Assembly (NCBI GenBank): GCA_021739765.1
Contig: JAIPBD010000017.1
Coordinates: 1-64,000, forward strand
Direction: 5' to 3'
Length of the DNA: 64,000 nt
Source: Melioribacteraceae bacterium
GTDB lineage: Bacteria; Bacteroidota; Ignavibacteria; Ignavibacteriales; Melioribacteraceae
Of the stretch, positions 1-64,000 are shown in pieces. The notes beneath the pieces are model-generated. The model saw nothing but the letters and a program-made list of their open reading frames with translations, did not search any database and was not told where the DNA came from. Every line of letters starts with the position of its first letter. Position 1 is the stretch's first letter. Made by a program: the position numbers and the translations under genes.

Positions 1-92
1 AATTGTGTAACTTGTTTTTTTCAGCCGAAAAACAGAATTATGCAATAGAAAATTTTAGAAACGAAAACAATCACAATATGAGGAATAAACTC

Positions 93-3000
93 ATGAAAAA
101 ATATCTTTTACTATTTATCAGCATGTTTTTAATTGCTGGAACAATCAATTCTCAGCAGCTCGTTTCTCCAGGTGGAGATGCCGTTGATATAAGTTTTAGT
201 GCAAGCTCAATAACATTTAATTGGGACGCATACTCTTTTACCAATACAGTCGGTGGAGATGACTATTATGTACTTCACCTGGGAACATCAACAGGAGTGT
301 ATCCATTAAATACAGGAACTAGTGCTGGTACATCTAATTCATTGGCAGTTTCACACACATATGACTACAATACAGTTTATTATTGGCAGGTCACAGTTGT
401 GCAAGATGGTGGTCTAGTTTACACTTATCCTGAAAAGAAATTTAAGACTGCAATGGCAAATCCGTCCATTTCTTCTCCTGTCAACGGAGCAACATATACT
501 ATATGGACAGTTCCAAGCCAAGTTGAGTGGACTTTGGCAGCTAACAATACGGGTGTAACATATGATTTAGATTATTCCGGAAACTCATTATCAACTGGAG
601 TAACTTCTCCGGCGAACGGAGCAGGATATTCGTCAACAGGATCAAAATCATATACAGTCCACGCAATCGATGATAATTCTGTTTTGGACAACACAAATAG
701 TTCTTCAACAACAAGCTTTACTTTAAATGGTGTTTTAACAATACCTGTTATCTCAATTACAGGGCAATCTGTATTACCAACTTTCAAATTTGATCAATTT
801 GGTTCAGTAACAGATTATACACTCGAAATTGGAACCGCGTCTGGTGGTCCATACACAACTCGTGTAGTTGCTTTGTCAGCATCAAATACAACAATTGCTG
901 CCAACGAAGTTACTTATTATGCGAAGGATGATGAAATGGATCCTTTGACAAACGCAACCTGGTACTATTGGAGAGTCAAAGTTGCTGATGGAAATGTAGC
1001 AGGTGGATTCAGATATTCTGAAGAAAGTTATTTCAAAACTGATGAAGATGTAACTGTTACTCTCTCTTATCCTGAAGCAGATCAAGAAGTTTATGCTTTT
1101 GATGATCTTAATCTTTATTGGTTCATCTCTGAAGCAACCGGAACAATGAGATACAGAGTTGAGATACTTGAAAATCCTGGTTCAGTTCCAACACAGTATG
1201 ACGCTCTTTGGAATACGCCAGATTTTTCCGCTCAGGATATTTCCGGGTTAACTACAGAGATAGCCGGGCTTAAAGGCGCTGCAACATATTATTGGAGAGT
1301 CGTTGTTTATTATGATGAAAACACAAGCAACACTTACAATGATGGTGACAGAACTGTAAAAATATCTTCTGTGGGTAAATTTACTACTAAGGGTGGAGCG
1401 GTTGAAGCTTATCCTTCATGGCCGATTACTAATCCGACCATTTATTCGGCTAATCCATTTTTGTACTGGTATCATTTAGAATACTCAAGTAATTTGGAAT
1501 ATACTGTTTATGTAGCAACAGCTAATGATGGTGATTTAAGTGATAATGGTTCTTGGGTTTACAGCGCAACCGTCACAGATCTTTTTGATCAAGTTACGGT
1601 TAATCTTGCATCAGGTACACCATATTACTGGCAGGTAAAAACAACTTACACAGTGGATAACTCATTTGTATTATCGTCAGTTGAATCATTTACTACAGAT
1701 GCATGGGATGCTGTAACTGCATTTTTACCAACCGCATCTTATCCTGTTGATGGTGTCGATATCTATTCAACTGCGCCATATTTATGGTGGTATGTTGGAG
1801 GAGTTTATGACAATTTAACTTTCCAAGTTATTCTGGAAGAATCTGATGGAGTTGGTGGATGGACTGATGTTTCAGGAACTAACCTAACCGCTACTACAAC
1901 AACTGATTTAAATATTCAAGCGACTGGATTAACACCTGGTGTAACATATCGATGGAGTGTTAGATCTTACGAAACTGGAAATTCAGGAAATACTTCACTT
2001 TATACCGCAACAGAAGAATTCACAGTTGTCGGTGGCGCATTAACTTCTACTGTCACAACATGGCCAACAAGCGGGGAAGTTGTTTATACAATTAATCCTA
2101 CAGCTTATTGGTATCTTGAAGGTTCTCATTTAGGTGTAACAGGTTACACTTTCAAATATTCTACAAATAACCAAGCCGGTTCATGGCATTCATATTCACC
2201 TGGAGCAGCTTCACCAACAAGCGGTAGCTTAACCGTAACCGGATATGAAAATACTTCATATACATTTACACAAGATCTAAATTATGGTCAGATATATTAT
2301 TGGGCTGTTGCCACGAGTGAAAATGATGATGAGAATGGAGACTACTCAACCGGAAGTTTTGTAGTTGCCGGTGGCTCCAGCAATGTAACACTTGTAAAAA
2401 CGACGCCTGAAGATGAATCAATTGTGTATGGTGACGAAGCCACTTTATACTGGTACGCTTCCGGATCTACAATGGGAATTACCGGTTATAGAGTTGTTTA
2501 TAGTGATACAAAATTATTCGTGGAGTCTCCTGATCATGTTTATGAATCAGCTATCGGAATTGCGACAAATGCTACAATTACAGATTTGAATCCCGGTACA
2601 ACTTACTATTGGTATCCACAATTCACTTATGATGCGACACCAACTCAAGGCGGAACATGGTATCCATCAACCGGATCAGGTATTGCCGGAGCTTTTGAAT
2701 TTACGGTGGTTGCCGGCGCGGCACCTGTTGTTCCTCAACCTGCTTCACCAATTAACGGATTGACACTTGGTGAAGGAAACGTATCTCTTTCTTGGAGATT
2801 ACCGGTTCAATCTGAATCTACATTGAATTATGATGTTCAATTAGCAACTAATGCCGATTTTACAGACGCTCAAGAATTTGCAGATGTTGACGCTCTTAAC
2901 GCAAAAGTTAATAGCTTAGGCGCAGGTGAATATTTCTGGAGAGTAAGATCGAAAGTTAAAAATACTAAAGGCGCTGATGCTTCTGAGTATTCAACAGCGG

Positions 3001-3332
3001 GTAACTTCAACATTCAAGGTGTAACATCCGCGAAAGAAGAAGAACAATTACCAACTGAATTCGAGTTAGCTCAAAACTATCCGAATCCGTTCAACCCGAC
3101 AACTTCAATCAAGTTCAGCTTACCGCAAGCAGAATATGTAAGCATTACAGTTTACGATATGCTTGGAAATGAGATTAGAACATTGGTTAATAGAGAAGTT
3201 GCCGCCGGTACACACTCAGCAGTTTGGAACGGAAATGACAACTTTGGCAGCAGAGTTGCTTCCGGAACATACATTTACAGAATCTCAGCCGGTGAATTCG
3301 TATCAGTTAAAAAGATGTTGTTACTCAAGTAA
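93..3332 (+). CDS. T9SS-secreted multidomain FN3-like surface protein
   Basis: This is a 1079-residue secreted protein built from roughly ten FN3/Ig-like beta-sandwich repeats. The repeats are marked by recurring phrases such as YYWRV, YYWQV and LYWY. I chose the ATG at 93 because AGGAA lies 7 nt upstream and the protein then opens with a signal peptide (MKKYLLLF, then a hydrophobic stretch to about residue 20). An in-frame ATG at 78 and a TTG at 3 are weaker choices. The last ~90 residues are a type IX secretion sorting domain with QNYPNPFNPTTSI, a FlgD-like fold and the terminal KMLLLK. No catalytic motif is visible, so adhesion or a surface scaffold is likely. Its C-terminal two thirds is clearly paralogous to the C-terminal third of the next gene. 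A hairpin terminator follows, so it is probably monocistronic. Confidence 0.9.
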   Translation: MKKYLLLFISMFLIAGTINSQQLVSPGGDAVDISFSASSITFNWDAYSFTNTVGGDDYYVLHLGTSTGVYPLNTGTSAGTSNSLAVSHTYDYNTVYYWQVTVVQDGGLVYTYPEKKFKTAMANPSISSPVNGATYTIWTVPSQVEWTLAANNTGVTYDLDYSGNSLSTGVTSPANGAGYSSTGSKSYTVHAIDDNSVLDNTNSSSTTSFTLNGVLTIPVISITGQSVLPTFKFDQFGSVTDYTLEIGTASGGPYTTRVVALSASNTTIAANEVTYYAKDDEMDPLTNATWYYWRVKVADGNVAGGFRYSEESYFKTDEDVTVTLSYPEADQEVYAFDDLNLYWFISEATGTMRYRVEILENPGSVPTQYDALWNTPDFSAQDISGLTTEIAGLKGAATYYWRVVVYYDENTSNTYNDGDRTVKISSVGKFTTKGGAVEAYPSWPITNPTIYSANPFLYWYHLEYSSNLEYTVYVATANDGDLSDNGSWVYSATVTDLFDQVTVNLASGTPYYWQVKTTYTVDNSFVLSSVESFTTDAWDAVTAFLPTASYPVDGVDIYSTAPYLWWYVGGVYDNLTFQVILEESDGVGGWTDVSGTNLTATTTTDLNIQATGLTPGVTYRWSVRSYETGNSGNTSLYTATEEFTVVGGALTSTVTTWPTSGEVVYTINPTAYWYLEGSHLGVTGYTFKYSTNNQAGSWHSYSPGAASPTSGSLTVTGYENTSYTFTQDLNYGQIYYWAVATSENDDENGDYSTGSFVVAGGSSNVTLVKTTPEDESIVYGDEATLYWYASGSTMGITGYRVVYSDTKLFVESPDHVYESAIGIATNATITDLNPGTTYYWYPQFTYDATPTQGGTWYPSTGSGIAGAFEFTVVAGAAPVVPQPASPINGLTLGEGNVSLSWRLPVQSESTLNYDVQLATNADFTDAQEFADVDALNAKVNSLGAGEYFWRVRSKVKNTKGADASEYSTAGNFNIQGVTSAKEEEQLPTEFELAQNYPNPFNPTTSIKFSLPQAEYVSITVYDMLGNEIRTLVNREVAAGTHSAVWNGNDNFGSRVASGTYIYRISAGEFVSVKKMLLLK

Positions 3333-3346
3333 TTTATTGATCCCTG

Positions 3347-3388
3347 AAAAGCCGTTCTGAAAAATGGGCGGCTTTTCTTTTTTTATTT
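3347..3388 (+). terminator. Rho-independent terminator of the first surface-protein gene
   Basis: AAAAGCCG at 3347-3354 pairs perfectly with CGGCTTTT at 3369-3376. A T-rich tract follows to about 3388. It starts 14 nt after the stop codon. Confidence 0.85.
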
Positions 3389-3521
3389 TTGTTCGTTTCC
3401 AGTCCTAATTTAATTTTTTATTTTTTGTATATTAATAATACTTGATGTCGAATTTCCTTTCCCGGATACAATTAGATATAAACAGCCGATTAAATTTTTG
3501 AATTTATTCTAGAGGTATACA

Positions 3522-6500
3522 ATGAGGAAGTTAATTATTCTTCTGGTTTTTCTTTTTGCAGGGAATTTTTACGCACAATATAATTCTGAATTTACAGTTA
3601 CATCACAACCAACTGGAAATGTGTGGACGACTGGTAATTCGGTTGTTGTTCAATTAAGTAATAATATAGCTGGTGCTGTCACCGTTCACTTGCAATTGTT
3701 TAACAGTTCAGGTTTAGCTTATTACCGCGATAATATGCCCAGTCTCGAAGTTCAAAATGCCGTTGCAGGTGATGAAGTCACTCTTAGCTTTGGAACTCTT
3801 GCTGTTGGAACTTACACATCCATGACCGTTTTATTAGAGCAAAATTCAAATACGGTAGGTACACAATCAGGTTTACCAGGTTTTACAGTTGTTGACTACA
3901 CAGATAATTTTAGCGTTACTCAAAAGCCAACTGGTACGGTAGGTTCAAGCGGTAATCAAGTCACAGTTAGACTGTTGAATGGAGTGGGATTGCCAACTGA
4001 TATCTCAATTCAGTTGTTTGGTGGACCCGCCGGGTTTTATGGCTCTGGCACAGCAGGTTTTAGTGCACTCGAAATTCAAAATATAAACAGTGTGGGTGAT
4101 TATACAATTACTATCCCTGATCTTCCTGATGGGATTTACACATCGATGACCGTTTTATTGCAGCCAGGTGGTACCACCACTACTTGGGGTAGAAAAGAAA
4201 ACGTTACATCATTTACTGTTTCTTCAACTCCCGCTCTCTCTAATGATGCAACATTGAGTGCATTAAGTTTAAGCAGTGGTACTTTGTCCCCAACTTTTGC
4301 CTCTGGGACTACAAGTTATACTGCATCTGTCGCGAATTCTGTATCAAGTGTTACGGTTAGCGCAACTCCAAATGATGCAAATTACACGGGTTTAACCGGA
4401 ACCGGTTCAAAATCTTTATCAGTCGGTGATAACAGTTTAGATGTTGTTGTAACGGCAGAAGATGCTTCTACTACAAAAACTTATAATATAGTAGTTCGCA
4501 GAAAAAGTACCGTTGCTACATTGTCAGATTTAACTATTGATGGGAATACGATTACCGGATTTGCTTCGGGAACTTTTAGTTATTCACTATCCGTGCCTTA
4601 CGCATCAAGCTCGATATCTGTTGGTGGAACAACAACTCATGCAAGTGCGAGTATTACAAGTGGTAATGGTTCTAATTCATTATCAGTAGGGAATAATACT
4701 GTTACTGTAACTGTCACCGCAGAAGATGGGAATACCCAAAATTATGTGATGACTGTAAGAAGATGGAATAATGTCACCACGCTATCAAGTTTAGGTTTTA
4801 CGGAAGGAAGTATTACTCCTTCATTTAGTTCGGGAACAACGAGTTATTCCTCAACGGTAGCAAATTCGGTTTCTCAAATTAACATTTCGGCTACTGCATC
4901 AGATGCTAATGCAACTGTAAGTGGTTATACAACACCAGAAAGTATTAATGTAGGTGACAATGCAATAACAGTAACCGTAACTGCTGAAGATCCATCAATT
5001 TCTCAAAATTATACTTTGAATGTTCGTAGAAAAAGTACAGATGCGACTTTATCCGATTTGAAAGTAGGAGGTAGTACGCTTAGTGGATTTTCTTCTACCA
5101 CTTATAACTATTCAGTATCTGTTCCATATGCGACAACGTCAACAACTGTTGGCGCAACAGCAAATCATGGCAGTGCGAATGTTTCGGGAACAGGTTCTCC
5201 ATCATTAAACGTAGGGGATAATTCCGTAACAGTTACAGTAACAGCTGAAGATGGTAATACGCAGGACTATGATGTTACTATCAGAAGATTAAACAATGTA
5301 ACCACCCTTTCAACCTTAAGTTTTACTGAAGGAAGTATTAGCCCTACATTTGCATCCGGAACAACGAGCTATTCATCAACTGTTGCAAATTCAGTTTCAC
5401 AAATTAATATTACTGCAACCCCGACAGATGGGAACGCAAGTGTAAGTGGTTTTAATACACCTCAATCTATAAGTGTAAACTCAAACACAATTACAATTAC
5501 GGTCACCGCAGAAGATCCATCAATTTCTCAAAATTATACTTTATCTGTACTAAGACAACTTGCTCAAACAACTTTGGCTTCTCCTTTAGGAACAAGCGAT
5601 GAATCGCTACAACCAACATTTGAATGGTCAAAAGTTACCGGTGCAGAAAATTATTTGTTAGAAGTTAACACCGCATCAGGATTCAATGGAACGAGCATTT
5701 TCTCTTCAAATGTGGGCAATTCGACTTCAGATCCACAGAGTCATACATTGAGTTCAGGAACATCAAACAATTTAGAAAGCGGTGTAACTTATTATTGGAG
5801 AGTTACCGCAAAACAATCTTCGCCAACGAATACAGCAACCACTCCGGTTGCATATTCTTCATTTACAACTGATGATGTTGAAATCTTAGGTTCGCCGAGT
5901 GTTTCAACTAACTCGGTAAATGTTACTATGCCACTAACTTTAGATTGGGGCGGTGTTTCCGGTGCTACAAAATATCAATTACAGATTGATACAGAAGATG
6001 ATTGGGATGGTACTTACGTTTACGATCAAACGATAACTGGGACAAGTCAACAATTAACGACATCCGAATTAGAATATAATACACTCTATTATTGGAGAAC
6101 TACCGGATTGGCAAAATCTTCTCCAACTCAAAATTTTACAACTGAGATTGCCGTTCCTCAGAATGTTGATGTGTCTGTGAGTCCTTCGAGAGATGCAGGG
6201 ATTTCAATCACCAATCCAACCATTGTTTGGGATTATGATGAGAATGATGCTGGCGTTACTTTTGACATCACATATACCTCAGCCGGCTCAGGTTCTGGAA
6301 CGTATGCATCAGGATTGGATCCTAACTCTGTTTCCGGTTTTTCGCAAACCGGTCCAAATAGTGGAATATATTCTTACTCTTACAGCGGCAGTCTAACGAT
6401 GTCTTATAACGAAAGTTATACCTTCACGGTCACCGCGAAGAAAACCAGTTTTACTTCTAAAACAGATGATACTACAATTAAAACTGAACTTAATCCAAAT

Positions 6501-9500
6501 GCGATTACTATTTCTTCAGTACCGAGTGGAATTGCGGTTGATACGACCGGAGTAACATATTCACTTTCTTATGAAGCAGAGAAAGAAGCTTCGCAAGCAA
6601 TAATTGAAGTAAAATTAAATAATACTACAACCGTTTACGGCCCAGCAGCTGCTGCAACTGGAGATATCACTCTTACAAACGCAAGTCTCACAACTGCAGG
6701 AGATTTGGCGAATAATACATCTTATACTTTAGATGTGATCGTAACTAATAATGATTATTCTACAAATAAAGCCACTGAGAGTAGTGCGGCTTTTATTACG
6801 AAACTAAAAATTCCAGTTTATACATCTACACCAAGTACAGGGGAACCATTGAACCCAACGCTTGCATGGAATGATGTTTTGGGGGCTGAGTCTTACCTGC
6901 TTCAAATAAATGAATCATCAGATTTTACGGGTAAATTTGTTTTTAACAGTCAAGTTAATGATGATGGCAGTGCTGGTCAGCAATCTTCCACAGTAAACAG
7001 TACAATTAACCCGATAAAGGATGAATCAACTTATTACTGGAGAGTTGTCGCAAAAAACACGAGTGGAAACACCAGTTTGATTCCAGCGAATTATGGTACA
7101 TTTTCTACTGCTAAATTTGTAGTTAATAACCCAACTTATGTTGTATCCGGAAACGGTGCTTTAGATGTTGATGTTACATCACCCAGAGTGGGATGGGATG
7201 CTGATGCCGCAGCGGATAAATACTATGTGCAAATTTCTACCGACAATACTTTTAATACAGGTATGGTTTTCGATGGAACAATAACAACAAATTATAAAGA
7301 TTTATCCAACCTTGCTTTCAATACGATACATTATTGGAGAGTTGAATCACAGAATGATAATTCAGCCAAAACATCTACAACTTCAAGTTTTACAACCGAG
7401 ATAAATACTCCTGTAAATGTTGATATCCAAGGAACAACAAACAATTTTGGTTACACAGTTTCGGATGATGTTGTAGTCGTTTGGGAATATGATTTGAATG
7501 ATACAGGTGTTTTATTTGATATTACTTATTCAATTAACGACGGTGGCCCAACCACCGGAACTGTTATTTCGGATTTGAATCCAGCTTCACCGGGTTCCGG
7601 ATTCACTTATTCTAATCAAACAACTCATAATGCGGCAACTTATACTTGGAATCCGGCTGCTGATTTGTTGTATAATGAAAAATATACGATAACCGTAACT
7701 GCTAAAAAGACTGGATTTACATCCAAATTTGCTGATACTTGGTTTGTAACAGAACTGAAAGATCTAAATGTCACTCAATTTCCGGCTTCCTCAGCTGATA
7801 GAGATATCACAGGTGGCAATCTTCTAAATATGCAATTTGCGTATGATGAGGCAGGGGATGAGTCTTCCGCGAAAATTGAGCTTCAATATAGAAATATTAC
7901 TGATGCCGGTTCATGGACAAGTTTTACCAATTTCCCTAAAAATACAGTTAGCGCAAGTGCAAATTATGATCAATCTTGGGCAACATTGTTATACAATACA
8001 GAATATGAATGGCAAATTATCATGACGAACAATGATAATAACGCTGATATCACAACTTATAATAATTCGAATGACAATGATCTTAAAACCAAATTGGATG
8101 TTGCGGCTTTGGTAAGTCTTGCTGATGGCTCAAGTTCTCCAGATAGAACTCCTACTTTATCATGGACGCTAAACGCCAACAATACCGATGTAAATTATGA
8201 TTTATTGATTGATTGGTCTGGTGGATCACGTGGAGTTGGCGGAACCGGTGGAGATACTACATTTACTGATTACACTTCGACTTCATTCACTTTTACCGGA
8301 AAGCAGCCACTAGGACGTTATTCTTGGAGAATTACTACTGATGATACGGATTTAAATCCTTTTGATGATGTTGTAACGAATTCACCGAGTGCAACAACAT
8401 TTTTCACTTATGATATTGTTCCCAGCTTAAAAAATCCGGTGCACACGCTTACCGGTGTCTCAGCTCTCCCGATTCTAGAATGGTATGATGGAGATGTGGA
8501 TGAATACACTATTCTAATTGATACTGATGCCGCGTTTAATAGCGGAACATCAGGAGCGCTTCATGAAATTAAAGTCTCTAATACAGCAGGAGCAGGGATT
8601 GATGGTGTATATACAACGGATGGAACAACTATCACTTATAAAGTTGAAGAAAGTGATTTGGACGGTCAATTGACCAATGGGCAATGGTATTTCTGGAAAG
8701 TCCGTTATAAAGATCCTAATACTGTTAATTTTGATTCAGCACCATGGGAGTTTAAAGTTGACGCAAGTTTGAGTTTGTCACTTTCTTATCCAGGAATAGC
8801 CGAAGAAGTATATCAATATGATCCTTTGCAATTCCAATGGTATTTAAGTCAAGTTCAAGGGAGTGTAAAGTATAAGCTGCAAGTTGTTGATGATGCTTTA
8901 ATCGCGGGAAGTTTACCAACTCCGGAAGAGTGGGAGACTTTAACTCTTGCGGTTGATGAAGATAATTTAAACACAACATTCAAGTCGATTACCGGTCTGC
9001 TCGGAGCCAATCAATATCATTGGAGAGTGATTGGTTATTACGATGATGGCACAACTACCGGTTCGTTTGATGACGAGGATAGAGTTATCAAAATCTCAGT
9101 CACAAATACATTTACGACAAAAGGCGGAAATATTGAGGCCTTCCCATCATGGCCGGTTGGTAACCCGACTGTTTATCTCGAAAGACCAACTCTTTATTGG
9201 TATACATTAGAGTATGAACCAAGTGTTCTTTATACCGTTTATTATGTGCAATCGGCTAGTTCTATTGCAACTCTCGGAAATGATCTCAGATTGGTTGCAG
9301 GCGTTGACTCATTAACCGCAACAGCAAACTTGTTTACAACTTTCGATTTTGATTTGACAAGTGACAAGAGTTATAAATGGCAGGTTAAATCAAAATACAC
9401 TTCAGATAATTCAATTAAACTATCAAATGTAGTTGAATTTGTTACTGATGATTGGGATGCAGTAACTGCATTCTTACCAACAGCATCTTATCCAACTGAT

Positions 9501-11024
9501 GGAGTTGATGTTTACACAACTGCACCGACCTTGTGGTGGTATGTTGGTGGGGAATATGTAAATCTTGATTTTGATGTACGATACAAAGAAACATCTTCTT
9601 CTACATGGATTCCTGTTAACGGTATTGACGGATTATATACGCAGTTAACAGGTTTATTACCCGGTAAAACTTACGAATGGCAAGTTAAATCATATCAATC
9701 CGGAGCTACCGGAAATAATTCCGGATGGACAACTTCCGAAACGTTTACTGTAGTTGGCGGCGGTTTAACTAAAACTGTTGCGAGTTATCCGGTTAATACA
9801 GAAACTATTTACGATAATGAAGTTACCGTTAGCTGGTACCTGGACGGTTCGTCAATGGGATTTGATGAATATTACGTACGATTAGTGCAATCCAACAGTA
9901 ATCCCGGAAATTGGCATACAGTATCAAATTCATTTGATGCCAATATTTCAAATGTAAATCAAACGTATCATACTTTTACTGATCTTGAATATGGTGAAAC
10001 TTATTATTGGGCGGTAGCTTTCTACGATGCTGAAGCCGACGCGTTAGTTTCGACTGACTATTCAGTTGGTTCATTTAAAATAGTTGGTGGTAATTCAACA
10101 ACTATTACAAATACAACTCCTGAAGACGAAAGTGTAGTTTACAGCTCTTCACCGACTGTTTACTGGCAAGTAAATGGTTCCGGTATTGGAATTCAAGGAT
10201 ACAGAGTTGAGTATAGTGAAACGCAACTGTTTGTTACCGGATTTGTCGATGAAAAAATATCCACAATTAACAGCGTTCAGTTAACTGATCTGACTCCCGG
10301 TGCAACTTATTATTGGAGAGTTTCATTCACTTATGATGATCCAAATGGTTCGCCCGTATGGAGTTCTGCATCATCAGCAACTGAATTCAGTGTTATAGCG
10401 GGTTCAAATTCTGTAACACCACAAGTTCAATCCCCGATTTCGGGAGTTACGATTTCGGATGCTTCTCCAACATTATCATGGAGATTACCGGTTAAATCTG
10501 AATCGAACTTGGTCTATGAAATCGAGTTGGCAAACAACTCCAACTTCAATGATGCAGTGAAACTTGACGATGTAAATTCTCTAAAGATGAAAGTTGCAAG
10601 TCTTGGAAGTGGTGAATATTTCTGGAGAGTTCGTTCCAAAGTTGCCGGTTCTAAATCAACTTCGGTTTCTGCATACTCTAAAGTAGGCAGTTTTGTAGTT
10701 GATGGTGTTACCGGAATAGAAGACGGAAGGATCGAGTTGGTTCCGTCAAACTTTGCATTGGAACAAAATTATCCGAATCCATTTAATCCAACTACGTCAA
10801 TTCGGTTTACACTTCCTGAAGCTGAATTTGTCAGTTTGAAAATTTACGATATGCTGGGGAATGAAATACGAACCGTGATGAATTCAGATAAATCAAGCGG
10901 AACACACACAGCCGTATGGGACGGAAGGGATAATGGCGGAAGCCAAGTTACTTCTGGTACCTATATTTACAGACTGACCGCCGGCAATAATGTAGAAGTA
11001 CGGAAGATGTTATTACTTAAATAA
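3522..11024 (+). CDS. Giant T9SS-secreted protein with cadherin-like and FN3 repeats (2500 aa)
   Basis: The start ATG has AGAGG just upstream and gives a clear signal peptide (MRKLIILLVFLFAG, cut near YAQ). Domains in order: two copies of a ~105-residue beta-domain (about 21-235, each ending near GTYTSMTVLL or GIYTSMTVLL); five cadherin-like beta-sandwich repeats of ~87 residues (about 239-680, with ATLSxL at the start and TVTAED...VRR at the end); then many FN3-like repeats (about 685-2400, marked by YYWRV or YHWRV); then a C-terminal T9SS sorting domain with QNYPNPFNPTTSI and terminal KMLLLK. The cadherin-like repeats match the family often seen in secreted bacterial proteins. No enzymatic motif is visible. 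The last ~760 residues are paralogous to the previous gene, so this looks like a surface adhesin that grew by internal and tandem duplication. Confidence 0.92.
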   Translation: MRKLIILLVFLFAGNFYAQYNSEFTVTSQPTGNVWTTGNSVVVQLSNNIAGAVTVHLQLFNSSGLAYYRDNMPSLEVQNAVAGDEVTLSFGTLAVGTYTSMTVLLEQNSNTVGTQSGLPGFTVVDYTDNFSVTQKPTGTVGSSGNQVTVRLLNGVGLPTDISIQLFGGPAGFYGSGTAGFSALEIQNINSVGDYTITIPDLPDGIYTSMTVLLQPGGTTTTWGRKENVTSFTVSSTPALSNDATLSALSLSSGTLSPTFASGTTSYTASVANSVSSVTVSATPNDANYTGLTGTGSKSLSVGDNSLDVVVTAEDASTTKTYNIVVRRKSTVATLSDLTIDGNTITGFASGTFSYSLSVPYASSSISVGGTTTHASASITSGNGSNSLSVGNNTVTVTVTAEDGNTQNYVMTVRRWNNVTTLSSLGFTEGSITPSFSSGTTSYSSTVANSVSQINISATASDANATVSGYTTPESINVGDNAITVTVTAEDPSISQNYTLNVRRKSTDATLSDLKVGGSTLSGFSSTTYNYSVSVPYATTSTTVGATANHGSANVSGTGSPSLNVGDNSVTVTVTAEDGNTQDYDVTIRRLNNVTTLSTLSFTEGSISPTFASGTTSYSSTVANSVSQINITATPTDGNASVSGFNTPQSISVNSNTITITVTAEDPSISQNYTLSVLRQLAQTTLASPLGTSDESLQPTFEWSKVTGAENYLLEVNTASGFNGTSIFSSNVGNSTSDPQSHTLSSGTSNNLESGVTYYWRVTAKQSSPTNTATTPVAYSSFTTDDVEILGSPSVSTNSVNVTMPLTLDWGGVSGATKYQLQIDTEDDWDGTYVYDQTITGTSQQLTTSELEYNTLYYWRTTGLAKSSPTQNFTTEIAVPQNVDVSVSPSRDAGISITNPTIVWDYDENDAGVTFDITYTSAGSGSGTYASGLDPNSVSGFSQTGPNSGIYSYSYSGSLTMSYNESYTFTVTAKKTSFTSKTDDTTIKTELNPNAITISSVPSGIAVDTTGVTYSLSYEAEKEASQAIIEVKLNNTTTVYGPAAAATGDITLTNASLTTAGDLANNTSYTLDVIVTNNDYSTNKATESSAAFITKLKIPVYTSTPSTGEPLNPTLAWNDVLGAESYLLQINESSDFTGKFVFNSQVNDDGSAGQQSSTVNSTINPIKDESTYYWRVVAKNTSGNTSLIPANYGTFSTAKFVVNNPTYVVSGNGALDVDVTSPRVGWDADAAADKYYVQISTDNTFNTGMVFDGTITTNYKDLSNLAFNTIHYWRVESQNDNSAKTSTTSSFTTEINTPVNVDIQGTTNNFGYTVSDDVVVVWEYDLNDTGVLFDITYSINDGGPTTGTVISDLNPASPGSGFTYSNQTTHNAATYTWNPAADLLYNEKYTITVTAKKTGFTSKFADTWFVTELKDLNVTQFPASSADRDITGGNLLNMQFAYDEAGDESSAKIELQYRNITDAGSWTSFTNFPKNTVSASANYDQSWATLLYNTEYEWQIIMTNNDNNADITTYNNSNDNDLKTKLDVAALVSLADGSSSPDRTPTLSWTLNANNTDVNYDLLIDWSGGSRGVGGTGGDTTFTDYTSTSFTFTGKQPLGRYSWRITTDDTDLNPFDDVVTNSPSATTFFTYDIVPSLKNPVHTLTGVSALPILEWYDGDVDEYTILIDTDAAFNSGTSGALHEIKVSNTAGAGIDGVYTTDGTTITYKVEESDLDGQLTNGQWYFWKVRYKDPNTVNFDSAPWEFKVDASLSLSLSYPGIAEEVYQYDPLQFQWYLSQVQGSVKYKLQVVDDALIAGSLPTPEEWETLTLAVDEDNLNTTFKSITGLLGANQYHWRVIGYYDDGTTTGSFDDEDRVIKISVTNTFTTKGGNIEAFPSWPVGNPTVYLERPTLYWYTLEYEPSVLYTVYYVQSASSIATLGNDLRLVAGVDSLTATANLFTTFDFDLTSDKSYKWQVKSKYTSDNSIKLSNVVEFVTDDWDAVTAFLPTASYPTDGVDVYTTAPTLWWYVGGEYVNLDFDVRYKETSSSTWIPVNGIDGLYTQLTGLLPGKTYEWQVKSYQSGATGNNSGWTTSETFTVVGGGLTKTVASYPVNTETIYDNEVTVSWYLDGSSMGFDEYYVRLVQSNSNPGNWHTVSNSFDANISNVNQTYHTFTDLEYGETYYWAVAFYDAEADALVSTDYSVGSFKIVGGNSTTITNTTPEDESVVYSSSPTVYWQVNGSGIGIQGYRVEYSETQLFVTGFVDEKISTINSVQLTDLTPGATYYWRVSFTYDDPNGSPVWSSASSATEFSVIAGSNSVTPQVQSPISGVTISDASPTLSWRLPVKSESNLVYEIELANNSNFNDAVKLDDVNSLKMKVASLGSGEYFWRVRSKVAGSKSTSVSAYSKVGSFVVDGVTGIEDGRIELVPSNFALEQNYPNPFNPTTSIRFTLPEAEFVSLKIYDMLGNEIRTVMNSDKSSGTHTAVWDGRDNGGSQVTSGTYIYRLTAGNNVEVRKMLLLK

Positions 11025-11054
11025 CATTTTGAGTTACAATTTCGATTATCAATA

Positions 11055-11081
11055 AGCCGCCTCATCCGAGGCGGTTTTTTT
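11055..11081 (+). terminator. Rho-independent terminator of the giant surface protein
   Basis: CCGCCTC (11057-11063) and GAGGCGG (11068-11074) form a 7-bp GC-rich stem with a 4-nt loop, followed by seven T. It lies about 30 nt after the stop. Confidence 0.92.
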
Positions 11082-11085
11082 GTGC

Positions 11086-11128
11086 GTAATATTGTGAAAA
11101 TCCTCAAAAGGATTTCTAGCAATATCAC
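11086..11128. repeat. Two-part inverted repeat in the 357-nt gap before the GH9 gene
   Basis: The inner stem is AAATCCT (11098-11104) with AGGATTT (11109-11115). The outer stem is ATATTG (11089-11094) with CAATAT (11120-11125), extendable by two more pairs across one mismatch. It follows the terminator at once and has no T run of its own on the + strand. Apart from this and the terminator I see nothing else definite in 11025-11381; the rest is AT-rich leader. Confidence 0.5.
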
Positions 11129-11381
11129 ATTTTTGGGTGTGATTGAACTTCACAATTCGTTATATTTTTTAATACTTATTGTCAATTTTTATTAATATTC
11201 TATTCGATAGAACAAGATTCCAACCAATGGTGGCTTTTTTTATATTTGAGAATAATTTTGAAATGTTAATCATTATTTTAGTTGAGATTAGAAAATATTT
11301 ATAATTTCAAATGTAATCGGAATCGTGAAAATTATTAATCAAATCACAAAAATTATCAGAACCAAAGAATATAGGAAGCTT

Positions 11382-13040
11382 ATGTCCAAAACAATAAAGC
11401 TGCTTCTAACAATTACCGTAATATTAATTTCAGCCAATTGTACTCAATCCCAAAAACAAAATGCTGAAACCTTCATACGAATAAATCAGGTTGGATTTTT
11501 ACCGAGCGACGTAAAATCGGCCGTGGTTTTATCCGGCTCAAAAATTGACCAAAAACCATATCAAATTGTCGATAGAAAAGGCTCGGTTATACTTAACGGT
11601 ATATTACCAAATTCGTCCGGAGCTTATGGTGAATTCCCATTTTCATACAGAGTATATTTTTCGAAACTAAGAAAATTTGGTACTTACAAAATGAAAATCG
11701 GAAACAGCTCCTCATACGATTTCCAGATTGGTTCTAAAATTTATAATCCGGTTGTTGATTCACTTTTACAATTTTTTAAGGTTCAAAGATCGGGATATAC
11801 AAATCCAAGATTGCACAAAGTATCTCATATAGCGGATGCAACCAGTATCCTTGATGCTGGAAAAGTAATTAATGAAACACATGATGTTACCGGCGGTTGG
11901 TACGATGCGGGTGATTACATAAAATTTGTTAACACAACGGCTTATGCAACTTACACACTGCTGTTTGCTTATGATTTTGCACCTCACAAATTTAGTTTTG
12001 ATCACGATAAAGACGGTGTTCCCGATATTCTCGAAGAAGCCAAAATTGGTTTAGATTGGTTGTTACGCGCGCAATATAAAGGCAAGAAATTAATTGTACA
12101 AGTTCAAGATTTAAGAGATCATGATGTTGGTTGGAGATTGCCTGAAGATGATCCACTGGCGTTTGATCGCCCGGCATTTGTCGGAATCGGTAAAAATTTG
12201 ATTGGTGTTTATGTTGCCGCAATGTCATTAGGTTCGAAAATCTGGCGTGAGAAGATTAATTACCCCGAATACGCGGATCAGTGTTTAACCGCGGCAGAAA
12301 ATTATTATGCTCTCAAAGATAGCGCGCCTGATGTTGACAGCACCGGAACTCATTATATTGACAAACTTTTTGCGGGTAAAATGGCACTCGGCGCAATCGA
12401 GTTGTTCCTCGCAACCGGAAGAAAAGATGCCTTAGCCGACGCCAAAATGTATGGTGACAAGGATGGTTCGGAGGTTTGGTGGAGTTGGGGGAATATTGCA
12501 GCTTATGCGCATTACAGGTTAGCAAAAATAGAACCACGTTTCGGAGATTATCTGAAGGTTAACCTTTCCTCATTTAATAAGAATAAAGAAAAGATGTTGT
12601 TTAATGAAGGTGCCGCATACACTTGGGGTACAAATAATACTTTACTCGGTGTTAGCCTTCAAAATATACTTTACAGGGACTTAACCAATTCAAATGAATA
12701 TGACACTGTCTCTGTTTATCAACGAGACTACATACTGGGCAGAAATGCGTGGGGTGTGAGTTTTATCGCGAAAATCGGAACTGAATATTCGCGTAACTTT
12801 CATCATCAAATTGCGTATTTGCAGAATGGATATTTGCCCGGTGGCTTTGCCGCGGGTCCAATTAGTAAAGAATTTTTAGATGGTTACAATATTCCGTTCG
12901 ATAAACCGGATAGGTTCTCGAAATTTCAAACTAAAGACGCTGTTTATCGTGATGATAGAATGGATTATGTAACCAATGAACCGACAATTACAGCAAATGC
13001 CACAGCTGTGTTTGTAATGGGTTATTATTCCAATCGGTGA
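11382..13040 (+). CDS. Glycoside hydrolase family 9 (endoglucanase-type) with N-terminal Ig-like domain
   Basis: GH9 enzymes invert beta-1,4-glucosidic bonds in cellulose-like glucans. The protein has an N-terminal Ig-like domain of the CelD_N type (opening IRINQVGFLP) and then an (alpha/alpha)6 catalytic domain. VTGGWYDAGDYIKF carries the Asp pair around the general base. The His region (YILGRNAWG, then FHHQIAYLQNG) and the C-terminal acid region (YVTNEPTITANATAVF) fit the general-acid Glu. I prefer ATG 11382, which gives 552 aa and begins just before a signal sequence with AGGAAG 3 nt upstream. A GTG at 11325 would add 19 residues ahead of it. A Cys after LISAN could be a lipidation site, but the lipobox is poor. 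Export to the periplasm or cell surface is likely. The gene fits the neighbouring surface proteins. Confidence 0.88.
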   Translation: MSKTIKLLLTITVILISANCTQSQKQNAETFIRINQVGFLPSDVKSAVVLSGSKIDQKPYQIVDRKGSVILNGILPNSSGAYGEFPFSYRVYFSKLRKFGTYKMKIGNSSSYDFQIGSKIYNPVVDSLLQFFKVQRSGYTNPRLHKVSHIADATSILDAGKVINETHDVTGGWYDAGDYIKFVNTTAYATYTLLFAYDFAPHKFSFDHDKDGVPDILEEAKIGLDWLLRAQYKGKKLIVQVQDLRDHDVGWRLPEDDPLAFDRPAFVGIGKNLIGVYVAAMSLGSKIWREKINYPEYADQCLTAAENYYALKDSAPDVDSTGTHYIDKLFAGKMALGAIELFLATGRKDALADAKMYGDKDGSEVWWSWGNIAAYAHYRLAKIEPRFGDYLKVNLSSFNKNKEKMLFNEGAAYTWGTNNTLLGVSLQNILYRDLTNSNEYDTVSVYQRDYILGRNAWGVSFIAKIGTEYSRNFHHQIAYLQNGYLPGGFAAGPISKEFLDGYNIPFDKPDRFSKFQTKDAVYRDDRMDYVTNEPTITANATAVFVMGYYSNR

Positions 13041-13081
13041 TAATTAAATAACTTAAGAAAATTAGTTAAAGAAAATAATTA

Positions 13082-13113
13082 GTATCATTATGAGATAATT
13101 CTCATAATGATAC
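13082..13113. repeat. Perfect 14-bp inverted repeat, 4-nt loop
   Basis: GTATCATTATGAGA (13082-13095) is the exact reverse complement of TCTCATAATGATAC (13100-13113), with TAAT between. No T run follows on the + strand, so it is not a typical terminator for the GH9 gene. It lies 95 nt upstream of the next start codon and could be an operator or an mRNA-stabilising hairpin. Confidence 0.7.
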
Positions 13114-13208
13114 GCAATCTAAATTTGAGCTATTGATTTATATCACATAGAACCATTAATTTTAGGCACGTATTTTGATTCTATGTATAGCTTATAATAG
13201 GGAAAAGT

Positions 13209-14591
13209 ATGACTAGTTCAATAAATTTGGTGAAAACGGGTTTTAACCTACTTGATAATAATTGGGGTGGTGTTTACCAGGGCGGAAGTTATGTTGTTAT
13301 CGGGCCTCATAAATCCGGTAGAACTTTGCTTGGTTTGCAGTACGCCATCCAATCAGCAAAATCACAAGAAACTTGTCTGTATTTTACAAATATGCGACCG
13401 AAGGATCTGATGATTCAAGCAGCGAGCTTGAACTTTGATATTCAATCCTACATGAATAAAAACCTGCTTGTAGTTGTTAGAGTTGCCCCTCCTTCAGATA
13501 TTTCCGATATAAATAATCACGATGAATTTTTAATCGAATATATGAATGATATCGTGACCGTGGTTAGTCAGTACAGTCCCAACAGAATAATCTTTGATGA
13601 GCTTACACCATACATCGGTTTTCGAAATTTGGATCTTCTCCGGGATGTCTTTTTGCATACTTTAGAAACTATAGAAGATAGAGATATTACGAGTATGTTT
13701 GTTTTGGGAGAACCGGCAACGGAAAAAGCTGCGGCACTTATAGAAACAATTGCCGGAGTTGTTACAGGAAGAATTTACCTCAGAAAGGCGAAGAACAGAC
13801 CGGTAACAGATAATGTTGTTGGAACCGCAACGATAATTCCAAATATCGGCCATACGCAAGGGAAATTCACAAAGGATTATGAGATTAAACCGTATATCGG
13901 AGTAACGGCAGTTGGTGAGAAGGACGATAACGCGCCTGCAACGGATAAAAAAGAAGAAATTGAGAGAATTAAAGAAGAGCTTGAAAAAGAAGAGAAAAAA
14001 TTAGACGAGACCAAAAGCGATCTGAAAAAAATTAATGTAGAACCAAAAAAAGACAAGCCAATTTCGGTTCAGCCAACAGCTAAATCTGTCGAAAAAGCTC
14101 CGCCAAAACATACAGCCCCAACTACGAGTACGGGATTTAAGTTTTCTAATATCTATAGTTTTAATGATTTTCAGCTGATTTTGAATAATCAAATAGCTTT
14201 GTTCAAAAGTACCGGACAGGTATTTAATTTATTGATATTTAAGATTGATCCGGCGGCATTGGTAAATGGATATTTAACTCTTAGTCAGTTTCAACAAACT
14301 ATTAAGGCTTCTGTTGATAACAAAGACAAAATATGCTTGGTTGACAATAAAATTATTGTATTGGTTGTAAAAAGTACCGAAGAAAGAGTTCAAAACATTT
14401 TTGACAAAATTAAACCCAATCTTCCCAGCAAAGACGAAGATTATATCAAAAAAGTGATTGAATACATTTCGGTTTTCAACTATGAAATTGAAGAATCCAT
14501 CAGTAACGCTGATAAATTAACCGAATATGTAATTGCCCCTGAAAGGGAAGCTGAAAATGCATACATATCATATTCTGAGTTAGAAAAATAA
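13209..14591 (+). CDS. RecA/KaiC-like ATPase with coiled coil and possible degenerate GGDEF-like domain
   Basis: Residues 1-235 look like a RecA/KaiC-superfamily ATPase (TGFNLLDNNWGGVYQGG opening). The Walker A-like loop is G32-P-H-K-S-G-R-T39, where Arg replaces the usual Lys; the Walker B strand is IIFDE with D130. A charged coiled coil rich in Glu and Lys spans about 240-285, followed by a Pro/Lys linker. The last ~150 residues (from FKFSNIYSF) follow the strand pattern of a GGDEF domain: FNLLIFKID, then CLVDNKIIVLVV where GGDEF would sit, then SNADKLTEYV. That part is inference, and the signature itself is absent. Its stop overlaps the next start by one base, so the two genes are translationally coupled. 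I infer a regulatory or assembly ATPase for the export locus. Confidence 0.7.
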   Translation: MTSSINLVKTGFNLLDNNWGGVYQGGSYVVIGPHKSGRTLLGLQYAIQSAKSQETCLYFTNMRPKDLMIQAASLNFDIQSYMNKNLLVVVRVAPPSDISDINNHDEFLIEYMNDIVTVVSQYSPNRIIFDELTPYIGFRNLDLLRDVFLHTLETIEDRDITSMFVLGEPATEKAAALIETIAGVVTGRIYLRKAKNRPVTDNVVGTATIIPNIGHTQGKFTKDYEIKPYIGVTAVGEKDDNAPATDKKEEIERIKEELEKEEKKLDETKSDLKKINVEPKKDKPISVQPTAKSVEKAPPKHTAPTTSTGFKFSNIYSFNDFQLILNNQIALFKSTGQVFNLLIFKIDPAALVNGYLTLSQFQQTIKASVDNKDKICLVDNKIIVLVVKSTEERVQNIFDKIKPNLPSKDEDYIKKVIEYISVFNYEIEESISNADKLTEYVIAPEREAENAYISYSELEK

Positions 14592-17446
14592 TGAGAGTTT
14601 TTTTTTACATATTAATTTTAGCTTTTTTTACCACTGTTATTAATGCCCAACCGAAGCAAGCTCAAACATTAAAAAGGCAAGCTGTTGAATATTTGAATGC
14701 TGAAAGATACGGCGAGGCGATAGAATTATTTAATAAATTTATAATTTCTGATCCGCAAAATCCGGAAGGCTACAATCTAAGAGCGATCTGTTATGAAAAC
14801 AGAAAACAATATGCATGGGCTCGGGTTGATTATAGAAGGGCCTACAAACTTGATCGCACTAATCCGGAATATCAAAAAAACCTCGCTCGATTAAAAACTA
14901 TCTGGTACCCGCAACTTTACGAAAAAATTGACGGTCACCGGCGTGAAATCGAAATTACTCCTGACGATCCTTTCAATTACCTTGAAATTGCAAATTCATA
15001 CAGATGGTTGGAAGAATGGGAAGATTCCGAGCTTTGGTATGATCGATATCTTGCGATGGATGAAGATGCTTCTCCTGATGAAATTATTCGTTATACAAAT
15101 GTTCTTGCCGAATTAAAACACGTTACAAAAGGGGAAAGAGTCCTTCGGAAATATACGGTCAAACATCCCGATGATTGGAGGATATGGAGCAGACATGGAT
15201 ATTTTCTGCTCTGGCTTGGTCGAAATAAAGATGCGGAGCAATCATTTTTACAGGCGTTAGCAATAAAACCATTTTTTAAAGAATCCGAAGAGGGTTTGGA
15301 TTTAGCGAGAAGAACATTCCTTACAGAATATACTCCGGGTCGTGAATATCCGATAGATAAGTATTTTAGAATTCTTAGAAATGACCCTAATAACGACGCG
15401 GTACGATTTCAACTGATCGATGCCTTGATGGAGGTTCAGCGGTACGATGAAGCTTTAGATCAGATTGAATATCTGAGACCAAATTATGAAGGCACCGAGC
15501 CATTTGATTCTATCGAATCGCAATTGGTGGGAATTCGTCAGAAAACCTATGAGGAACGAATTGCAGAATTATTAACCCGTGTGGAAAATCAACCAACGGA
15601 TAGAATTGCTGTTCGAGATGCTGCCGAATATTATTCAAAACTTCAAGAATACGATAAAGCTATGGAGCTTATAAATAATTATTTATCGGTTATTCCTGAA
15701 GATGCCGAACTGCATTTCTTGCTCTCTAGAATATATTCTTACGATCAAAATTTTACCGACGCGTATATTCATGCGGATCAGGCTGCGTTGTATGAGCCGA
15801 ATAATTCCGAGTATAACTTATTTTCAGGTCAACTCGGAGTTTGGTTGGATACAGATCTTGATTTGGCTGAAGAAAGACTTATGAAGGTTTACGAAGTTCA
15901 ACCTGAGAATCTTTACGCGCTGATAACACTGGGTACTCTTAATTTTCAAAAGCAAGATTACGACCAAGCTGAATTCTATATCTCCCGCGCTGAGGAGCTA
16001 AGTGCCGAAAATCCTGATGTAGTTGAATTAGTACAAATGATTGAATTACAGAAGCTGAGAAATGAAGAAGCTCGGTTGATCAACAACTTGGATTATGGCA
16101 GGCAATTAGCAATGGATAAGGAGTGTGGGGAAGCGGTTCCTTATTATGAAGAATTCCTTGGAGCATTTCCTGACAACATGCAGGTGAGGAAAGAGTTGGC
16201 GGATGTTTATCTCTGCATGGGAGAGTTTGATTCCGCAATTGAAATTTATGATGAAGTATTGTCGAATGAATACACTTACGATATTGATAAGATGCGAGGT
16301 AAAATAGTTTTCTGGAGCGGTGATTCCACACGAGCTCTCGAAGAGTTTACGAGATTGGTGGATGAGAATCCAGCTGATATGGAAGCAAAATTATTCCTCG
16401 GAGATTCATACCTGGAGAATAGTGAATTTGAACAAGCAAGAAACGTTTATACAAGTCTTGCTGATTCAGCTCCGGCTTCCTTTATGATTGAGCAGCGCCT
16501 AAGTTGGCTGCCTCCGGAACCTGTCGATCCGGGAAGTTTTGAAAGTTGGATTACTAACCTCAGCTATTCGATGTTTTCTTACGCGAATGTTTATCCTGTT
16601 GCTTATTTCTTTAACGATAATCTGAATTTCAACTATTATTATCTCGGAACCGGTTTAGAATTCGGATTACTCGATTTTGTATCGGGCGGAATGAAATGGT
16701 ATACAGGACAAGTTAGCGGGGTAGGAGGTTCCTTTGGTTATACTCAATTTATGGGTCAATTACTCTCCCGAATTACTGAAGATATTAGCTTGAATGTCGG
16801 ATATGGATTGATGAACGCCACAAATTATTTTAGACATCCGGTATGGGAAGCCTCGGCGATCTATAGACCAAATGATAAACCTTACAAAGCAAGCGCAAGT
16901 TATGTTTATAACGATGCGGCTGCTATTTTGTACAGCCCTTATCTCGTTTTAAACAGATTAGATGCGCATAATTTTAGATTGGAAGGCGATTATTTATTTC
17001 GAACCGGTCTTAAATTATTTAGTTATTATCAATTAGTTGTAACCGAAGAATCCGGTCGAATTCCTGCGAATGTCGGAAATATTTTCCAGGGCAGAATTGG
17101 GAAACATTTTCTGAAAGATTTGATGGTTGGGTACGAATATCATTTTATTGATTATCAGTACACATTTAACACACTTTATTATTCCCCGCAAGGTTTTGAG
17201 TCGCATAGTATATGGGCAGACTGGTTTGTGATCGACGAAAAGGACCTCGATATAACTACCGGAGGAAAATTAGGGTATGTTCCCTCAAGCGATTTTCTTG
17301 TTCGAGAGGCATATATAAAAGGAGAATATAGAGTGATTGAAACTTTATTCTTAACCGGACAAGCTTTTATCGGAAGCAGTTTTAGGGAGAGTTCAAGTTA
17401 TGATTCCGGCTCAATAACTGTCGGAGCATCATGGAAAATTTATTGA
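14591..17446 (+). CDS. TPR protein with C-terminal outer-membrane beta-barrel (PgaA/YaiO-like layout)
   Basis: The protein has 951 residues and an N-terminal signal peptide (MRVFFYILILAFF to about 20). Next comes a long TPR superhelix, residues ~25-640, with repeated A..Y...A and P.N motifs. The last ~305 residues, from about 645, alternate hydrophobic and aromatic residues, have Gly/Tyr-rich strands, and end in KIY, an aromatic terminal residue as in outer-membrane barrels. Periplasmic TPR plus barrel is the architecture of the poly-GlcNAc exporter PgaA and of PelB/AlgK-AlgE pairs. With the glycosyltransferase just downstream, a polysaccharide export role is a reasonable inference. Its ATG overlaps the previous stop. 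About 145 nt separate it from the glycosyltransferase. Confidence 0.78.
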   Translation: MRVFFYILILAFFTTVINAQPKQAQTLKRQAVEYLNAERYGEAIELFNKFIISDPQNPEGYNLRAICYENRKQYAWARVDYRRAYKLDRTNPEYQKNLARLKTIWYPQLYEKIDGHRREIEITPDDPFNYLEIANSYRWLEEWEDSELWYDRYLAMDEDASPDEIIRYTNVLAELKHVTKGERVLRKYTVKHPDDWRIWSRHGYFLLWLGRNKDAEQSFLQALAIKPFFKESEEGLDLARRTFLTEYTPGREYPIDKYFRILRNDPNNDAVRFQLIDALMEVQRYDEALDQIEYLRPNYEGTEPFDSIESQLVGIRQKTYEERIAELLTRVENQPTDRIAVRDAAEYYSKLQEYDKAMELINNYLSVIPEDAELHFLLSRIYSYDQNFTDAYIHADQAALYEPNNSEYNLFSGQLGVWLDTDLDLAEERLMKVYEVQPENLYALITLGTLNFQKQDYDQAEFYISRAEELSAENPDVVELVQMIELQKLRNEEARLINNLDYGRQLAMDKECGEAVPYYEEFLGAFPDNMQVRKELADVYLCMGEFDSAIEIYDEVLSNEYTYDIDKMRGKIVFWSGDSTRALEEFTRLVDENPADMEAKLFLGDSYLENSEFEQARNVYTSLADSAPASFMIEQRLSWLPPEPVDPGSFESWITNLSYSMFSYANVYPVAYFFNDNLNFNYYYLGTGLEFGLLDFVSGGMKWYTGQVSGVGGSFGYTQFMGQLLSRITEDISLNVGYGLMNATNYFRHPVWEASAIYRPNDKPYKASASYVYNDAAAILYSPYLVLNRLDAHNFRLEGDYLFRTGLKLFSYYQLVVTEESGRIPANVGNIFQGRIGKHFLKDLMVGYEYHFIDYQYTFNTLYYSPQGFESHSIWADWFVIDEKDLDITTGGKLGYVPSSDFLVREAYIKGEYRVIETLFLTGQAFIGSSFRESSSYDSGSITVGASWKIY

Positions 17447-17591
17447 TAACTCGGTTTAGTTCGATAATTACTTTAATGATTTGTGCTAACTCTTTGTATT
17501 GCAATAAGTTAAAAAATAGATTAAATTTTAGACGAAAATTAGTACTTTGATGTATTTTAATAAATTTTATAAAATAATTGCCTGATAAATT

Positions 17592-18230
17592 ATGTCCGGA
17601 CCCGGAGAAGTATCACTAAATAAAAAAGCACCGCCATCTGATAAATACGATGCACACCAAATTATGCTTGATAATCGTGAGATTGCACCTCCTCCGAGAG
17701 ATGAGCAAGCTGAAAAAAAACGAATGATGATTTGGTCGGGAATTCTATCTATTGTGATGTTCGCGATAATTATGATTACGTTACCTTTCACAGTATTAAG
17801 CTTCGGTGGATTGGTCGTGTATGCGTCAACCGTAGCTTTAATCCTATTTCTATTCAACTTATTATTCCGCTATTTCGCAATTCTGTTATTGGCATATTTT
17901 TACATTACGAAATACACTGTGCTGGAGCGGGAAGGATATTTTCCATTTATTTCAATCGTAATGCCCGTTTTTAATGAAGGTCCTATTTTAAAAGAAAATT
18001 TAAAATCACTATTGAACTTGGATTATCCCAATTATGAAATATTAGTAATTAATGATGGTTCTAAGGATGAAACCCTGGATGTTGCGCTTGAAATGGTTGG
18101 TTACCATAAAGGGATAAGTTCAATGGTCAAAATCTCGATCTTGAATAAACCCAATGGTGGTAAATCAAAAGCACTAAATGCGGGTTGCCAGTATTCAGAA
18201 GCCGATATTGTTCTAAATGTTGATGGGTGA
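17592..18230 (+). CDS. Family-2 glycosyltransferase, N-terminal part (frameshifted)
   Basis: This is the N-terminal 212 residues of a membrane-bound processive GT2 related to PgaC, BcsA and hyaluronan synthase. After a hydrophilic N-terminus come two membrane segments (~45-100). The GT-A domain opens with ISIVMPVFNEGP, followed by VINDGSKDE and the acceptor-loop phrase NKPNGGKSKALNAG. The reading frame stops right after VLNVDG, exactly at the DGD metal-binding motif. Removing one G from GGG (18225-18227) restores VDGDSQLSSDSL and joins it to the next ORF, giving a 479-residue protein of ordinary family length. The gene is broken here or carries a sequencing indel. It starts a tightly packed run of genes. 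Confidence 0.85.
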   Translation: MSGPGEVSLNKKAPPSDKYDAHQIMLDNREIAPPPRDEQAEKKRMMIWSGILSIVMFAIIMITLPFTVLSFGGLVVYASTVALILFLFNLLFRYFAILLLAYFYITKYTVLEREGYFPFISIVMPVFNEGPILKENLKSLLNLDYPNYEILVINDGSKDETLDVALEMVGYHKGISSMVKISILNKPNGGKSKALNAGCQYSEADIVLNVDG

Positions 18231-19032
18231 TTCTCAGCTTTCTTCTGATTCCTTAAGAATGGGTGTAAGGCATTTTATTGATCCGGCGGTTGGTGCGGTT
18301 GCCGGAAATGTTAAAATTATGAACAGGAAAAAGTGGTTAACAGATCTTCAAGCTTTAGAATACATTGAAGGATTAAACTTGGCGCGGGCTGCTCAGGCCA
18401 TTGCTAAAATGGTAAATATTATTCCCGGACCAATTGGATTTTTCCGAAAAGCCGCATTGCATGATGGCGGTTATTATTCAAGTGATACTTATGCTGAAGA
18501 TGCGGACATGACTTTGAAAATTCTTGCTACAGGCTGGAAAATAGATTATGAACCAAATGCAATTTCCTATACGGAAGCTCCGGAAAAATTACACCAACTT
18601 CTTAAGCAAAGATATCGTTGGACAAGAGGTATTATTCAAGCGATCAGAAAACACAAAACCTATATTTTTAATCCTACAATTAATTTTAATAACACTATTG
18701 TTTTATGGATGATGGTTTTCGAATCTTTGTTCTGGCCCGCGATGAATATATTTGGTAATGTATTTTTTATTGTAGTCGGATTGATATACGGAATGTCGAG
18801 TTTGATTGCGTTATGGTGGATCAGTATTGCAATACTTGATATTATGGCTGCAATTTATTGTATTGCGGCTGAAAAAGAAGAAGTTAGACTGATTCCATAT
18901 TCTATTGTCTATCGCGTTATGTTTATTATAATTATTGATATTACAAAAGCAGCTGCGACAGTAGAAGAGTTTTTAGGAATTGAAATGAACTGGGGCAAAC
19001 TTGAAAGAGTTGGTTTACCAGGTGCTAAATAA
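18217..19032 (+). CDS. Family-2 glycosyltransferase, C-terminal part (frameshifted)
   Basis: This is the remainder of the processive GT2. True homologous coding starts at about 18226; the ATG at 18217 is only the frame's first start codon and overlaps the upstream fragment. It carries the second Asp region (DSQLSSDSL), the TYAEDADMTLKI acid motif, and the QRYRW motif (the QxxRW signature of processive synthases), followed by four or so membrane segments. QxxRW and the membrane segments indicate synthesis and translocation of a beta-linked polysaccharide across the inner membrane. No PilZ domain is visible, so any c-di-GMP control would have to come from a partner. The next gene follows after 27 nt. 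Confidence 0.85.
   Translation: MLMGDSQLSSDSLRMGVRHFIDPAVGAVAGNVKIMNRKKWLTDLQALEYIEGLNLARAAQAIAKMVNIIPGPIGFFRKAALHDGGYYSSDTYAEDADMTLKILATGWKIDYEPNAISYTEAPEKLHQLLKQRYRWTRGIIQAIRKHKTYIFNPTINFNNTIVLWMMVFESLFWPAMNIFGNVFFIVVGLIYGMSSLIALWWISIAILDIMAAIYCIAAEKEEVRLIPYSIVYRVMFIIIIDITKAAATVEEFLGIEMNWGKLERVGLPGAK
18225..18230 (+). other. Frameshift site in the glycosyltransferase
   Basis: The bases read GGG TGA in the upstream frame. Skipping one G gives GGT GAT, which encodes the expected Gly-Asp of the DGD motif and continues in the downstream frame. Only one nucleotide separates the broken and intact states. Confidence 0.85.
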
Positions 19033-19059
19033 AAATTACTTAATACAAAGAGGATAATC

Positions 19060-19617
19060 ATGGAATTAATTCCGATCCTATCATTGATAATTTTGGTTGC
19101 GACCATATCAACATTTGTACTTGCCGTTGGGGCATATATATTGTTTAAGGTTAGGGAAAGAAGAGGACAACGTGCAAAAGCTGCCGCACCTCCGGCTTCC
19201 ATTCCCGCTGAACTTATTGCACCCACTCCATTGATGGGCGACATGGGCAAAAGTAGAACATTTGAGGAGAGTGCTCAGATCACAAGACCAACCGGCGGTG
19301 GAGCTCGTCCAACATTTTTTACCGCCACAAAGGATAATGATCCGACTCGGCCTCAGATGAAACCGACATTTACCAGTTTGGCACCGACAAAATTGACCGG
19401 TAGTCAATTTACTCGTCCCGAGGCTCCGACAAGAGCAAGAGCCACTGCGGCTCCAACAAGAGTCACTTCCTTGAAGACAAGTGCCAAAACTTCTGAAACT
19501 GAACAATATGACAAGAAGAAAAAATTTATGCGTTATACCGCTGAAGGATATGTAGATCCTTCGCGAGATAAAGGCGGTGAATCAAACAAACAAGAGGAAA
19601 CACTTAGGTGGAGATGA
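19060..19617 (+). CDS. Single-pass membrane protein with Pro/Thr/Ala-rich tail, unknown function
   Basis: The protein has 185 residues and a good Shine-Dalgarno (GAGGAT) upstream. One transmembrane helix (about 5-30) is followed by a basic stop-transfer stretch (KVRERRGQR). The rest is a long low-complexity region rich in Pro, Thr, Ala and Arg with repeated PTR/PTFT-like phrases. I do not recognise a family. The polarity suggests a short outside N-terminus and a cytoplasmic disordered tail. Its end overlaps the next gene by 10 nt, so it is translationally coupled to the deacetylase-like gene and probably works with the glycosyltransferase at the inner membrane, perhaps as an adaptor or regulator. 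Confidence 0.75.
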   Translation: MELIPILSLIILVATISTFVLAVGAYILFKVRERRGQRAKAAAPPASIPAELIAPTPLMGDMGKSRTFEESAQITRPTGGGARPTFFTATKDNDPTRPQMKPTFTSLAPTKLTGSQFTRPEAPTRARATAAPTRVTSLKTSAKTSETEQYDKKKKFMRYTAEGYVDPSRDKGGESNKQEETLRWR

Positions 19618-21533
19618 AAGCACCGGAAGAAAGTGTTGACGGACTAAGGGTAAATTATCTGATTATCTTTTTAAGCGGAATGAGTCTGTTCATTGGAGCG
19701 GTTCTCATTTTTATGCTTATTATTCAACAAGTGTTCGGTAGATATGATCTTCGTCAAATTCTGCCGACAACTTCGAATCTGTCTTTGATGTTCGAAGATG
19801 AAGCAAGCGTGGCTGTTTTATATTCAAAATACACAGAAGTTATGTTACCCGAAGGCAGTACTTGGATTAACGATAATGTTGCTACTTGGGAAAGATTTGT
19901 CAGACAAAACAAAATGGTTGCTGAAGTTATTCAAGACGAAGACATCGAATTGGGAAATCACTTTAAGTATTCATTAATTGCACTTCCCGGTTGTCTTGCG
20001 CTAAGTGATAAACAAGTAGTTCAATTAAAAAAATTCATTGAGCAGGGCGGAAGTGTTTTTGCCTCAAGTGGTACGGGATCATTTTCCAACGAAGGCAAAT
20101 GGAAAGGATGGCAGTTCTTCACCGAAGTATTTGGATTAAATTTCTCCAGAGAAATTCTTCCGGAGGAAACTTATCGTCGTCACACATTAAGAGGCAATAT
20201 TCCGATTACAGCGGGCATTCCTACCGGATTTTCCTTAAAAATAGCCACATGGGATCGACCGATTTATGCCGAAATCCTGGAACCTAGAGCTAATCAAGTA
20301 AGTTTTTGGTACGATTACAGAAGAGAAGCCGGTTTGGTTCAGGAAGAGATTCAAAAAAGCGCCGGAATTGCTCATGGCACTTATGGTAACGGAAGATGGG
20401 TTTGGATGGGATTTGAATTCAATTCCGTGATCGGACAAACTGAAGATTATGTCTATTTTGATAAGCTTTTTATAAACAGTGTAAACTGGCTGTTAAACCG
20501 ACCAACCGTATTTATTCACGATTGGCCTTCACCTTACGAAGCCGCCGCGGTTTTAATTCCTACAATTGATGAGCAAGCTGGAAATATCAGCAACCTCTCA
20601 TCGGTTTTAAATGCCAGTACTATTTCCGCGACAATTTTTATGGATCCATACGATGAAGATATAACGTCATCTTTGCTGAGACCATTGGCAGGTATCGCGG
20701 ATTTCGGGGTTATCGGTGATGTTGGATTTAAAGAAACTATAATCGATACAACCAATAAACTGTATAAAAAAGAATCGCAGTTTGCTGTTTTAAAAGCAGC
20801 GAGAGACACACTCAAAAAATTAGCCGGTGAAGATCCAATCGGATTTAGACCAACGTATCAGTTTTTCGACGAAAATACTCTGCAAGCATTAAGTGCGTAT
20901 GATTATAAATTTATGATAACCGATTCTTCCGCCGACAGGTCAGTTCCGAGACTTGAGATACGTGAAGAAAAACCAATTATAATTCTAACTAAAACAAGTC
21001 GGGATGATTACACGGTTGTACGGGATTTTGGCTTAAAATCAGCAGAGTTTCAGAGATACACTTACATAGAAGATATTGACCGGATACTGTTCGAAGGGGG
21101 ATTATATATTCTTCAACTCCACACCAGTCAGCAATTGAAGGGAAATTATATCGGTGTAATTAACGAACTGACTAAATACATGCGAAACAAAAAAATGTGG
21201 CTTCCGTCAATTCAAGAGTTAAGTGAATGGTGGATTAGGAGAGGTCGCATCGAAATTAAACATGAAGTTCGAAGCGCAAGAAGGTTTATGGTGGAAGTTA
21301 CAAATCCAGCCAAAATAGCTACAAAAGATGTTTTAGTTGAAATTCATTTAAATAAAAAAATAGAAAATATTAAAGTTTCATCCGAAATTATTGGTACTCC
21401 TTTGCCGAAATATGATTTCGATTCTAAAACCCAATTGGTAACATTTTATTTTGATGTTTTGGAAGCTGGAGAATCAAGAGCTTATTTGCTTGATTTTGAC
21501 AATTTCGGTGAAAAATCAGTGGAATTATTTTAG
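19608..21533 (+). CDS. Membrane-anchored polysaccharide-deacetylase-like protein, catalytic motifs degraded
   Basis: The GTG start at 19608 has GAGGA 9 nt upstream; an ATG two codons later is the alternative. A transmembrane helix (~15-38) anchors a large extracytoplasmic part. Residues ~60-300 resemble a glutamine-amidotransferase/ThuA-like fold (LIALPGCLALSD, then GGSVFASSGTGS). Residues ~305-540 follow the order of a NodB-type deacetylase: AAVLIPTIDEQ where the catalytic Asp lies, IGDVGFKE where an HxxxxH zinc site would be expected, then GFRPTYQFFDE, then ILQLHTS. The expected zinc-binding His pair is missing, so activity is doubtful. A beta-domain ends the protein. By position it matches the modifying enzyme of other exopolysaccharide operons (PgaB, PelA). 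The fold assignments are inference. Confidence 0.6.
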   Translation: MEMKAPEESVDGLRVNYLIIFLSGMSLFIGAVLIFMLIIQQVFGRYDLRQILPTTSNLSLMFEDEASVAVLYSKYTEVMLPEGSTWINDNVATWERFVRQNKMVAEVIQDEDIELGNHFKYSLIALPGCLALSDKQVVQLKKFIEQGGSVFASSGTGSFSNEGKWKGWQFFTEVFGLNFSREILPEETYRRHTLRGNIPITAGIPTGFSLKIATWDRPIYAEILEPRANQVSFWYDYRREAGLVQEEIQKSAGIAHGTYGNGRWVWMGFEFNSVIGQTEDYVYFDKLFINSVNWLLNRPTVFIHDWPSPYEAAAVLIPTIDEQAGNISNLSSVLNASTISATIFMDPYDEDITSSLLRPLAGIADFGVIGDVGFKETIIDTTNKLYKKESQFAVLKAARDTLKKLAGEDPIGFRPTYQFFDENTLQALSAYDYKFMITDSSADRSVPRLEIREEKPIIILTKTSRDDYTVVRDFGLKSAEFQRYTYIEDIDRILFEGGLYILQLHTSQQLKGNYIGVINELTKYMRNKKMWLPSIQELSEWWIRRGRIEIKHEVRSARRFMVEVTNPAKIATKDVLVEIHLNKKIENIKVSSEIIGTPLPKYDFDSKTQLVTFYFDVLEAGESRAYLLDFDNFGEKSVELF

Positions 21534-21542
21534 GTATTCCCC

Positions 21543-23372
21543 ATGAAGTATAAAATTAAAATAATTCTTGGTTTGATATCCATTCTAATTGCCTCAAGCC
21601 TTTCGCTCAGTTGTGTGGAATCTATCGTAGGTGATACCAGCGGAAGCCCTTCGATCACAATATTTTCTCCGGTTAGTGGTGATTCGGTTCAAATCGGTAA
21701 AAATAATCTTGTTTACACGGCTGAGGATTATTTTGGGGGAGAGGGAATCGAACGTTATGAAATTTATTTGAATTCTGACCTTGATACCGTAGTTACTGTA
21801 GTTGATAATCAAAATCCTACCCTTCCGCTTATGATTGGAGAGGAATTATTAAACACCACAATTTCTTATCAAGTAGGCGTATTCAACATCGCCGGAAGTT
21901 CAGACTGGTCTGATTTATATACAAATATTTTTGTTCGGCCGAATACAAGTCCTCCTGATGCGCCGGATAGCTTGTTCCTCGAAAAATTGTCTGATAGTGA
22001 GGTGCTTCTAATTTGGAATGATAATTCAACTAATGAAGCAGGTTTTCAAATATGGCGGAGCATTGGAAATAACCAAAACTATGGTTCGCAGCCAATCGCG
22101 ACAATGTCAGCAAATAGTAACGCGTTTGCGGATGCGGGTTTAGCGCTCACCACAACAATCTATTTTTACAAAGTGAGGGCGGTTAATACTTATGGCAATT
22201 CCGATTACACAGAAGAAGTGTCAACCGGAAATATCGTTGTCAGCGGTAACAAACCAACAAATCTTGTCGGAGAGGCACTTGGGAAATCCAAAGTTAAATT
22301 AACATGGGACGATAATTCCAACAACGAGGTCGGCTTTGAAATCCAAATATCTACCGCAACTTCCAGTTGGAGCAGATTTGCCGCAGTTTCCCGCGATACG
22401 GAAGAATACACAGTTACGGGATTAACGAGTTTAACAACATATAGCTTTAGAATCGGCGCTTTGACGAATCCTACTGTTTATTCTGATCCGGTTACCGTTA
22501 CAACCGCGCGTATCGATGTGGAACCTCCGTCTCAATTAGTTGCCGAATACGATTCTACTACTCAGGTAGTAACATTATCGTGGCAAATAAATACGGTATT
22601 TGCAAACCAATCGTTAATTGAACGGAAAATTGGTAATTCGAATTCCTTCACTCAAATAGGAACAGTAGATTTTTCTGCGGCTAACAATAATGAGTATAGT
22701 GATACAGATCTAACCCAGAATTCTGTGCACACTTATCGGGTCAGACTCGCCACTACTGAAGATTTCAATACTGATTATACAAATGAAGTATCGGTAAGCA
22801 TTGGTAAACTACCTCCGATTCCACCCTCGACGATGACAATTACCGAGCTAATTCCCGGAACGTCTTTCAGATTATCGTGGAAGGATAATTCCAGTAACGA
22901 GGAGCGGTTCGAAATATTTAGTAAAGAAACTTCCGGCGGTACTTATTCTTTATATGTCACGGTGAATCCGAATATCAAAACTTATGATGTCAGCGGATTA
23001 GATCCATCGATACATTATTACTTTAAAGTACGAGCGTACAATGAATCCGGTGGTGAATCCATATTCTCCAATGAGGTGGTTACTCCAATACCTGCTCCAA
23101 CAAACTTGGATGGTACAGCCAGTTCCGATCCGTTGCAAATTGTTCTGACTTGGGACGATAATTCAGGTACAGAAAAAGGATTTATTATTGAAAGGCGGTT
23201 CGCGGGCGGAGGCGCTTATACCGAAGTCTTTGTGAGCGTGGAAAATGTCGAAACTTACACGGATAACAGTATATTCCGTGGAAGTTCTTATGAATACAGA
23301 ATAAAAGCTTATGATAATGAAACGGAATCAGCTTACTCAAGTGTTTTAAGGGTAACAGTTCCTTCTAAATAA
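21543..23372 (+). CDS. FN3-repeat lipoprotein
   Basis: The 609-residue protein begins with a lipoprotein-type signal peptide ending ASSLSLSC. An Ig-like domain (~35-135) is followed by about five fibronectin type III repeats, each with LxWxDNS near the start and YxFKVRAYN or YEYRIKAYDN near the end. It starts 9 nt after the previous stop and ends 1 nt before the next start, so it is in the same operon. It has no T9SS tail, unlike the two surface proteins at the left end. A periplasmic or outer-membrane-attached binding or structural role is likely, possibly holding polysaccharide. Confidence 0.82.
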   Translation: MKYKIKIILGLISILIASSLSLSCVESIVGDTSGSPSITIFSPVSGDSVQIGKNNLVYTAEDYFGGEGIERYEIYLNSDLDTVVTVVDNQNPTLPLMIGEELLNTTISYQVGVFNIAGSSDWSDLYTNIFVRPNTSPPDAPDSLFLEKLSDSEVLLIWNDNSTNEAGFQIWRSIGNNQNYGSQPIATMSANSNAFADAGLALTTTIYFYKVRAVNTYGNSDYTEEVSTGNIVVSGNKPTNLVGEALGKSKVKLTWDDNSNNEVGFEIQISTATSSWSRFAAVSRDTEEYTVTGLTSLTTYSFRIGALTNPTVYSDPVTVTTARIDVEPPSQLVAEYDSTTQVVTLSWQINTVFANQSLIERKIGNSNSFTQIGTVDFSAANNNEYSDTDLTQNSVHTYRVRLATTEDFNTDYTNEVSVSIGKLPPIPPSTMTITELIPGTSFRLSWKDNSSNEERFEIFSKETSGGTYSLYVTVNPNIKTYDVSGLDPSIHYYFKVRAYNESGGESIFSNEVVTPIPAPTNLDGTASSDPLQIVLTWDDNSGTEKGFIIERRFAGGGAYTEVFVSVENVETYTDNSIFRGSSYEYRIKAYDNETESAYSSVLRVTVPSK

Positions 23373-23373
23373 T

Positions 23374-25326
23374 ATGATAAAAGAGATAAATAAAAAATTA
23401 TTCGAAAATCAGCTTGGTGATATTCCTCTATTAATAATTGATGAGGAAGGGAAAATAATAGCTGCGAATAAAATATCGAGAAGAATGTTTCCGATTATTA
23501 GCAACGATATCTCATTTTATGATATGTTTGGAAATTTAATATCCCAAAATATTCGAAAATCAATATTCGAATCCGGAATACAAAACCGTATTTTTAAAGC
23601 CAGTTATAAAATTGAAAAGGCGGTTGATGAGGATATTGAATATCAAATTACGGTTTCACCATTTAACTCACATGATGAAATTCAATATTTTGTAACTCTA
23701 ATTCCTTTAAAAGACAAGTATCATCAACAGAATGTATACATCTACAAATCTGATTTAGATGATATCATTCAGGATGTTGATTTGCGTAACATTATCGGGA
23801 AGATAAAGTCTTCCTTTCCTTTCACTTTTATTGGAAAGGTTAAGGTTTCCAATGAAGTTGATACTATCGGATTTCCCATTTGGGTCAAAGATGCCAACCG
23901 CAAATTTGTCCTATCCAATAATAAGTTCGCTTCTACTCAAGAATTGAACAATAATGAAATTGAAGGCAGAATTGGTGAAGATTTTCAAACGGAAATTTCT
24001 AAACAATTATATGATGATGTCGATGCATTTATTAAAGATACGGCAAATTCGGTTGTTATAGAAAAGTATTACGCTCAGCAAACACAAGGCAAGTACGGTA
24101 TAAAAATTTCCGCGGAATCACCAATTTACGATTTAGATCAAAATGTTATAGGCTACATCGGATTCACTAAATATATGGATGAAAAAGATTTAGAATCTGA
24201 TAATCCCGTTGCGATTAAATATATAAATTCCACTAAAAAAGAAGCGCAGGTTGAAATGGACGATATTTTACTCCAAACAAGTCCCGAACCAATTTTTATT
24301 TATGAAACCGATAATTTAAAGTTTGTTGAAGTGAACGATGTTGCTTTAAAACTTTACGGTTACAAAAGGGAAGAGTTTCTCCAAATGGATTTGACAGATC
24401 TTTATGCTCCTGAAGATATTCAAACTCTTATTGAGTCCTCGACCGATAAATCAACTACGGGCAGTTTTAGCGGTCCCTGGAGACATAAAACCAAACCGGG
24501 AAAATCGATCCTGGTTGAGATTAGTAAATCATCAGTCACTTTCAGAGGCAAAGAGGTTAATATAAATGTTGTTAGGGATGTAACCGAAAAATTAGAAATG
24601 GAGAAAAAGCTAAAATCGTACAAGGCAACATTTGATAATTCCAATGATTTGATTTTTCTTGTTGATAAAAGTGGTTTTATAACTCACTCTAATGATAGAG
24701 TAAAAGTTGAATTAGGGTACTCGAAATCAGATTTGGAACAAAAACAATTTCTATCGATTGTTAGTGATGAAGATAGAGCCAATTTAAATTCGATGATATT
24801 ACAATCAAGCAAGAAGGAAGCCACAACTCTGGATGTGGGAATCAAGAAAAGCTCAAGTGGAATAATTCAAGCCCACTTAAATGCGATTCCAATATTGGAT
24901 TATAAAGACCAAATTGATTCGTATAATTTTACTCTCACAACTTTAAATTCCGACGCTAATCGCAGTTCTTCCTCCGGGCAAACGGTCGTTGCTGCTTCAA
25001 GTAAAGAAGGACTTGATACTTCGTTTTTATCAAATTTATTCCATGAATTATTGACTCCGGTGAATGTAATTATTGGTTTCGCACACGAAATTTATGATAA
25101 TATTGAAAATCCAAACGCCGAACAAAGAGAGGCCGCCGAAATTATTCAAGAAAATCAAAAAATTCTAATTCATACAATGGATACTGCTGCTGAGTACGCT
25201 TCTTTGCACGCGAATAAAATATCCGTTTCGCCAACAAATATTAAATTCATCGAAATTCTGGATGATATTCAGTCAAACACAAAAAAAAGTTGCGCAATCG
25301 AGAGGCATAGAGTTTTCTTATGGTAA
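23374..25326 (+). CDS. PAS-domain hybrid histidine kinase, N-terminal part (frameshifted)
   Basis: This 650-residue ORF holds an N-terminal PAS-like region (~10-115) and three further PAS domains (~150-275, ~290-410, ~412-525). The HisKA dimerisation helix has the H-box FHELLTPVN with phospho-acceptor His557. No transmembrane segment is visible, so it is a cytoplasmic sensor. After LDDIQSNTKK the frame runs into a nonsense tail. Dropping one A from the A8 run at 25281-25288 continues as KVAQSRGIEFSYG in the next ORF, giving a 966-residue protein. It follows the FN3 gene by 1 nt and is the last gene of the run, so I infer that it senses or controls the export locus. Confidence 0.85.
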   Translation: MIKEINKKLFENQLGDIPLLIIDEEGKIIAANKISRRMFPIISNDISFYDMFGNLISQNIRKSIFESGIQNRIFKASYKIEKAVDEDIEYQITVSPFNSHDEIQYFVTLIPLKDKYHQQNVYIYKSDLDDIIQDVDLRNIIGKIKSSFPFTFIGKVKVSNEVDTIGFPIWVKDANRKFVLSNNKFASTQELNNNEIEGRIGEDFQTEISKQLYDDVDAFIKDTANSVVIEKYYAQQTQGKYGIKISAESPIYDLDQNVIGYIGFTKYMDEKDLESDNPVAIKYINSTKKEAQVEMDDILLQTSPEPIFIYETDNLKFVEVNDVALKLYGYKREEFLQMDLTDLYAPEDIQTLIESSTDKSTTGSFSGPWRHKTKPGKSILVEISKSSVTFRGKEVNINVVRDVTEKLEMEKKLKSYKATFDNSNDLIFLVDKSGFITHSNDRVKVELGYSKSDLEQKQFLSIVSDEDRANLNSMILQSSKKEATTLDVGIKKSSSGIIQAHLNAIPILDYKDQIDSYNFTLTTLNSDANRSSSSGQTVVAASSKEGLDTSFLSNLFHELLTPVNVIIGFAHEIYDNIENPNAEQREAAEIIQENQKILIHTMDTAAEYASLHANKISVSPTNIKFIEILDDIQSNTKKSCAIERHRVFLW

Positions 25327-26275
25327 AATTTCCTCCTCACTTTTTGTTGAATCGGATTTAAGCAAATTTCAAACTTTGCTTTCACTATTAATAAAGTTTT
25401 CACTTCAAATTACTCAAGAAAAAAGGCTTTATCTATCAGCGTACCAGTTGGATAATGACAATTGCATAATCGGTGTTCGTGATAGCCGAACGGTGGTAAG
25501 CGATCGATTATCCTCCGGATTAAAAGAAGTACTCGAAGACGATGAAAGCGTTGTCAGACATAAATTCGGATTTTCAAGATTTGAAATCAGACTCGCACGA
25601 AAACTGATTCATTTATTGGGTGGAGATTCTGAAGTAATTATGAAAGCCGGCAGCCCAACCGAATTTGGATTTCTCTTCCCATTAGTATTTGACACTACAA
25701 ATCTAAATGAATTAACTGGTAATAAAAAAGAAGAAAAAATTGAGAAATCTGAAACCGAAGCGGAAGATGAGGTCGTAGTTCAAGGAGAGAAAAATAAAAT
25801 TGAACATGAAAAAGAAGAGAAAATTGAAATTCCTGAACCAAAACCCGAACCGAAACCTACTGCTCCGGTAGCTCAACCACCGGCTCCCAAAAAAGATATT
25901 GATCTAAAATCACTATCATGCCTTTATGTCGAAGATCAGGTTGATTCTCAAATTCTGTTTAAAGTACAAATGAAGGAATTAAAATCTGTTCAATTTGCAA
26001 ATAGTGTTGAAGAAGCAATGCCGAAATTAGAATCCGGTGAGTTCGATTTTATCGTTTTGGATATGAATTTACAAGGTGAGTATAATGGTCTGGACGCGCT
26101 CAGAATTATTCAACAGATGCCTGGTTACGAAAACAAACCTATGATTGCGGCAACTGCTTATGTATTACCGGGAGATCGGGATAAATTTATCGCCGCCGGA
26201 TTTACTGATTTTATTTCAAAACCAATTTTGCGTGATAAAATGATCGGTGTACTTGCTAAAGTGATGGGGAATTAA
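25262..26275 (+). CDS. PAS hybrid histidine kinase, C-terminal part: degraded HATPase plus receiver domain
   Basis: Homologous coding begins at about 25289, after the A8 run. The first ~130 residues have the layout of a HATPase_c domain: a helix where the N-box should be (FQTLLSLLIKFSL, without the key Asn), GVRDSRTVV in place of DxGxG, and FGFSRFEIRLARKLIHLLGG in place of the G2 region. The ATP-binding residues are largely lost. A Glu/Lys/Pro-rich linker (~150-205) leads to a receiver domain with SCLYVEDQ, the phospho-Asp in IVLDMNL and the Lys in ISKPI. The receiver looks intact. The C-terminus overlaps the convergent DUF2062 gene by 20 nt. Confidence 0.82.
   Translation: MIFSQTQKKVAQSRGIEFSYGKISSSLFVESDLSKFQTLLSLLIKFSLQITQEKRLYLSAYQLDNDNCIIGVRDSRTVVSDRLSSGLKEVLEDDESVVRHKFGFSRFEIRLARKLIHLLGGDSEVIMKAGSPTEFGFLFPLVFDTTNLNELTGNKKEEKIEKSETEAEDEVVVQGEKNKIEHEKEEKIEIPEPKPEPKPTAPVAQPPAPKKDIDLKSLSCLYVEDQVDSQILFKVQMKELKSVQFANSVEEAMPKLESGEFDFIVLDMNLQGEYNGLDALRIIQQMPGYENKPMIAATAYVLPGDRDKFIAAGFTDFISKPILRDKMIGVLAKVMGN
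25281..25288 (+). other. A8 run with frameshift in the PAS hybrid kinase
   Basis: Eight consecutive A lie at the junction of the two kinase ORFs. Seven A would read ACA AAA AAA GTT and join NTKK to VAQSRG without a break. Homopolymers of this length are prone to sequencing error and to replication or transcription slippage. Confidence 0.85.
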
Positions 26276-26780
26276 GAACGCCGGTTTCGGGATTTCGATT
26301 GTGTTTGTTTCTGTACATCACAACTATTTTATATGTCAACACATAAGTTAATATCGAGTAGATAATTGCCTGTGTCAACCCGCCAACAAAATATACCAGC
26401 AATCCATGGCTGCCTAAATTTATAATGCTTTCTATGCTCGGTGAATCGATAATTTTTCTAAAACTTTCCCAGGTTATTTCAATTCCGGTTGCTTTTTCGC
26501 CTATCACAAATGTTATATAGTATAATGGCAAAGCAGTTAACGGGTTCGAGATCATTGTTGCGGGATATGACAAAATTAGCTTACACCGGAATAACAAATT
26601 GAGTGGAATTATAACGATTGTTTGTAATCCTATCGGGATTAACGTTCCAATAAAAATACCCAAAGTTAAACTTTGGGCGATGATTTTTGTACTTATATCA
26701 AGACTGATGATTTTATGAAGGTACTTTCGAAATGTTTCTTTTCGGAAGAGTGATTTCAGTTTGGCGGTAGTTATTTTCAT
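26256..26780 (-). CDS. DUF2062 membrane protein
   Basis: The protein has 174 residues and three or four hydrophobic segments. It has the features of the DUF2062 family, including the early GIFIGTLIP phrase and the SNPLTALPLYY phrase around residue 80. DUF2062 proteins are small inner-membrane proteins of unknown biochemical role that often sit near glycosyltransferases. Its start follows the stop of the upstream minus-strand gene with no gap (TAAATG), so the two are co-transcribed. Its 3' end overlaps the kinase gene on the other strand by 20 nt. Confidence 0.82.
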   Translation of the reverse strand: MKITTAKLKSLFRKETFRKYLHKIISLDISTKIIAQSLTLGIFIGTLIPIGLQTIVIIPLNLLFRCKLILSYPATMISNPLTALPLYYITFVIGEKATGIEITWESFRKIIDSPSIESIINLGSHGLLVYFVGGLTQAIIYSILTYVLTYKIVVMYRNKHNRNPETGVLNSPSL

Positions 26781-27476
26781 TTATTTAGTTTCAGCTATAT
26801 ACGAAAGATTGTAACGATGCTTTAATGAGTTCAACATTGAAAAAATTTTGGTTTTCGAAGCTATCAATTTATTAGCAGATATCTTAACTTTTTTTAGCTC
26901 GAATACATTTGGGAAGCACATTCTCCCATTTGCATAACTATACATTAGAAACAGGTTTATATAATCCACAAAAAATAAGAATTTTCTTCTAAATCTTACC
27001 GTCTCTTCTTCGAACCCTAATTTCCTTATGGTATTTTGACTTAAAAAGTACGAAACGCCAACGATGTATAATTTATTCTGCAAATTATTTCTTTCGATTT
27101 CATCAATTATTTTTAGCAATCCCATCAAATAATAAATCATAATTTGTTTTTTTGCATCATCACCGCGATGTTTCCATTTCATATTTATCAGATAATCGAA
27201 GCTGTTTCCATTATGTATTTCAAGTGTTTCGTCATCCATTTTTACACCCAATAACATCGGGGAATAATATTTTAAAAATCCGGTTAAACGAAGTATCGGA
27301 GCTAATGAGAAATGTGCAATCGGCTTTAAAATTGGCACTAAAATAAGAATTAAAGGAAAATAAATTTGTTCTATTGCTAAATATAAAACAGCAGCTCCCA
27401 TCAACAGCACTATTACAGCCATCGACCATTGAATTGGCTTGGGAAAGAGATAAATGTTCTTGCGTGATTTTTCCAT
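26781..27476 (-). CDS. Hypothetical membrane protein with soluble C-terminal domain
   Basis: The start ATG has GGGAG 6 nt upstream. Residues ~17-60 contain two hydrophobic segments; the remaining ~170 residues are soluble and basic. I do not recognise the family. One phrase, LSQNTIRKLGFEEE, resembles the C-terminal helix-turn of GNAT acetyltransferases, where an Asn precedes a helix and a Gly-Phe turn. That is too little to call function. It forms a two-gene operon with the DUF2062 gene, which points to an envelope-related role. Confidence 0.7.
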   Translation of the reverse strand: MEKSRKNIYLFPKPIQWSMAVIVLLMGAAVLYLAIEQIYFPLILILVPILKPIAHFSLAPILRLTGFLKYYSPMLLGVKMDDETLEIHNGNSFDYLINMKWKHRGDDAKKQIMIYYLMGLLKIIDEIERNNLQNKLYIVGVSYFLSQNTIRKLGFEEETVRFRRKFLFFVDYINLFLMYSYANGRMCFPNVFELKKVKISANKLIASKTKIFSMLNSLKHRYNLSYIAETK

Positions 27477-27562
27477 CTGTAACTCCCAATTTTCCGCTCC
27501 AATTTATTCGCTTCGTTTTAACTTGATGTTAATTCAACATTATTTGGTAATTAAATTCTGAC

Positions 27563-27616
27563 TTGACAATTCCCTCGTCACATTCTATTTTTGCCATACA
27601 TATGTATGGTAAAAAT
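27563..27616 (+). promoter_or_regulatory. lexA promoter and overlapping palindromic operator candidate
   Basis: TTGACA (27563-27568) lies 17 nt upstream of TATTTT (27586-27591). The -10 region is overlapped by a perfect 16-bp palindrome CCATACATATGTATGG (27594-27609). Its flanks continue the symmetry, ATTTTTG on the left and TAAAAAT on the right, giving a 30-bp palindrome with one mismatched pair. A site overlapping the promoter is what an autoregulated repressor would use. The leader to the lexA ATG is about 140 nt. Confidence 0.65.
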
Positions 27617-27739
27617 GTTATCTTTGTTTTGGCTGTACGAATCATGCAAATTAAAATGTGACTCACGTGCCGTAGGTTTATCCGATCCATAAAATAGAAG
27701 TAAAAAGTCGGTACGAACAGAGATAAAAGGAAGCTCAAA

Positions 27740-28363
27740 ATGTCAAAAGAATTAACAAACATTCAGCAAAAAATTCTTGATTATATTATTGATAGGAAAA
27801 CCTCAATTGGTATTCCGCCCTCGCTTGCTGAAATTGCGGAAAATTTCAATTACAGGAATCGTGCAACCGTGCAGCAACATTTAGCTTCGATCGAAAGGAA
27901 AGGATATATCAAAAGAAATCCCAAAATTGCCCGTGGAATTGAAGTAACGCTTGAGGAAAAGTTTTTTATTCCTCGACCGGTTATAGGCGAAGTTGCCGCC
28001 GGTAACCCTCTTACGATTTACCCCGATTCGCTGGATTCGATTGAACTTCCTACAATTGCCCGGATGCCCAAGGATTCGTTTCTGCTTCGTGTAAAGGGGG
28101 ATAGTTTGAAAGACGCTTACATCTTTACCGGAGATGTTGTTATCGTAAATCCTAACCTTGAACCCCGTGACGGTCATTTTGTAACAGCCGTTCTGGATGA
28201 TGCCGCGGTGGTTAAAAGGTTTTATAAAAAATCCCATAAAATTGAACTCCATTCGGAAAATCCGGAGTATGAACCTATCGTAATCGAGAAAGATTATTCC
28301 GGCTTTAAACTCGTTGGAGTTGTTGTCGGTGTTTATAGAAGCATGGAACGAAAAGTCGGTTGA
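27740..28363 (+). CDS. lexA: LexA repressor
   Basis: LexA represses SOS genes and cleaves itself when bound to RecA filaments. The 207-residue protein has an N-terminal winged helix-turn-helix (~1-70, opening LTNIQQKILDYI) and a C-terminal S24 peptidase domain. The cleavage pair Ala87-Gly88 lies in GEVAAGNPL, the catalytic Ser122 in VKGDSL, and Lys159 in AVVKRF. All are in the expected places, so self-cleavage should work. AAAGGAAG lies upstream of the start. It is followed on the same strand by two alkylation-repair-like genes, which suggests a small damage-response operon under its own control. Confidence 0.95.
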   Translation: MSKELTNIQQKILDYIIDRKTSIGIPPSLAEIAENFNYRNRATVQQHLASIERKGYIKRNPKIARGIEVTLEEKFFIPRPVIGEVAAGNPLTIYPDSLDSIELPTIARMPKDSFLLRVKGDSLKDAYIFTGDVVIVNPNLEPRDGHFVTAVLDDAAVVKRFYKKSHKIELHSENPEYEPIVIEKDYSGFKLVGVVVGVYRSMERKVG

Positions 28364-28406
28364 AATGAAGTTCCGGCAAACAATAATTTCTTGGGGAGAA
28401 ATTGAA

Positions 28407-28886
28407 ATGAAGACTAGAAAATCGTGGAAAGAGAAACTGCACGACGATAATGGTTTACCAAAAGTTGAACCGATAGCCGGTAAATTGATAGAAATGTGGG
28501 GAGAAGGAACGGTTGTTATTGCCAAACCATTAGATGTTGATACAATTATGAGGAAAGTGCCTAAAGGAAAATTAACCACCGTGAATGAAATAAGAAAAAT
28601 AATTGCGGCAAAATATGAAACCACTATTGCATGTCCGCTTACAACCGGTATATTTGTTAGAATTTCTGCCGAAGCTGCTGAAGAGGAGTTCTCTGAAGGG
28701 AAAAGGCGAATCACTCCTTATTGGCGAACTTTGAAAGAGGGCGGAATTCTAAATGAAAAATATCCCGGTGGAATTGAAGCTCAGATGGCGAAATTAGAGA
28801 ATGAAGGATTTTCCGTGGTGCCTAAAGGAAAGAAAAATTTTCGAGTTTTAGATTTTGACAAATATATAGCCAAGATCGAGTTGTAA
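28407..28886 (+). CDS. MGMT/ATL-like DNA-binding-domain protein
   Basis: The 159-residue protein has the general pattern of the alkylguanine-transferase DNA-binding domain. A helix starts after VPKGKLTTVNEIRKII, PYWRTLKEGG lies where PCHRV would be, and GIEAQMAKLENEGF is near the end. The reactive Cys is absent from that motif, as in alkyltransferase-like proteins, which bind alkylated bases without repairing them. I chose the ATG at 28407 because GGGGAG lies about 9 nt upstream; earlier in-frame starts overlap lexA. It ends 1 nt before the true methyltransferase gene, so the two are coupled. The family assignment is by motif order, not by search. Confidence 0.68.
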   Translation: MKTRKSWKEKLHDDNGLPKVEPIAGKLIEMWGEGTVVIAKPLDVDTIMRKVPKGKLTTVNEIRKIIAAKYETTIACPLTTGIFVRISAEAAEEEFSEGKRRITPYWRTLKEGGILNEKYPGGIEAQMAKLENEGFSVVPKGKKNFRVLDFDKYIAKIEL

Positions 28887-28887
28887 A

Positions 28888-29388
28888 ATGGAAAATGAAT
28901 ACCTTGGTTTCTTAAAATGCCCGCTGGGATTAATCGAAATAAAAGCGAATAAGGATTCGATTACTTCGGTACTTTTTGTTTTTGATCAGTATAAAAATAT
29001 TGCCGAAAATACCAACGGGATTATTAATCAATGCAAAAAGCAACTTTCGGAATATTTCAGTGGTGAACGAAAATCATTTGATTTAAATATCCATCAGGAA
29101 GGAACACCTTTTCAAATGCGCGTTTGGAATGAATTACTTGAAATTCCATACGGCAAAACTATTTCCTACAATCATTTAGCCGAGGCATTAGGGGATAAAA
29201 AAACAATTCGAGCGGTAGGAGGAGCGAACGGTAGAAATCTAATTTCAATTATCGTACCGTGTCATAGGGTTATTGGAAGTGACGGATCCTTAATTGGTTA
29301 TGCCGGCGGAATGTGGAGAAAAAAATGGCTTCTTGGTCATGAAAAACAATTCTCAGGTCAAGAAATTCAAATGGAGTTGGGGCTTTGA
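28888..29388 (+). CDS. ogt: Methylated-DNA--[protein]-cysteine S-methyltransferase
   Basis: This enzyme transfers methyl groups from O6-methylguanine or O4-methylthymine to its own cysteine in a single suicide reaction. The 166-residue protein has the usual two-domain layout. The active site is IVPCHRVIG with Cys125; the DNA-binding helix region includes IPYGKTISYNHLAEALG and the Asn hinge RAVGGANGRN. The C-terminal helix (LIGYAGGMWRKKWLLGHE) is complete. It starts one base after the MGMT-like gene and is downstream of lexA, so it is probably damage-inducible. Confidence 0.95.
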   Translation: MENEYLGFLKCPLGLIEIKANKDSITSVLFVFDQYKNIAENTNGIINQCKKQLSEYFSGERKSFDLNIHQEGTPFQMRVWNELLEIPYGKTISYNHLAEALGDKKTIRAVGGANGRNLISIIVPCHRVIGSDGSLIGYAGGMWRKKWLLGHEKQFSGQEIQMELGL

Positions 29389-29516
29389 GTAGGTAATGTA
29401 TTGAAATATGTTTTTTCAATTGTAATTCAATGGTGATTCGATAGAAATTCAGTTGTTGTTTGATAATTATTAATTAGATATTTTGCTATTTTAGATTAAA
29501 AGTAAATAAATATTCT

Positions 29517-29873
29517 ATGAATTTAGAAGATCTCGAAATTTACCGGTTATCAATTAATTTGGGTGAAAACGTATGGAAAGAATTACAAGTTTGGGAACCA
29601 TTTTTGAAAAATACATTGGGTTCTCAACTTATTAGAGCAAGTGATTCTGTTACATTAAATATTGCTGAAGGTTTTGGACGATTTACTTTCAAAGAAACTA
29701 AAAGATTTGCCTATTATGCAAGAGGTTCACTTTTCGAAACTAAAGCATGTATTCAAATTGCTTGTAAAAGGGGAATCATAGAAGAAGCTAATTATGAAAA
29801 ATTTGAGTCGGAAATTCGTAATTTGGGTGTGAAATTAAACAATTACATCCGATATCTTAACAGTAAAGCATAA
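29517..29873 (+). CDS. Four-helix bundle protein (S23 / 23S rRNA intervening-sequence protein family)
   Basis: The 118-residue all-helical protein has the family pattern: an opening LEIYRLSINLGENVW, a central QLIRASDSVTLNIAEGFGR and then FAYYARGSLFETKA. This family was first found inside 23S rRNA intervening sequences but is widespread as a free gene in FCB bacteria. Its role is unknown. No rRNA is near here. It stands alone with a short AT-rich leader (about 128 nt from ogt). Confidence 0.9.
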   Translation: MNLEDLEIYRLSINLGENVWKELQVWEPFLKNTLGSQLIRASDSVTLNIAEGFGRFTFKETKRFAYYARGSLFETKACIQIACKRGIIEEANYEKFESEIRNLGVKLNNYIRYLNSKA

Positions 29874-29923
29874 CGACGATTTTCGATCGTTTTTCTATTG
29901 AATAACATTTTGCCCAATTGATC

Positions 29924-30343
29924 ATGTTCTACCAAAAAGAAATATCTCTCAGACCATATCCCCGCGGATTTCATATAATAACTCGTGAAATTGAAAACAC
30001 GTTTCCTGAGCTTAAAAGAATAAAAATGGGTCTCTGTAATGTTTTTATCAAACATACTTCGGCTTCGTTAACCATAAATGAAAATGTTTCGCCGGATGTA
30101 AGAGTGGATATGGAATCTCATTTTAATAAAATGGTTGCTGAAAATTCACCTTATTTTACGCACACTTACGAAGGTCCCGATGACATGCCCGCCCACATAA
30201 AAGCATCTATTCTCGGCCAAAGTCTTACTGTTCCCGTTACAAACGGAAAATTTAATCTCGGAACATGGCAGGGAATTTACCTCTGTGAGCATCGTGATTA
30301 CGGTGGAGCGAGACAGTTAGTTGTTACTATAAGTGGAGAATGA
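29924..30343 (+). CDS. YjbQ family protein (UPF0047, secondary thiamine-phosphate synthase type)
   Basis: The 139-residue protein matches the family layout. FIKHTSASLTINEN carries the conserved His and Asn, MPAHIKASILGQSL contains the second His, and TWQGIYLCEHRDYGG is the C-terminal signature. Family members show weak thiamine-phosphate synthase activity in vitro; the true role is unsettled. I use the ATG at 29924; a TTG two codons earlier is possible. It is likely single-gene. Confidence 0.92.
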   Translation: MFYQKEISLRPYPRGFHIITREIENTFPELKRIKMGLCNVFIKHTSASLTINENVSPDVRVDMESHFNKMVAENSPYFTHTYEGPDDMPAHIKASILGQSLTVPVTNGKFNLGTWQGIYLCEHRDYGGARQLVVTISGE

Positions 30344-30436
30344 AGCAATATCTTATTTTTTTCCGATCAACTTGTCATTTAATATTCAGACCAATTATCC
30401 TTATATTTATGCTTAGTATACAATGAAAAAGGCTTT

Positions 30437-31819
30437 ATGAACGAATTTCAGTACGATGTAATTGTAATTGGAAGTGGACCCGGTGGCGAAGGTGCTGCCA
30501 TGAAAGCCGTTAAAGGCGGTAAAAAGGTTGCTGTATGCGATAATTTTACCAATATTGGCGGAAATTGTACTCACGTCGGTACTATACCAAGCAAGGCATT
30601 AAGACACGCGAGCGAAATAATCCAGAACAAAGGTGGTTTAGATACAATAAATTATCAAGATCTGCTTCGAACCGCTCAAAAAGTTATCGATCAACAAGTG
30701 GATATGCGATCCGGTTTTTATCAACGTAATATGGTTGATGTAATAGATGGATATGCCTGTTTTATTGATAAAAATACCATTGATGTGAAATTAACCAAAG
30801 GTGGCGAAGAAACCATTACTTCCGAATATTTTATTATCGCAACCGGTTCTCACCCTTATCATCCAGACGATATCGATTTTTCCCACCCCAGAATTCTTGA
30901 TAGTGATTCAATTTTAGATCTAAAAGATAATCCGCGTTCGTTAACAATATACGGTGCGGGAGTAATCGGATGCGAGTACGCTTCAATTTTTCGAGGTTTG
31001 CGGGCAAAAGTAAATTTAATAAATACTCGTGAGCAATTGCTTTCATTTTTAGATGACGAAATTATTGATGCCTTGAGTTATCATCTGCGCGAAAATGGAG
31101 TTCTGATTCGCCACAATGAAGAATATGAAAAAATAGTGCCTGATGACAATGGGGTGACCCTTTATCTTAAATCAAACAAAAAGATACGTGCCGAATATCT
31201 TTTATGGGCACAAGGGCGGACAGGTAATTCTGCCGGGATGGGTTTGGATAATTTGGGAATTGAAGTTAATCATCGGGGTTCGATAGTAGTAAATCGGCAT
31301 CACCAAACCCATCTTGAGAATATTTATGCAGTTGGTGATATTGTCGGATTTCCGAGTTTGGCAAGTGCTTCCTACGATCAAGGTCGGTTTGCAGCTACGC
31401 ATCTTCTCGATACTCACACTGATTTTCATCTCGTTGAAAATATCCCAACAGGAATATATACTTTGCCGGAAATCAGTTCTGTGGGACCTTGCGAACGAGA
31501 ACTGACCGAACAAAAGGTTCCTTACGAAGTTGGGCGTTCTTTTTTTAAACATTTAGCGCGGGCACAAATTACCGGACATGCAGTCGGAGTTTTGAAAATT
31601 TTATTTCATCGGGAAACTTTGGAAATACTTGGGATTCATTGTTTTGGTCATGGTGCTTCGGAAATTATTCATATTGGGCAGGCGATAATGTCTCAAAAGG
31701 GAAGTGGTAATACTTTAATGTATTTCGTCAATACTACTTTTAATTATCCCACGATGGCCGAAGCTTACCGTGTAGCGGCGCTTAACGGCATTAATCGTGT
31801 CAATTTTGATGATGAATAG
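30437..31819 (+). CDS. sthA: Soluble pyridine nucleotide transhydrogenase (Si-specific NAD(P)+ transhydrogenase)
   Basis: SthA moves reducing equivalents between NADPH and NAD+. The 460-residue flavoprotein has the FAD-binding [13 protein letters not shown] fingerprint at the N-terminus and [18 protein letters not shown], where only one Cys is present. That is the SthA signature that separates it from dihydrolipoamide and glutathione reductases. The NAD(P) fingerprint is [14 protein letters not shown], the second FAD motif is [10 protein letters not shown], and the dimerisation domain is complete. It is probably monocistronic. Confidence 0.93.
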
Positions 31820-32034
31820 TATCACTCCTTATTAGTGGAGAAAAGAATTACCACCTCCGTTTAGCGATACTCCTGTAGTTTCCAACAATTACAGCTGCTT
31901 TCCCCGTTTTTTTTTAAGTGAGAACATTTTTATTAAATACAATTATGGAAATTGGTGTTGATCCCTCCCAATTTCCATCTTATGTGAACCTTTCTAGAAT
32001 CAATAAATTATTAACCAAATAAGGAACCGCCAAA

Positions 32035-32505
32035 ATGAAAGATGGATTAATCCAACAATTAAAAACCCAAGAAACGTTTTTCATGAACACCATCAGTTGT
32101 TTCTCCGAAAATGATTCGAGTTTCAAACCGATGGATGAAATGTACACTGTTGCAGAACATATCGGGCACGCCGCTGAAACCATTGATTGGTTTTTGGAAG
32201 GAGCATTTGGTTCGAAAGGATTTGATATGAATTTTGAAAACTACGAGGAACGAATGAAAAAATACACCTCATTTGATTCATGTCTGCAGCAGTTTAAGGA
32301 TGCGACAGAGAACGGAATTAGATTAATCACATCATTCCCTGAAAGCGAATTAATGGCTCCGATTACCGCCGAAATTATGAAAGGAGCACCGAAAATGGCT
32401 GTTGTGGGCGCAATTGCCGATCATAGCGCGCATCATAGAGGTGCGTTGGCTGTTTATGCACGCCTCGCCGGAAAAGTCCCGAAAATGCCTTATGGCGAAA
32501 TGTAA
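32035..32505 (+). CDS. DinB-superfamily (DUF664-like) putative metal-dependent protein
   Basis: This is a 156-residue four-helix protein of the DinB/YfiT superfamily, not the DinB polymerase. The metal-site histidines appear as AEHIGHAAETIDWF near residue 40 and DHSAHHRGALAVY near 130, which is the usual three-His spacing. Members include bacillithiol and mycothiol transferases and many proteins of unknown substrate. AAGGA lies upstream of the start. Its neighbours give no clear pathway. Confidence 0.88.
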   Translation: MKDGLIQQLKTQETFFMNTISCFSENDSSFKPMDEMYTVAEHIGHAAETIDWFLEGAFGSKGFDMNFENYEERMKKYTSFDSCLQQFKDATENGIRLITSFPESELMAPITAEIMKGAPKMAVVGAIADHSAHHRGALAVYARLAGKVPKMPYGEM

Positions 32506-32621
32506 TTAGTTTTGCATTAATGAATAAAGTGAATAACTACAATTAACAACAGCGTACTTAATTCACTTTTTTTGGATTCTGCCATGTTCAAACCAAATAT
32601 CGACAATTTATCCTTTTTAAA

Positions 32622-33494
32622 ATGAAATCCCCTAAACTTTATATTGGCACCGCAGGATGGTCTTATAAAGATTGGCATCCGAGTTTTTATCCTTTCACGC
32701 AAACAAAGGGAAGAAGTTGGCTGCAATTTTATTCGACCTATTTTAATATGGTTGAAGTAAATGCAACGTATTACACTTACTTAAAAGATAGTATTGTAAA
32801 AAGTTGGTTGAAACAAACAGAAGAACATCCGGAATTTCAATTCACCGTTAAATTACATAATGATTTTACTCATAAAAGGAATTATGGCACTGAAGAAATA
32901 AAACGGGTTAAAGATAATCTGGAGTTATTAAAAGCCGAGGATAAACTCGGCGGAATTCTGATTCAATTCCCTTATTCATTCGATTGTAATGATGCAAGTA
33001 TTGATTATCTCAGATGTTTGATCGAAACTTTCGAAGAGTACAATAAATTCGTTGAAGTCCGGCACAAATCATGGCAAAATAAAAAAGCGAAAACAGTTAC
33101 ATTCTGCACAATCGATCAACCGCAAGTCGGCGAATCTATTGAATTTAATCCTGTTGCCGGAAACAAAATGGCTTACATTCGATTTCATGGAAGAAATACG
33201 GATGCCTGGCGTAAATCCATAACCGATTTTGGTAAAAAACAGTCGTATGATGAACAAAATGCGCGTTATCAGTACCTGTATTCGCCTGGAGAACTTGTCG
33301 AAATTGAACAAAAATTGAAAGAGATTTACGATAAAGTGAATAAAATCTTCATTGTGATGAATAATCATCCAAAAGGAGATGCGGTTGCGAATGCTTTTGA
33401 ACTGCTTCATTTTTTAAAAAACCGAATTAAAATTAAAATGCCCGATACTATTTTAAAATCGTATCCCCGATTAAAAGAGTTCGCTATTAATTAG
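32622..33494 (+). CDS. DUF72 (YecE-like) family protein
   Basis: The 290-residue TIM-barrel-type protein opens with LYIGTAGWSYKDWHPSFYP, the DUF72 hallmark. The order EVNATYY, GGILIQFPYSF, EVRHKSW and YIRFHGRN follows the family. The function of DUF72 is unknown. It starts about 117 nt after the DinB-superfamily gene. Confidence 0.92.
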   Translation: MKSPKLYIGTAGWSYKDWHPSFYPFTQTKGRSWLQFYSTYFNMVEVNATYYTYLKDSIVKSWLKQTEEHPEFQFTVKLHNDFTHKRNYGTEEIKRVKDNLELLKAEDKLGGILIQFPYSFDCNDASIDYLRCLIETFEEYNKFVEVRHKSWQNKKAKTVTFCTIDQPQVGESIEFNPVAGNKMAYIRFHGRNTDAWRKSITDFGKKQSYDEQNARYQYLYSPGELVEIEQKLKEIYDKVNKIFIVMNNHPKGDAVANAFELLHFLKNRIKIKMPDTILKSYPRLKEFAIN

Positions 33495-33662
33495 TTGAAT
33501 ATTCGTTAGTGATATTTATTTTAAATTCGACATTTAAATAATAATTATATAATTTGTCCTCATTATTTGGTTACTTTAAGAATAAGCCATCATAATTCAA
33601 GAAAATGTGGTCTTATTTAGTCTTAGATAGACGAACAATAATAACTAAACGGAGGATGAATC

Positions 33663-33911
33663 ATGACTATTTCGCGAATGAATCTTTACGATGGAGGTGG
33701 AAAAACAGTAGCTTTTTTCGATCTCGAAACAGAGGAAAAGTTAGTTGTTAAGGGATTTTCTTTAATTAACGGACCTAAAGGATTATTTGTCGGCGTTCCC
33801 AGCGAAAAAGGGAAAGATGATAAATACTATGACAAAATTCTTATGCCGCAAGAAGTCCGTAATCAATTAAATGAAATGGCGGCAACAAAATATGAAGAAT
33901 TGAAAAACTAA
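33663..33911 (+). CDS. SpoVG-like protein
   Basis: The 82-residue protein matches SpoVG, a small site-specific DNA- and RNA-binding regulator. The diagnostic part is LINGPKGLFVGVPSEKGKDD followed by a region rich in short helices ending KYEELKN. CGGAGGA lies 6 nt before the ATG, one of the best ribosome sites in the window, so it should be well translated. A strong terminator follows, so it is monocistronic. Confidence 0.85.
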   Translation: MTISRMNLYDGGGKTVAFFDLETEEKLVVKGFSLINGPKGLFVGVPSEKGKDDKYYDKILMPQEVRNQLNEMAATKYEELKN

Positions 33912-33939
33912 TATTTTCGTTCTGTTTTTTTATTTTAAT

Positions 33940-33971
33940 AAGCTCAATTTCGTTGTGAGATTGAGCTTTTT
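33940..33971 (+). terminator. Rho-independent terminator after the spoVG-like gene
   Basis: AAGCTCAAT (33940-33948) pairs with ATTGAGCTT (33960-33968), and three more inner pairs close a 5-nt GTTGT loop. Five T follow. It separates this gene from dinB. Confidence 0.9.
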
Positions 33972-34020
33972 GTTTATACTTTTCCACAATCAAATCCCAC
34001 ATTTTTATTTCTAGCACAGT

Positions 34021-35175
34021 ATGCGTACAATTTTTCACCTCGATTTAGACACATTCTTCGTTTCAGTTGAAAGGATAATTGATCCATCCTTAAATGGGAA
34101 ACCTGTAATTGTCGGCGGTGATCCGAAAGAAGGAAGAGGTGTTGTAGCCGCTTGTTCGTATGAGGCGAGGGAATATGGATTGCATTCGGCAATGCCGATA
34201 AAACAAGCTTACCGGCTTTGTCCGAACGGGCTTTATATTCATGGTCATCATGATGAATACGGCAGATATTCAAAAGCGGTGAAAAGTATTCTCGAGAAAT
34301 ACGCTCCAATGATGGAACAAGCATCAATAGATGAATTTTACATGGATTTTACCGGAACAAAACATATTTATGGTTCGATGTATGATTTTGCAAAATCACT
34401 ACAAAAAGAAATTTGGGATCAATTACAATTGCCGTGTTCGATAGGTATAGGTGGACACAAAACCATCGCCAAAATTTGCTCTGATTACGCGAAACCGAAC
34501 GGTGTAACATTTGTAATGCCAGGAATGGAAAAAGAATTTCTCGCGCCATTACCGGTTGAAACTATTCCCGGAGTCGGCAAAGTTACCCTCGAGCAGATGC
34601 ACAATAAAGGATTTTATAAAATCGGTGATATCGCTGCAATGCCTCAAGACTATTTTGCCGTAGCTTTCGGTAAGTATGGAATCGATATTTGGGAAAAAGC
34701 GAACGGAAAAGGGAAGCAGTATCTTAATCCTCCACAAGAAAGAAAAAGTATTTCGAAAGAACGAACTTTTTCGAAAGACATTGTTAATCAAAAAGTAATA
34801 GAAGCAAAATTATTTGAACTGACGGGGAAGGTTTGCCAGATTCTAAGAGATCGGAACTGGCAGACAACCACAATATCAATAAAATTACGATATTCTGATT
34901 TTATCACACTCACCAGGGCCAAAACTATTCCGGCTACGGATGATGATAAAGAGGTGTTTGAAACCGCGCTAAACCTGTTCCGGAAAGCTTACACACGAAG
35001 AGTCGGAATTCGTTTAATCGGGGTTCATCTCACAAATTTCAGCGAATTTTCAGAACAAGAAGCTCTATTTGAAGATGAAAAGCTTACGCGCAAAAAAATG
35101 TTTCGTGCAGTAAATAAAATTCGTGACAAATTCGGGTATTCTTCAATCGGATTTTTGCCTGAGGGAAAGAGCTGA
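34021..35175 (+). CDS. dinB: Y-family DNA polymerase IV
   Basis: The translesion polymerase copies across damaged bases. The 384-residue protein begins with FHLDLDTFFVSVE (first metal Asp) and has YEAREYGLHSAMP in the fingers, QASIDEFYMDFTG with the catalytic Asp-Glu pair, and a helix-hairpin-helix IPGVGKVT near residue 180. The little-finger domain (~235-350) is complete. It lies beside a DnaE-type gene, an arrangement resembling ImuB-ImuC cassettes, but a toxin-antitoxin pair is inserted between them. No copy of the lexA-type palindrome is seen upstream, so SOS control is not evident. Confidence 0.94.
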   Translation: MRTIFHLDLDTFFVSVERIIDPSLNGKPVIVGGDPKEGRGVVAACSYEAREYGLHSAMPIKQAYRLCPNGLYIHGHHDEYGRYSKAVKSILEKYAPMMEQASIDEFYMDFTGTKHIYGSMYDFAKSLQKEIWDQLQLPCSIGIGGHKTIAKICSDYAKPNGVTFVMPGMEKEFLAPLPVETIPGVGKVTLEQMHNKGFYKIGDIAAMPQDYFAVAFGKYGIDIWEKANGKGKQYLNPPQERKSISKERTFSKDIVNQKVIEAKLFELTGKVCQILRDRNWQTTTISIKLRYSDFITLTRAKTIPATDDDKEVFETALNLFRKAYTRRVGIRLIGVHLTNFSEFSEQEALFEDEKLTRKKMFRAVNKIRDKFGYSSIGFLPEGKS

Positions 35176-35196
35176 GACAAACTTGACCTCACTAAA

Positions 35197-35460
35197 TCAA
35201 GTTTCTTTAAAACTTTCTTTCATCCTTTCATCTAAGATTAATTTAATAAGTGCGCTATATGGAATATCTCTTTGCGACGCATATGATTTAAGTTTGTTAA
35301 TTAAGTTTGTCGGAAGTCTTATACTGACAACTTTCGTTGGAGGATCTTGTGGTAACTCTATTCCAAGATCACTTAGTTTTAACGGATTATCTTTATCGAT
35401 AAAATCAGTTACATCCTGTTTATTGTAATCAATTATTTCTTTTACTTTTGGCTTTCTCAT
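35197..35460 (-). CDS. brnA: BrnA-family antitoxin
   Basis: The 87-residue protein has an unstructured N-terminal part and a C-terminal ribbon-helix-helix (KVVSIRLPTNLINKLKSYA), as in BrnA/CopG antitoxins that bind their own promoter. I chose the ATG at 35460 because AAAGG lies 7 nt upstream; one at 35475 is less well placed. It overlaps the toxin gene upstream on the same strand by about 32 nt, which is typical of brnTA operons. Toxin comes first, antitoxin second. Confidence 0.85.
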   Translation of the reverse strand: MRKPKVKEIIDYNKQDVTDFIDKDNPLKLSDLGIELPQDPPTKVVSIRLPTNLINKLKSYASQRDIPYSALIKLILDERMKESFKET

Positions 35461-35728
35461 AAAGCGACCTTTCATTTTTAGAAGCTGTTCGAGTGCTTAT
35501 TATTCGATTTTTTTGTTTTCTAATCATGAATGCAGTCATTAAAACTTGATTCTTAATACTTGTTCCAAAGGCGATCCAGCGCTTTTTCTTATCGTTAGAA
35601 TGTTTCAGATTGTCGAATATTATTAATGATTTATCAAAGAAAATGCTTTCCGTTTCAAGTGGGGAAATGCCATGCTTAATCTCATTTTTTTGAATATTCC
35701 ACTGATCACAATCGAAATCTAACTTCAT
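35429..35728 (-). CDS. brnT: BrnT-family toxin
   Basis: BrnT is a ribonuclease-type toxin with a RelE-like fold. The 99-residue protein starts at MKLDFDCDQWN and has the family marks NEIKHGISPLETESIFFD, the central RWIAFGTS and the C-terminal IISTRTASKNERSLYE that holds the proposed catalytic Arg residues. A longer in-frame start 17 codons upstream would begin inside the promoter region. No clear Shine-Dalgarno is present. The pair sits between dinB and the truncated dnaE, on the opposite strand. Confidence 0.88.
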   Translation of the reverse strand: MKLDFDCDQWNIQKNEIKHGISPLETESIFFDKSLIIFDNLKHSNDKKKRWIAFGTSIKNQVLMTAFMIRKQKNRIISTRTASKNERSLYEKAKSKRNN

Positions 35729-35750
35729 AAATGAAAATATATAAAACAAA

Positions 35751-35788
35751 ATGTAGTGTCGAGTACTACATTTATCCAAATACTACAT
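35751..35788. promoter_or_regulatory. Candidate BrnA operator with three ACTACAT half-sites
   Basis: ATGTAGT (35751-35757) and ACTACAT (35765-35771) form a 7-bp inverted repeat with a 7-nt spacer. A third ACTACAT (35782-35788) follows 10 nt later and covers the first two bases of the dnaE-like ATG. The cluster lies just upstream of brnT on one side and at the start of the dnaE-like gene on the other, so a ribbon-helix-helix regulator could control both. Confidence 0.6.
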
Positions 35789-37451
35789 GCAATCACTCCA
35801 CAATCATTCTGTTTATTCTTTACTGACCGGCACTATTCCGGTTGAATCCTTGATCTCGTTCGCCAAAAAATCGGGTAGCGGTTTTGTTGCGCTAACCGAT
35901 ACAAATGCGATGTACGGATTAATTCATTTCGCCAAAATTGCAAAGGAAGAGGGAATTAAACCAATTCTCGGGGCAAAAATTGACGATCCTAAAAACCCTG
36001 AGGATTATCTTGTTGTAATTGCAAAAAATAACGAAGGGTATTCCGAACTTTGCCGGCTAGTAACTACTCGAAAGCTAAAAGACGATTTTTCTCTTCAAAC
36101 CGCGATTAAAAATATTTCGGACAACCTGTTCTTTTTTACATCGTCGCTTGAAGTAATTCGTTTTTGTATCGATGATAAGGATATTTCGACCAAGAATTTA
36201 TATGTCGAACTAATAATCACCGAAAAACAGAAGAAGAGGACGCGGGAGCTTTACAACTTTGCTAAATCAAAAAATCTTAAGATATTGGCTTCGCACCCGA
36301 CCTATTTTGCTTCAAAAAACGATTTTTTGCTTCATAAGGTTGTTACCGCGATTCGCGAAAATAAAACACTGGAGAATCTGGATGAATCTTTACTTGTCGA
36401 TGAGGAATCCTTTTTACAATCCTCTGAGGAATTTCGCGCAAAATGGAAAGCACTGCCTGAAGCAATCTGGAATATTGAAGATATCGTGCGGAACTCCAAT
36501 GTTGATCTGGAATTCGGGAAATACAAATTCCCTCTTTTTCCGCTACCTACCGGCGAAACGCCATTTTCCTATCTGTGGAAGATCAGCTTTCGTGGTTTAG
36601 AAGCGAGATTCAAACCAATAACCGAAAAAGCTGTTAAACGGCTTCAGTATGAACTCGAAGTAATTGACGAACTCGGATTTTGCGACTATTTCCTTGTAGT
36701 ATGGGATATTGTTCGAGAGGCTCATAGCCGGAGGATGGTTACAATTGGACGGGGTTCTGCAGCGAATAGTCTTGTGGCTTACTGTCTCGGATTAACGCAG
36801 GTAGATCCGCTCGAACATAATTTGTATTTCGAAAGATTTCTAAATCGTGGAAGGACGTCACCCCCCGATGTAGACCTTGATTTTTCGTGGAAAGAAAGGG
36901 ATGAAATTGTGAAGTATGTTTTCGAAAAATACGGATATGATAAAGTCGCTATGATTTCCACGCATGTAACTTTTCGTGCCAGATCAGCTTTTAGGGAAAC
37001 AGCAAAAGTTTTTGGTATTTCCAACAGGGAGATTTCGAAATACAGTAAATTTATTCCTTGGACGAGCGCAAAAAATCTTCCCGAATTGGCTAAAAAATTT
37101 CCGGAATCGAAATCTCTGAGTTTTGAGAATGAACCATGGAGTACAATAATCGAAATCGCCTCTAAACTGTCCGGTTTCCCGCGGCATCTGAGTATACATC
37201 CTGGCGGTATTGTTATCACCAAAAATCCTATTACAAGTTACGTAGGGCTCGAATATGCTCAAAATAAAGGACTTGGTATTATAGTAACCCAACCGGATAT
37301 GTACCCGATAGAGGATATGGGATTAATCAAAATTGATTTATTGAGTCAGAGATCACTTGGGGTGCTTCGTGATACTCTCGATAAATTGGAAAAAAGAACC
37401 GAAAAGAGAACAGATGTGCGTTTATTTAATCTAAACGCGGAAATAGAATGA
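35787..37451 (+). CDS. DnaE/ImuC-type DNA polymerase III alpha subunit, C-terminally truncated
   Basis: The ORF encodes only 554 residues of a protein that is normally about 1000 or more. The PHP domain opens at once (LHNHSVYSLL), but its second motif reads LTDTN where LTDHG is usual, so the PHP site is degraded. The polymerase palm is present: PPDVDLDFSW with D361 and D363, and IKIDLLSQRSL with D517, matching the spacing of the three catalytic Asp residues of E. coli DnaE. The frame ends 37 residues later, so fingers, beta-clamp-binding, HhH and OB parts are missing. No continuation is seen in other frames up to the next gene. The start has no Shine-Dalgarno. It is probably a decayed error-prone polymerase or a palm-only remnant. 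Confidence 0.82.
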   Translation: MQSLHNHSVYSLLTGTIPVESLISFAKKSGSGFVALTDTNAMYGLIHFAKIAKEEGIKPILGAKIDDPKNPEDYLVVIAKNNEGYSELCRLVTTRKLKDDFSLQTAIKNISDNLFFFTSSLEVIRFCIDDKDISTKNLYVELIITEKQKKRTRELYNFAKSKNLKILASHPTYFASKNDFLLHKVVTAIRENKTLENLDESLLVDEESFLQSSEEFRAKWKALPEAIWNIEDIVRNSNVDLEFGKYKFPLFPLPTGETPFSYLWKISFRGLEARFKPITEKAVKRLQYELEVIDELGFCDYFLVVWDIVREAHSRRMVTIGRGSAANSLVAYCLGLTQVDPLEHNLYFERFLNRGRTSPPDVDLDFSWKERDEIVKYVFEKYGYDKVAMISTHVTFRARSAFRETAKVFGISNREISKYSKFIPWTSAKNLPELAKKFPESKSLSFENEPWSTIIEIASKLSGFPRHLSIHPGGIVITKNPITSYVGLEYAQNKGLGIIVTQPDMYPIEDMGLIKIDLLSQRSLGVLRDTLDKLEKRTEKRTDVRLFNLNAEIE

Positions 37452-37707
37452 GAATATAAGATAAGAATGTCTTTCATTTTGGATGGGGAATAATTATTTT
37501 AGCAAACCAATCTTTTTGTAATTCTTAAAAATAAGAGAAGATCAAAAGGGGATTCTGATTTGTGGACATCAAATCTTTGATTGGTGCAAAAACAAGCCAA
37601 ATTGCTGGATTTAAAGAGGATAAAAGAACCTTAATAATGGCTTGATATTTGCTTTGGATAATGAAAACCAATACAAAATAAATTATATATCATAAATAGG
37701 GTTCAAT

Positions 37708-40700
37708 ATGGAAAACAAAAAAATAACAATTGATGGAAATGATGCTGCTGCCAACGTGGCGTATCAGGTCAGTGAGGTAATTGCAATTTACCCGATCACA
37801 CCATCATCGGGTATGGGAGAACTCTCCGATGAATGGTCAGCGAAAGGAAGAAAAAATATTTGGGGAACAGTTCCAAGAGTGTCTGAACTACAAAGTGAAG
37901 GTGGAGCATCGGGAGCAGTTCATGGAGCTTTGCAAAGCGGAGCATTAACAACTACTTTTACGGCTTCCCAAGGATTGCTGCTCATGATCCCAAACATGTA
38001 CAAAATTGCCGGTGAATTAACTCCTGCGGTTTTTCATGTTTCAGCAAGATCGTTAGCTGCACAAGCGTTATCAATATTTGGTGATCATTCTGATGTGATG
38101 CAAGTTCGTCAAACCGGATTTGGATTACTTGCAAGTGGATCGATTCAAGAGGTATCCGATCTGGCAACAATCGCACATGCGGCAACTTTAGAATCCAGAA
38201 TTCCTTTTGTTCACTTCTTTGATGGCTTTAGATCATCTCACGAAATCAATAAAATAGAACAAGTTACACCCGAACAGATAAAAGCAATGATGAATGATGA
38301 ATTGGTTTCAGCGTTTAGAAATAGAGCATTGACTCCCGATAATCCATTTATTCGCGGAACCGCACAGAATCCGGATGTTTATTTCCAAGGACGAGAAACT
38401 GTAAATAAATTTTATGATGCAGCTCCGGAAATCGTACAAAATTATATGAATAAATTTGCTGAGTTGACCGGTCGACAATATAAATTATTTGATTATTATG
38501 GTGCTCCTGATGCAAAAAGAGTTGTTATACTAATGGGTTCCGGAGCCGAAACTGTTGAAGAAACGGTTGAATATTTATCTGAAAGAATGGAAGAAAAAGT
38601 TGGCGTTCTAAAAGTTAGATTATACAGACCATTTGCTCCCAAATACTTATTTGACGTGCTCCCTAAAACTGTTGAATCAATTGCTGTTTTAGACAGAACA
38701 AAAGAACCCGGTTCAATCGGCGAACCATTATATCAAGATATAATTACAGCTTTGGCAGAGGCAATGAGTTCCAACGAAAAACCATTCGAAGTTATGCCGA
38801 AAGTTATAGGTGGCCGATACGGTTTATCATCAAAAGAATTTACTCCTGCTATGGTAAAAGCTGTATATGATGAAATGAAGAAAGAAAATCCTAAAAATCA
38901 TTTTACAGTAGGAATAAATGATGATGTGACCTTTACCTCTCTCGAATTTGATCCTTCATTCGTGATTGAAGGCGATGACGTATTCCGTGGTATGTTTTAT
39001 GGTTTAGGTGCTGACGGAACTGTTGGAGCGAATAAAAACTCAATTAAAATTATTGGCGAAGAAACAGAAAATTATGCGCAAGGCTATTTTGTTTACGATT
39101 CTAAAAAATCCGGATCAACAACTGTATCTCATCTAAGATTTGGTAAAAACCCGATTAAATCTACGTACTTAATCCAAAGCTCCAATTTTATTGGTTGTCA
39201 CCAATTTAATTTGCTGGAGGGATTTGATGTTCTTGGTAAGATTAAAGAAAACGGAACATTTTTGCTAAATGCCCCTTTCCCAACTGATGAAGTGTGGGAT
39301 AAACTTCCGAAACGTGTACAAAAGCAAATAATTGATAAAAAACTGAAACTATATGTGATTGACGCATATACGGTTGCAAAAAGCACCGGAATGGGCGCAA
39401 GAATTAATACAATTATGCAAACATGTTTCTTTGCTATATCTGGCATTTTACCAAAAGATGAAGCAATCGAAAAAATCAAAAATGCCATTAAGAAAACGTA
39501 CGGCAGCAAAGGTGAAGAAATTGTAAAGAAAAACTATACAGCAGTTGATCAAACCCTTGCCAATCTGTTTCAGTTGGAAGTTCCGGCAGAAGTTTCCAGT
39601 CAAATTGAATTAGGTGATACAGTTTCCAATCAAGCGCCAGATTTTGTAAAAGATGTTCTTGCAAAAATGATGGAAGGGAATGGCGACAATGTTTCCGTAA
39701 GTGAAATGCCAATTGATGGAACATTCCCATCCGGAACAACAAAGTGGGAAAAAAGAAATATTGCTCTCGAAATTCCTGCATGGGATCCGGAAGTTTGTAT
39801 TCAGTGTAATAAATGCGCATTGGTTTGTCCTCACGCTACTATTCGCGTAAAAGTATATTCTCCCAGCGAGATTGAAAACGCGCCTGAAAACTTTAAGTAC
39901 ACCAAAGCTCGCGGTAAAGAATTCACCGATGAATATTATACAATTCAAGTAGCCGCAGAAGATTGCACAGGTTGTGCTCTTTGTGTTGAAGTTTGCCCTG
40001 CAAAAAACAAAAAAGAGACGAGACTAAAAGCCATCAATATGGTTCCACAAATTCCGTTGCGCAATCAAGAAAGAACAAATTGGGATTTCTTCCTAAATAT
40101 TCCTGAATATGACAGAAGCAAAGTGAACGCTGCAACTGTAAAAGGAAGTCAATTATTAGAACCATTATTCGAATTCTCCGGTGCGTGTTCGGGATGTGGC
40201 GAAACACCTTATGTGAAATTAGTTTCACAGTTATTTGGTGACAGAACGATCGTTGCAAATGCAACCGGTTGTTCATCAATTTATGGTGGAAACCTGCCAA
40301 CTACTCCTTGGACTAAGAACAAAGATGGAAGAGGACCTGCATGGTCAAACTCCTTATTCGAAGATAATGCTGAATTCGGATTCGGAATGAGATTGGCAAT
40401 CGATAAACATCAAGAACAAGCCATTGAGTTATTGTCAATGGTAAAAGAGAAGGTCGGTGTTGATTTAGCCGATTCGATCCTAAATAACAGAGTACAAAAA
40501 ACCGAAGTTGAAGTTTTCGAGCAACGTGAAAAAGTAGCAGAGTTGAAAGAAAAACTCAAAGCTATTGATTCAGATGAGGCAAAAAGACTTCTACCTTTAG
40601 CCGATTATTTGGTTAAAAAATCAGTTTGGATAATGGGCGGCGACGGATGGGCTTATGACATCGGTTACGGCGGATTGGACCATGTGCTTGCTTCGGGTAA

Positions 40701-41301
40701 AAATGTGAATGTTCTCGTTATGGATACGGAAGTTTACTCAAATACCGGCGGGCAAATGTCTAAAGCGACCGGAATTGGAGCAATTGCCAAGTTTGCTGCC
40801 GGTGGTAAAGAAACAGGTAAGAAAGACTTAGCGATGATGGCAATGAGTTATGGCAATGTGTATGTCGCTCAAGTCGCTATGGGATCAAATGACGCGCAAA
40901 CAGTTAGAGCATTTTTAGAAGCTGAAGCTTACGATGGACCATCTATTATTATCGCTTACAGTCATTGTATCGCTCACGGTATCAACATGGCGAAAGGAAT
41001 GGAAAGTCAAAAAGCCGCGGTTGATAGTGGTCACTGGCCGTTGTTCAGATACAACCCGGAAAATGTAGTTGAAGGTAAAAATCCTCTCAAACTAGATTCA
41101 AAATCTCCAAAAATTAGATTGGACGATTATTTGTACAAAGAAAACAGATATAAAATGTTAACAAAATCTGATCCGACAAACGCAAAACGACTGATGGAAT
41201 TGGCTCAGAAACATGTAAATAAAAAATGGAAATTATACGAACAAATGTCATCCTTGGAAGTTGAATCGCAAAACGAAGCAACTGAAGAAGAAACTAATTA
41301 G
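37708..41301 (+). CDS. nifJ: Pyruvate:ferredoxin (flavodoxin) oxidoreductase
   Basis: The enzyme converts pyruvate and CoA to acetyl-CoA and CO2, passing two electrons to ferredoxin. At 1197 residues it has the normal single-chain length. Domains: N-terminal TPP domain I (YPITPSSGMGELSDEW), gamma-type domain around residue 425, the EKR segment, then two 4Fe-4S clusters (CIQCNKCALVCP near 700 and CTGCALCVEVCP near 752), and the TPP domain (GDGWAYDIGYGGLDH near 980, with SNTGGQMSKAT). The C-terminal extension with a further cluster Cys set (CSGCGETPY near 830) is present. It marks anaerobic or fermentative metabolism. It is probably co-transcribed with the following gene, 33 nt away. Confidence 0.97.
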   Translation: MENKKITIDGNDAAANVAYQVSEVIAIYPITPSSGMGELSDEWSAKGRKNIWGTVPRVSELQSEGGASGAVHGALQSGALTTTFTASQGLLLMIPNMYKIAGELTPAVFHVSARSLAAQALSIFGDHSDVMQVRQTGFGLLASGSIQEVSDLATIAHAATLESRIPFVHFFDGFRSSHEINKIEQVTPEQIKAMMNDELVSAFRNRALTPDNPFIRGTAQNPDVYFQGRETVNKFYDAAPEIVQNYMNKFAELTGRQYKLFDYYGAPDAKRVVILMGSGAETVEETVEYLSERMEEKVGVLKVRLYRPFAPKYLFDVLPKTVESIAVLDRTKEPGSIGEPLYQDIITALAEAMSSNEKPFEVMPKVIGGRYGLSSKEFTPAMVKAVYDEMKKENPKNHFTVGINDDVTFTSLEFDPSFVIEGDDVFRGMFYGLGADGTVGANKNSIKIIGEETENYAQGYFVYDSKKSGSTTVSHLRFGKNPIKSTYLIQSSNFIGCHQFNLLEGFDVLGKIKENGTFLLNAPFPTDEVWDKLPKRVQKQIIDKKLKLYVIDAYTVAKSTGMGARINTIMQTCFFAISGILPKDEAIEKIKNAIKKTYGSKGEEIVKKNYTAVDQTLANLFQLEVPAEVSSQIELGDTVSNQAPDFVKDVLAKMMEGNGDNVSVSEMPIDGTFPSGTTKWEKRNIALEIPAWDPEVCIQCNKCALVCPHATIRVKVYSPSEIENAPENFKYTKARGKEFTDEYYTIQVAAEDCTGCALCVEVCPAKNKKETRLKAINMVPQIPLRNQERTNWDFFLNIPEYDRSKVNAATVKGSQLLEPLFEFSGACSGCGETPYVKLVSQLFGDRTIVANATGCSSIYGGNLPTTPWTKNKDGRGPAWSNSLFEDNAEFGFGMRLAIDKHQEQAIELLSMVKEKVGVDLADSILNNRVQKTEVEVFEQREKVAELKEKLKAIDSDEAKRLLPLADYLVKKSVWIMGGDGWAYDIGYGGLDHVLASGKNVNVLVMDTEVYSNTGGQMSKATGIGAIAKFAAGGKETGKKDLAMMAMSYGNVYVAQVAMGSNDAQTVRAFLEAEAYDGPSIIIAYSHCIAHGINMAKGMESQKAAVDSGHWPLFRYNPENVVEGKNPLKLDSKSPKIRLDDYLYKENRYKMLTKSDPTNAKRLMELAQKHVNKKWKLYEQMSSLEVESQNEATEEETN

Positions 41302-41334
41302 TGAATAAAAATTAGAAATAAAATTGGAGTAAAA

Positions 41335-42333
41335 ATGGATTTATCAACAACATATATGGGTTTGAAGCTGAAAAACCCTATTGTGCCTTCAGCTTCTCCG
41401 CTATCGCAGAGTGTTGATACGGTAAAAGAACTGGAAGACGCTGGTGCATCAGCAGTTGTATGTTATTCTTTGTTTGAAGAACAAATTAGTCACGAATCCG
41501 GCGAATTAGACCATTATTTAAGTTATGGAACAGAAAGTTATGCCGAAGCGACATCTTATTTCCCTGAACCGGAGGACTTTAACTTAACGCCTTATCAATA
41601 TTTGGATCACATCGCGGATCTCAAAAAAGCTGTAGACATACCTATCATCGGAAGTCTAAATGGTGTCAGCACCGGTGGTTGGGTAAAATACGCAAGAAAT
41701 ATTGAAGAAGCCGGTGCAGATGCATTGGAGTTAAATGTCTATTACATTCCTACAAATCCCAATTTAACAAGCTCGGAAGTAGAAACGATGTATATAGATA
41801 CACTTCAAGCTGTTAAAGGGAATGTAAATATTCCCGTCGCTATTAAGTTAAGTCCGTTTTTTACTTCAATGGCGAATATGGCGAGAAGGTTGGATGATGC
41901 CGGGGCAGATGCACTCGTATTATTTAATCGTTTCTATCAACCCGATTTTGATCTGGATAAATTGGAAGTTGTTCCGAATTTGGTTTTAAGTTCGCCTTGG
42001 GAGATGAGACTTCCACTTCGTTGGATTGCAATTCTTCACGGTAATTTAAAAGCTAGTTTAGCGGCAACCAGTGGAATCCGAACTTCTGAAGATATAATTA
42101 AAATGATGATGGCCGGATCTGATGTAGCAATGGTTTGTTCCGAACTTCTCGAAAAAGGACCCGGAAGAGTAACCGAATTGCTGGCTGGAGTTGAAAATTG
42201 GATGGTAGAAAATGAGTACGATTCAATCGATTTAATGAAGGGCAGTATGAGCCAAAAATCTGTACATGAACCCGCTGCTTTTGAGAGAGCAAATTATATG
42301 AAACTCTTACAAAGCTATAAAACATTGATATAG
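41335..42333 (+). CDS. Dihydroorotate dehydrogenase-like (PreA-type) protein
   Basis: The 332-residue TIM barrel of the class-1 DHODH/PreA family has FMN-site phrases: [45 protein letters not shown] and [12 protein letters not shown]. It has no iron-sulfur domain and lies alone after nifJ, a pairing that is common in anaerobic bacteria. The substrate is unknown; it is unlikely to be the true pyrimidine enzyme because the family's usual partner genes are absent. GGAG precedes the ATG. Confidence 0.88.
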
Positions 42334-42353
42334 TATTGGTATTTTTTGTCTAC

Positions 42354-42386
42354 AAAAAGGTCATCAAAACGTTGGTGACCTTTTTT
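42354..42386 (+). terminator. Rho-independent terminator of the nifJ operon
   Basis: AAAAAGGTCA (42354-42363) pairs with TGACCTTTTT (42376-42385), and a T run completes the signal. Confidence 0.92.
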
Positions 42387-42480
42387 GATTTGCATCATAT
42401 TGGCTAACATAATTGTGTTTTAATTAACAAATATTGTTAACTTAACCGTAATTGAAAATGACAATCTTTACGAGGATTTT

Positions 42481-42933
42481 ATGGAAGAGAGAAAAAAAGA
42501 ATATATTGAAAAATTAAAGTCACACATCGGAAGTTGGCTTGAGAGAAATCCTCAAAATGACTATAAGTGGAAGGAATATATTGTTGCCGCTCCCGATTTA
42601 TTTGAACTCCTTTGTAAATTAGAGGAAGAAGATATACCTGCCGAAACAAAAGTTGGCATTGAAACAGCGATCAACTATTTTATTTCACCATTTGATATCA
42701 TTCCCGAGGCAGTGATCGGTCCTTTGGGTTACATTGATGATGTTTCCGTCGCAGCCAATGCCTTAAAAAATACTTTCCCTCAAGTTTCTAAGGAGACTGT
42801 ATTGAGCCATTGGAAAGGTGAGGCTGATATCTTTGATCTTATCGAACGTATTACCGGTGATATTAGCGAAATGATTGACGCAAGCATCTGGGAACATATA
42901 ACTAAGAGGCTTGTTAACTACCAAACACCTTAA
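42481..42933 (+). CDS. DUF1232 (YkvA-like) protein
   Basis: The 150-residue protein has the DUF1232 core AINYFISPFDIIPEAVIGPLG followed by YIDDVSVAANAL near residues 60-100. These are short, membrane-associated helices of unknown function. GAGGA lies 4 nt before the ATG. A terminator follows. Confidence 0.88.
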   Translation: MEERKKEYIEKLKSHIGSWLERNPQNDYKWKEYIVAAPDLFELLCKLEEEDIPAETKVGIETAINYFISPFDIIPEAVIGPLGYIDDVSVAANALKNTFPQVSKETVLSHWKGEADIFDLIERITGDISEMIDASIWEHITKRLVNYQTP

Positions 42934-42956
42934 GTTAGAAAGAAATTAATATTATT

Positions 42957-42983
42957 AAAAAGCTGCGTTTACGCGGCTTTTTT
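42957..42983 (+). terminator. Rho-independent terminator after the DUF1232 gene
   Basis: AAAAAGCTGCG (42957-42967) and CGCGGCTTTTT (42972-42982) form an 11-bp stem with one G-T pair and a 4-nt TTTA loop, ending in T's. Confidence 0.9.
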
Positions 42984-43012
42984 GTTATTTGATCAGATTT
43001 GGATTTACATAT

Positions 43013-43780
43013 ATGAAAAACTTTATTTTTATGCTGGTTTTACTCACGATTTCAGTACAAGCGGCTGACCTTAAATGGTACTCTTATAATGAGGCGTTAA
43101 AAATAGCCGAATCTGAAAATAAATATATAATGATTGATTTTTACACCGACTGGTGCACCTGGTGTAAAAAAATGGATTCTGATGTTTTTCAAGATGACGA
43201 TATAAGTAAAAAATTGAAAGAAAATTTTGTGCTCGTAAAACTGAATCCTGAGAAAAGCGGAGAATTACAATATAAAAACCAGACTTATACAAATCAGCAA
43301 TTTGCCGCTGCATGTGGTGTGCGTGGATTTCCGGCAATTGCATTTTTCGATATTAATGAAAATTTTATCGACATTATTCCCGGTTATCGAGATTCCGACG
43401 CTTTTATGGATGTATTAAATTTTATCGAATCCGAAGAATTTTTGAAATACCCTTATCAAGTATTTGAAATAAAAACTCAACTAAGTCAAAAATTAAAAAA
43501 GGATAAAACAAATCCCGAAATTAATTTTGTTTTGGGATTTTTATTACTCGATTTTGCAACTGATTTGGATGAGATTGAAAGAAATTTGGAATATGCCTCA
43601 AAAAGTGAAAGTTTGTCAGATGAAGTTTCCGTTGCGGAATATTTTTTTATGAAACGAAAAGGAATTGAAGTTCCGAAAGATCATTTTTCTGAAAAAATGG
43701 CGGCTAAAAATGAAGAGGAACTGAAAATTTTTGTGCACGAAAAAATTCGTGACTTAATTCAAAAACATCTGCAGACTTAG
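43013..43780 (+). CDS. Secreted thioredoxin-fold protein
   Basis: The 255-residue protein begins with a signal peptide (MKNFIFMLVLLTISVQAADL) when the ATG at 43013 is used; an upstream ATG at 42989 adds eight residues. The redox site is FYTDWCTWCKKMD, a CxxC thioredoxin motif, followed by the cis-Pro phrase GVRGFPAIAFF. After residue ~140 a helical C-terminal extension follows. The layout fits thioredoxin_7/DUF255-like periplasmic thiol proteins. It is 18 nt from the next gene and probably co-transcribed with it. Confidence 0.86.
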   Translation: MKNFIFMLVLLTISVQAADLKWYSYNEALKIAESENKYIMIDFYTDWCTWCKKMDSDVFQDDDISKKLKENFVLVKLNPEKSGELQYKNQTYTNQQFAAACGVRGFPAIAFFDINENFIDIIPGYRDSDAFMDVLNFIESEEFLKYPYQVFEIKTQLSQKLKKDKTNPEINFVLGFLLLDFATDLDEIERNLEYASKSESLSDEVSVAEYFFMKRKGIEVPKDHFSEKMAAKNEEELKIFVHEKIRDLIQKHLQT

Positions 43781-43798
43781 TTTTTAGTTATCCATACA

Positions 43799-44521
43799 AT
43801 GCAAGAACAATTTCATACGTGGTACACTCAATATTTGCATCGTGATTTCCACATGCTTGTTTTCGGGCACTCCGGTTTCCCCGTTATATGTTTCCCCCCC
43901 GGAGGTGGCAGATATTATGATTTGAAAGATAATGGAGTTATAAATGCGTGTTCGCATTTAATAAATTCGGGCAGAATAAAACTTTATTGCCCTGATACGA
44001 TTGATTCTCGGAGTTGGTTTAATTATTCAATACCCGCTAAAGAAAGAGTAGATTTATATTTACAGTACGAACAAGTAATTTTAAACGATGTGATTGAATT
44101 TGCGAAATATGACAGCGGATTTGGAAATGTTGGCATGTTTGGCTTGGCTTTCGGCTCATTCAATGCGCTCAATATTTCGTTCAAATATCCGGAAAAAATT
44201 GGATATTTATATGGAGTTTCAGGCTATTACGATATTAAACCTCATATTTACGGGTTTTATGACGAGAATTGCTATTACAACAATCCTTTTGATTACATTC
44301 CTAACCTTAATGATGCATATCAACTGGATTCATTAAAATGGATGGATATCGGATTCGGAGTGGGTGATTATGACATCGCAAAACCCGATTCTGAGAAACT
44401 ATCAGCACTGCTTTATAATAAAAAAATTATGCATCATATTGAATATTGGGAAAAGGGAAATCATTGCTGGGAAACGTGGCGCGAGTTTTCCCCAAAATTC
44501 CTTGCACGAATCAAATATTAG
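43799..44521 (+). CDS. Esterase-D/DUF-type alpha/beta-hydrolase-fold protein lacking the nucleophile Ser
   Basis: The 240-residue protein has the fold of small cytoplasmic esterases, with oxyanion phrase ICFPPGGGRYYDLKDNG, the nucleophile elbow region FGLAFGSFNALN, an Asp region (FGVGDYDIAKPD) and the catalytic-His region GNHCWETW. The elbow should read GxSxG, but here it is G-L-A117-F-G (codon GCT at 44147-44149). Asp and His look conserved. Normal hydrolase activity is unlikely, so a binding or regulatory role, or a sequencing error at one base, must be considered. It follows the thioredoxin gene by 18 nt. Confidence 0.82.
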   Translation: MQEQFHTWYTQYLHRDFHMLVFGHSGFPVICFPPGGGRYYDLKDNGVINACSHLINSGRIKLYCPDTIDSRSWFNYSIPAKERVDLYLQYEQVILNDVIEFAKYDSGFGNVGMFGLAFGSFNALNISFKYPEKIGYLYGVSGYYDIKPHIYGFYDENCYYNNPFDYIPNLNDAYQLDSLKWMDIGFGVGDYDIAKPDSEKLSALLYNKKIMHHIEYWEKGNHCWETWREFSPKFLARIKY

Positions 44522-44634
44522 AACGACATTTTAAATGTTAATATTTGCGTAGAAGGTAAATGAAATCTGGAAATCACCGCGTAATTTTTTTATGGATATA
44601 AACGATCGTAAATAATCTTAAAAAATTATATCAA

Positions 44635-46629
44635 ATGAATAAAATCAAATTTTTCAATATTGCCACGATCTATTTCTTCATTCTTCTAACCATTTCTGCC
44701 CAACCAAAACTAGATAGTTTACTCAATTCGATGGATGGATTAAAACCATCCGAAAAAATTAATACGCTTACAGAACTTTGCTGGGAGTTTCGCAGCAGAA
44801 ATCCAAGAAAAGCTATTAATTTCGGTTTAGAGGCGATTAAACTGATGGATCAGGGTGAACTGAGTGACTACAAATCCGAAACATTTAATTTTCTCGGAGT
44901 GATTCACGGAAATTTGGGGAATTTGGATACTGCCTTCCATTATTATAATCGAGCTATGAATATCGCTCGCGATATTCAAGATTCTTTACAAATCGCATAT
45001 TCGTTAAACAACATTGGTGACCACTATTTCAAAAATGCATTATACTCTCTAGCGCTTCAAAATATTATGGAAGCTAATGAAATTTTTGAATTCATTGGTG
45101 ATGAAAGAGGAATAGCTTATACATTGAATGATATTGGTGAGATTTATTTAAAACAGATGGATTATCCCAAGGCGATGGATTATTTCGTTCGATCCGGCGA
45201 ATTAAGATTAAAAAATGACGATTCACGAGGTTACGCGAAATCTCTTATAAATCAAGCCGCGGCACAAATGCATTTAGGCGAAGATTCGTTGGCACTTTTT
45301 ACGTACAACGATGCTCTCAAATATTGTCATATTTCTGATTATGTAAAAGGTGAGAGTTGGGTTTTAGCGGGAATGGGCGATGTATATTTTAGCCGTGGGA
45401 AGTTTGATCTGGCACTGGAAAAAAGACTGGAATCGCTGGAAATAGACCAATCGATCGAGAATAAGTATGGAGAGCTTATTAATTGCAATCAGATTGGCGC
45501 TATTTATTTAGCGAAAAATAACATTGAAAATGCCGAAAAGTATTTATTAAGAGCTATGAATGAGAGTGAAAGCACCGGCCATTTGGATCAATTAATGATA
45601 AGCCAGGATTTATTGCGTGAAGCTGCACTTCGTAAAAAAGAGTATAAAAGCGCCTATAATTATTTAGAATATTATGAATTGTTGAAAGATAGTATTTATA
45701 GTCAAGATAATTCAAACAAGATCGCGGATCTGCAGACTACTTTTATAGCTGAAAAAAAAGAACGTGAAAATGATCTTCTCAAAAAGGATATAGAATTCCA
45801 AAAAACTACAAGAAATTATTTATACATAATTGTTGGGATTATCGGTGTTGGTATTTTCCTCCTCGTAATTCGATTTAGACATGAAAAGAGAATAAATCAA
45901 AAGTTGTATGACGCGAATAACAGATTAAACGAACTCAATGCTCAAAAAGATAAATTGCTTTCCATAATTGGTCATGATCTAAAAAATCCAGCCGGTTCAA
46001 TTCGTAGTTTCCTACAAACCCTAAATGAAGATTTTGATGAAATGGAAATTGAAGAAACGAAAGAGTGTCTTAAGTATTCTTACGAAGCCAGTACCAAACT
46101 TATTGAGTTGTTGAATGAACTTTTAGAATGGGGAAGTCTCAACCGTGGTTTGGTGGAAATCGAAGAATCGAACTTTGATTTAAATGAGGTTATAACTGGA
46201 ATTAAAAATTTATTAAATCCAATTGCAAAAGAGAAACAAATTGAAATTATAACTGAATTTTGTGAACAAAATATTTATTCCGATAAAAATATGATGAATA
46301 CCGTTCTGAGAAATTTGATCAGTAACGCGCTCAAATTTACACACAGTGGCGGAAAAATAATTATTCGATGCGAATCAACAAAAAACGAAAATTTAATTTC
46401 TATTATTGACAATGGTGTAGGAATCAAAAAAGAATCATTTGAAGATATATTTAGGATTGATAAATCGACAAGTACTAAAGGCACAAATGACGAAACCGGC
46501 ACCGGACTGGGGTTACCTATATGTAAAGAGTTCGTTGAACGTTGTGGCGGTAAGCTTAAATTAAAATCGGAATTAGGTATAGGGAGTCAATTTACAATTC
46601 AGTTACCAAAACAATCGAAACTTACTTAA
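44635..46629 (+). CDS. TPR-domain sensor histidine kinase
   Basis: The 664-residue kinase has an N-terminal signal sequence and about eight TPR units in the periplasm (~35-370). One transmembrane helix (~394-414) is followed by a short coiled coil. The HisKA helix is IIGHDLKNPAG with His447. HATPase_c is intact: N-box LRNLISNALKFT, G1 IDNGVGIK, G2 TGTGLGLPICKEF. It has no receiver domain, and no response regulator is adjacent. It is paralogous to the next two genes. It overlaps the convergent kinase by 8 nt. Confidence 0.93.
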   Translation: MNKIKFFNIATIYFFILLTISAQPKLDSLLNSMDGLKPSEKINTLTELCWEFRSRNPRKAINFGLEAIKLMDQGELSDYKSETFNFLGVIHGNLGNLDTAFHYYNRAMNIARDIQDSLQIAYSLNNIGDHYFKNALYSLALQNIMEANEIFEFIGDERGIAYTLNDIGEIYLKQMDYPKAMDYFVRSGELRLKNDDSRGYAKSLINQAAAQMHLGEDSLALFTYNDALKYCHISDYVKGESWVLAGMGDVYFSRGKFDLALEKRLESLEIDQSIENKYGELINCNQIGAIYLAKNNIENAEKYLLRAMNESESTGHLDQLMISQDLLREAALRKKEYKSAYNYLEYYELLKDSIYSQDNSNKIADLQTTFIAEKKERENDLLKKDIEFQKTTRNYLYIIVGIIGVGIFLLVIRFRHEKRINQKLYDANNRLNELNAQKDKLLSIIGHDLKNPAGSIRSFLQTLNEDFDEMEIEETKECLKYSYEASTKLIELLNELLEWGSLNRGLVEIEESNFDLNEVITGIKNLLNPIAKEKQIEIITEFCEQNIYSDKNMMNTVLRNLISNALKFTHSGGKIIIRCESTKNENLISIIDNGVGIKKESFEDIFRIDKSTSTKGTNDETGTGLGLPICKEFVERCGGKLKLKSELGIGSQFTIQLPKQSKLT

Positions 46630-48598
46630 TATTTATAGGAAGTTTAATCGTAACTTTGGTCCCGGTTCCTAAACCGGATTCCACAAAAATCGAACCATCA
46701 TGCCGTTCAATAAACTCTTTACATAAACTCAGACCTAAACCCGTCCCTTTTTCTCCCTCTGTACCTCGGTTCGATTTAATTTGTTCATCTGTGAATAATT
46801 TGTTTTTAATCGAATCATCGATTCCAATCCCATTATCTTCTATTAAAATATAATTAAAAGCGAAATCTTTCCGAGACTCAATCCTAATCACTCCACCTAT
46901 CTTGCAAAACTTTATAGCGTTTGAAACAATATTCCGCATTATTATTTCCAACATTGCTTCATCAGCAACAAATGAGGAATTTTTAAGTACTAACTCTATT
47001 TGAATCTTTTTCAATTCAATTTGCCTCGAAAAACTGACTAAAACATCCTCAATCATTAGGTTTAAGTTAATGTGAGTGGGTGAGTAATCAATTTTTCCGG
47101 TTCGGAAAGCTGACAAGTAGAGTAAATTTTCGAGTAGGTGATAAGTGTTCTTAGTTAAATTGTACACATTTTGAATCGACTCATCTTTTTCAGCAGGAGA
47201 AATATCTTCACGCCGCAGCAAATCAATAGAACCAAGCAATACGTTAAACGGGCTTCGTAAATCATGCGCGATTATTGAGAACAATTTATCCTTCGATTCA
47301 TTTAATTTCGTTAATTCAATATTTAATTTACGATTTGTATGGAAACGCCAATAAATCACCAATGCGATCAAAAGAATTAGGATCAAAACAATAAATAAAG
47401 TTTTACTCTTATTTTCCTCTAATAACAGGTTTTGATTTATAGAATCTAATTTTTGAGTAATTAAAAATCGATGCTGCACCTCGGCTAGAGTTTCAAATTG
47501 TTGCTTAGAATAGAGCGAATCATACGTATTTATAAATGTTGTGAAACTTTGCGATGCTGCTTGGAAATCATTCATATTCATATAAAACCTTGCGTAGGTT
47601 TTGTATACATCAAGAATTTTTGTCGGCAATTCAAACTCAGTCGCTATTTTTAAGGCGGAATCCATTTCAATTTCGCCCATTTCTCTGTTATTCGTACTTG
47701 AGTATACGATCGCTTTCCCAAGTTTGTTATCAATCGTACCGAAGGGATGCGATCTTTCAATATTTAACTTTTCCGCATTTGTAAATAATTTTAGGGCTTC
47801 TTCGTAATTTCCTTCGATCAAAAAAATACGTCCGATTCCAGTTAAACTATATGCGATGTACATTTTATTATCAATTTCCGAATGCAGTTCATACGATCGC
47901 TGGAAATATACTTTTGAAGAATCATAATTACCCATATCAAAATAAGTGAGTCCAATTTCCAACGTAGCGGAGGCGATACCTCGTTTATCGTCTAATTTTT
48001 CCCTAATTTTAACGGCTTCGGTGAAATACTGAATTGATAGGTTATAATTTTTATTTAGTCTTTGAACTAATCCTAAATTTATAAAACTATATGCAATACC
48101 GCGAGGTTCATTTAATTCTTGGAAGATATTCATCGATAATTCAGCGTATTCCAGCGCTAACGGTACGTTACCGGTTAAATAATATGCATCACCAAGATTA
48201 TTGTATGAATATCCGATTGTAGTTGTAATATTTGCTCTCAGACCATACTCCAACCCTTTTTGGAAGTATGGAATCGATTCCTTTATATTATGTTTGTAGT
48301 GAATTAGCGCAACTCCAACGAAGTTATAAAACTCACCCAAATCCTCAACCATCCTAAATTGTTCACCTATTTTGATTGCTTCTTCACCTAATAAAATCGC
48401 CAGATCAGTATCCTTCTCACGGTTTAACCAACTCAATTTACTTAGTTGAATCGCTTGTTCCGTTGGCGATAATCCGTCAAGTTTTTTATTAATACTGTCG
48501 GGTAATACTTGACCAAATGAGTCTATTGCTATAAAAACCATCAGCGTGAAAACGAGCAACAACTTGCAGATTATGGATTGAAGTAAATTGGAACTCAA
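46622..48598 (-). CDS. TPR-domain sensor histidine kinase, TTG start
   Basis: This is a 658-residue kinase with the same layout as its neighbours: signal sequence, periplasmic TPR array (~40-385), one transmembrane helix near 400, HisKA with SIIAHDLRSPFN and His445, and a complete HATPase_c (MRNIVSNAIKFC, EDNGIGID, GTGLGLSLCKEF). The only start that keeps the signal sequence is TTG at 48598, with AAAGG 7 nt upstream on that strand. No ATG appears before residue 20. It overlaps the + strand kinase by 8 nt at its 3' end. Confidence 0.93.
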   Translation of the reverse strand: MSSNLLQSIICKLLLVFTLMVFIAIDSFGQVLPDSINKKLDGLSPTEQAIQLSKLSWLNREKDTDLAILLGEEAIKIGEQFRMVEDLGEFYNFVGVALIHYKHNIKESIPYFQKGLEYGLRANITTTIGYSYNNLGDAYYLTGNVPLALEYAELSMNIFQELNEPRGIAYSFINLGLVQRLNKNYNLSIQYFTEAVKIREKLDDKRGIASATLEIGLTYFDMGNYDSSKVYFQRSYELHSEIDNKMYIAYSLTGIGRIFLIEGNYEEALKLFTNAEKLNIERSHPFGTIDNKLGKAIVYSSTNNREMGEIEMDSALKIATEFELPTKILDVYKTYARFYMNMNDFQAASQSFTTFINTYDSLYSKQQFETLAEVQHRFLITQKLDSINQNLLLEENKSKTLFIVLILILLIALVIYWRFHTNRKLNIELTKLNESKDKLFSIIAHDLRSPFNVLLGSIDLLRREDISPAEKDESIQNVYNLTKNTYHLLENLLYLSAFRTGKIDYSPTHINLNLMIEDVLVSFSRQIELKKIQIELVLKNSSFVADEAMLEIIMRNIVSNAIKFCKIGGVIRIESRKDFAFNYILIEDNGIGIDDSIKNKLFTDEQIKSNRGTEGEKGTGLGLSLCKEFIERHDGSIFVESGLGTGTKVTIKLPINIK

Positions 48599-48800
48599 GA
48601 GTAGACCTTTTACATATCAAATAAACAAATTATCCCTAATTTAGCTAAAATTATTGTGAGAATTATGCCATTAGATAATAAGTTCTTCATATCTTTATTA
48701 TTTTCTGTACCAGAAATTCAAATTTATTATCACTGAATTAAATCCAATGTTGAGTTAAAATTAAGCAATCAGAAACAGCCATAAGCTTAAGGAAATATTG

Positions 48801-51074
48801 ATGAAAAAATTAGGAATTATTTACTTAGTATTAATTTCCTTTATGATCTCTGCATGTTCACAAGAACCTGATCCCACAATAAATTCCACACTTGATGAGA
48901 AATTTGCGAATCTTCAGAATAGTTATTCCGATTCGGCAAATTTTCACAATTCTAAAGCAAAATTAATCGGGAATGAGCCAAACCCAAACGCAAACAGATT
49001 TAAAGCACAATTGAAATATGTTGAAGGAGAATATTTCCTTCATAATTCGGAATTTTCAGCGGCAAAACAAAAGCTGGACTCGGCACTAATTTTTGCAAAC
49101 CAAGATAATGAGTTCGATATTATCGGTGAGATTTATTACAGTAAAGCCGGTTGTGAAAGGGGTCTTAATAATAACAGTCAAGCGATTATTTTTTACAAGA
49201 ATTCTGTAACTAACTTCAGCAAAACCGAAAATAAAATTAAACTCGGCCTTGCTTTAAATGGAGTAGGTTATCTTTATTGGGAATTCGCCAGATTTGATAG
49301 CGCTCTGGTTTATTTCGAAAAATCGGCTGAAGTAAAATCGAAATTACCTGATTTAGATAGCTATGCTACTACATTGAACAATATTGGTACGGTCCACTAT
49401 CATTGGGCCGGTTACGATAAAGCTTTAGACTATTTTACACGGTCTCTTGAAATTAAAAAGTTATTTGCCGAACACGACGGAACTGCTCTTATAATGGCAA
49501 ATGTTGGTTTGATTTATAAGGAGACCGGACAGTACAACAAGGCACTTGAAACATTTAATGAATGCCTGCTTTATGCAGCCAAGGAGCCTTATAATACTAC
49601 TTACGGCTATATCTATCATAATTTTGCATCGGTCTACCTTGCGCAAGTAAAGATTGACTCCGCTAAATATTATTTTAATAAATCTTTTCATGAATACGAT
49701 TTAGCCGAAAATGACCCGGGAAAGATTATAGCGACAATGGGTTTGGGTGAATGTTTTCTTCAGCAAGGTGATATCGAAACCGCTGAGAGCCATTTTAGAA
49801 CTATGCTCGATTTAGCTGGAAAAACAAACAATTCACTTCGAATCGCTGAGGCATATAAATTATTAGGAACAATAGAGGCTGAGAAAAATAATACAAGCGG
49901 GGCTCAACTCTATTTTACGAAAAGTATTGAGATTGGGAAGAGTATTAATAAAGTAGAATTGCTGATGGATAATTATTTTTTACTCTCAACACTGCTGGAA
50001 AAAGAAGAAAAGATCGGCTCCGCGTTTAACGCATTTAAAGAATATGAAAAATATAAAGAGATTATACGTAATAAAAATGTTGATCGAGAAATGGCCAAAC
50101 TCCAGTATAGCATTGAATCCGAGAAACTTCTAAATACTATAGAAACCCAAAAATACGAAAATGAAAAACAATCCATATTTTTATATGGTTTGACGAGTTT
50201 TTCAATAATATTGATGGGTTTGATTTACGCATTATTTCGAGCTACCAGCCGAATGCGTTTACAAAATAAATCACTTGCAAATAATTATATATTGATAGAA
50301 AATCAAAAAGAAAAGTTAGAAAAGTTAAATTATGAGTTGAAAGAAGCTAATATTACAAAAGATAAATTTTTCTCAATTATTGCACATGATCTAAAAAGTC
50401 CGTTTCAAATACTATTGTCAAATAGTGAATTTATTCTGGAAGATTTAAAAGAAATTCAAAATGAAGAAATATTACTACTCGCAGAAGGGATTCATGAAAC
50501 CGCACGAAATACCTACAAACTTTTAGACAACTTACTTCAGTGGGCATTCGTTCAAAAGGGCAAAGTGGTTATGAAGATAGAACAAATTTCTTCCGGCGAG
50601 TTAGTCGCTGATTCTATATCAAGTGTGAAGGGTTCAGCAGATAAAAAGAATATTAGTTTGAATACAATTGCGGAAACAGATTGCAATTTCAAAACGGATA
50701 AAAATATGCTTGAATTTGTTCTCCGTAATTTAATATCAAACTCAATTAAATTTACTCCGGTAAATGGCCATGTGGATATTATAATCAAATCTGATTCAGA
50801 TTTTGTAGTCTTTAAAATACGTGACAATGGAATTGGAATGAATGAACAAAAAATCTCGGAACTATTTGATTTGAGTAAAACATCATCTCAACCGGGTACA
50901 CAGAACGAAGCCGGAACAGGACTCGGACTTATTATTGTGAAAGAATTTATGGATAAACTTAACGGCAATATTGAAATTCAAAGCAAGGAAGGGCATGGAA
51001 CCACTTTTACTTTGCAAATACCAAATCAATCGACGATTATTCTTGATAACACCTTGAATTCAATTCCAGCTTGA
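48801..51074 (+). CDS. TPR-domain sensor histidine kinase (lipoprotein-type N-terminus)
   Basis: The 757-residue kinase begins at ATG 48801 with AAGGA 7 nt upstream. Its signal peptide ends ISFMISACS, a good lipobox (S-A-C). A periplasmic TPR array (~45-410) is followed by a transmembrane helix near 450. Then come a coiled coil, HisKA with IIAHDLKSPFQ and His529, and HATPase_c with RNLISNSIKFT, IRDNGIGMN and GTGLGLIIVKEF. No receiver domain is present. The divergent kinase starts about 200 nt upstream, so the two may share a control region. Confidence 0.93.
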   Translation: MKKLGIIYLVLISFMISACSQEPDPTINSTLDEKFANLQNSYSDSANFHNSKAKLIGNEPNPNANRFKAQLKYVEGEYFLHNSEFSAAKQKLDSALIFANQDNEFDIIGEIYYSKAGCERGLNNNSQAIIFYKNSVTNFSKTENKIKLGLALNGVGYLYWEFARFDSALVYFEKSAEVKSKLPDLDSYATTLNNIGTVHYHWAGYDKALDYFTRSLEIKKLFAEHDGTALIMANVGLIYKETGQYNKALETFNECLLYAAKEPYNTTYGYIYHNFASVYLAQVKIDSAKYYFNKSFHEYDLAENDPGKIIATMGLGECFLQQGDIETAESHFRTMLDLAGKTNNSLRIAEAYKLLGTIEAEKNNTSGAQLYFTKSIEIGKSINKVELLMDNYFLLSTLLEKEEKIGSAFNAFKEYEKYKEIIRNKNVDREMAKLQYSIESEKLLNTIETQKYENEKQSIFLYGLTSFSIILMGLIYALFRATSRMRLQNKSLANNYILIENQKEKLEKLNYELKEANITKDKFFSIIAHDLKSPFQILLSNSEFILEDLKEIQNEEILLLAEGIHETARNTYKLLDNLLQWAFVQKGKVVMKIEQISSGELVADSISSVKGSADKKNISLNTIAETDCNFKTDKNMLEFVLRNLISNSIKFTPVNGHVDIIIKSDSDFVVFKIRDNGIGMNEQKISELFDLSKTSSQPGTQNEAGTGLGLIIVKEFMDKLNGNIEIQSKEGHGTTFTLQIPNQSTIILDNTLNSIPA

Positions 51075-51186
51075 TTTTGGTACACATGTCAATTCTGTGT
51101 AAAATAGATCCTCATTTACATAATTGTGTTGGATATTATTAATAACTTCTATAAATTTGTGAAAGGTTGTATCTTAAAAATATTAA

Positions 51187-51202
51187 AACCACTTCGGTGG
51201 TT
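51187..51202 (+). promoter_or_regulatory. cUUCGg tetraloop hairpin in the leader of the cold-shock gene
   Basis: AACCAC (51187-51192) and GTGGTT (51197-51202) form a 6-bp stem closed by TTCG, an unusually stable RNA loop. It is not followed by T's, so it is not a terminator by itself. It lies within the 222-nt gap before the cold-shock gene and may belong to a structured leader. Confidence 0.55.
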
Positions 51203-51296
51203 GTTGCAGTTGTAGAAGTAGAAGTAATTCAAAAATCTCCCGCAGTTTTTTAGATCCCTGTCACAATTATTAACAATTTACAAAGGAGCATCTGTT

Positions 51297-51512
51297 ATGG
51301 CAGAGCGCAAACAAGGATCTGTTAAATGGTTTAACAGTACAAAAGGTTTTGGTTTTATTCAACAAGAAAGCGGCGAGGATGATGTATTCGTACATTTCAA
51401 GTCTATTATTGGTGATGGCTACAAATCATTAGAAGAAAATGATAAAGTTGAGTATTCTGTTACTGAAGGCGCAAAAGGTTTACAAGCGTCTGATGTGAAA
51501 TTAATCAACTAA
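51297..51512 (+). CDS. Cold shock domain protein (CspA family)
   Basis: The 71-residue single cold-shock domain is an RNA chaperone that binds single-stranded nucleic acid. RNP1 is GFGFIQ after STK, RNP2 is DVFVHFKSI, and the [12 protein letters not shown] opening is classical. GGAG lies upstream of the ATG. A long leader with a stable hairpin upstream and a good terminator downstream make it a free-standing gene. Confidence 0.97.
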
Positions 51513-51534
51513 GATTAGATTAATTTTATTATTG

Positions 51535-51561
51535 AATCCCGGCAATTTGTCGGGATTTTTT
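51535..51561 (+). terminator. Rho-independent terminator of the cold-shock gene
   Basis: AATCCCGGC (51535-51543) pairs with GTCGGGATT (51549-51557) around a 5-nt loop, with one G-T pair. A T run follows. Confidence 0.9.
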
Positions 51562-51651
51562 ATTTTAAATAGTCTGTCTCCAATATCTTAATTCCTCTGT
51601 TTCACATTCCACAAACAAAATTTCATCTAATCTTCCTTTCTGAGATAAAAT

Positions 51652-51682
51652 TTGACATTATTTGAGTTTTATTATGTATAAT
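51652..51682 (+). promoter_or_regulatory. Strong sigma-70-type promoter for the Lys-rich small gene
   Basis: Consensus TTGACA (51652-51657) and TATAAT (51677-51682) are 19 nt apart, which is longer than ideal. It leaves a leader of about 77 nt before the small gene at 51766. Confidence 0.6.
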
Positions 51683-51765
51683 GCATCAATCGGGATTGTA
51701 AATAAATTCTGATTAGTCAAATAATTAATTTCCTATGACCGATTTAATTACACAAAGGTGTTAAA

Positions 51766-51894
51766 ATGAGTAAAGGACAAGACGCAAAAAAGAGTACTAA
51801 AAAAGAACCCGCAAAATCAATGAAAGAGAAAAAAGCAGCAAAAAGAGACAAAAAAAGTGAAAAAGCAAATCACAGTAGCATTCTTAAAAAATAG
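51766..51894 (+). CDS. Small lysine-rich basic protein (42 aa)
   Basis: This is a short ORF with AAAGGTG 7 nt before its ATG and its own promoter upstream. The translation opens MSKGQDAKKSTKKEPAKS and is dominated by Lys, Ala and Glu, ending in ILKK. The high charge suggests nucleic-acid or ribosome binding. Short Lys-rich proteins that start in a similar way occur in several bacterial groups as far as I recall, but I cannot confirm it. Independent signals for transcription and translation make it a real gene rather than noise. Confidence 0.65.
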   Translation: MSKGQDAKKSTKKEPAKSMKEKKAAKRDKKSEKANHSSILKK

Positions 51895-52077
51895 GAAAAC
51901 ATACTTGTTGCAGTTTTCAATGAACTAAAATTCACTCTATTGGTTGTGAATTATTTAACTAATTTATTCGGAAGATTTTGCTGTAGTTTCCCGATAAATT
52001 AGCAGTTGTCTCAATAATTGAATAATCCTCATTTTATTGACTAGTTTCCTCAACCGTAAATCCAACGGGAGTCAAAA

Positions 52078-53556
52078 ATGAATATTCTTCTCGTATATCC
52101 ACTGTATCCGGATACTTTTTGGAGCTTTAAACACGCTCTGAAATTTGTGTCGAAAAAAGCAACTTTTCCTCCTCTCGGTTTATTAACCGTATCTTCAATG
52201 CTACCGACTGAATGGAATCAAAAACTGATCGATATGAATACATGTAATCTTTCAGATAATGATATTTTGTGGGCGGATTATGTTTTTATAAGTGCGATGT
52301 CGACTCAGAGCGCTTCGACAAATCTTGTAATTAATCGATGTAAAGAGATAAATACCAAAATAGTTGGCGGAGGTCCGCTATTTACGAGCAGCCCGGCCTA
52401 TTTTGATCATGTCGAACATTTGGTTTTAGATGAAGCGGAAATCACAATCCCTCAGTTCCTCGCAGATTTGAAAAAGGGGGAGACAAAGCATAGATATAGT
52501 ACGGATGAATGGGCCGACATTGAATCTACCGTCCTTCCAAATTGGAAACTGGTCTCACTGAAAAATTATTCATCGATGAATATTCAGTATTCTCGTGGCT
52601 GCCCTTATGACTGTGAATTTTGCGATATAACGGTTCTGTATGGGAGAAATCCTAGAACTAAAACAAAACAGCAAGTATTGGATGAACTCGATGCACTTTA
52701 TTATTCAGGCTGGAAAGGACCCGTATTTTTTGTTGACGATAATTTTATTGGAAACAAAAATAAACTCAAGAAGGAGATACTTCCGGCAATAATTGATTGG
52801 AATACAAGGAATAATTACCCGTTTTATTTTAATACGGAAGCTTCAATCAATCTTGCAGATGATTCTGAGCTGATGAAATTAATGGTAAAAGCCGGATTTG
52901 AAGCAGTTTTTATTGGTATTGAATCACCAAACGAAAAAAGTTTAGTCGAATGTAACAAATCTCAGAACCGGAATCGTGATCTTATCAAAAGCATAAATAA
53001 AATACAAAGTTTCGGTTTGGAGGTTCAGGGTGGATTTATTGTGGGATTCGACAATGACAGTTCAAATATTTTTGAAAAGTTGAAAAATTTTATTCAATCG
53101 AGTGGAATAGTTACTGCGATGGTTGGATTGTTAAACGCTCCAAAGGGCACTAAACTTGAGAAAAGATTTAAAGAAGAGGGGAGATTGTTAAATGATTTTA
53201 GCGGGAATAATACAGATTTCTCTATTAATTTTATCCCGCGCATGAAAACAGATGATCTAATCAACGGTTATCATAAATTGATAAATTCTTTGTACGATCC
53301 CAAATATTATTATGAACGTGTTATGAAGTTTCTCCGGGATTTCGAACCTAAAACGGAGAAAGTATTTCATCTCAATTCGAATTATATCTTCGCTCTTTTT
53401 AAATCGATGTTTAGATTAGGAATTTTAGGGAAGGAAAGATTTCATTATTGGCATTTATTTATTTGGTCTTTGTTCCGTAAACCGAAACTTTTCTCACTTG
53501 CCATTTTGTATAGTATTTACGGGTATCACTTTAGAAAGATTTCGCAAAATGTTTAG
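52078..53556 (+). CDS. B12-binding-domain radical SAM protein with DUF4070 tail
   Basis: The 492-residue protein has a B12-binding-like N-terminus (~1-140), then a radical SAM domain with CPYDCEFC where Cys175, Cys179 and Cys182 bind the 4Fe-4S cluster. After VFFVDDNFIGN and FIGIESPN (strands of the barrel) comes a DUF4070 region (GYHKLINSLYDPKYYYERV). The same layout is found in HpnR-type C-methylases and related enzymes. The substrate cannot be told here. The usual B12-site DxHxxG motif is not visible in the N-domain, so B12 binding may be weak or base-off. It stands alone. Confidence 0.87.
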   Translation: MNILLVYPLYPDTFWSFKHALKFVSKKATFPPLGLLTVSSMLPTEWNQKLIDMNTCNLSDNDILWADYVFISAMSTQSASTNLVINRCKEINTKIVGGGPLFTSSPAYFDHVEHLVLDEAEITIPQFLADLKKGETKHRYSTDEWADIESTVLPNWKLVSLKNYSSMNIQYSRGCPYDCEFCDITVLYGRNPRTKTKQQVLDELDALYYSGWKGPVFFVDDNFIGNKNKLKKEILPAIIDWNTRNNYPFYFNTEASINLADDSELMKLMVKAGFEAVFIGIESPNEKSLVECNKSQNRNRDLIKSINKIQSFGLEVQGGFIVGFDNDSSNIFEKLKNFIQSSGIVTAMVGLLNAPKGTKLEKRFKEEGRLLNDFSGNNTDFSINFIPRMKTDDLINGYHKLINSLYDPKYYYERVMKFLRDFEPKTEKVFHLNSNYIFALFKSMFRLGILGKERFHYWHLFIWSLFRKPKLFSLAILYSIYGYHFRKISQNV

Positions 53557-53619
53557 GTATATCTCAGAATGCAAAGATGCAAAATCACCCTCTACTGAGG
53601 AAAGAGGCTATTTAAAACG

Positions 53620-53647
53620 AAAAATGCCGCGATTAAGCAGCATTTTT
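53620..53647. terminator. Bidirectional hairpin terminator between the radical SAM gene and tRNA-Leu
   Basis: AAAAATGCCGC (53620-53630) and GCAGCATTTTT (53637-53647) form a stem with one C-A mismatch. T runs occur on both strands, so it can end the + strand gene and the minus-strand tRNA. Confidence 0.75.
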
Positions 53648-53651
53648 ATTG

Positions 53652-53735
53652 TACCGAAGGCCGGACTCGAACCGGCACGCCATCACTGACACAGCATTTT
53701 GAGTGCTGCGTGTCTACCAATTCCACCACTTCGGC
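53652..53735 (-). tRNA. tRNA-Leu (CAA anticodon)
   Basis: The reverse strand folds as a class II tRNA with acceptor GCCGAAG, the leucine D-loop phrase AATTGGTAGACAC, the anticodon loop CTCAAAA (anticodon CAA, codon UUG), a long variable arm, and the T-loop TTCGAGT. The discriminator is A73. The first pair is G1 with U72. CCA is not encoded: the genome continues CAA. Confidence 0.95.
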
Positions 53736-53747
53736 ATCAAGAAAATA

Positions 53748-53775
53748 AATTAGCAATTCAAAAACTAAGCTAATT
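53748..53775 (-). terminator. Possible terminator of glnS
   Basis: AATTAGC and GCTAATT (53748-53754 and 53769-53775) form a 7-bp stem with a long loop. On the minus strand a TATTTTC tract follows. It lies between the glnS stop and tRNA-Leu. Confidence 0.4.
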
Positions 53776-53811
53776 TGGTATATTAAGCAATTATTACTTA
53801 CGAATAGATCT

Positions 53812-55512
53812 TTATTTCTTATTAATTCTTGCCCACGTATCCCTCAGAGTTACGGTTCGATTAAAAACCGGCTTTCCTTGGCTGGAATATTTAGAATCAA
53901 CACAAAAATATCCCAAACGTTCAAATTGAAATTTGTCCTCTGATTTGGCTTCCTGTAAAGATGGTTCTAATTTACAAGCGGATAAAATTTCAAGTGAGTT
54001 TGGATTTAAAACGTCACGAAAATCTTTTCCATCTTTTGTCGATGCGGGGTCTTCAACACTGAATAGTCTGTCATACAATCTAACCTCAGCGTCAAACGCA
54101 TGTCTTGCGGAAACCCAATGTATTGTACTTTTCACTTTGCGTGTGCTCGTTCCTGTTCCGCTTTTCGTCTCTGGATCGTAGGTGCATTTTAACTCAATTA
54201 CTTCCCCTGAATCATTTTTAAGAACCTCTTCACATTTAATAAAGTAAGCATATTTTAATCTTACTTCATTACCGGGTGAAAGGCGGAAATATTTTTTCGG
54301 AGGATCTTCCATAAAATCATCGCGATCGATAAATAACTCAGAGCAGAATGGCAACTTCCGAATTCCGGCAGTTTCATCTTCAGGATTATTAATTGCCTCT
54401 AATTCTTCGGTTTGATCACCAGGGTAATTAGTGATGGTAACTTTTAAAGGATTTAGAACAGCCATTCTTCGATCAGTAATTTTGTTTAGATGATCTCTCA
54501 AACTATGTTCTAATTTTGCAACATCTACAAGCGCGTTCCTTTTAGCAACACCGACTCCTTCCGCAAAGCTATTTATCGCTTCGGGGGTATATCCGGCTCT
54601 CCTCATACCTGATAAGGTTGGCATACGGGGATCGTCCCATCCATCCACAATTCCTTCTTGAACAAGAAGCAATAATTTCCTTTTACTCATCATCGTGTAG
54701 GAAATATTCAATCTCGCAAACTCAATTTGTTGAGGAGGGAATATCTCAATTTCCTTAATTAACCAATCATATAATGGGCGGTGATTTTCAAACTCAAGCG
54801 TACAAATCGAATGAGTGATTCGTTCGATCGAATCACTTTGTCCATGAGCCATATCGTACATTGGATAGATACACCATTTATCACCGGTGCGGTGATGAGA
54901 TTCGTTTTTAATTCTATATAAAACCGGATCACGCATGTTCATATTCGGTGAGCTCATATCAATTTTTGCGCGTAGTACGTGTTCACCATCTTTGAATTCG
55001 CCATTTTTCATTCTTTCGAAAAGATCCAAATTTTCTTGAACAGATCTATTTCTAAACGGACTTTCAACACCGGGTGATGTCGGCATTCCGCGACTTGTTT
55101 TTATTTCTTCCATTGACGATGAATCCACATAAGCTTTTCCTTTTTTGATAAGGATAACCGCGTATTCAAAAATCTCATCAAAATAATCGGAAGCATAATA
55201 TTCACGATCAGCCCAATCAAAACCGAGCCATTTGATATCACGTTTTATGGAATCGACATATTCGACTTCCTCTTTTGATGGATTCGTATCATCAAATCGT
55301 AAATTACATTTACCTCCAAATTCTTTTGCTAATGAAAAATTTAGATTGATTGATTTAGAATGTCCAATGTGAAGATAGCCATTTGGTTCCGGTGGGAAAC
55401 GAGTATGAACTCGTCCCTCATTTTTATTATTCGCGATATCTTCTTTTATTTTTGCACGAATAAAATCAATCGGTTTTTCATCTAAAATTTCTGTCTCTTT
55501 ATTACTCATCAT
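53812..55512 (-). CDS. glnS: Glutaminyl-tRNA synthetase
   Basis: The class I enzyme charges tRNA-Gln directly. The 566-residue protein has the HIGH signature in [17 protein letters not shown], the KMSKS-loop equivalent MMSKRKL, the LRFDDTNP segment and the C-terminal beta-barrel anticodon-binding domain ending WARIN. The start codon follows the gltX stop with no gap. A second ATG is the next codon. A complete GlnRS suggests direct glutamine charging rather than an obligatory amidotransferase route. Confidence 0.97.
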
Positions 55513-56976
55513 TTACTCAAATTTAATGGTTTCAACTGCGGATTTGATTCTTCTGATAGTTTCATCTTTACCAATTGTCAGTACAATATCATACACACCC
55601 GGTCCTACTCCGATTCCACTAATAGCAAGCCGTAAAGGGTGAATTAATTGTCCATTCCCAACTTCGTTTTTTTCGGCAACGGTATGCAGCGCGAATTCAA
55701 AATTTTCCTTGGTCGGTTCATCGATCATTTCGAATGCTTCCGCAAGTTTTAATAGCAATTCAGCAGAACGTTCTTTCCAGCGTTTGGCAACAATTGCTTC
55801 ATCGTAGGATGTTGGGGGCTCGAAATAGTAGAAACTTTTTTCAAAAATATCAGTTACAAAATTGAGTCGTTCCTTCATTGATTCGATCGCGGATTTTAAA
55901 TACGCATCCGGATAATTGCCATTCTTATACTTTGTATTCGGTAATTCTTGTTTTACATAGTTTAGTAATTCATCAATAGATTTGGCTCGTATGTGTTCCG
56001 CATTTAACCATGATAGTTTTTCAACGTTAAATACGGCTCCGGCTTTATGTACACGTTCTAATGTAAATTTTTGGATCAATTCATTTAGAGTGTAAAAATC
56101 TTTTTGTTCACCCGCGCTCCAGCCAAGTAACGCAACAAAATTAATTAACGCCTCTTTCAAGTAACCTTTTGCGAGATAATCTTCAACCGCTACATCGCCT
56201 TGTCTTTTACTTAATTTGGATTTATCCGGATTAAGCAAAAGAGGGAGGTGGGCAAACTTCGGCAATTCCCAACCGAAAGCTTCATATAAAATTACATGTT
56301 TCGGCGTAGACGTTAACCACTCTTCGCCTCTAATGACATGTGTGATTTTCATTAAATGATCATCAACAACATTTGCGAGATGGTAAGTTGGGAATCCGTC
56401 ACTTTTTATCAACACCTGATCATCGATAGTATCCCGATCAAATTCAACTCGATCTCTTACTATATCGTTAAAAATTACCTTTATTCCCGGTCTGATATTT
56501 AGTCTTACTACAAAACTTTCGCCTGATTCAAACTTCTGCTTTTTCACTTCATCGGATAAATACAAACAATGTTTATCGTATTTCACTTGAGGTAATTTCT
56601 GTTTTTGCTGCTCTTCTCTTAAATTTAATAATCGTTCCTGTGAGCAGAAACATCTATACGCGTGTCCATTTTCGATCAATTGATTCGCGTGATCATGATA
56701 GATTTCAAGTCGTTCGGATTGAATGTATGGACCAAAATCACCTTCATTGCCCGGACCTTCAAAATCTTCCAATCCTATAAATTTAAGAACATCGATAAGC
56801 TGCTCGGTGGCTCCTTCTACAAACCTATTTCTGTCTGTGTCTTCAATCCGAAGCACAAATTGACCACCGGTATTCTTTGCGAAAAGGTAATTATATAATG
56901 CTGTTCTCAAACCACCAATGTGCAAATATCCTGTTGGACTTGGTGCGAAACGAACTCGAGGTTTTTGGTTTATCAT
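55513..56976 (-). CDS. gltX: Glutamyl-tRNA synthetase
   Basis: This enzyme charges tRNA-Glu. The 487-residue protein has FAPSPTGYLHIGGLRTALYN with the HIGG signature, LRIEDTDRNR, HVIRGEEWLTSTP and the KLSKR loop; the helical anticodon-binding domain is complete. It is the first gene of a gltX-glnS pair. The cluster CxCx zinc region seen in some bacterial enzymes is present only as a short CFCSQE. Confidence 0.97.
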   Translation of the reverse strand: MINQKPRVRFAPSPTGYLHIGGLRTALYNYLFAKNTGGQFVLRIEDTDRNRFVEGATEQLIDVLKFIGLEDFEGPGNEGDFGPYIQSERLEIYHDHANQLIENGHAYRCFCSQERLLNLREEQQKQKLPQVKYDKHCLYLSDEVKKQKFESGESFVVRLNIRPGIKVIFNDIVRDRVEFDRDTIDDQVLIKSDGFPTYHLANVVDDHLMKITHVIRGEEWLTSTPKHVILYEAFGWELPKFAHLPLLLNPDKSKLSKRQGDVAVEDYLAKGYLKEALINFVALLGWSAGEQKDFYTLNELIQKFTLERVHKAGAVFNVEKLSWLNAEHIRAKSIDELLNYVKQELPNTKYKNGNYPDAYLKSAIESMKERLNFVTDIFEKSFYYFEPPTSYDEAIVAKRWKERSAELLLKLAEAFEMIDEPTKENFEFALHTVAEKNEVGNGQLIHPLRLAISGIGVGPGVYDIVLTIGKDETIRRIKSAVETIKFE

Positions 56977-57066
56977 AATTGATATTCTAATCTTGTTTTA
57001 AATGAAGGATCAAAGATAGCAACAATCTGTTTCTGAATAAATACGTCCTGCTGCAAGATTTAAGTG

Positions 57067-57582
57067 TTATTTAGGAGTTTTTGTATAATATTTTACTTTT
57101 TCAATAAACTCTTTACTATCAATCGGCTTTGGAATATAATCCGTCGCGCCGGCCTGTAAACATTTTTCGCGATCGCCTTTCATTGCAAAAGCCGTAAGTG
57201 CAATAATTGGAGTCTCTTTATAAGCGTTAATTTGTCGAATTTTCTCGGTCGCTTCAAAACCGTTCATAACGGGCATTTGCATATCCATAAGAATAAGGTC
57301 GAACTGATCTTTTTCCGCCATTTTTAAAGCATCCTCTCCATTCTCAACAATCACAATATCTTGGAAATCATTTTTCTTCAAGAGTCTTGTAACAATTATT
57401 TGAGAATGTTTGTAATCTTCAGCTAATAAAATTTTAATGCCTTCGGTTCGCTGAATAACTTCCTCAACCGGAGGGGGAGTTTCATAACGATTGATCATTG
57501 CATTAATGGTATCGGAAAGATCTTCGATATAAGTGCTGCGTTTATCTAATAATTCTTCAAATAAGCCATCAATTTTTTGCAA
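57067..57582 (-). CDS. Hybrid histidine kinase, C-terminal part: third receiver domain (frameshifted)
   Basis: This 171-residue ORF continues the kinase of the next entry. It begins in a helical linker (QKIDGLFEELLDKRSTYIED) and carries a complete receiver domain: ILLAEDYKHS, phospho-Asp in ILMDMQMPVMNGFEA, Thr in IALTAFAMKGD and the Lys in YIPKPID. Joining it to the larger ORF by removing one 8-bp repeat unit restores ANLPIIIYTGKENYQDD and gives a 796-residue protein. As it stands it could at most be made separately, and the visible start is internal. Confidence 0.85.
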   Translation of the reverse strand: MQKIDGLFEELLDKRSTYIEDLSDTINAMINRYETPPPVEEVIQRTEGIKILLAEDYKHSQIIVTRLLKKNDFQDIVIVENGEDALKMAEKDQFDLILMDMQMPVMNGFEATEKIRQINAYKETPIIALTAFAMKGDREKCLQAGATDYIPKPIDSKEFIEKVKYYTKTPK

Positions 57583-59465
57583 ATCATCTTGGTAATTCTC
57601 TTTTCCCGTGTAAATAATAATTGGCAGATTGGCAGATTGGCAAATTTGGGTGAAGATTTAATCAATTTAATTAATTCAAATCCATTTGGATGTGGCATAT
57701 CCAGATCGATAATTGCAAGATCAATATCTTTGTCCTGAATCAAATCCATAACATTGGCAGAAATATTTTCAGCAACGGCGTTAAATCCGGCTGTTTCAAT
57801 TGCCTGTTTAATAAGATTCATGGTAGGGATATCATCATCAACACATAAAACATTTGAATTTTGGCGAAGTTTAAATGAAGTTAATGTTTCAACCAAGAAA
57901 TTGTAATTGATCGGTTTTACAAAGTATTCAACCGGTCCCATCATAAATGCTTTCTGTTGCTCAGTATCAACAGACATAACAATTATAGGCGTACCTTTAC
58001 ACTTGGGATGTTTCCTAATTTGTTGAACCAGTTCGAGTCCGTTGGCATTCGGAATTTCGATATTAAGAATGATTGCCAAATATGTTTTTTTGTCAAGAAA
58101 TGTGAAAATATCTTCCGGAGAGCTAACCAATTCCGGAGTGTAACCCCACTTTTCCAAATTGGTTTTAAGAATTTTTTGACTCGCGTAATCATCTTCAATC
58201 ACCAGTACGGAATTATCAGCATTTGGTACCGGCTGTGGTATTTTTGTAATATTTTCTTCAAGCACTGTAACTTTATCCTTAAATAATGAAAAAGTGATTG
58301 ACGAACCTTGGCCCTGTGTGCTTTCAAACTTAATAACACCACCGAAAAATTTGACATACTCTTTCACAAGGGTAAAACCCAATGCGCTGAGTGTAGTGTG
58401 TCTCAATTTATCAATAGATGAAAGTTTAAAAGGTTTGAAAACATCTACTTTTACGTCAGGTGAAACACCAATACCGGAATCCGTAACCGAGAACTGCAAT
58501 CCTCCTTCAGGTTTACCGGTAACAATAATATTTATAGAGCCGTTCGTAGTTAGTTTGGATGAGAACATTAGAATATTATTTAAAACATATCTCAGCTTCT
58601 GATCATCTATTTCAATTCTATCCGGAATGTCACCTTCAAAATTGAGAGCAATCGTATTTGAAGCATTCTCTTTTTTGTTTTTGAATAAATCGACAATGTC
58701 TTCTAACATTGATTTAATACTTATTGATTTATTCTTAACCGAGATATTCCCACTTTCTAATTTCGCCAAATCTATTAGGTCGTTAACGGAGAGCAATAAA
58801 TCGTGAGCATTCTGTTTGATGGTGCTTACATTTTCCGACTGAGAAGAGGTCAGATTATCCTCAGAGAGAATAGAAGTGAACCCGACAATTGTGTTAATTG
58901 GTCCTCTTAATTCATTTCCGGTCGAAACGACTATTTTTGAGAATTCGCTTGGTGTATCTGATTGTGGTTTTGCCGACGATAGGGAAGATTGTGAATCGTT
59001 TCCTTTCCAAACTTTCCAAAGATGATCAATAAGATCCGAAACTTGATTCAAATCAGTTAAATCATCCTGATTGAATGGCGTTTTTTTAGCCAATTTAAGA
59101 AATGCCTTCGTGCCGTCGAAAAGATCAAATTTATAGCAACTTTCATAAACTAAAAATTCCGATACCTGCAATTCGCACTTCGCATCGGTGTTTAAACCAT
59201 TTTCTCCACTATTGATCAATTTACAAATGGAACAATTTACTTTAGTGCCATTTAAGTATGCTTTTTTTGCGTTTTTGGATTTCCCCAATACCATCAAATC
59301 ATTATTCGAGCCTTCAATACTGAACAACACAACGCCCTGCAGTTGATATTGCTCGGAAAGGAAATCGCAAAGTTCATCGGGAAAGTCTTCATTTTGGGCT
59401 GAAGCAATTTTTATTACGGTATTAAACCGATTTATTAAGCTTGAAAGAGGAGAATCTGGTGACAT
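57546..59465 (-). CDS. Hybrid histidine kinase, N-terminal part: HisKA with His to Asn, HATPase, two receivers (frameshifted)
   Basis: An N-terminal GAF-like sensor domain (~15-150) contains several Cys residues. The HisKA motif reads STGNELRGPIN, with Asn184 where the phospho-acceptor His belongs. HATPase_c keeps an Asn in the N-box (YVLNNIL) and DSGIGV, but the G2 box is weak (SALGFTLVKEY). The first receiver (~420-535) has Asn468 instead of the phospho-Asp (AIILNIEIP); the second (~540-635) has a normal AIIDLDMP. The frame then breaks at the 8-bp repeat. A third receiver follows in the next ORF. The protein looks like a scaffold or phospho-sink more than a working kinase. Confidence 0.85.
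   Translation of the reverse strand: MSPDSPLSSLINRFNTVIKIASAQNEDFPDELCDFLSEQYQLQGVVLFSIEGSNNDLMVLGKSKNAKKAYLNGTKVNCSICKLINSGENGLNTDAKCELQVSEFLVYESCYKFDLFDGTKAFLKLAKKTPFNQDDLTDLNQVSDLIDHLWKVWKGNDSQSSLSSAKPQSDTPSEFSKIVVSTGNELRGPINTIVGFTSILSEDNLTSSQSENVSTIKQNAHDLLLSVNDLIDLAKLESGNISVKNKSISIKSMLEDIVDLFKNKKENASNTIALNFEGDIPDRIEIDDQKLRYVLNNILMFSSKLTTNGSINIIVTGKPEGGLQFSVTDSGIGVSPDVKVDVFKPFKLSSIDKLRHTTLSALGFTLVKEYVKFFGGVIKFESTQGQGSSITFSLFKDKVTVLEENITKIPQPVPNADNSVLVIEDDYASQKILKTNLEKWGYTPELVSSPEDIFTFLDKKTYLAIILNIEIPNANGLELVQQIRKHPKCKGTPIIVMSVDTEQQKAFMMGPVEYFVKPINYNFLVETLTSFKLRQNSNVLCVDDDIPTMNLIKQAIETAGFNAVAENISANVMDLIQDKDIDLAIIDLDMPHPNGFELIKLIKSSPKFANLPICQLLFTREKRITKMICKKLMAYLKNY
57621..57642. repeat. 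8-bp tandem repeat (2.75 copies) causing a frameshift in the hybrid kinase
   Basis: The unit TTGGCAGA occurs at 57621-57628 and 57629-57636, followed by TTGGCA. One extra copy shifts the frame by 8 nt, and deleting one copy restores the open frame across the receiver-domain boundary. Confidence 0.88.
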
Positions 59466-59569
59466 ACGGTTTCTTTATTTATTACTGAGTCTGTTTTCAA
59501 ATATATAAAAAATGAGACAAATTAATTTGATTTGATATTTCTATTGTGAGAAATCTTCAATTCATTATT

Positions 59570-61717
59570 TCACAGATTTTCAATAAAATAATTGCTGATC
59601 TTTGAATAAAGATGCACGGCATCTTTGCCTCCAACACCATGCGGATGTCCAATATAAGGATAATAATCCAACGGGATGTTTTTATTAGCTGCCATTTCTG
59701 CAAACTTTAATGAATTCTGCCAAACCACAACAGGGTCTTTTGTGCCGTGAACAAGCAGGAGTTTACCTTTTAAATTTTCCACATAACTCAAAAGACTTGC
59801 TTCTTTATAGCCGTCCGGATTTGTCTGTGGTGTATCCATATATCGTTCGGTATACATTACTTCATAAAATTTCCAGTCAATGACAGCACCGCCGCCGACA
59901 CCAACTTTAAAAGCGTTATTTGTTCGTGTCATTAAAGAAGTAGTCATGAATCCGCCATAACTCCATCCGAAAACTCCAATTCGATCCGAATCTACATAAG
60001 GAAGCGATTTTAGATATTTAACACCAGTTAATTGATCCTCTACTTCGAATGTACCTAATCTCCTGAAAGTCGCCTGCTCAAAATCTCTACCACGATTTGC
60101 CGATCCTCTCGAATCCAGGGTAAAAACTATAAATCCCTTTTGTGCCATATATTGAAACCAAAGATGATATCTGCCGCCGGGCCATGAATTAGTAACTAAC
60201 TGTACATGAGGACCGCCGTATACATAAACAATAACCGGATATTTTTTAGATTCATCGAAATCTGGCGGGAAAATTATTCTACTGTACAGTTCGAATTTCT
60301 CATCACCCTCAATTGAGAATATTTTCATTTCGCCTAAGTTGTATTCGGAATACGGATTATCAGATTCGAGGAGAGTTACGATCAAATCGCCATCGGTGTT
60401 AATTAACGAAATTTTTCGCGGAGTCTCTATACTGGAATAAGTATCAAGCGCAAATGACTTATCGGAATTCAATTTTATGTTATGGGTTCCCGCTTCATTT
60501 GTGATTTTTGTGAGGGAGGAGCCATCTAAATCAACTTTATATAAATGTCTTTCAAGCGGTGATTCTTTAGTTCCTTCAAAATACAGGTTGTTATTTTCGT
60601 CGGAACCAAGATATTCCGTAATTACCCAATCACCTTTGGTAACTTGATTAATTAAAGTTCCATCAGTATTGTAATGGTAAAGATGATCGTATCCGTCTCT
60701 TTCTGAAATCCAAATAAAATCATTCTCAGAACCTTCTAATAAGTGGAGAGGATGTTCGGGTTCAACGTATTTTTCATGTTTTTCTTCAAAAAGAGTTTTA
60801 ACCAAATCTCCGGTTTCCACCGAATATTTGTTAAGTATTAAATGATTTTGATCACGATTAAGAATACCTACAAAAATATTTTCCTCGTCCGGTGACCACG
60901 TAACCGAAGTGAGATATTTATCCTTCGGGTCGCTGGTATTTAGCCAAATAGTAGATTTTGTCGAATGATTAAAGATTCCGAGAGTAACTAATTCACTTGT
61001 TTGACCAGCCATTGGATAACGAATATTTTCCAGAACTGCCGGAGTAGATTTTAAGTCAACCAACGGATAATTGGTAACCATTGACTCATCTTTTCTATAA
61101 AATGCGGTGAAATTACTTTTTGGTGATATAAAAATACCGTCGGAAATGCCAAACTCACTTCTGTGAACAGTTTGTCCGTTAAGTATTCCGTCCAAAGTAT
61201 CCGCAGTAATTTGAAAATGTTCATCTGAATTATAACCGATAAATAAATTCTGGCCGATAGTGTAAAGGATTGTTTTATTATCCCCGGCAAATTCTAAATT
61301 TTCGGCATTGTTCGGTTTGGAATTAAGCAATTCCAAAACTTTGGATTTAACATCGAAGTTGAAAAGTGAATCCCCATTCCAGAATCTAAAACTATCCCGG
61401 GAAATCCATGTGATCGAAGGGAACCTTTTTAATTGACCAAAATTCGAACTGGAGAGATGACTATTTAATAATTCAAGTTTGACGATATTGCTTTCTTCAA
61501 GATTTGTTGCGGATCTGATTACAAGCCCATCTTGATCTTCAGAATAATAGTAGAATAAATCAGTATTATCAATCCAGTTTAACTGCCGTAAATTATCCGG
61601 AGCCAATTTTGAATAGGAATTTAAAACAACATCTTCAATTGTGAAATTTTGCGACTGAGCATTGATAAATAAGGGAAGGACAAGAAGGATTAATACTTTT
61701 TTAAATATAGATGACAT
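59570..61717 (-). CDS. Secreted dipeptidyl-peptidase IV / prolyl oligopeptidase family peptidase (S9)
   Basis: The 715-residue protein has a signal peptide (to about 20), a beta-propeller DPPIV_N domain (~30-450), and a C-terminal alpha/beta-hydrolase domain. The nucleophile motif is GWSYGGFM, the acid region is HGTKDPVV and the catalytic His is in GHPHGVGG. All three are in place, so it should cleave X-Pro or X-Ala dipeptides from N-termini in the periplasm or outside. This is common in peptide-using FCB bacteria. Confidence 0.93.
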   Translation of the reverse strand: MSSIFKKVLILLVLPLFINAQSQNFTIEDVVLNSYSKLAPDNLRQLNWIDNTDLFYYYSEDQDGLVIRSATNLEESNIVKLELLNSHLSSSNFGQLKRFPSITWISRDSFRFWNGDSLFNFDVKSKVLELLNSKPNNAENLEFAGDNKTILYTIGQNLFIGYNSDEHFQITADTLDGILNGQTVHRSEFGISDGIFISPKSNFTAFYRKDESMVTNYPLVDLKSTPAVLENIRYPMAGQTSELVTLGIFNHSTKSTIWLNTSDPKDKYLTSVTWSPDEENIFVGILNRDQNHLILNKYSVETGDLVKTLFEEKHEKYVEPEHPLHLLEGSENDFIWISERDGYDHLYHYNTDGTLINQVTKGDWVITEYLGSDENNNLYFEGTKESPLERHLYKVDLDGSSLTKITNEAGTHNIKLNSDKSFALDTYSSIETPRKISLINTDGDLIVTLLESDNPYSEYNLGEMKIFSIEGDEKFELYSRIIFPPDFDESKKYPVIVYVYGGPHVQLVTNSWPGGRYHLWFQYMAQKGFIVFTLDSRGSANRGRDFEQATFRRLGTFEVEDQLTGVKYLKSLPYVDSDRIGVFGWSYGGFMTTSLMTRTNNAFKVGVGGGAVIDWKFYEVMYTERYMDTPQTNPDGYKEASLLSYVENLKGKLLLVHGTKDPVVVWQNSLKFAEMAANKNIPLDYYPYIGHPHGVGGKDAVHLYSKISNYFIENL

Positions 61718-61877
61718 AGTTGCCTCTTATTATATTAGGAAGGAAAAAATAAAAAAAGGATCTTTCTTAAACCTCGATTTGCCTTTCGAAAACTATTAAA
61801 ACATTCGAATAACACTATAGTTCAAAGTATTTGTTTCAAAAGCAAAGCCGAAAAGTCAATTCTGAAAGAGACCCGAT

Positions 61878-62516
61878 TTATTTACTATCAGATTTTTTTT
61901 CGTCCTTAGGAACTGATCTTGTTTCAAATACTTTATCGATCAAATTATAGCTCTGAGCTTCTTTCGAATTCATATAATAATCTCTATCGCAATCTTTTGT
62001 AATCTGATCAATTTCTTTACCGGTATGTTCGGCTAAAATTTGATAAAGTGTATCTCTTGTTTTAAGCATTTCCCGTGCATGAATCTGAATATCAGAGGTT
62101 TGCCCTTGAAGACCGCCAATCCAAGGTTGGTGAATCATAATTTTTGAGTTGGGGAGGGAGAAGCGTTTACCTTTTGCTCCGCCGGCTAATAGAATAGCAC
62201 CCATGCTCGCGGCTAATCCGACACAAATTGTAGAAACATCAGCTTTGATATATTTCATGGTGTCATAAATAGCTAATCCGGCCGAAACACTTCCACCCGG
62301 AGAATTAATGTATAGCTTTATATCTTTGTCAGGATCTTCGGCTTCTAAGAATAATAATTGAGCGATTGTAAGACTCGCGACATGATCATCTACTCCGGTG
62401 CCGAGGAAAATTATCCTTTCTCTCAACAACCGAGAATATATGTCCATTCCTCGTTCACCGCGACCGGTTTGTTCAATTACATAAGGTACAAGTTGATTAT
62501 AAATTTCCGGCTTCAT
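61878..62516 (-). CDS. clpP: ATP-dependent Clp protease proteolytic subunit
   Basis: ClpP forms the 14-mer chamber that degrades proteins unfolded by ClpX or ClpA. The 212-residue protein has Ser104 in GLAASMGA, His129 in KIMIHQPW and Asp179 in CDRDYYM. The N-terminal propeptide is short. It lies 3 nt downstream of tig. clpX is not in the window. Confidence 0.97.
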
Positions 62517-62519
62517 TAA

Positions 62520-63824
62520 TTATTTTCCTTTTTTAGTCTTTTTCTCGCTTTTCGCTTTTTCATCGGGGTCAACATCAACAGCAACGTTGTTTGATTTCAA
62601 AAAGTCCATAACCTTTTCCTCGAGAAGAGCTTCACTTCGGTTCGAACTTTTATAGTAGGTCAACATTTTTTCAACTGAAAGCCCTGTTTGTGCGGCATCT
62701 TTTTCAGCAAGTACTCTTAAATCATCATCATTTACTTCAATTTTTTCAATTCTGGCAATATTTTCAGAAATAATTTGCCATTTAGCTGACCATTCCGCTC
62801 TAGGCTTCAATTGTTCCTTAACGGTTTTCTCATCAAAAGGTCTTTTTTGTCTCTGTGCTTCCTGTTTCTCTTGCTCTAATAAATTTTTATGAAGAAAATC
62901 TATATAACCTTTCGGGGGATCAAAATCATTTTTGGTTACAATTTCATTTAATAATGAATTGATGAAGATGTTTTCAGATTGGGAATCATAGTAACTTTTG
63001 AAGTTCTCTGAAATCATTTCTCTCAATTCATTCATGGATGTTGCTTTGTTGTTAGATAATGATTTGAAAAATTCTTCTGTCTGTTCCGGTGGAACAAGTT
63101 TTTCAATTTTTTTAACAACAGCATCGTAATGAAATTCTTCTTTTGGAGAATCATCTTCGGAGGGTCGTTCATCGGTAAAAGAAAAATTAAAATTTTCACC
63201 AACTTTTTTTCCGATCGCGCTATCAATAATTTCTTTATTAATATTATGCGCATCTAAGTCTATCGTAAAATCTTCATTTTTACTACCTTCTAAAGCATTC
63301 CCTTCACTATCAACTCTTTGAAGGTCAACGACTATTTTATGCTTTTTATCGGTAATTTCCTCAGTCTCTTCGAATGATGCTTTAGATTTCAACAAATGTT
63401 CGATTTCGTGTTCAACATCTTCATCGCGAAGTTTGAATACCGGTTTATCAATTTTAAGATTTTTATAATCTAGAATTTCCATTTCCGGTTTCACTTCATA
63501 CTTTACTTTAAATGCGAGTTTTTCACCGGGAACAAAATCAATATCGGTTAATGCAGGGGTACTGATTGGATTTAAGTTTTCTGATTCAACCACGGTCCAG
63601 AACTTGGAGTTTGCAATCTTTTCGCTGGCTTGATACTCAATCGCATCACCATACATTTTTTTTAGCATTTGCATGGGAACTTTTCCTTTGCGGAAACCAG
63701 GCATGGTTATTTTTTTTCTTTCTTCTTTGTAAGCGGCTTCAATCTCCGGTTTTATTTCATCATACGAAAGTGTGACCTCAATTTCGTGTTCTGAACTTGA
63801 TATAACATTAACCTTAGATTCCAA
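62520..63824 (-). CDS. tig: Trigger factor
   Basis: The ribosome-bound chaperone and peptidyl-prolyl isomerase has 434 residues. The N-terminal ribosome-binding domain has the signature PGFRKGKVPMQML near residue 45; a FKBP-type PPIase domain (~150-240) and a helical chaperone C-domain follow. The C-terminus ends in a Lys-rich tail. Its order tig-clpP is a common bacterial operon. tRNA-Leu lies upstream of it. Confidence 0.96.
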   Translation of the reverse strand: MESKVNVISSSEHEIEVTLSYDEIKPEIEAAYKEERKKITMPGFRKGKVPMQMLKKMYGDAIEYQASEKIANSKFWTVVESENLNPISTPALTDIDFVPGEKLAFKVKYEVKPEMEILDYKNLKIDKPVFKLRDEDVEHEIEHLLKSKASFEETEEITDKKHKIVVDLQRVDSEGNALEGSKNEDFTIDLDAHNINKEIIDSAIGKKVGENFNFSFTDERPSEDDSPKEEFHYDAVVKKIEKLVPPEQTEEFFKSLSNNKATSMNELREMISENFKSYYDSQSENIFINSLLNEIVTKNDFDPPKGYIDFLHKNLLEQEKQEAQRQKRPFDEKTVKEQLKPRAEWSAKWQIISENIARIEKIEVNDDDLRVLAEKDAAQTGLSVEKMLTYYKSSNRSEALLEEKVMDFLKSNNVAVDVDPDEKAKSEKKTKKGK

Positions 63825-63860
63825 ATCGACCTCTAATCGTGTTTTTGATTTTTTTTAGAT

Positions 63861-63945
63861 TGGTACGAAAGGGGGGACTCGAACCCCCACATCCTAAGAT
63901 ACTAGATCCTAAGTCTAGCGCGTCTACCAATTCCGCCACTCTCGC
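63861..63945 (-). tRNA. tRNA-Leu (UAG anticodon)
   Basis: The reverse strand folds as a class II tRNA with acceptor GCGAGAG, the same D-loop phrase AATTGGTAGACGC, the anticodon loop ACTTAGGA (anticodon UAG, codon CUA), a long variable arm, T-loop TTCGAGT, A73 and an encoded CCA. G1 pairs with U72. It lies just upstream of tig. Confidence 0.95.
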
Positions 63946-64000
63946 ATAGTTTTAAGCCTACAAAACTAACTTATTTTCAAATGCAAATCAATAAAAGAAA

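Follow-up and report, generated by a model that had tools for sequence, protein, structure and literature searches.

The locus described here, part of a 64,000-nt stretch of DNA that was analysed as a whole (the window), is real and conserved, and probably a hitherto undescribed variant of synthase-dependent polysaccharide secretion. With a probability of roughly 0.6, we consider that its genes together form a synthase-dependent exopolysaccharide secretion machine unmatched by the curated models searched. The systems closest to it in logic are the Bcs, Pga, and Pel machines. The initial annotation had proposed an exopolysaccharide-type synthesis and export locus, and this proposal was supported, the polysaccharide role being inferred from gene architecture and the GT2 glycosyltransferase staying below the cut-offs for PgaC and cellulose synthase. 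No description of the locus was found in the literature searched, most subscription papers and preprints lying outside that search. The most solid new point is the combination of sigma-54-type boxes with the near absence of intact GGDEF enzymes.

Organization of the locus

Seven functions are encoded between positions 13,209 and 26,275, with all genes on the plus strand. The range opens with a KaiC-like protein (13,209–14,591), which passes the Pfam cut-off for PF06745 and whose gene overlaps by 1 nt that of a TPR/barrel protein, the presumed exporter (14,591–17,446), with TPR matches above the Pfam cut-offs. They are followed by a GT2 synthase of the processive type (17,592–19,032; PF00535 and PF13632), a small protein with one N-terminal hydrophobic helix, referred to below as the one-helix protein (19,060–19,617), and a membrane-anchored GATase/deacetylase-fold protein (19,608–21,533), the last two genes overlapping by 10 nt. 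The range ends with an FN3-repeat protein carrying an N-terminal signal (21,543–23,372; PF00041, 79.4 bits) and a PAS–HisKA–(degenerate HATPase)–receiver hybrid kinase (23,374–26,275). As the initial annotation had stated, the genes mostly overlap or lie less than 30 nt apart, the sole exception within the range being the 145 nt before the GT2 gene, and the KaiC, TPR, GT2, fn3, PAS/HisKA, and Response_reg identities given there are all above Pfam cut-offs.

The count of seven same-strand genes held for the seven functions and their common strand; however, it overlooked both the frameshifts in the GT2 and kinase genes of this assembly and the true start of the locus. That start is the gene of a GH9 glycoside hydrolase with a CelD_N domain (11,325–13,040, plus strand; PF00759 244 bits, PF02927 49.7 bits), located 168 nt upstream of the KaiC gene. 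A sigma-54 (−24/−12) type promoter box, AGGCACGTATTTTGA, lies on the plus strand at 13,164–13,178, 45 nt before the KaiC start. An inverted repeat between the GH9 and KaiC genes was also considered as a shared element and was rejected, as a repeat of that length was missing from all 12 relatives viewed out of 35.

The GT2 and kinase genes are each interrupted by one frameshift and are read in two overlapping frames (17,592–18,230 and 18,217–19,032 for GT2; 23,374–25,326 and 25,262–26,275 for the kinase). Of the 49 relatives, 48 (all except L058) encode GT2 in a single frame, at least 440 aa long, and the kinase gene is a single frame in 44 of 47 (the exceptions are L043, L060, and L069, the last being cut at a contig end). 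Because the relatives read through in one frame, the breaks are more probably due to an assembly error or recent local decay than to programmed frameshifting.

Directly upstream of the locus, the window encodes two giant FN3/Ig-like proteins, whose end resembles what we take to be a type IX sorting signal. Matches to the giant protein were seen in 5 of 49 loci, a count limited by the extent of the fetched DNA.

Conservation within Ignavibacteriales

The survey covered 59 genomes from three families of one order, including the genome of the window. The deacetylase-fold protein was present in 51 of them, and the GT2 profile (E ≤ 1e-80) matched the identical 51 genomes; since both proteins occupy the same genomes, the locus is a conserved set and not a chance cluster. 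The KaiC-like profile matched 53 genomes, namely those 51 (the match in G030 being a contig-end fragment) and, with weaker versions, G002 and G004. DNA around the matches was fetched for 49 of the 50 other positive genomes, leaving out G054, whose match lies at contig ends. GT2 and the deacetylase-fold protein occurred together in all 49 fetched loci, accompanied by the one-helix protein in 48, the kinase in 47, the FN3 protein in 45, the TPR-barrel protein in 42, KaiC in 40, and GH9 in 35; part of the missing members reflects contig ends or splits. The gene order was the same throughout, allowing for contig ends and for a split of the locus in some genomes: in G037, G039, and G044, the GH9, KaiC, and TPR-barrel genes are placed elsewhere as a unit.

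The initial annotation had suggested a neighbourhood search and a check for co-occurrence of the ATPase and the kinase. The search returned this same gene order, and the two proteins proved to be regular members (53/59 genomes for the KaiC-like protein and 47/49 loci for the kinase). Homologous loci devoid of the glycosyltransferase or the barrel, named there as an observation that would speak against the proposal, were encountered as an exception only: G002 and G004 keep KaiC and the kinase without this GT2. Because the pair persists there, KaiC may serve something wider.

Distribution beyond the order

When 84,980 species genomes were scanned with a sequence pattern, 131 relatives were confirmed. 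The titles of the 80 listed among them name this group or are unspecific (Bacteroidetes/Bacteroidota, Chlorobiota, Chlorobiaceae, bacterium). The scan listed no member of the distant class described below, and diverged members elsewhere would escape it. As to spread outside the phylum, the deacetylase-fold protein also had no match in 72,556 plasmid records.

When 395 genomes were drawn from the phylum, 68 gave some match: 37 full-length matches in this order, 13 further strong ones (E ≤ 1e-39), and 18 weak ones that were not counted. All 13 strong distant matches fall in the class to which G227 belongs, where a GT2 of this kind (E ≤ 1e-90) was present in 16 of 146 genomes. In the loci fetched for these 13, KaiC, the TPR protein, and GT2 stand in that order in ten (KaiC is cut in L191), with the GT2 51–58% identical. 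The deacetylase-fold protein is a single frame in 10 of the 13, and a second copy follows in several loci. The one-helix protein was found in 8 of 13 by profile or BLAST and in 11 of 13 by its motif. These counts come from an ORF listing that favoured other-strand frames in L183, L185, and partly L190, and L184, L186, and L191 are cut at contig ends. Thus, five genes, those of the KaiC-like, TPR-barrel, GT2, one-helix, and GATase/CE4-fold proteins, form a core that Ignavibacteriales share with a further class of the same phylum. GH9, the FN3 protein, the kinase, and lexA had no match beside the core in the 13 distant loci; the FN3 and kinase members named by the initial annotation were seen in the Ignavibacteriales loci.

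Synthase, presumed exporter, and associated proteins

In a 21-row alignment (A3) of intact relatives, the GT2 motifs ND, DGD, ED, and QRYRW form invariant columns, which corresponds to the conserved D, DxD, ED, and QxxRW of processive GT2 enzymes from synthase-dependent systems; the result rests on these relatives, the GT2 of the window itself being split. The nearest curated model was PgaC, followed by XrtG-associated and NodC-type models, all with scores far below the cut-offs. For PgaC_IcaA (TIGR03937, cut-off 422.3) the scores were 207.5 bits (L031) and 196.5 bits (L182), and for cellulose synthase CelA (TIGR03030, cut-off 699.1) they were 73.4 bits (L031) and 70.4 bits (L182). The best solved-structure matches were hyaluronan synthases. 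The PgaC-like character noted earlier was thus retained as a processive type with PgaC as its nearest model, but without reaching the PgaC or cellulose synthase cut-offs.

The TPR-barrel protein had its best NCBIfam match with PrsT (129.2 bits, cut-off 312.2) and was below the cut-offs for PgaA (TIGR03939, 48.7 bits against 366.65) and BcsC (21.2 bits). Its C-terminal 310 aa are alignable across 39 sequences and had no PDB sequence match of note; this region looks like an outer-membrane beta-barrel.

The one-helix protein has a conserved MELIPIL..I.LVATISTF in its helix and a variable tail (48 relatives). As to its likeness to PgaD, it matched no Pfam family and a single NCBIfam model weakly (E 0.006). 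It is a possible partner of the synthase.

The GATase/CE4-fold protein consists of a transmembrane helix (17–43), a GATase1-like domain (64–298), a CE4/NodB fold (306–548), and a beta domain (549–632). Its polysaccharide deacetylase Pfam match was sub-threshold (17.8 vs 23.1 bits), and Foldseek matched it to PelA (9cgy) with an E of 2e-8 and a TM-score of 0.28 on the query. The motifs HS/TxxH and TFDD, which we take to be the metal motifs of CE4 enzymes, were searched for in this protein. None of 19 distant proteins had HS/TxxH. Of 50 Ignavibacteriales proteins a single one did, but at residue 185, which is not part of the CE4 fold, and a conserved TFDD was not found in the aligned sequences. 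Since the metal motifs are missing, an active deacetylase is unlikely; what the initial annotation called a deacetylase-like protein keeps the fold and the membrane anchor but not these motifs.

Accessory genes and hybrid kinase

The GH9 gene accompanies KaiC in 35 of 49 loci and stays with the KaiC and TPR-barrel genes in the three split genomes. The motifs GGWxDAGDY and NEPTI..NATA, presumably catalytic, are conserved in 30 aligned sequences. The enzyme could be an accessory trimming hydrolase with a role like that of BcsZ. As the GH9 partner keeps these motifs, a beta-1,4-linked polymer is suggested, which is the weakest inference made here.

Of the 42 loci in which both the TPR-barrel and GT2 genes are present, 16 have an additional gene of 392–465 aa between the two; like GH9, it was overlooked in the initial gene inventory. 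Its product appears SGNH-hydrolase-like, with a GDS box in all six sequences viewed. Two sequences were scanned against the GDSL-like lipase model, of which one scored just above the cut-off (33 against 32.9 bits) and the other fell short of it. The FN3 proteins of roughly half the relatives (22 of 43) carry a lipobox-like site and so resemble lipoproteins.

In the kinase of the window, PAS, HisKA, and Response_reg domains were detected, whereas HATPase was not among the domain matches listed. HATPase_c was above the cut-off in 1 of 5 scanned relatives, by a margin of 0.5 bit, and another kinase from a relative scored 90.4 bits in the same library. The receiver is conserved across 42 aligned kinase sequences, and the HisKA box is conserved as well, but the ATPase domain is not. 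Because the HATPase domain is degenerate, activity of the protein as a kinase seems doubtful. Hence the sensor kinase of the initial annotation survives as a hybrid kinase gene in 47 of 49 loci, and less so as an active enzyme.

Locus L265 gave no GT2 match but combines lexA with a KaiC-like gene and a gene resembling the hybrid kinase (HisKA sub-threshold); in L264, KaiC, the kinase, and lexA are accompanied by a divergent GT2-like gene. The KaiC-like protein and the kinase are thus tied to each other, being paired in L265 without this synthase.

KaiC-like protein and c-di-GMP

The KaiC-like protein comprises a KaiC-like domain (1–237), a poorly ordered linker, and a C-terminal domain of GGDEF-like topology; the Lys of its Walker A motif is replaced by Arg. 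Homology of the C-terminal domain to GGDEF is unproven at the sequence level. Its profile retrieved nothing but unrelated chains from the PDB, among them those of the AP-2/AP-1 adaptors, and GGDEF was absent among the 25 of 38 Pfam families listed for 39 KaiC-like members. In hhalign, comparison with nine genuine GGDEF sequences (those of 30 fetched loci that passed the filter) gave a probability of 0.3%, against 0.1–0.3% for the controls, despite 90 aligned columns in the expected register. The VIA-align list for the protein was filled by KaiC chains and barely probed the C-terminal domain, so that the lack of GGDEF or BcsE chains in it carries no weight. Profile comparison with E. coli BcsE revealed no sequence similarity.

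The biofilm polysaccharide synthases of Gram-negative bacteria (Bcs, Pga, Pel) are usually taught as controlled by c-di-GMP, and such control was considered here because of the GGDEF-like topology. Exactly one GGDEF-family protein was found in 57 of the 59 order genomes, two in G007, and none in G003. The GG(D/E)EF signature was missing from the domain in all 30 proteins fetched of these 59; matches to a lax GGDEF pattern in L194 and L205 fall outside the domain. Among the 16 distant GT2 carriers, 15 had no GGDEF match, and G227 had one strong match, a genuine GGDEF protein. PilZ had no match in the genome of the window, the control for this search being positive in 5 of 14 genomes. Since intact GGDEF cyclases are mostly missing and the window's own genome has no PilZ, c-di-GMP control appears unlikely in most carriers, with G227 as the exception; the argument covers the GGDEF and PilZ families, and receptors or cyclases outside them are possible.

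Sigma-54-type promoter boxes

Regions up to 200 nt upstream of gene starts were scanned with the pattern NGGCAYN5TTGN, which we take to be the sigma-54 consensus. Of the 39 KaiC upstream sequences, 31 contained a box and 8 did not; 30 of these boxes sit 41–59 nt before the start and one at −131. Upstream of GT2, 35 of 48 sequences (window excluded) had a box and 13 had none; in the window, no box precedes GT2 even if one mismatch is allowed. No box was detected upstream of GH9 (0/19), TPR (0/39), one-helix (0/48), deacetylase-fold (0/49), FN3 (0/45), or kinase (0/47) genes, and one was found upstream of lexA (1/24). Outside the two target regions, both strands of 1,768,848 nt contained 25 pattern matches, from which about 0.1 of 39 KaiC regions would be expected to carry a box by chance, and mononucleotide shuffles gave the same value (0.1/39); the 39 upstream sequences are related and do not represent 39 independent events.

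In the distant class, KaiC could be placed in 9 loci, and 8 of these have a box before it; the scan there took the 350 nt preceding a conserved motif, part of which is coding sequence (background 0.019 per 200 nt). Of 11 one-helix genes in this class, 7 also have a box upstream. RpoN was found in 57 of 59 order genomes and in all 16 distant genomes, and because it is nearly universal there, its presence is permissive rather than a correlation. A −24/−12 element at a fixed distance from the start occurs in genomes that have RpoN, except in G009 (L048) and G018 (L068), which have the locus and a KaiC box yet no RpoN match. Unless their RpoN genes were missed, these two genomes count against the sigma-54 reading.

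Comparison with known systems and proposed mechanism

With PNAG synthesis (PgaABCD), the locus shares a GT2 closest to PgaC, a TPR-barrel, and a membrane-anchored CE4-fold protein. However, the GT2 and the exporter are below the cut-offs, the CE4 metal motifs are absent, a GATase-like domain replaces the GH domain, and the KaiC-like protein is additional. The Pel system (PelA, PelB, PelD) has in common with it a TPR-barrel exporter, a multi-domain CE4-fold protein, and the idea of a degenerate-GGDEF regulator. PelF is a GT4-type enzyme, whereas the synthase of the locus is a GT2, and no PelG-like transporter was seen among the locus genes.

The type II cellulose system of E. coli (BcsE/F/A/B/C/Z) likewise combines a GT2 synthase, a TPR-barrel exporter, and an operon-encoded hydrolase, and the one-helix protein is presumably comparable to BcsF. 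However, neither BcsB nor BcsQ was among the family matches listed for the locus proteins, the genome has no PilZ match, and the GT2 is far under the cellulose synthase cut-off. The hydrolases also differ, BcsZ belonging to GH8 and the locus enzyme to GH9, although their function could be analogous. A further likeness may lie in a cytoplasmic protein whose N-terminus is RecA/KaiC-like and whose C-terminus is GGDEF-like, the architecture described for BcsE (PMC7439463). Nevertheless, the KaiC-like protein has no detectable similarity to BcsE, which has a REC-like domain in place of the poorly ordered linker.

In the mechanism we propose, GT2 would polymerise a beta-linked polysaccharide and extrude the chain through the inner membrane, with the one-helix protein packing against the synthase. 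The GATase/CE4-fold protein would bind or guide the chain in the periplasm, presumably without the usual metal-dependent deacetylation, its motifs being absent, and the TPR-barrel protein would export it through the outer membrane. In Ignavibacteriales, the GH9 enzyme would trim the chain, and where an SGNH-hydrolase-like protein is encoded, acyl groups may be its target. For the KaiC-like protein and its GGDEF-like second domain, a hub role in the cytoplasm is proposed: it could assemble or gate the synthase, much like BcsE in E. coli but without c-di-GMP. Transcription is predicted to start at the sigma-54 promoters before KaiC and GT2, boxes being present in most relatives, and the hybrid kinase, with its conserved receiver and weak ATPase domain, may feed a phosphorelay signal into the system. 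A bolder version, that the locus belongs to a class of its own among the polysaccharide secretion machines of Gram-negative bacteria, in which the synthase is gated by a ring-forming KaiC hub whose second-messenger-type domain no longer has its messenger, and a phosphorelay and sigma-54 promoters replace c-di-GMP, is advanced only tentatively and is rather doubtful. If it were true, the regulators of the BcsE/PelD type would have a messenger-free counterpart.

Several other explanations were weighed. The locus could be PNAG/Pga or cellulose/Bcs in a diverged form, its components having drifted past the curated cut-offs. The GT2 score of 207.5 bits for PgaC_IcaA, the 48.7 bits of the TPR protein for PgaA, the fold class shared by the deacetylase-fold protein with PgaB and PelA (E 2e-8 for 9cgy), and the GH9 and KaiC plus GGDEF-like architecture recalling Bcs all point that way. 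We nevertheless regard this as unlikely: the scores are about half of the curated cut-offs or less, the CE4 metal motifs are missing, PilZ had no match in the window's own genome, intact GGDEF was found neither in the sampled order genomes nor in 15 of 16 distant carriers, and the gene content differs.

It is less probable that the KaiC-like protein and the hybrid kinase are a separate regulatory pair of a lexA neighbourhood to which the polysaccharide genes are merely adjacent, as the trio without GT2 in L265 and with a divergent GT2-like gene in L264 might indicate. Against this, the KaiC gene overlaps that of the TPR-barrel protein (median spacing −1 nt across loci) and remains beside it in the three split genomes; in the distant class, KaiC again accompanies the core, whereas the kinase and lexA were unmatched there. 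The frequent FN3 protein (45 of 49 loci) and the giant upstream proteins with their type IX-like end, as presumed above, would fit another surface glycan, for instance one attached to secreted proteins or to the cell, with these proteins as carriers. Such a product is improbable, as the processive motifs and the TPR-barrel indicate an exported chain, FN3 is unmatched beside the distant core, and the giant proteins have matches in just the few loci mentioned, within the DNA fetched.

Under the preferred reading, an exopolysaccharide secretion machine, a conserved Bcs/Pga/Pel-like build occurs mostly without intact GGDEF cyclases and with sigma-54-type promoters, which would make the role of a BcsE-like hub without a messenger addressable. 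The locus is also a concrete candidate for the matrix polymer of Ignavibacteria, a group known mostly from metagenomes. Among the relatives listed in the species-genome scan is Stygiobacter electus 09-Me (L091), a named strain that probably carries the locus, has a record title without the MAG label borne by most others, and is a candidate for testing; judged by ORF sizes, it fits the whole set, with GT2 and the kinase in one frame each.

Gene Neighborhood of the Locus

The putative polysaccharide secretion locus is followed on its 3' side by a lexA-like gene (27740-28363, + strand), which was also found after the locus in 24 of the 49 relatives, some of the others being cut by the fetched range. 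The lexA-like gene is a stable neighbor of the locus; a functional link between them is not evident. In two genomes without the GT2 and the CE4-fold protein of the locus, G002 (L264) and G004 (L265), a KaiC-like gene and a hybrid kinase persist next to lexA, and L264 additionally carries a GT2-like gene, itself divergent, together with a TPR-like protein.

Directly 5' of the locus lie genes for two giant repeat proteins (3-3332 and 3522-11024), which by eye are FN3/Ig-like and whose ends resemble type IX secretion sorting signals. The spacer between the GH9 and KaiC-like genes contains an inverted repeat (13082-13113) whose 14-bp arms match perfectly and flank a 4-nt loop; no T run follows it in the window, and no such repeat was seen among the 12 listed of 35 relatives.

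GGDEF-Family Protein of the Order

Exactly one GGDEF-family protein was detected in 57 of the 59 Ignavibacteriales genomes (G000:C5:116105-116566 in the genome of origin). It is mostly ~620–650 aa long, with an N-terminal pair of apparent transmembrane helices and regions that look GAF-like by eye. The GGDEF signature was lost in all 30 fetched proteins (L193-L222).

Other Kinase Genes

A further hybrid kinase/receiver gene at 57067-59465 (- strand) seems to be broken across two overlapping frames, suggesting that some indel errors remain in this assembly. Three neighboring TPR-plus-histidine-kinase genes of similar build, as judged by eye, occupy 44635-51074, two on the + strand and one on the - strand.
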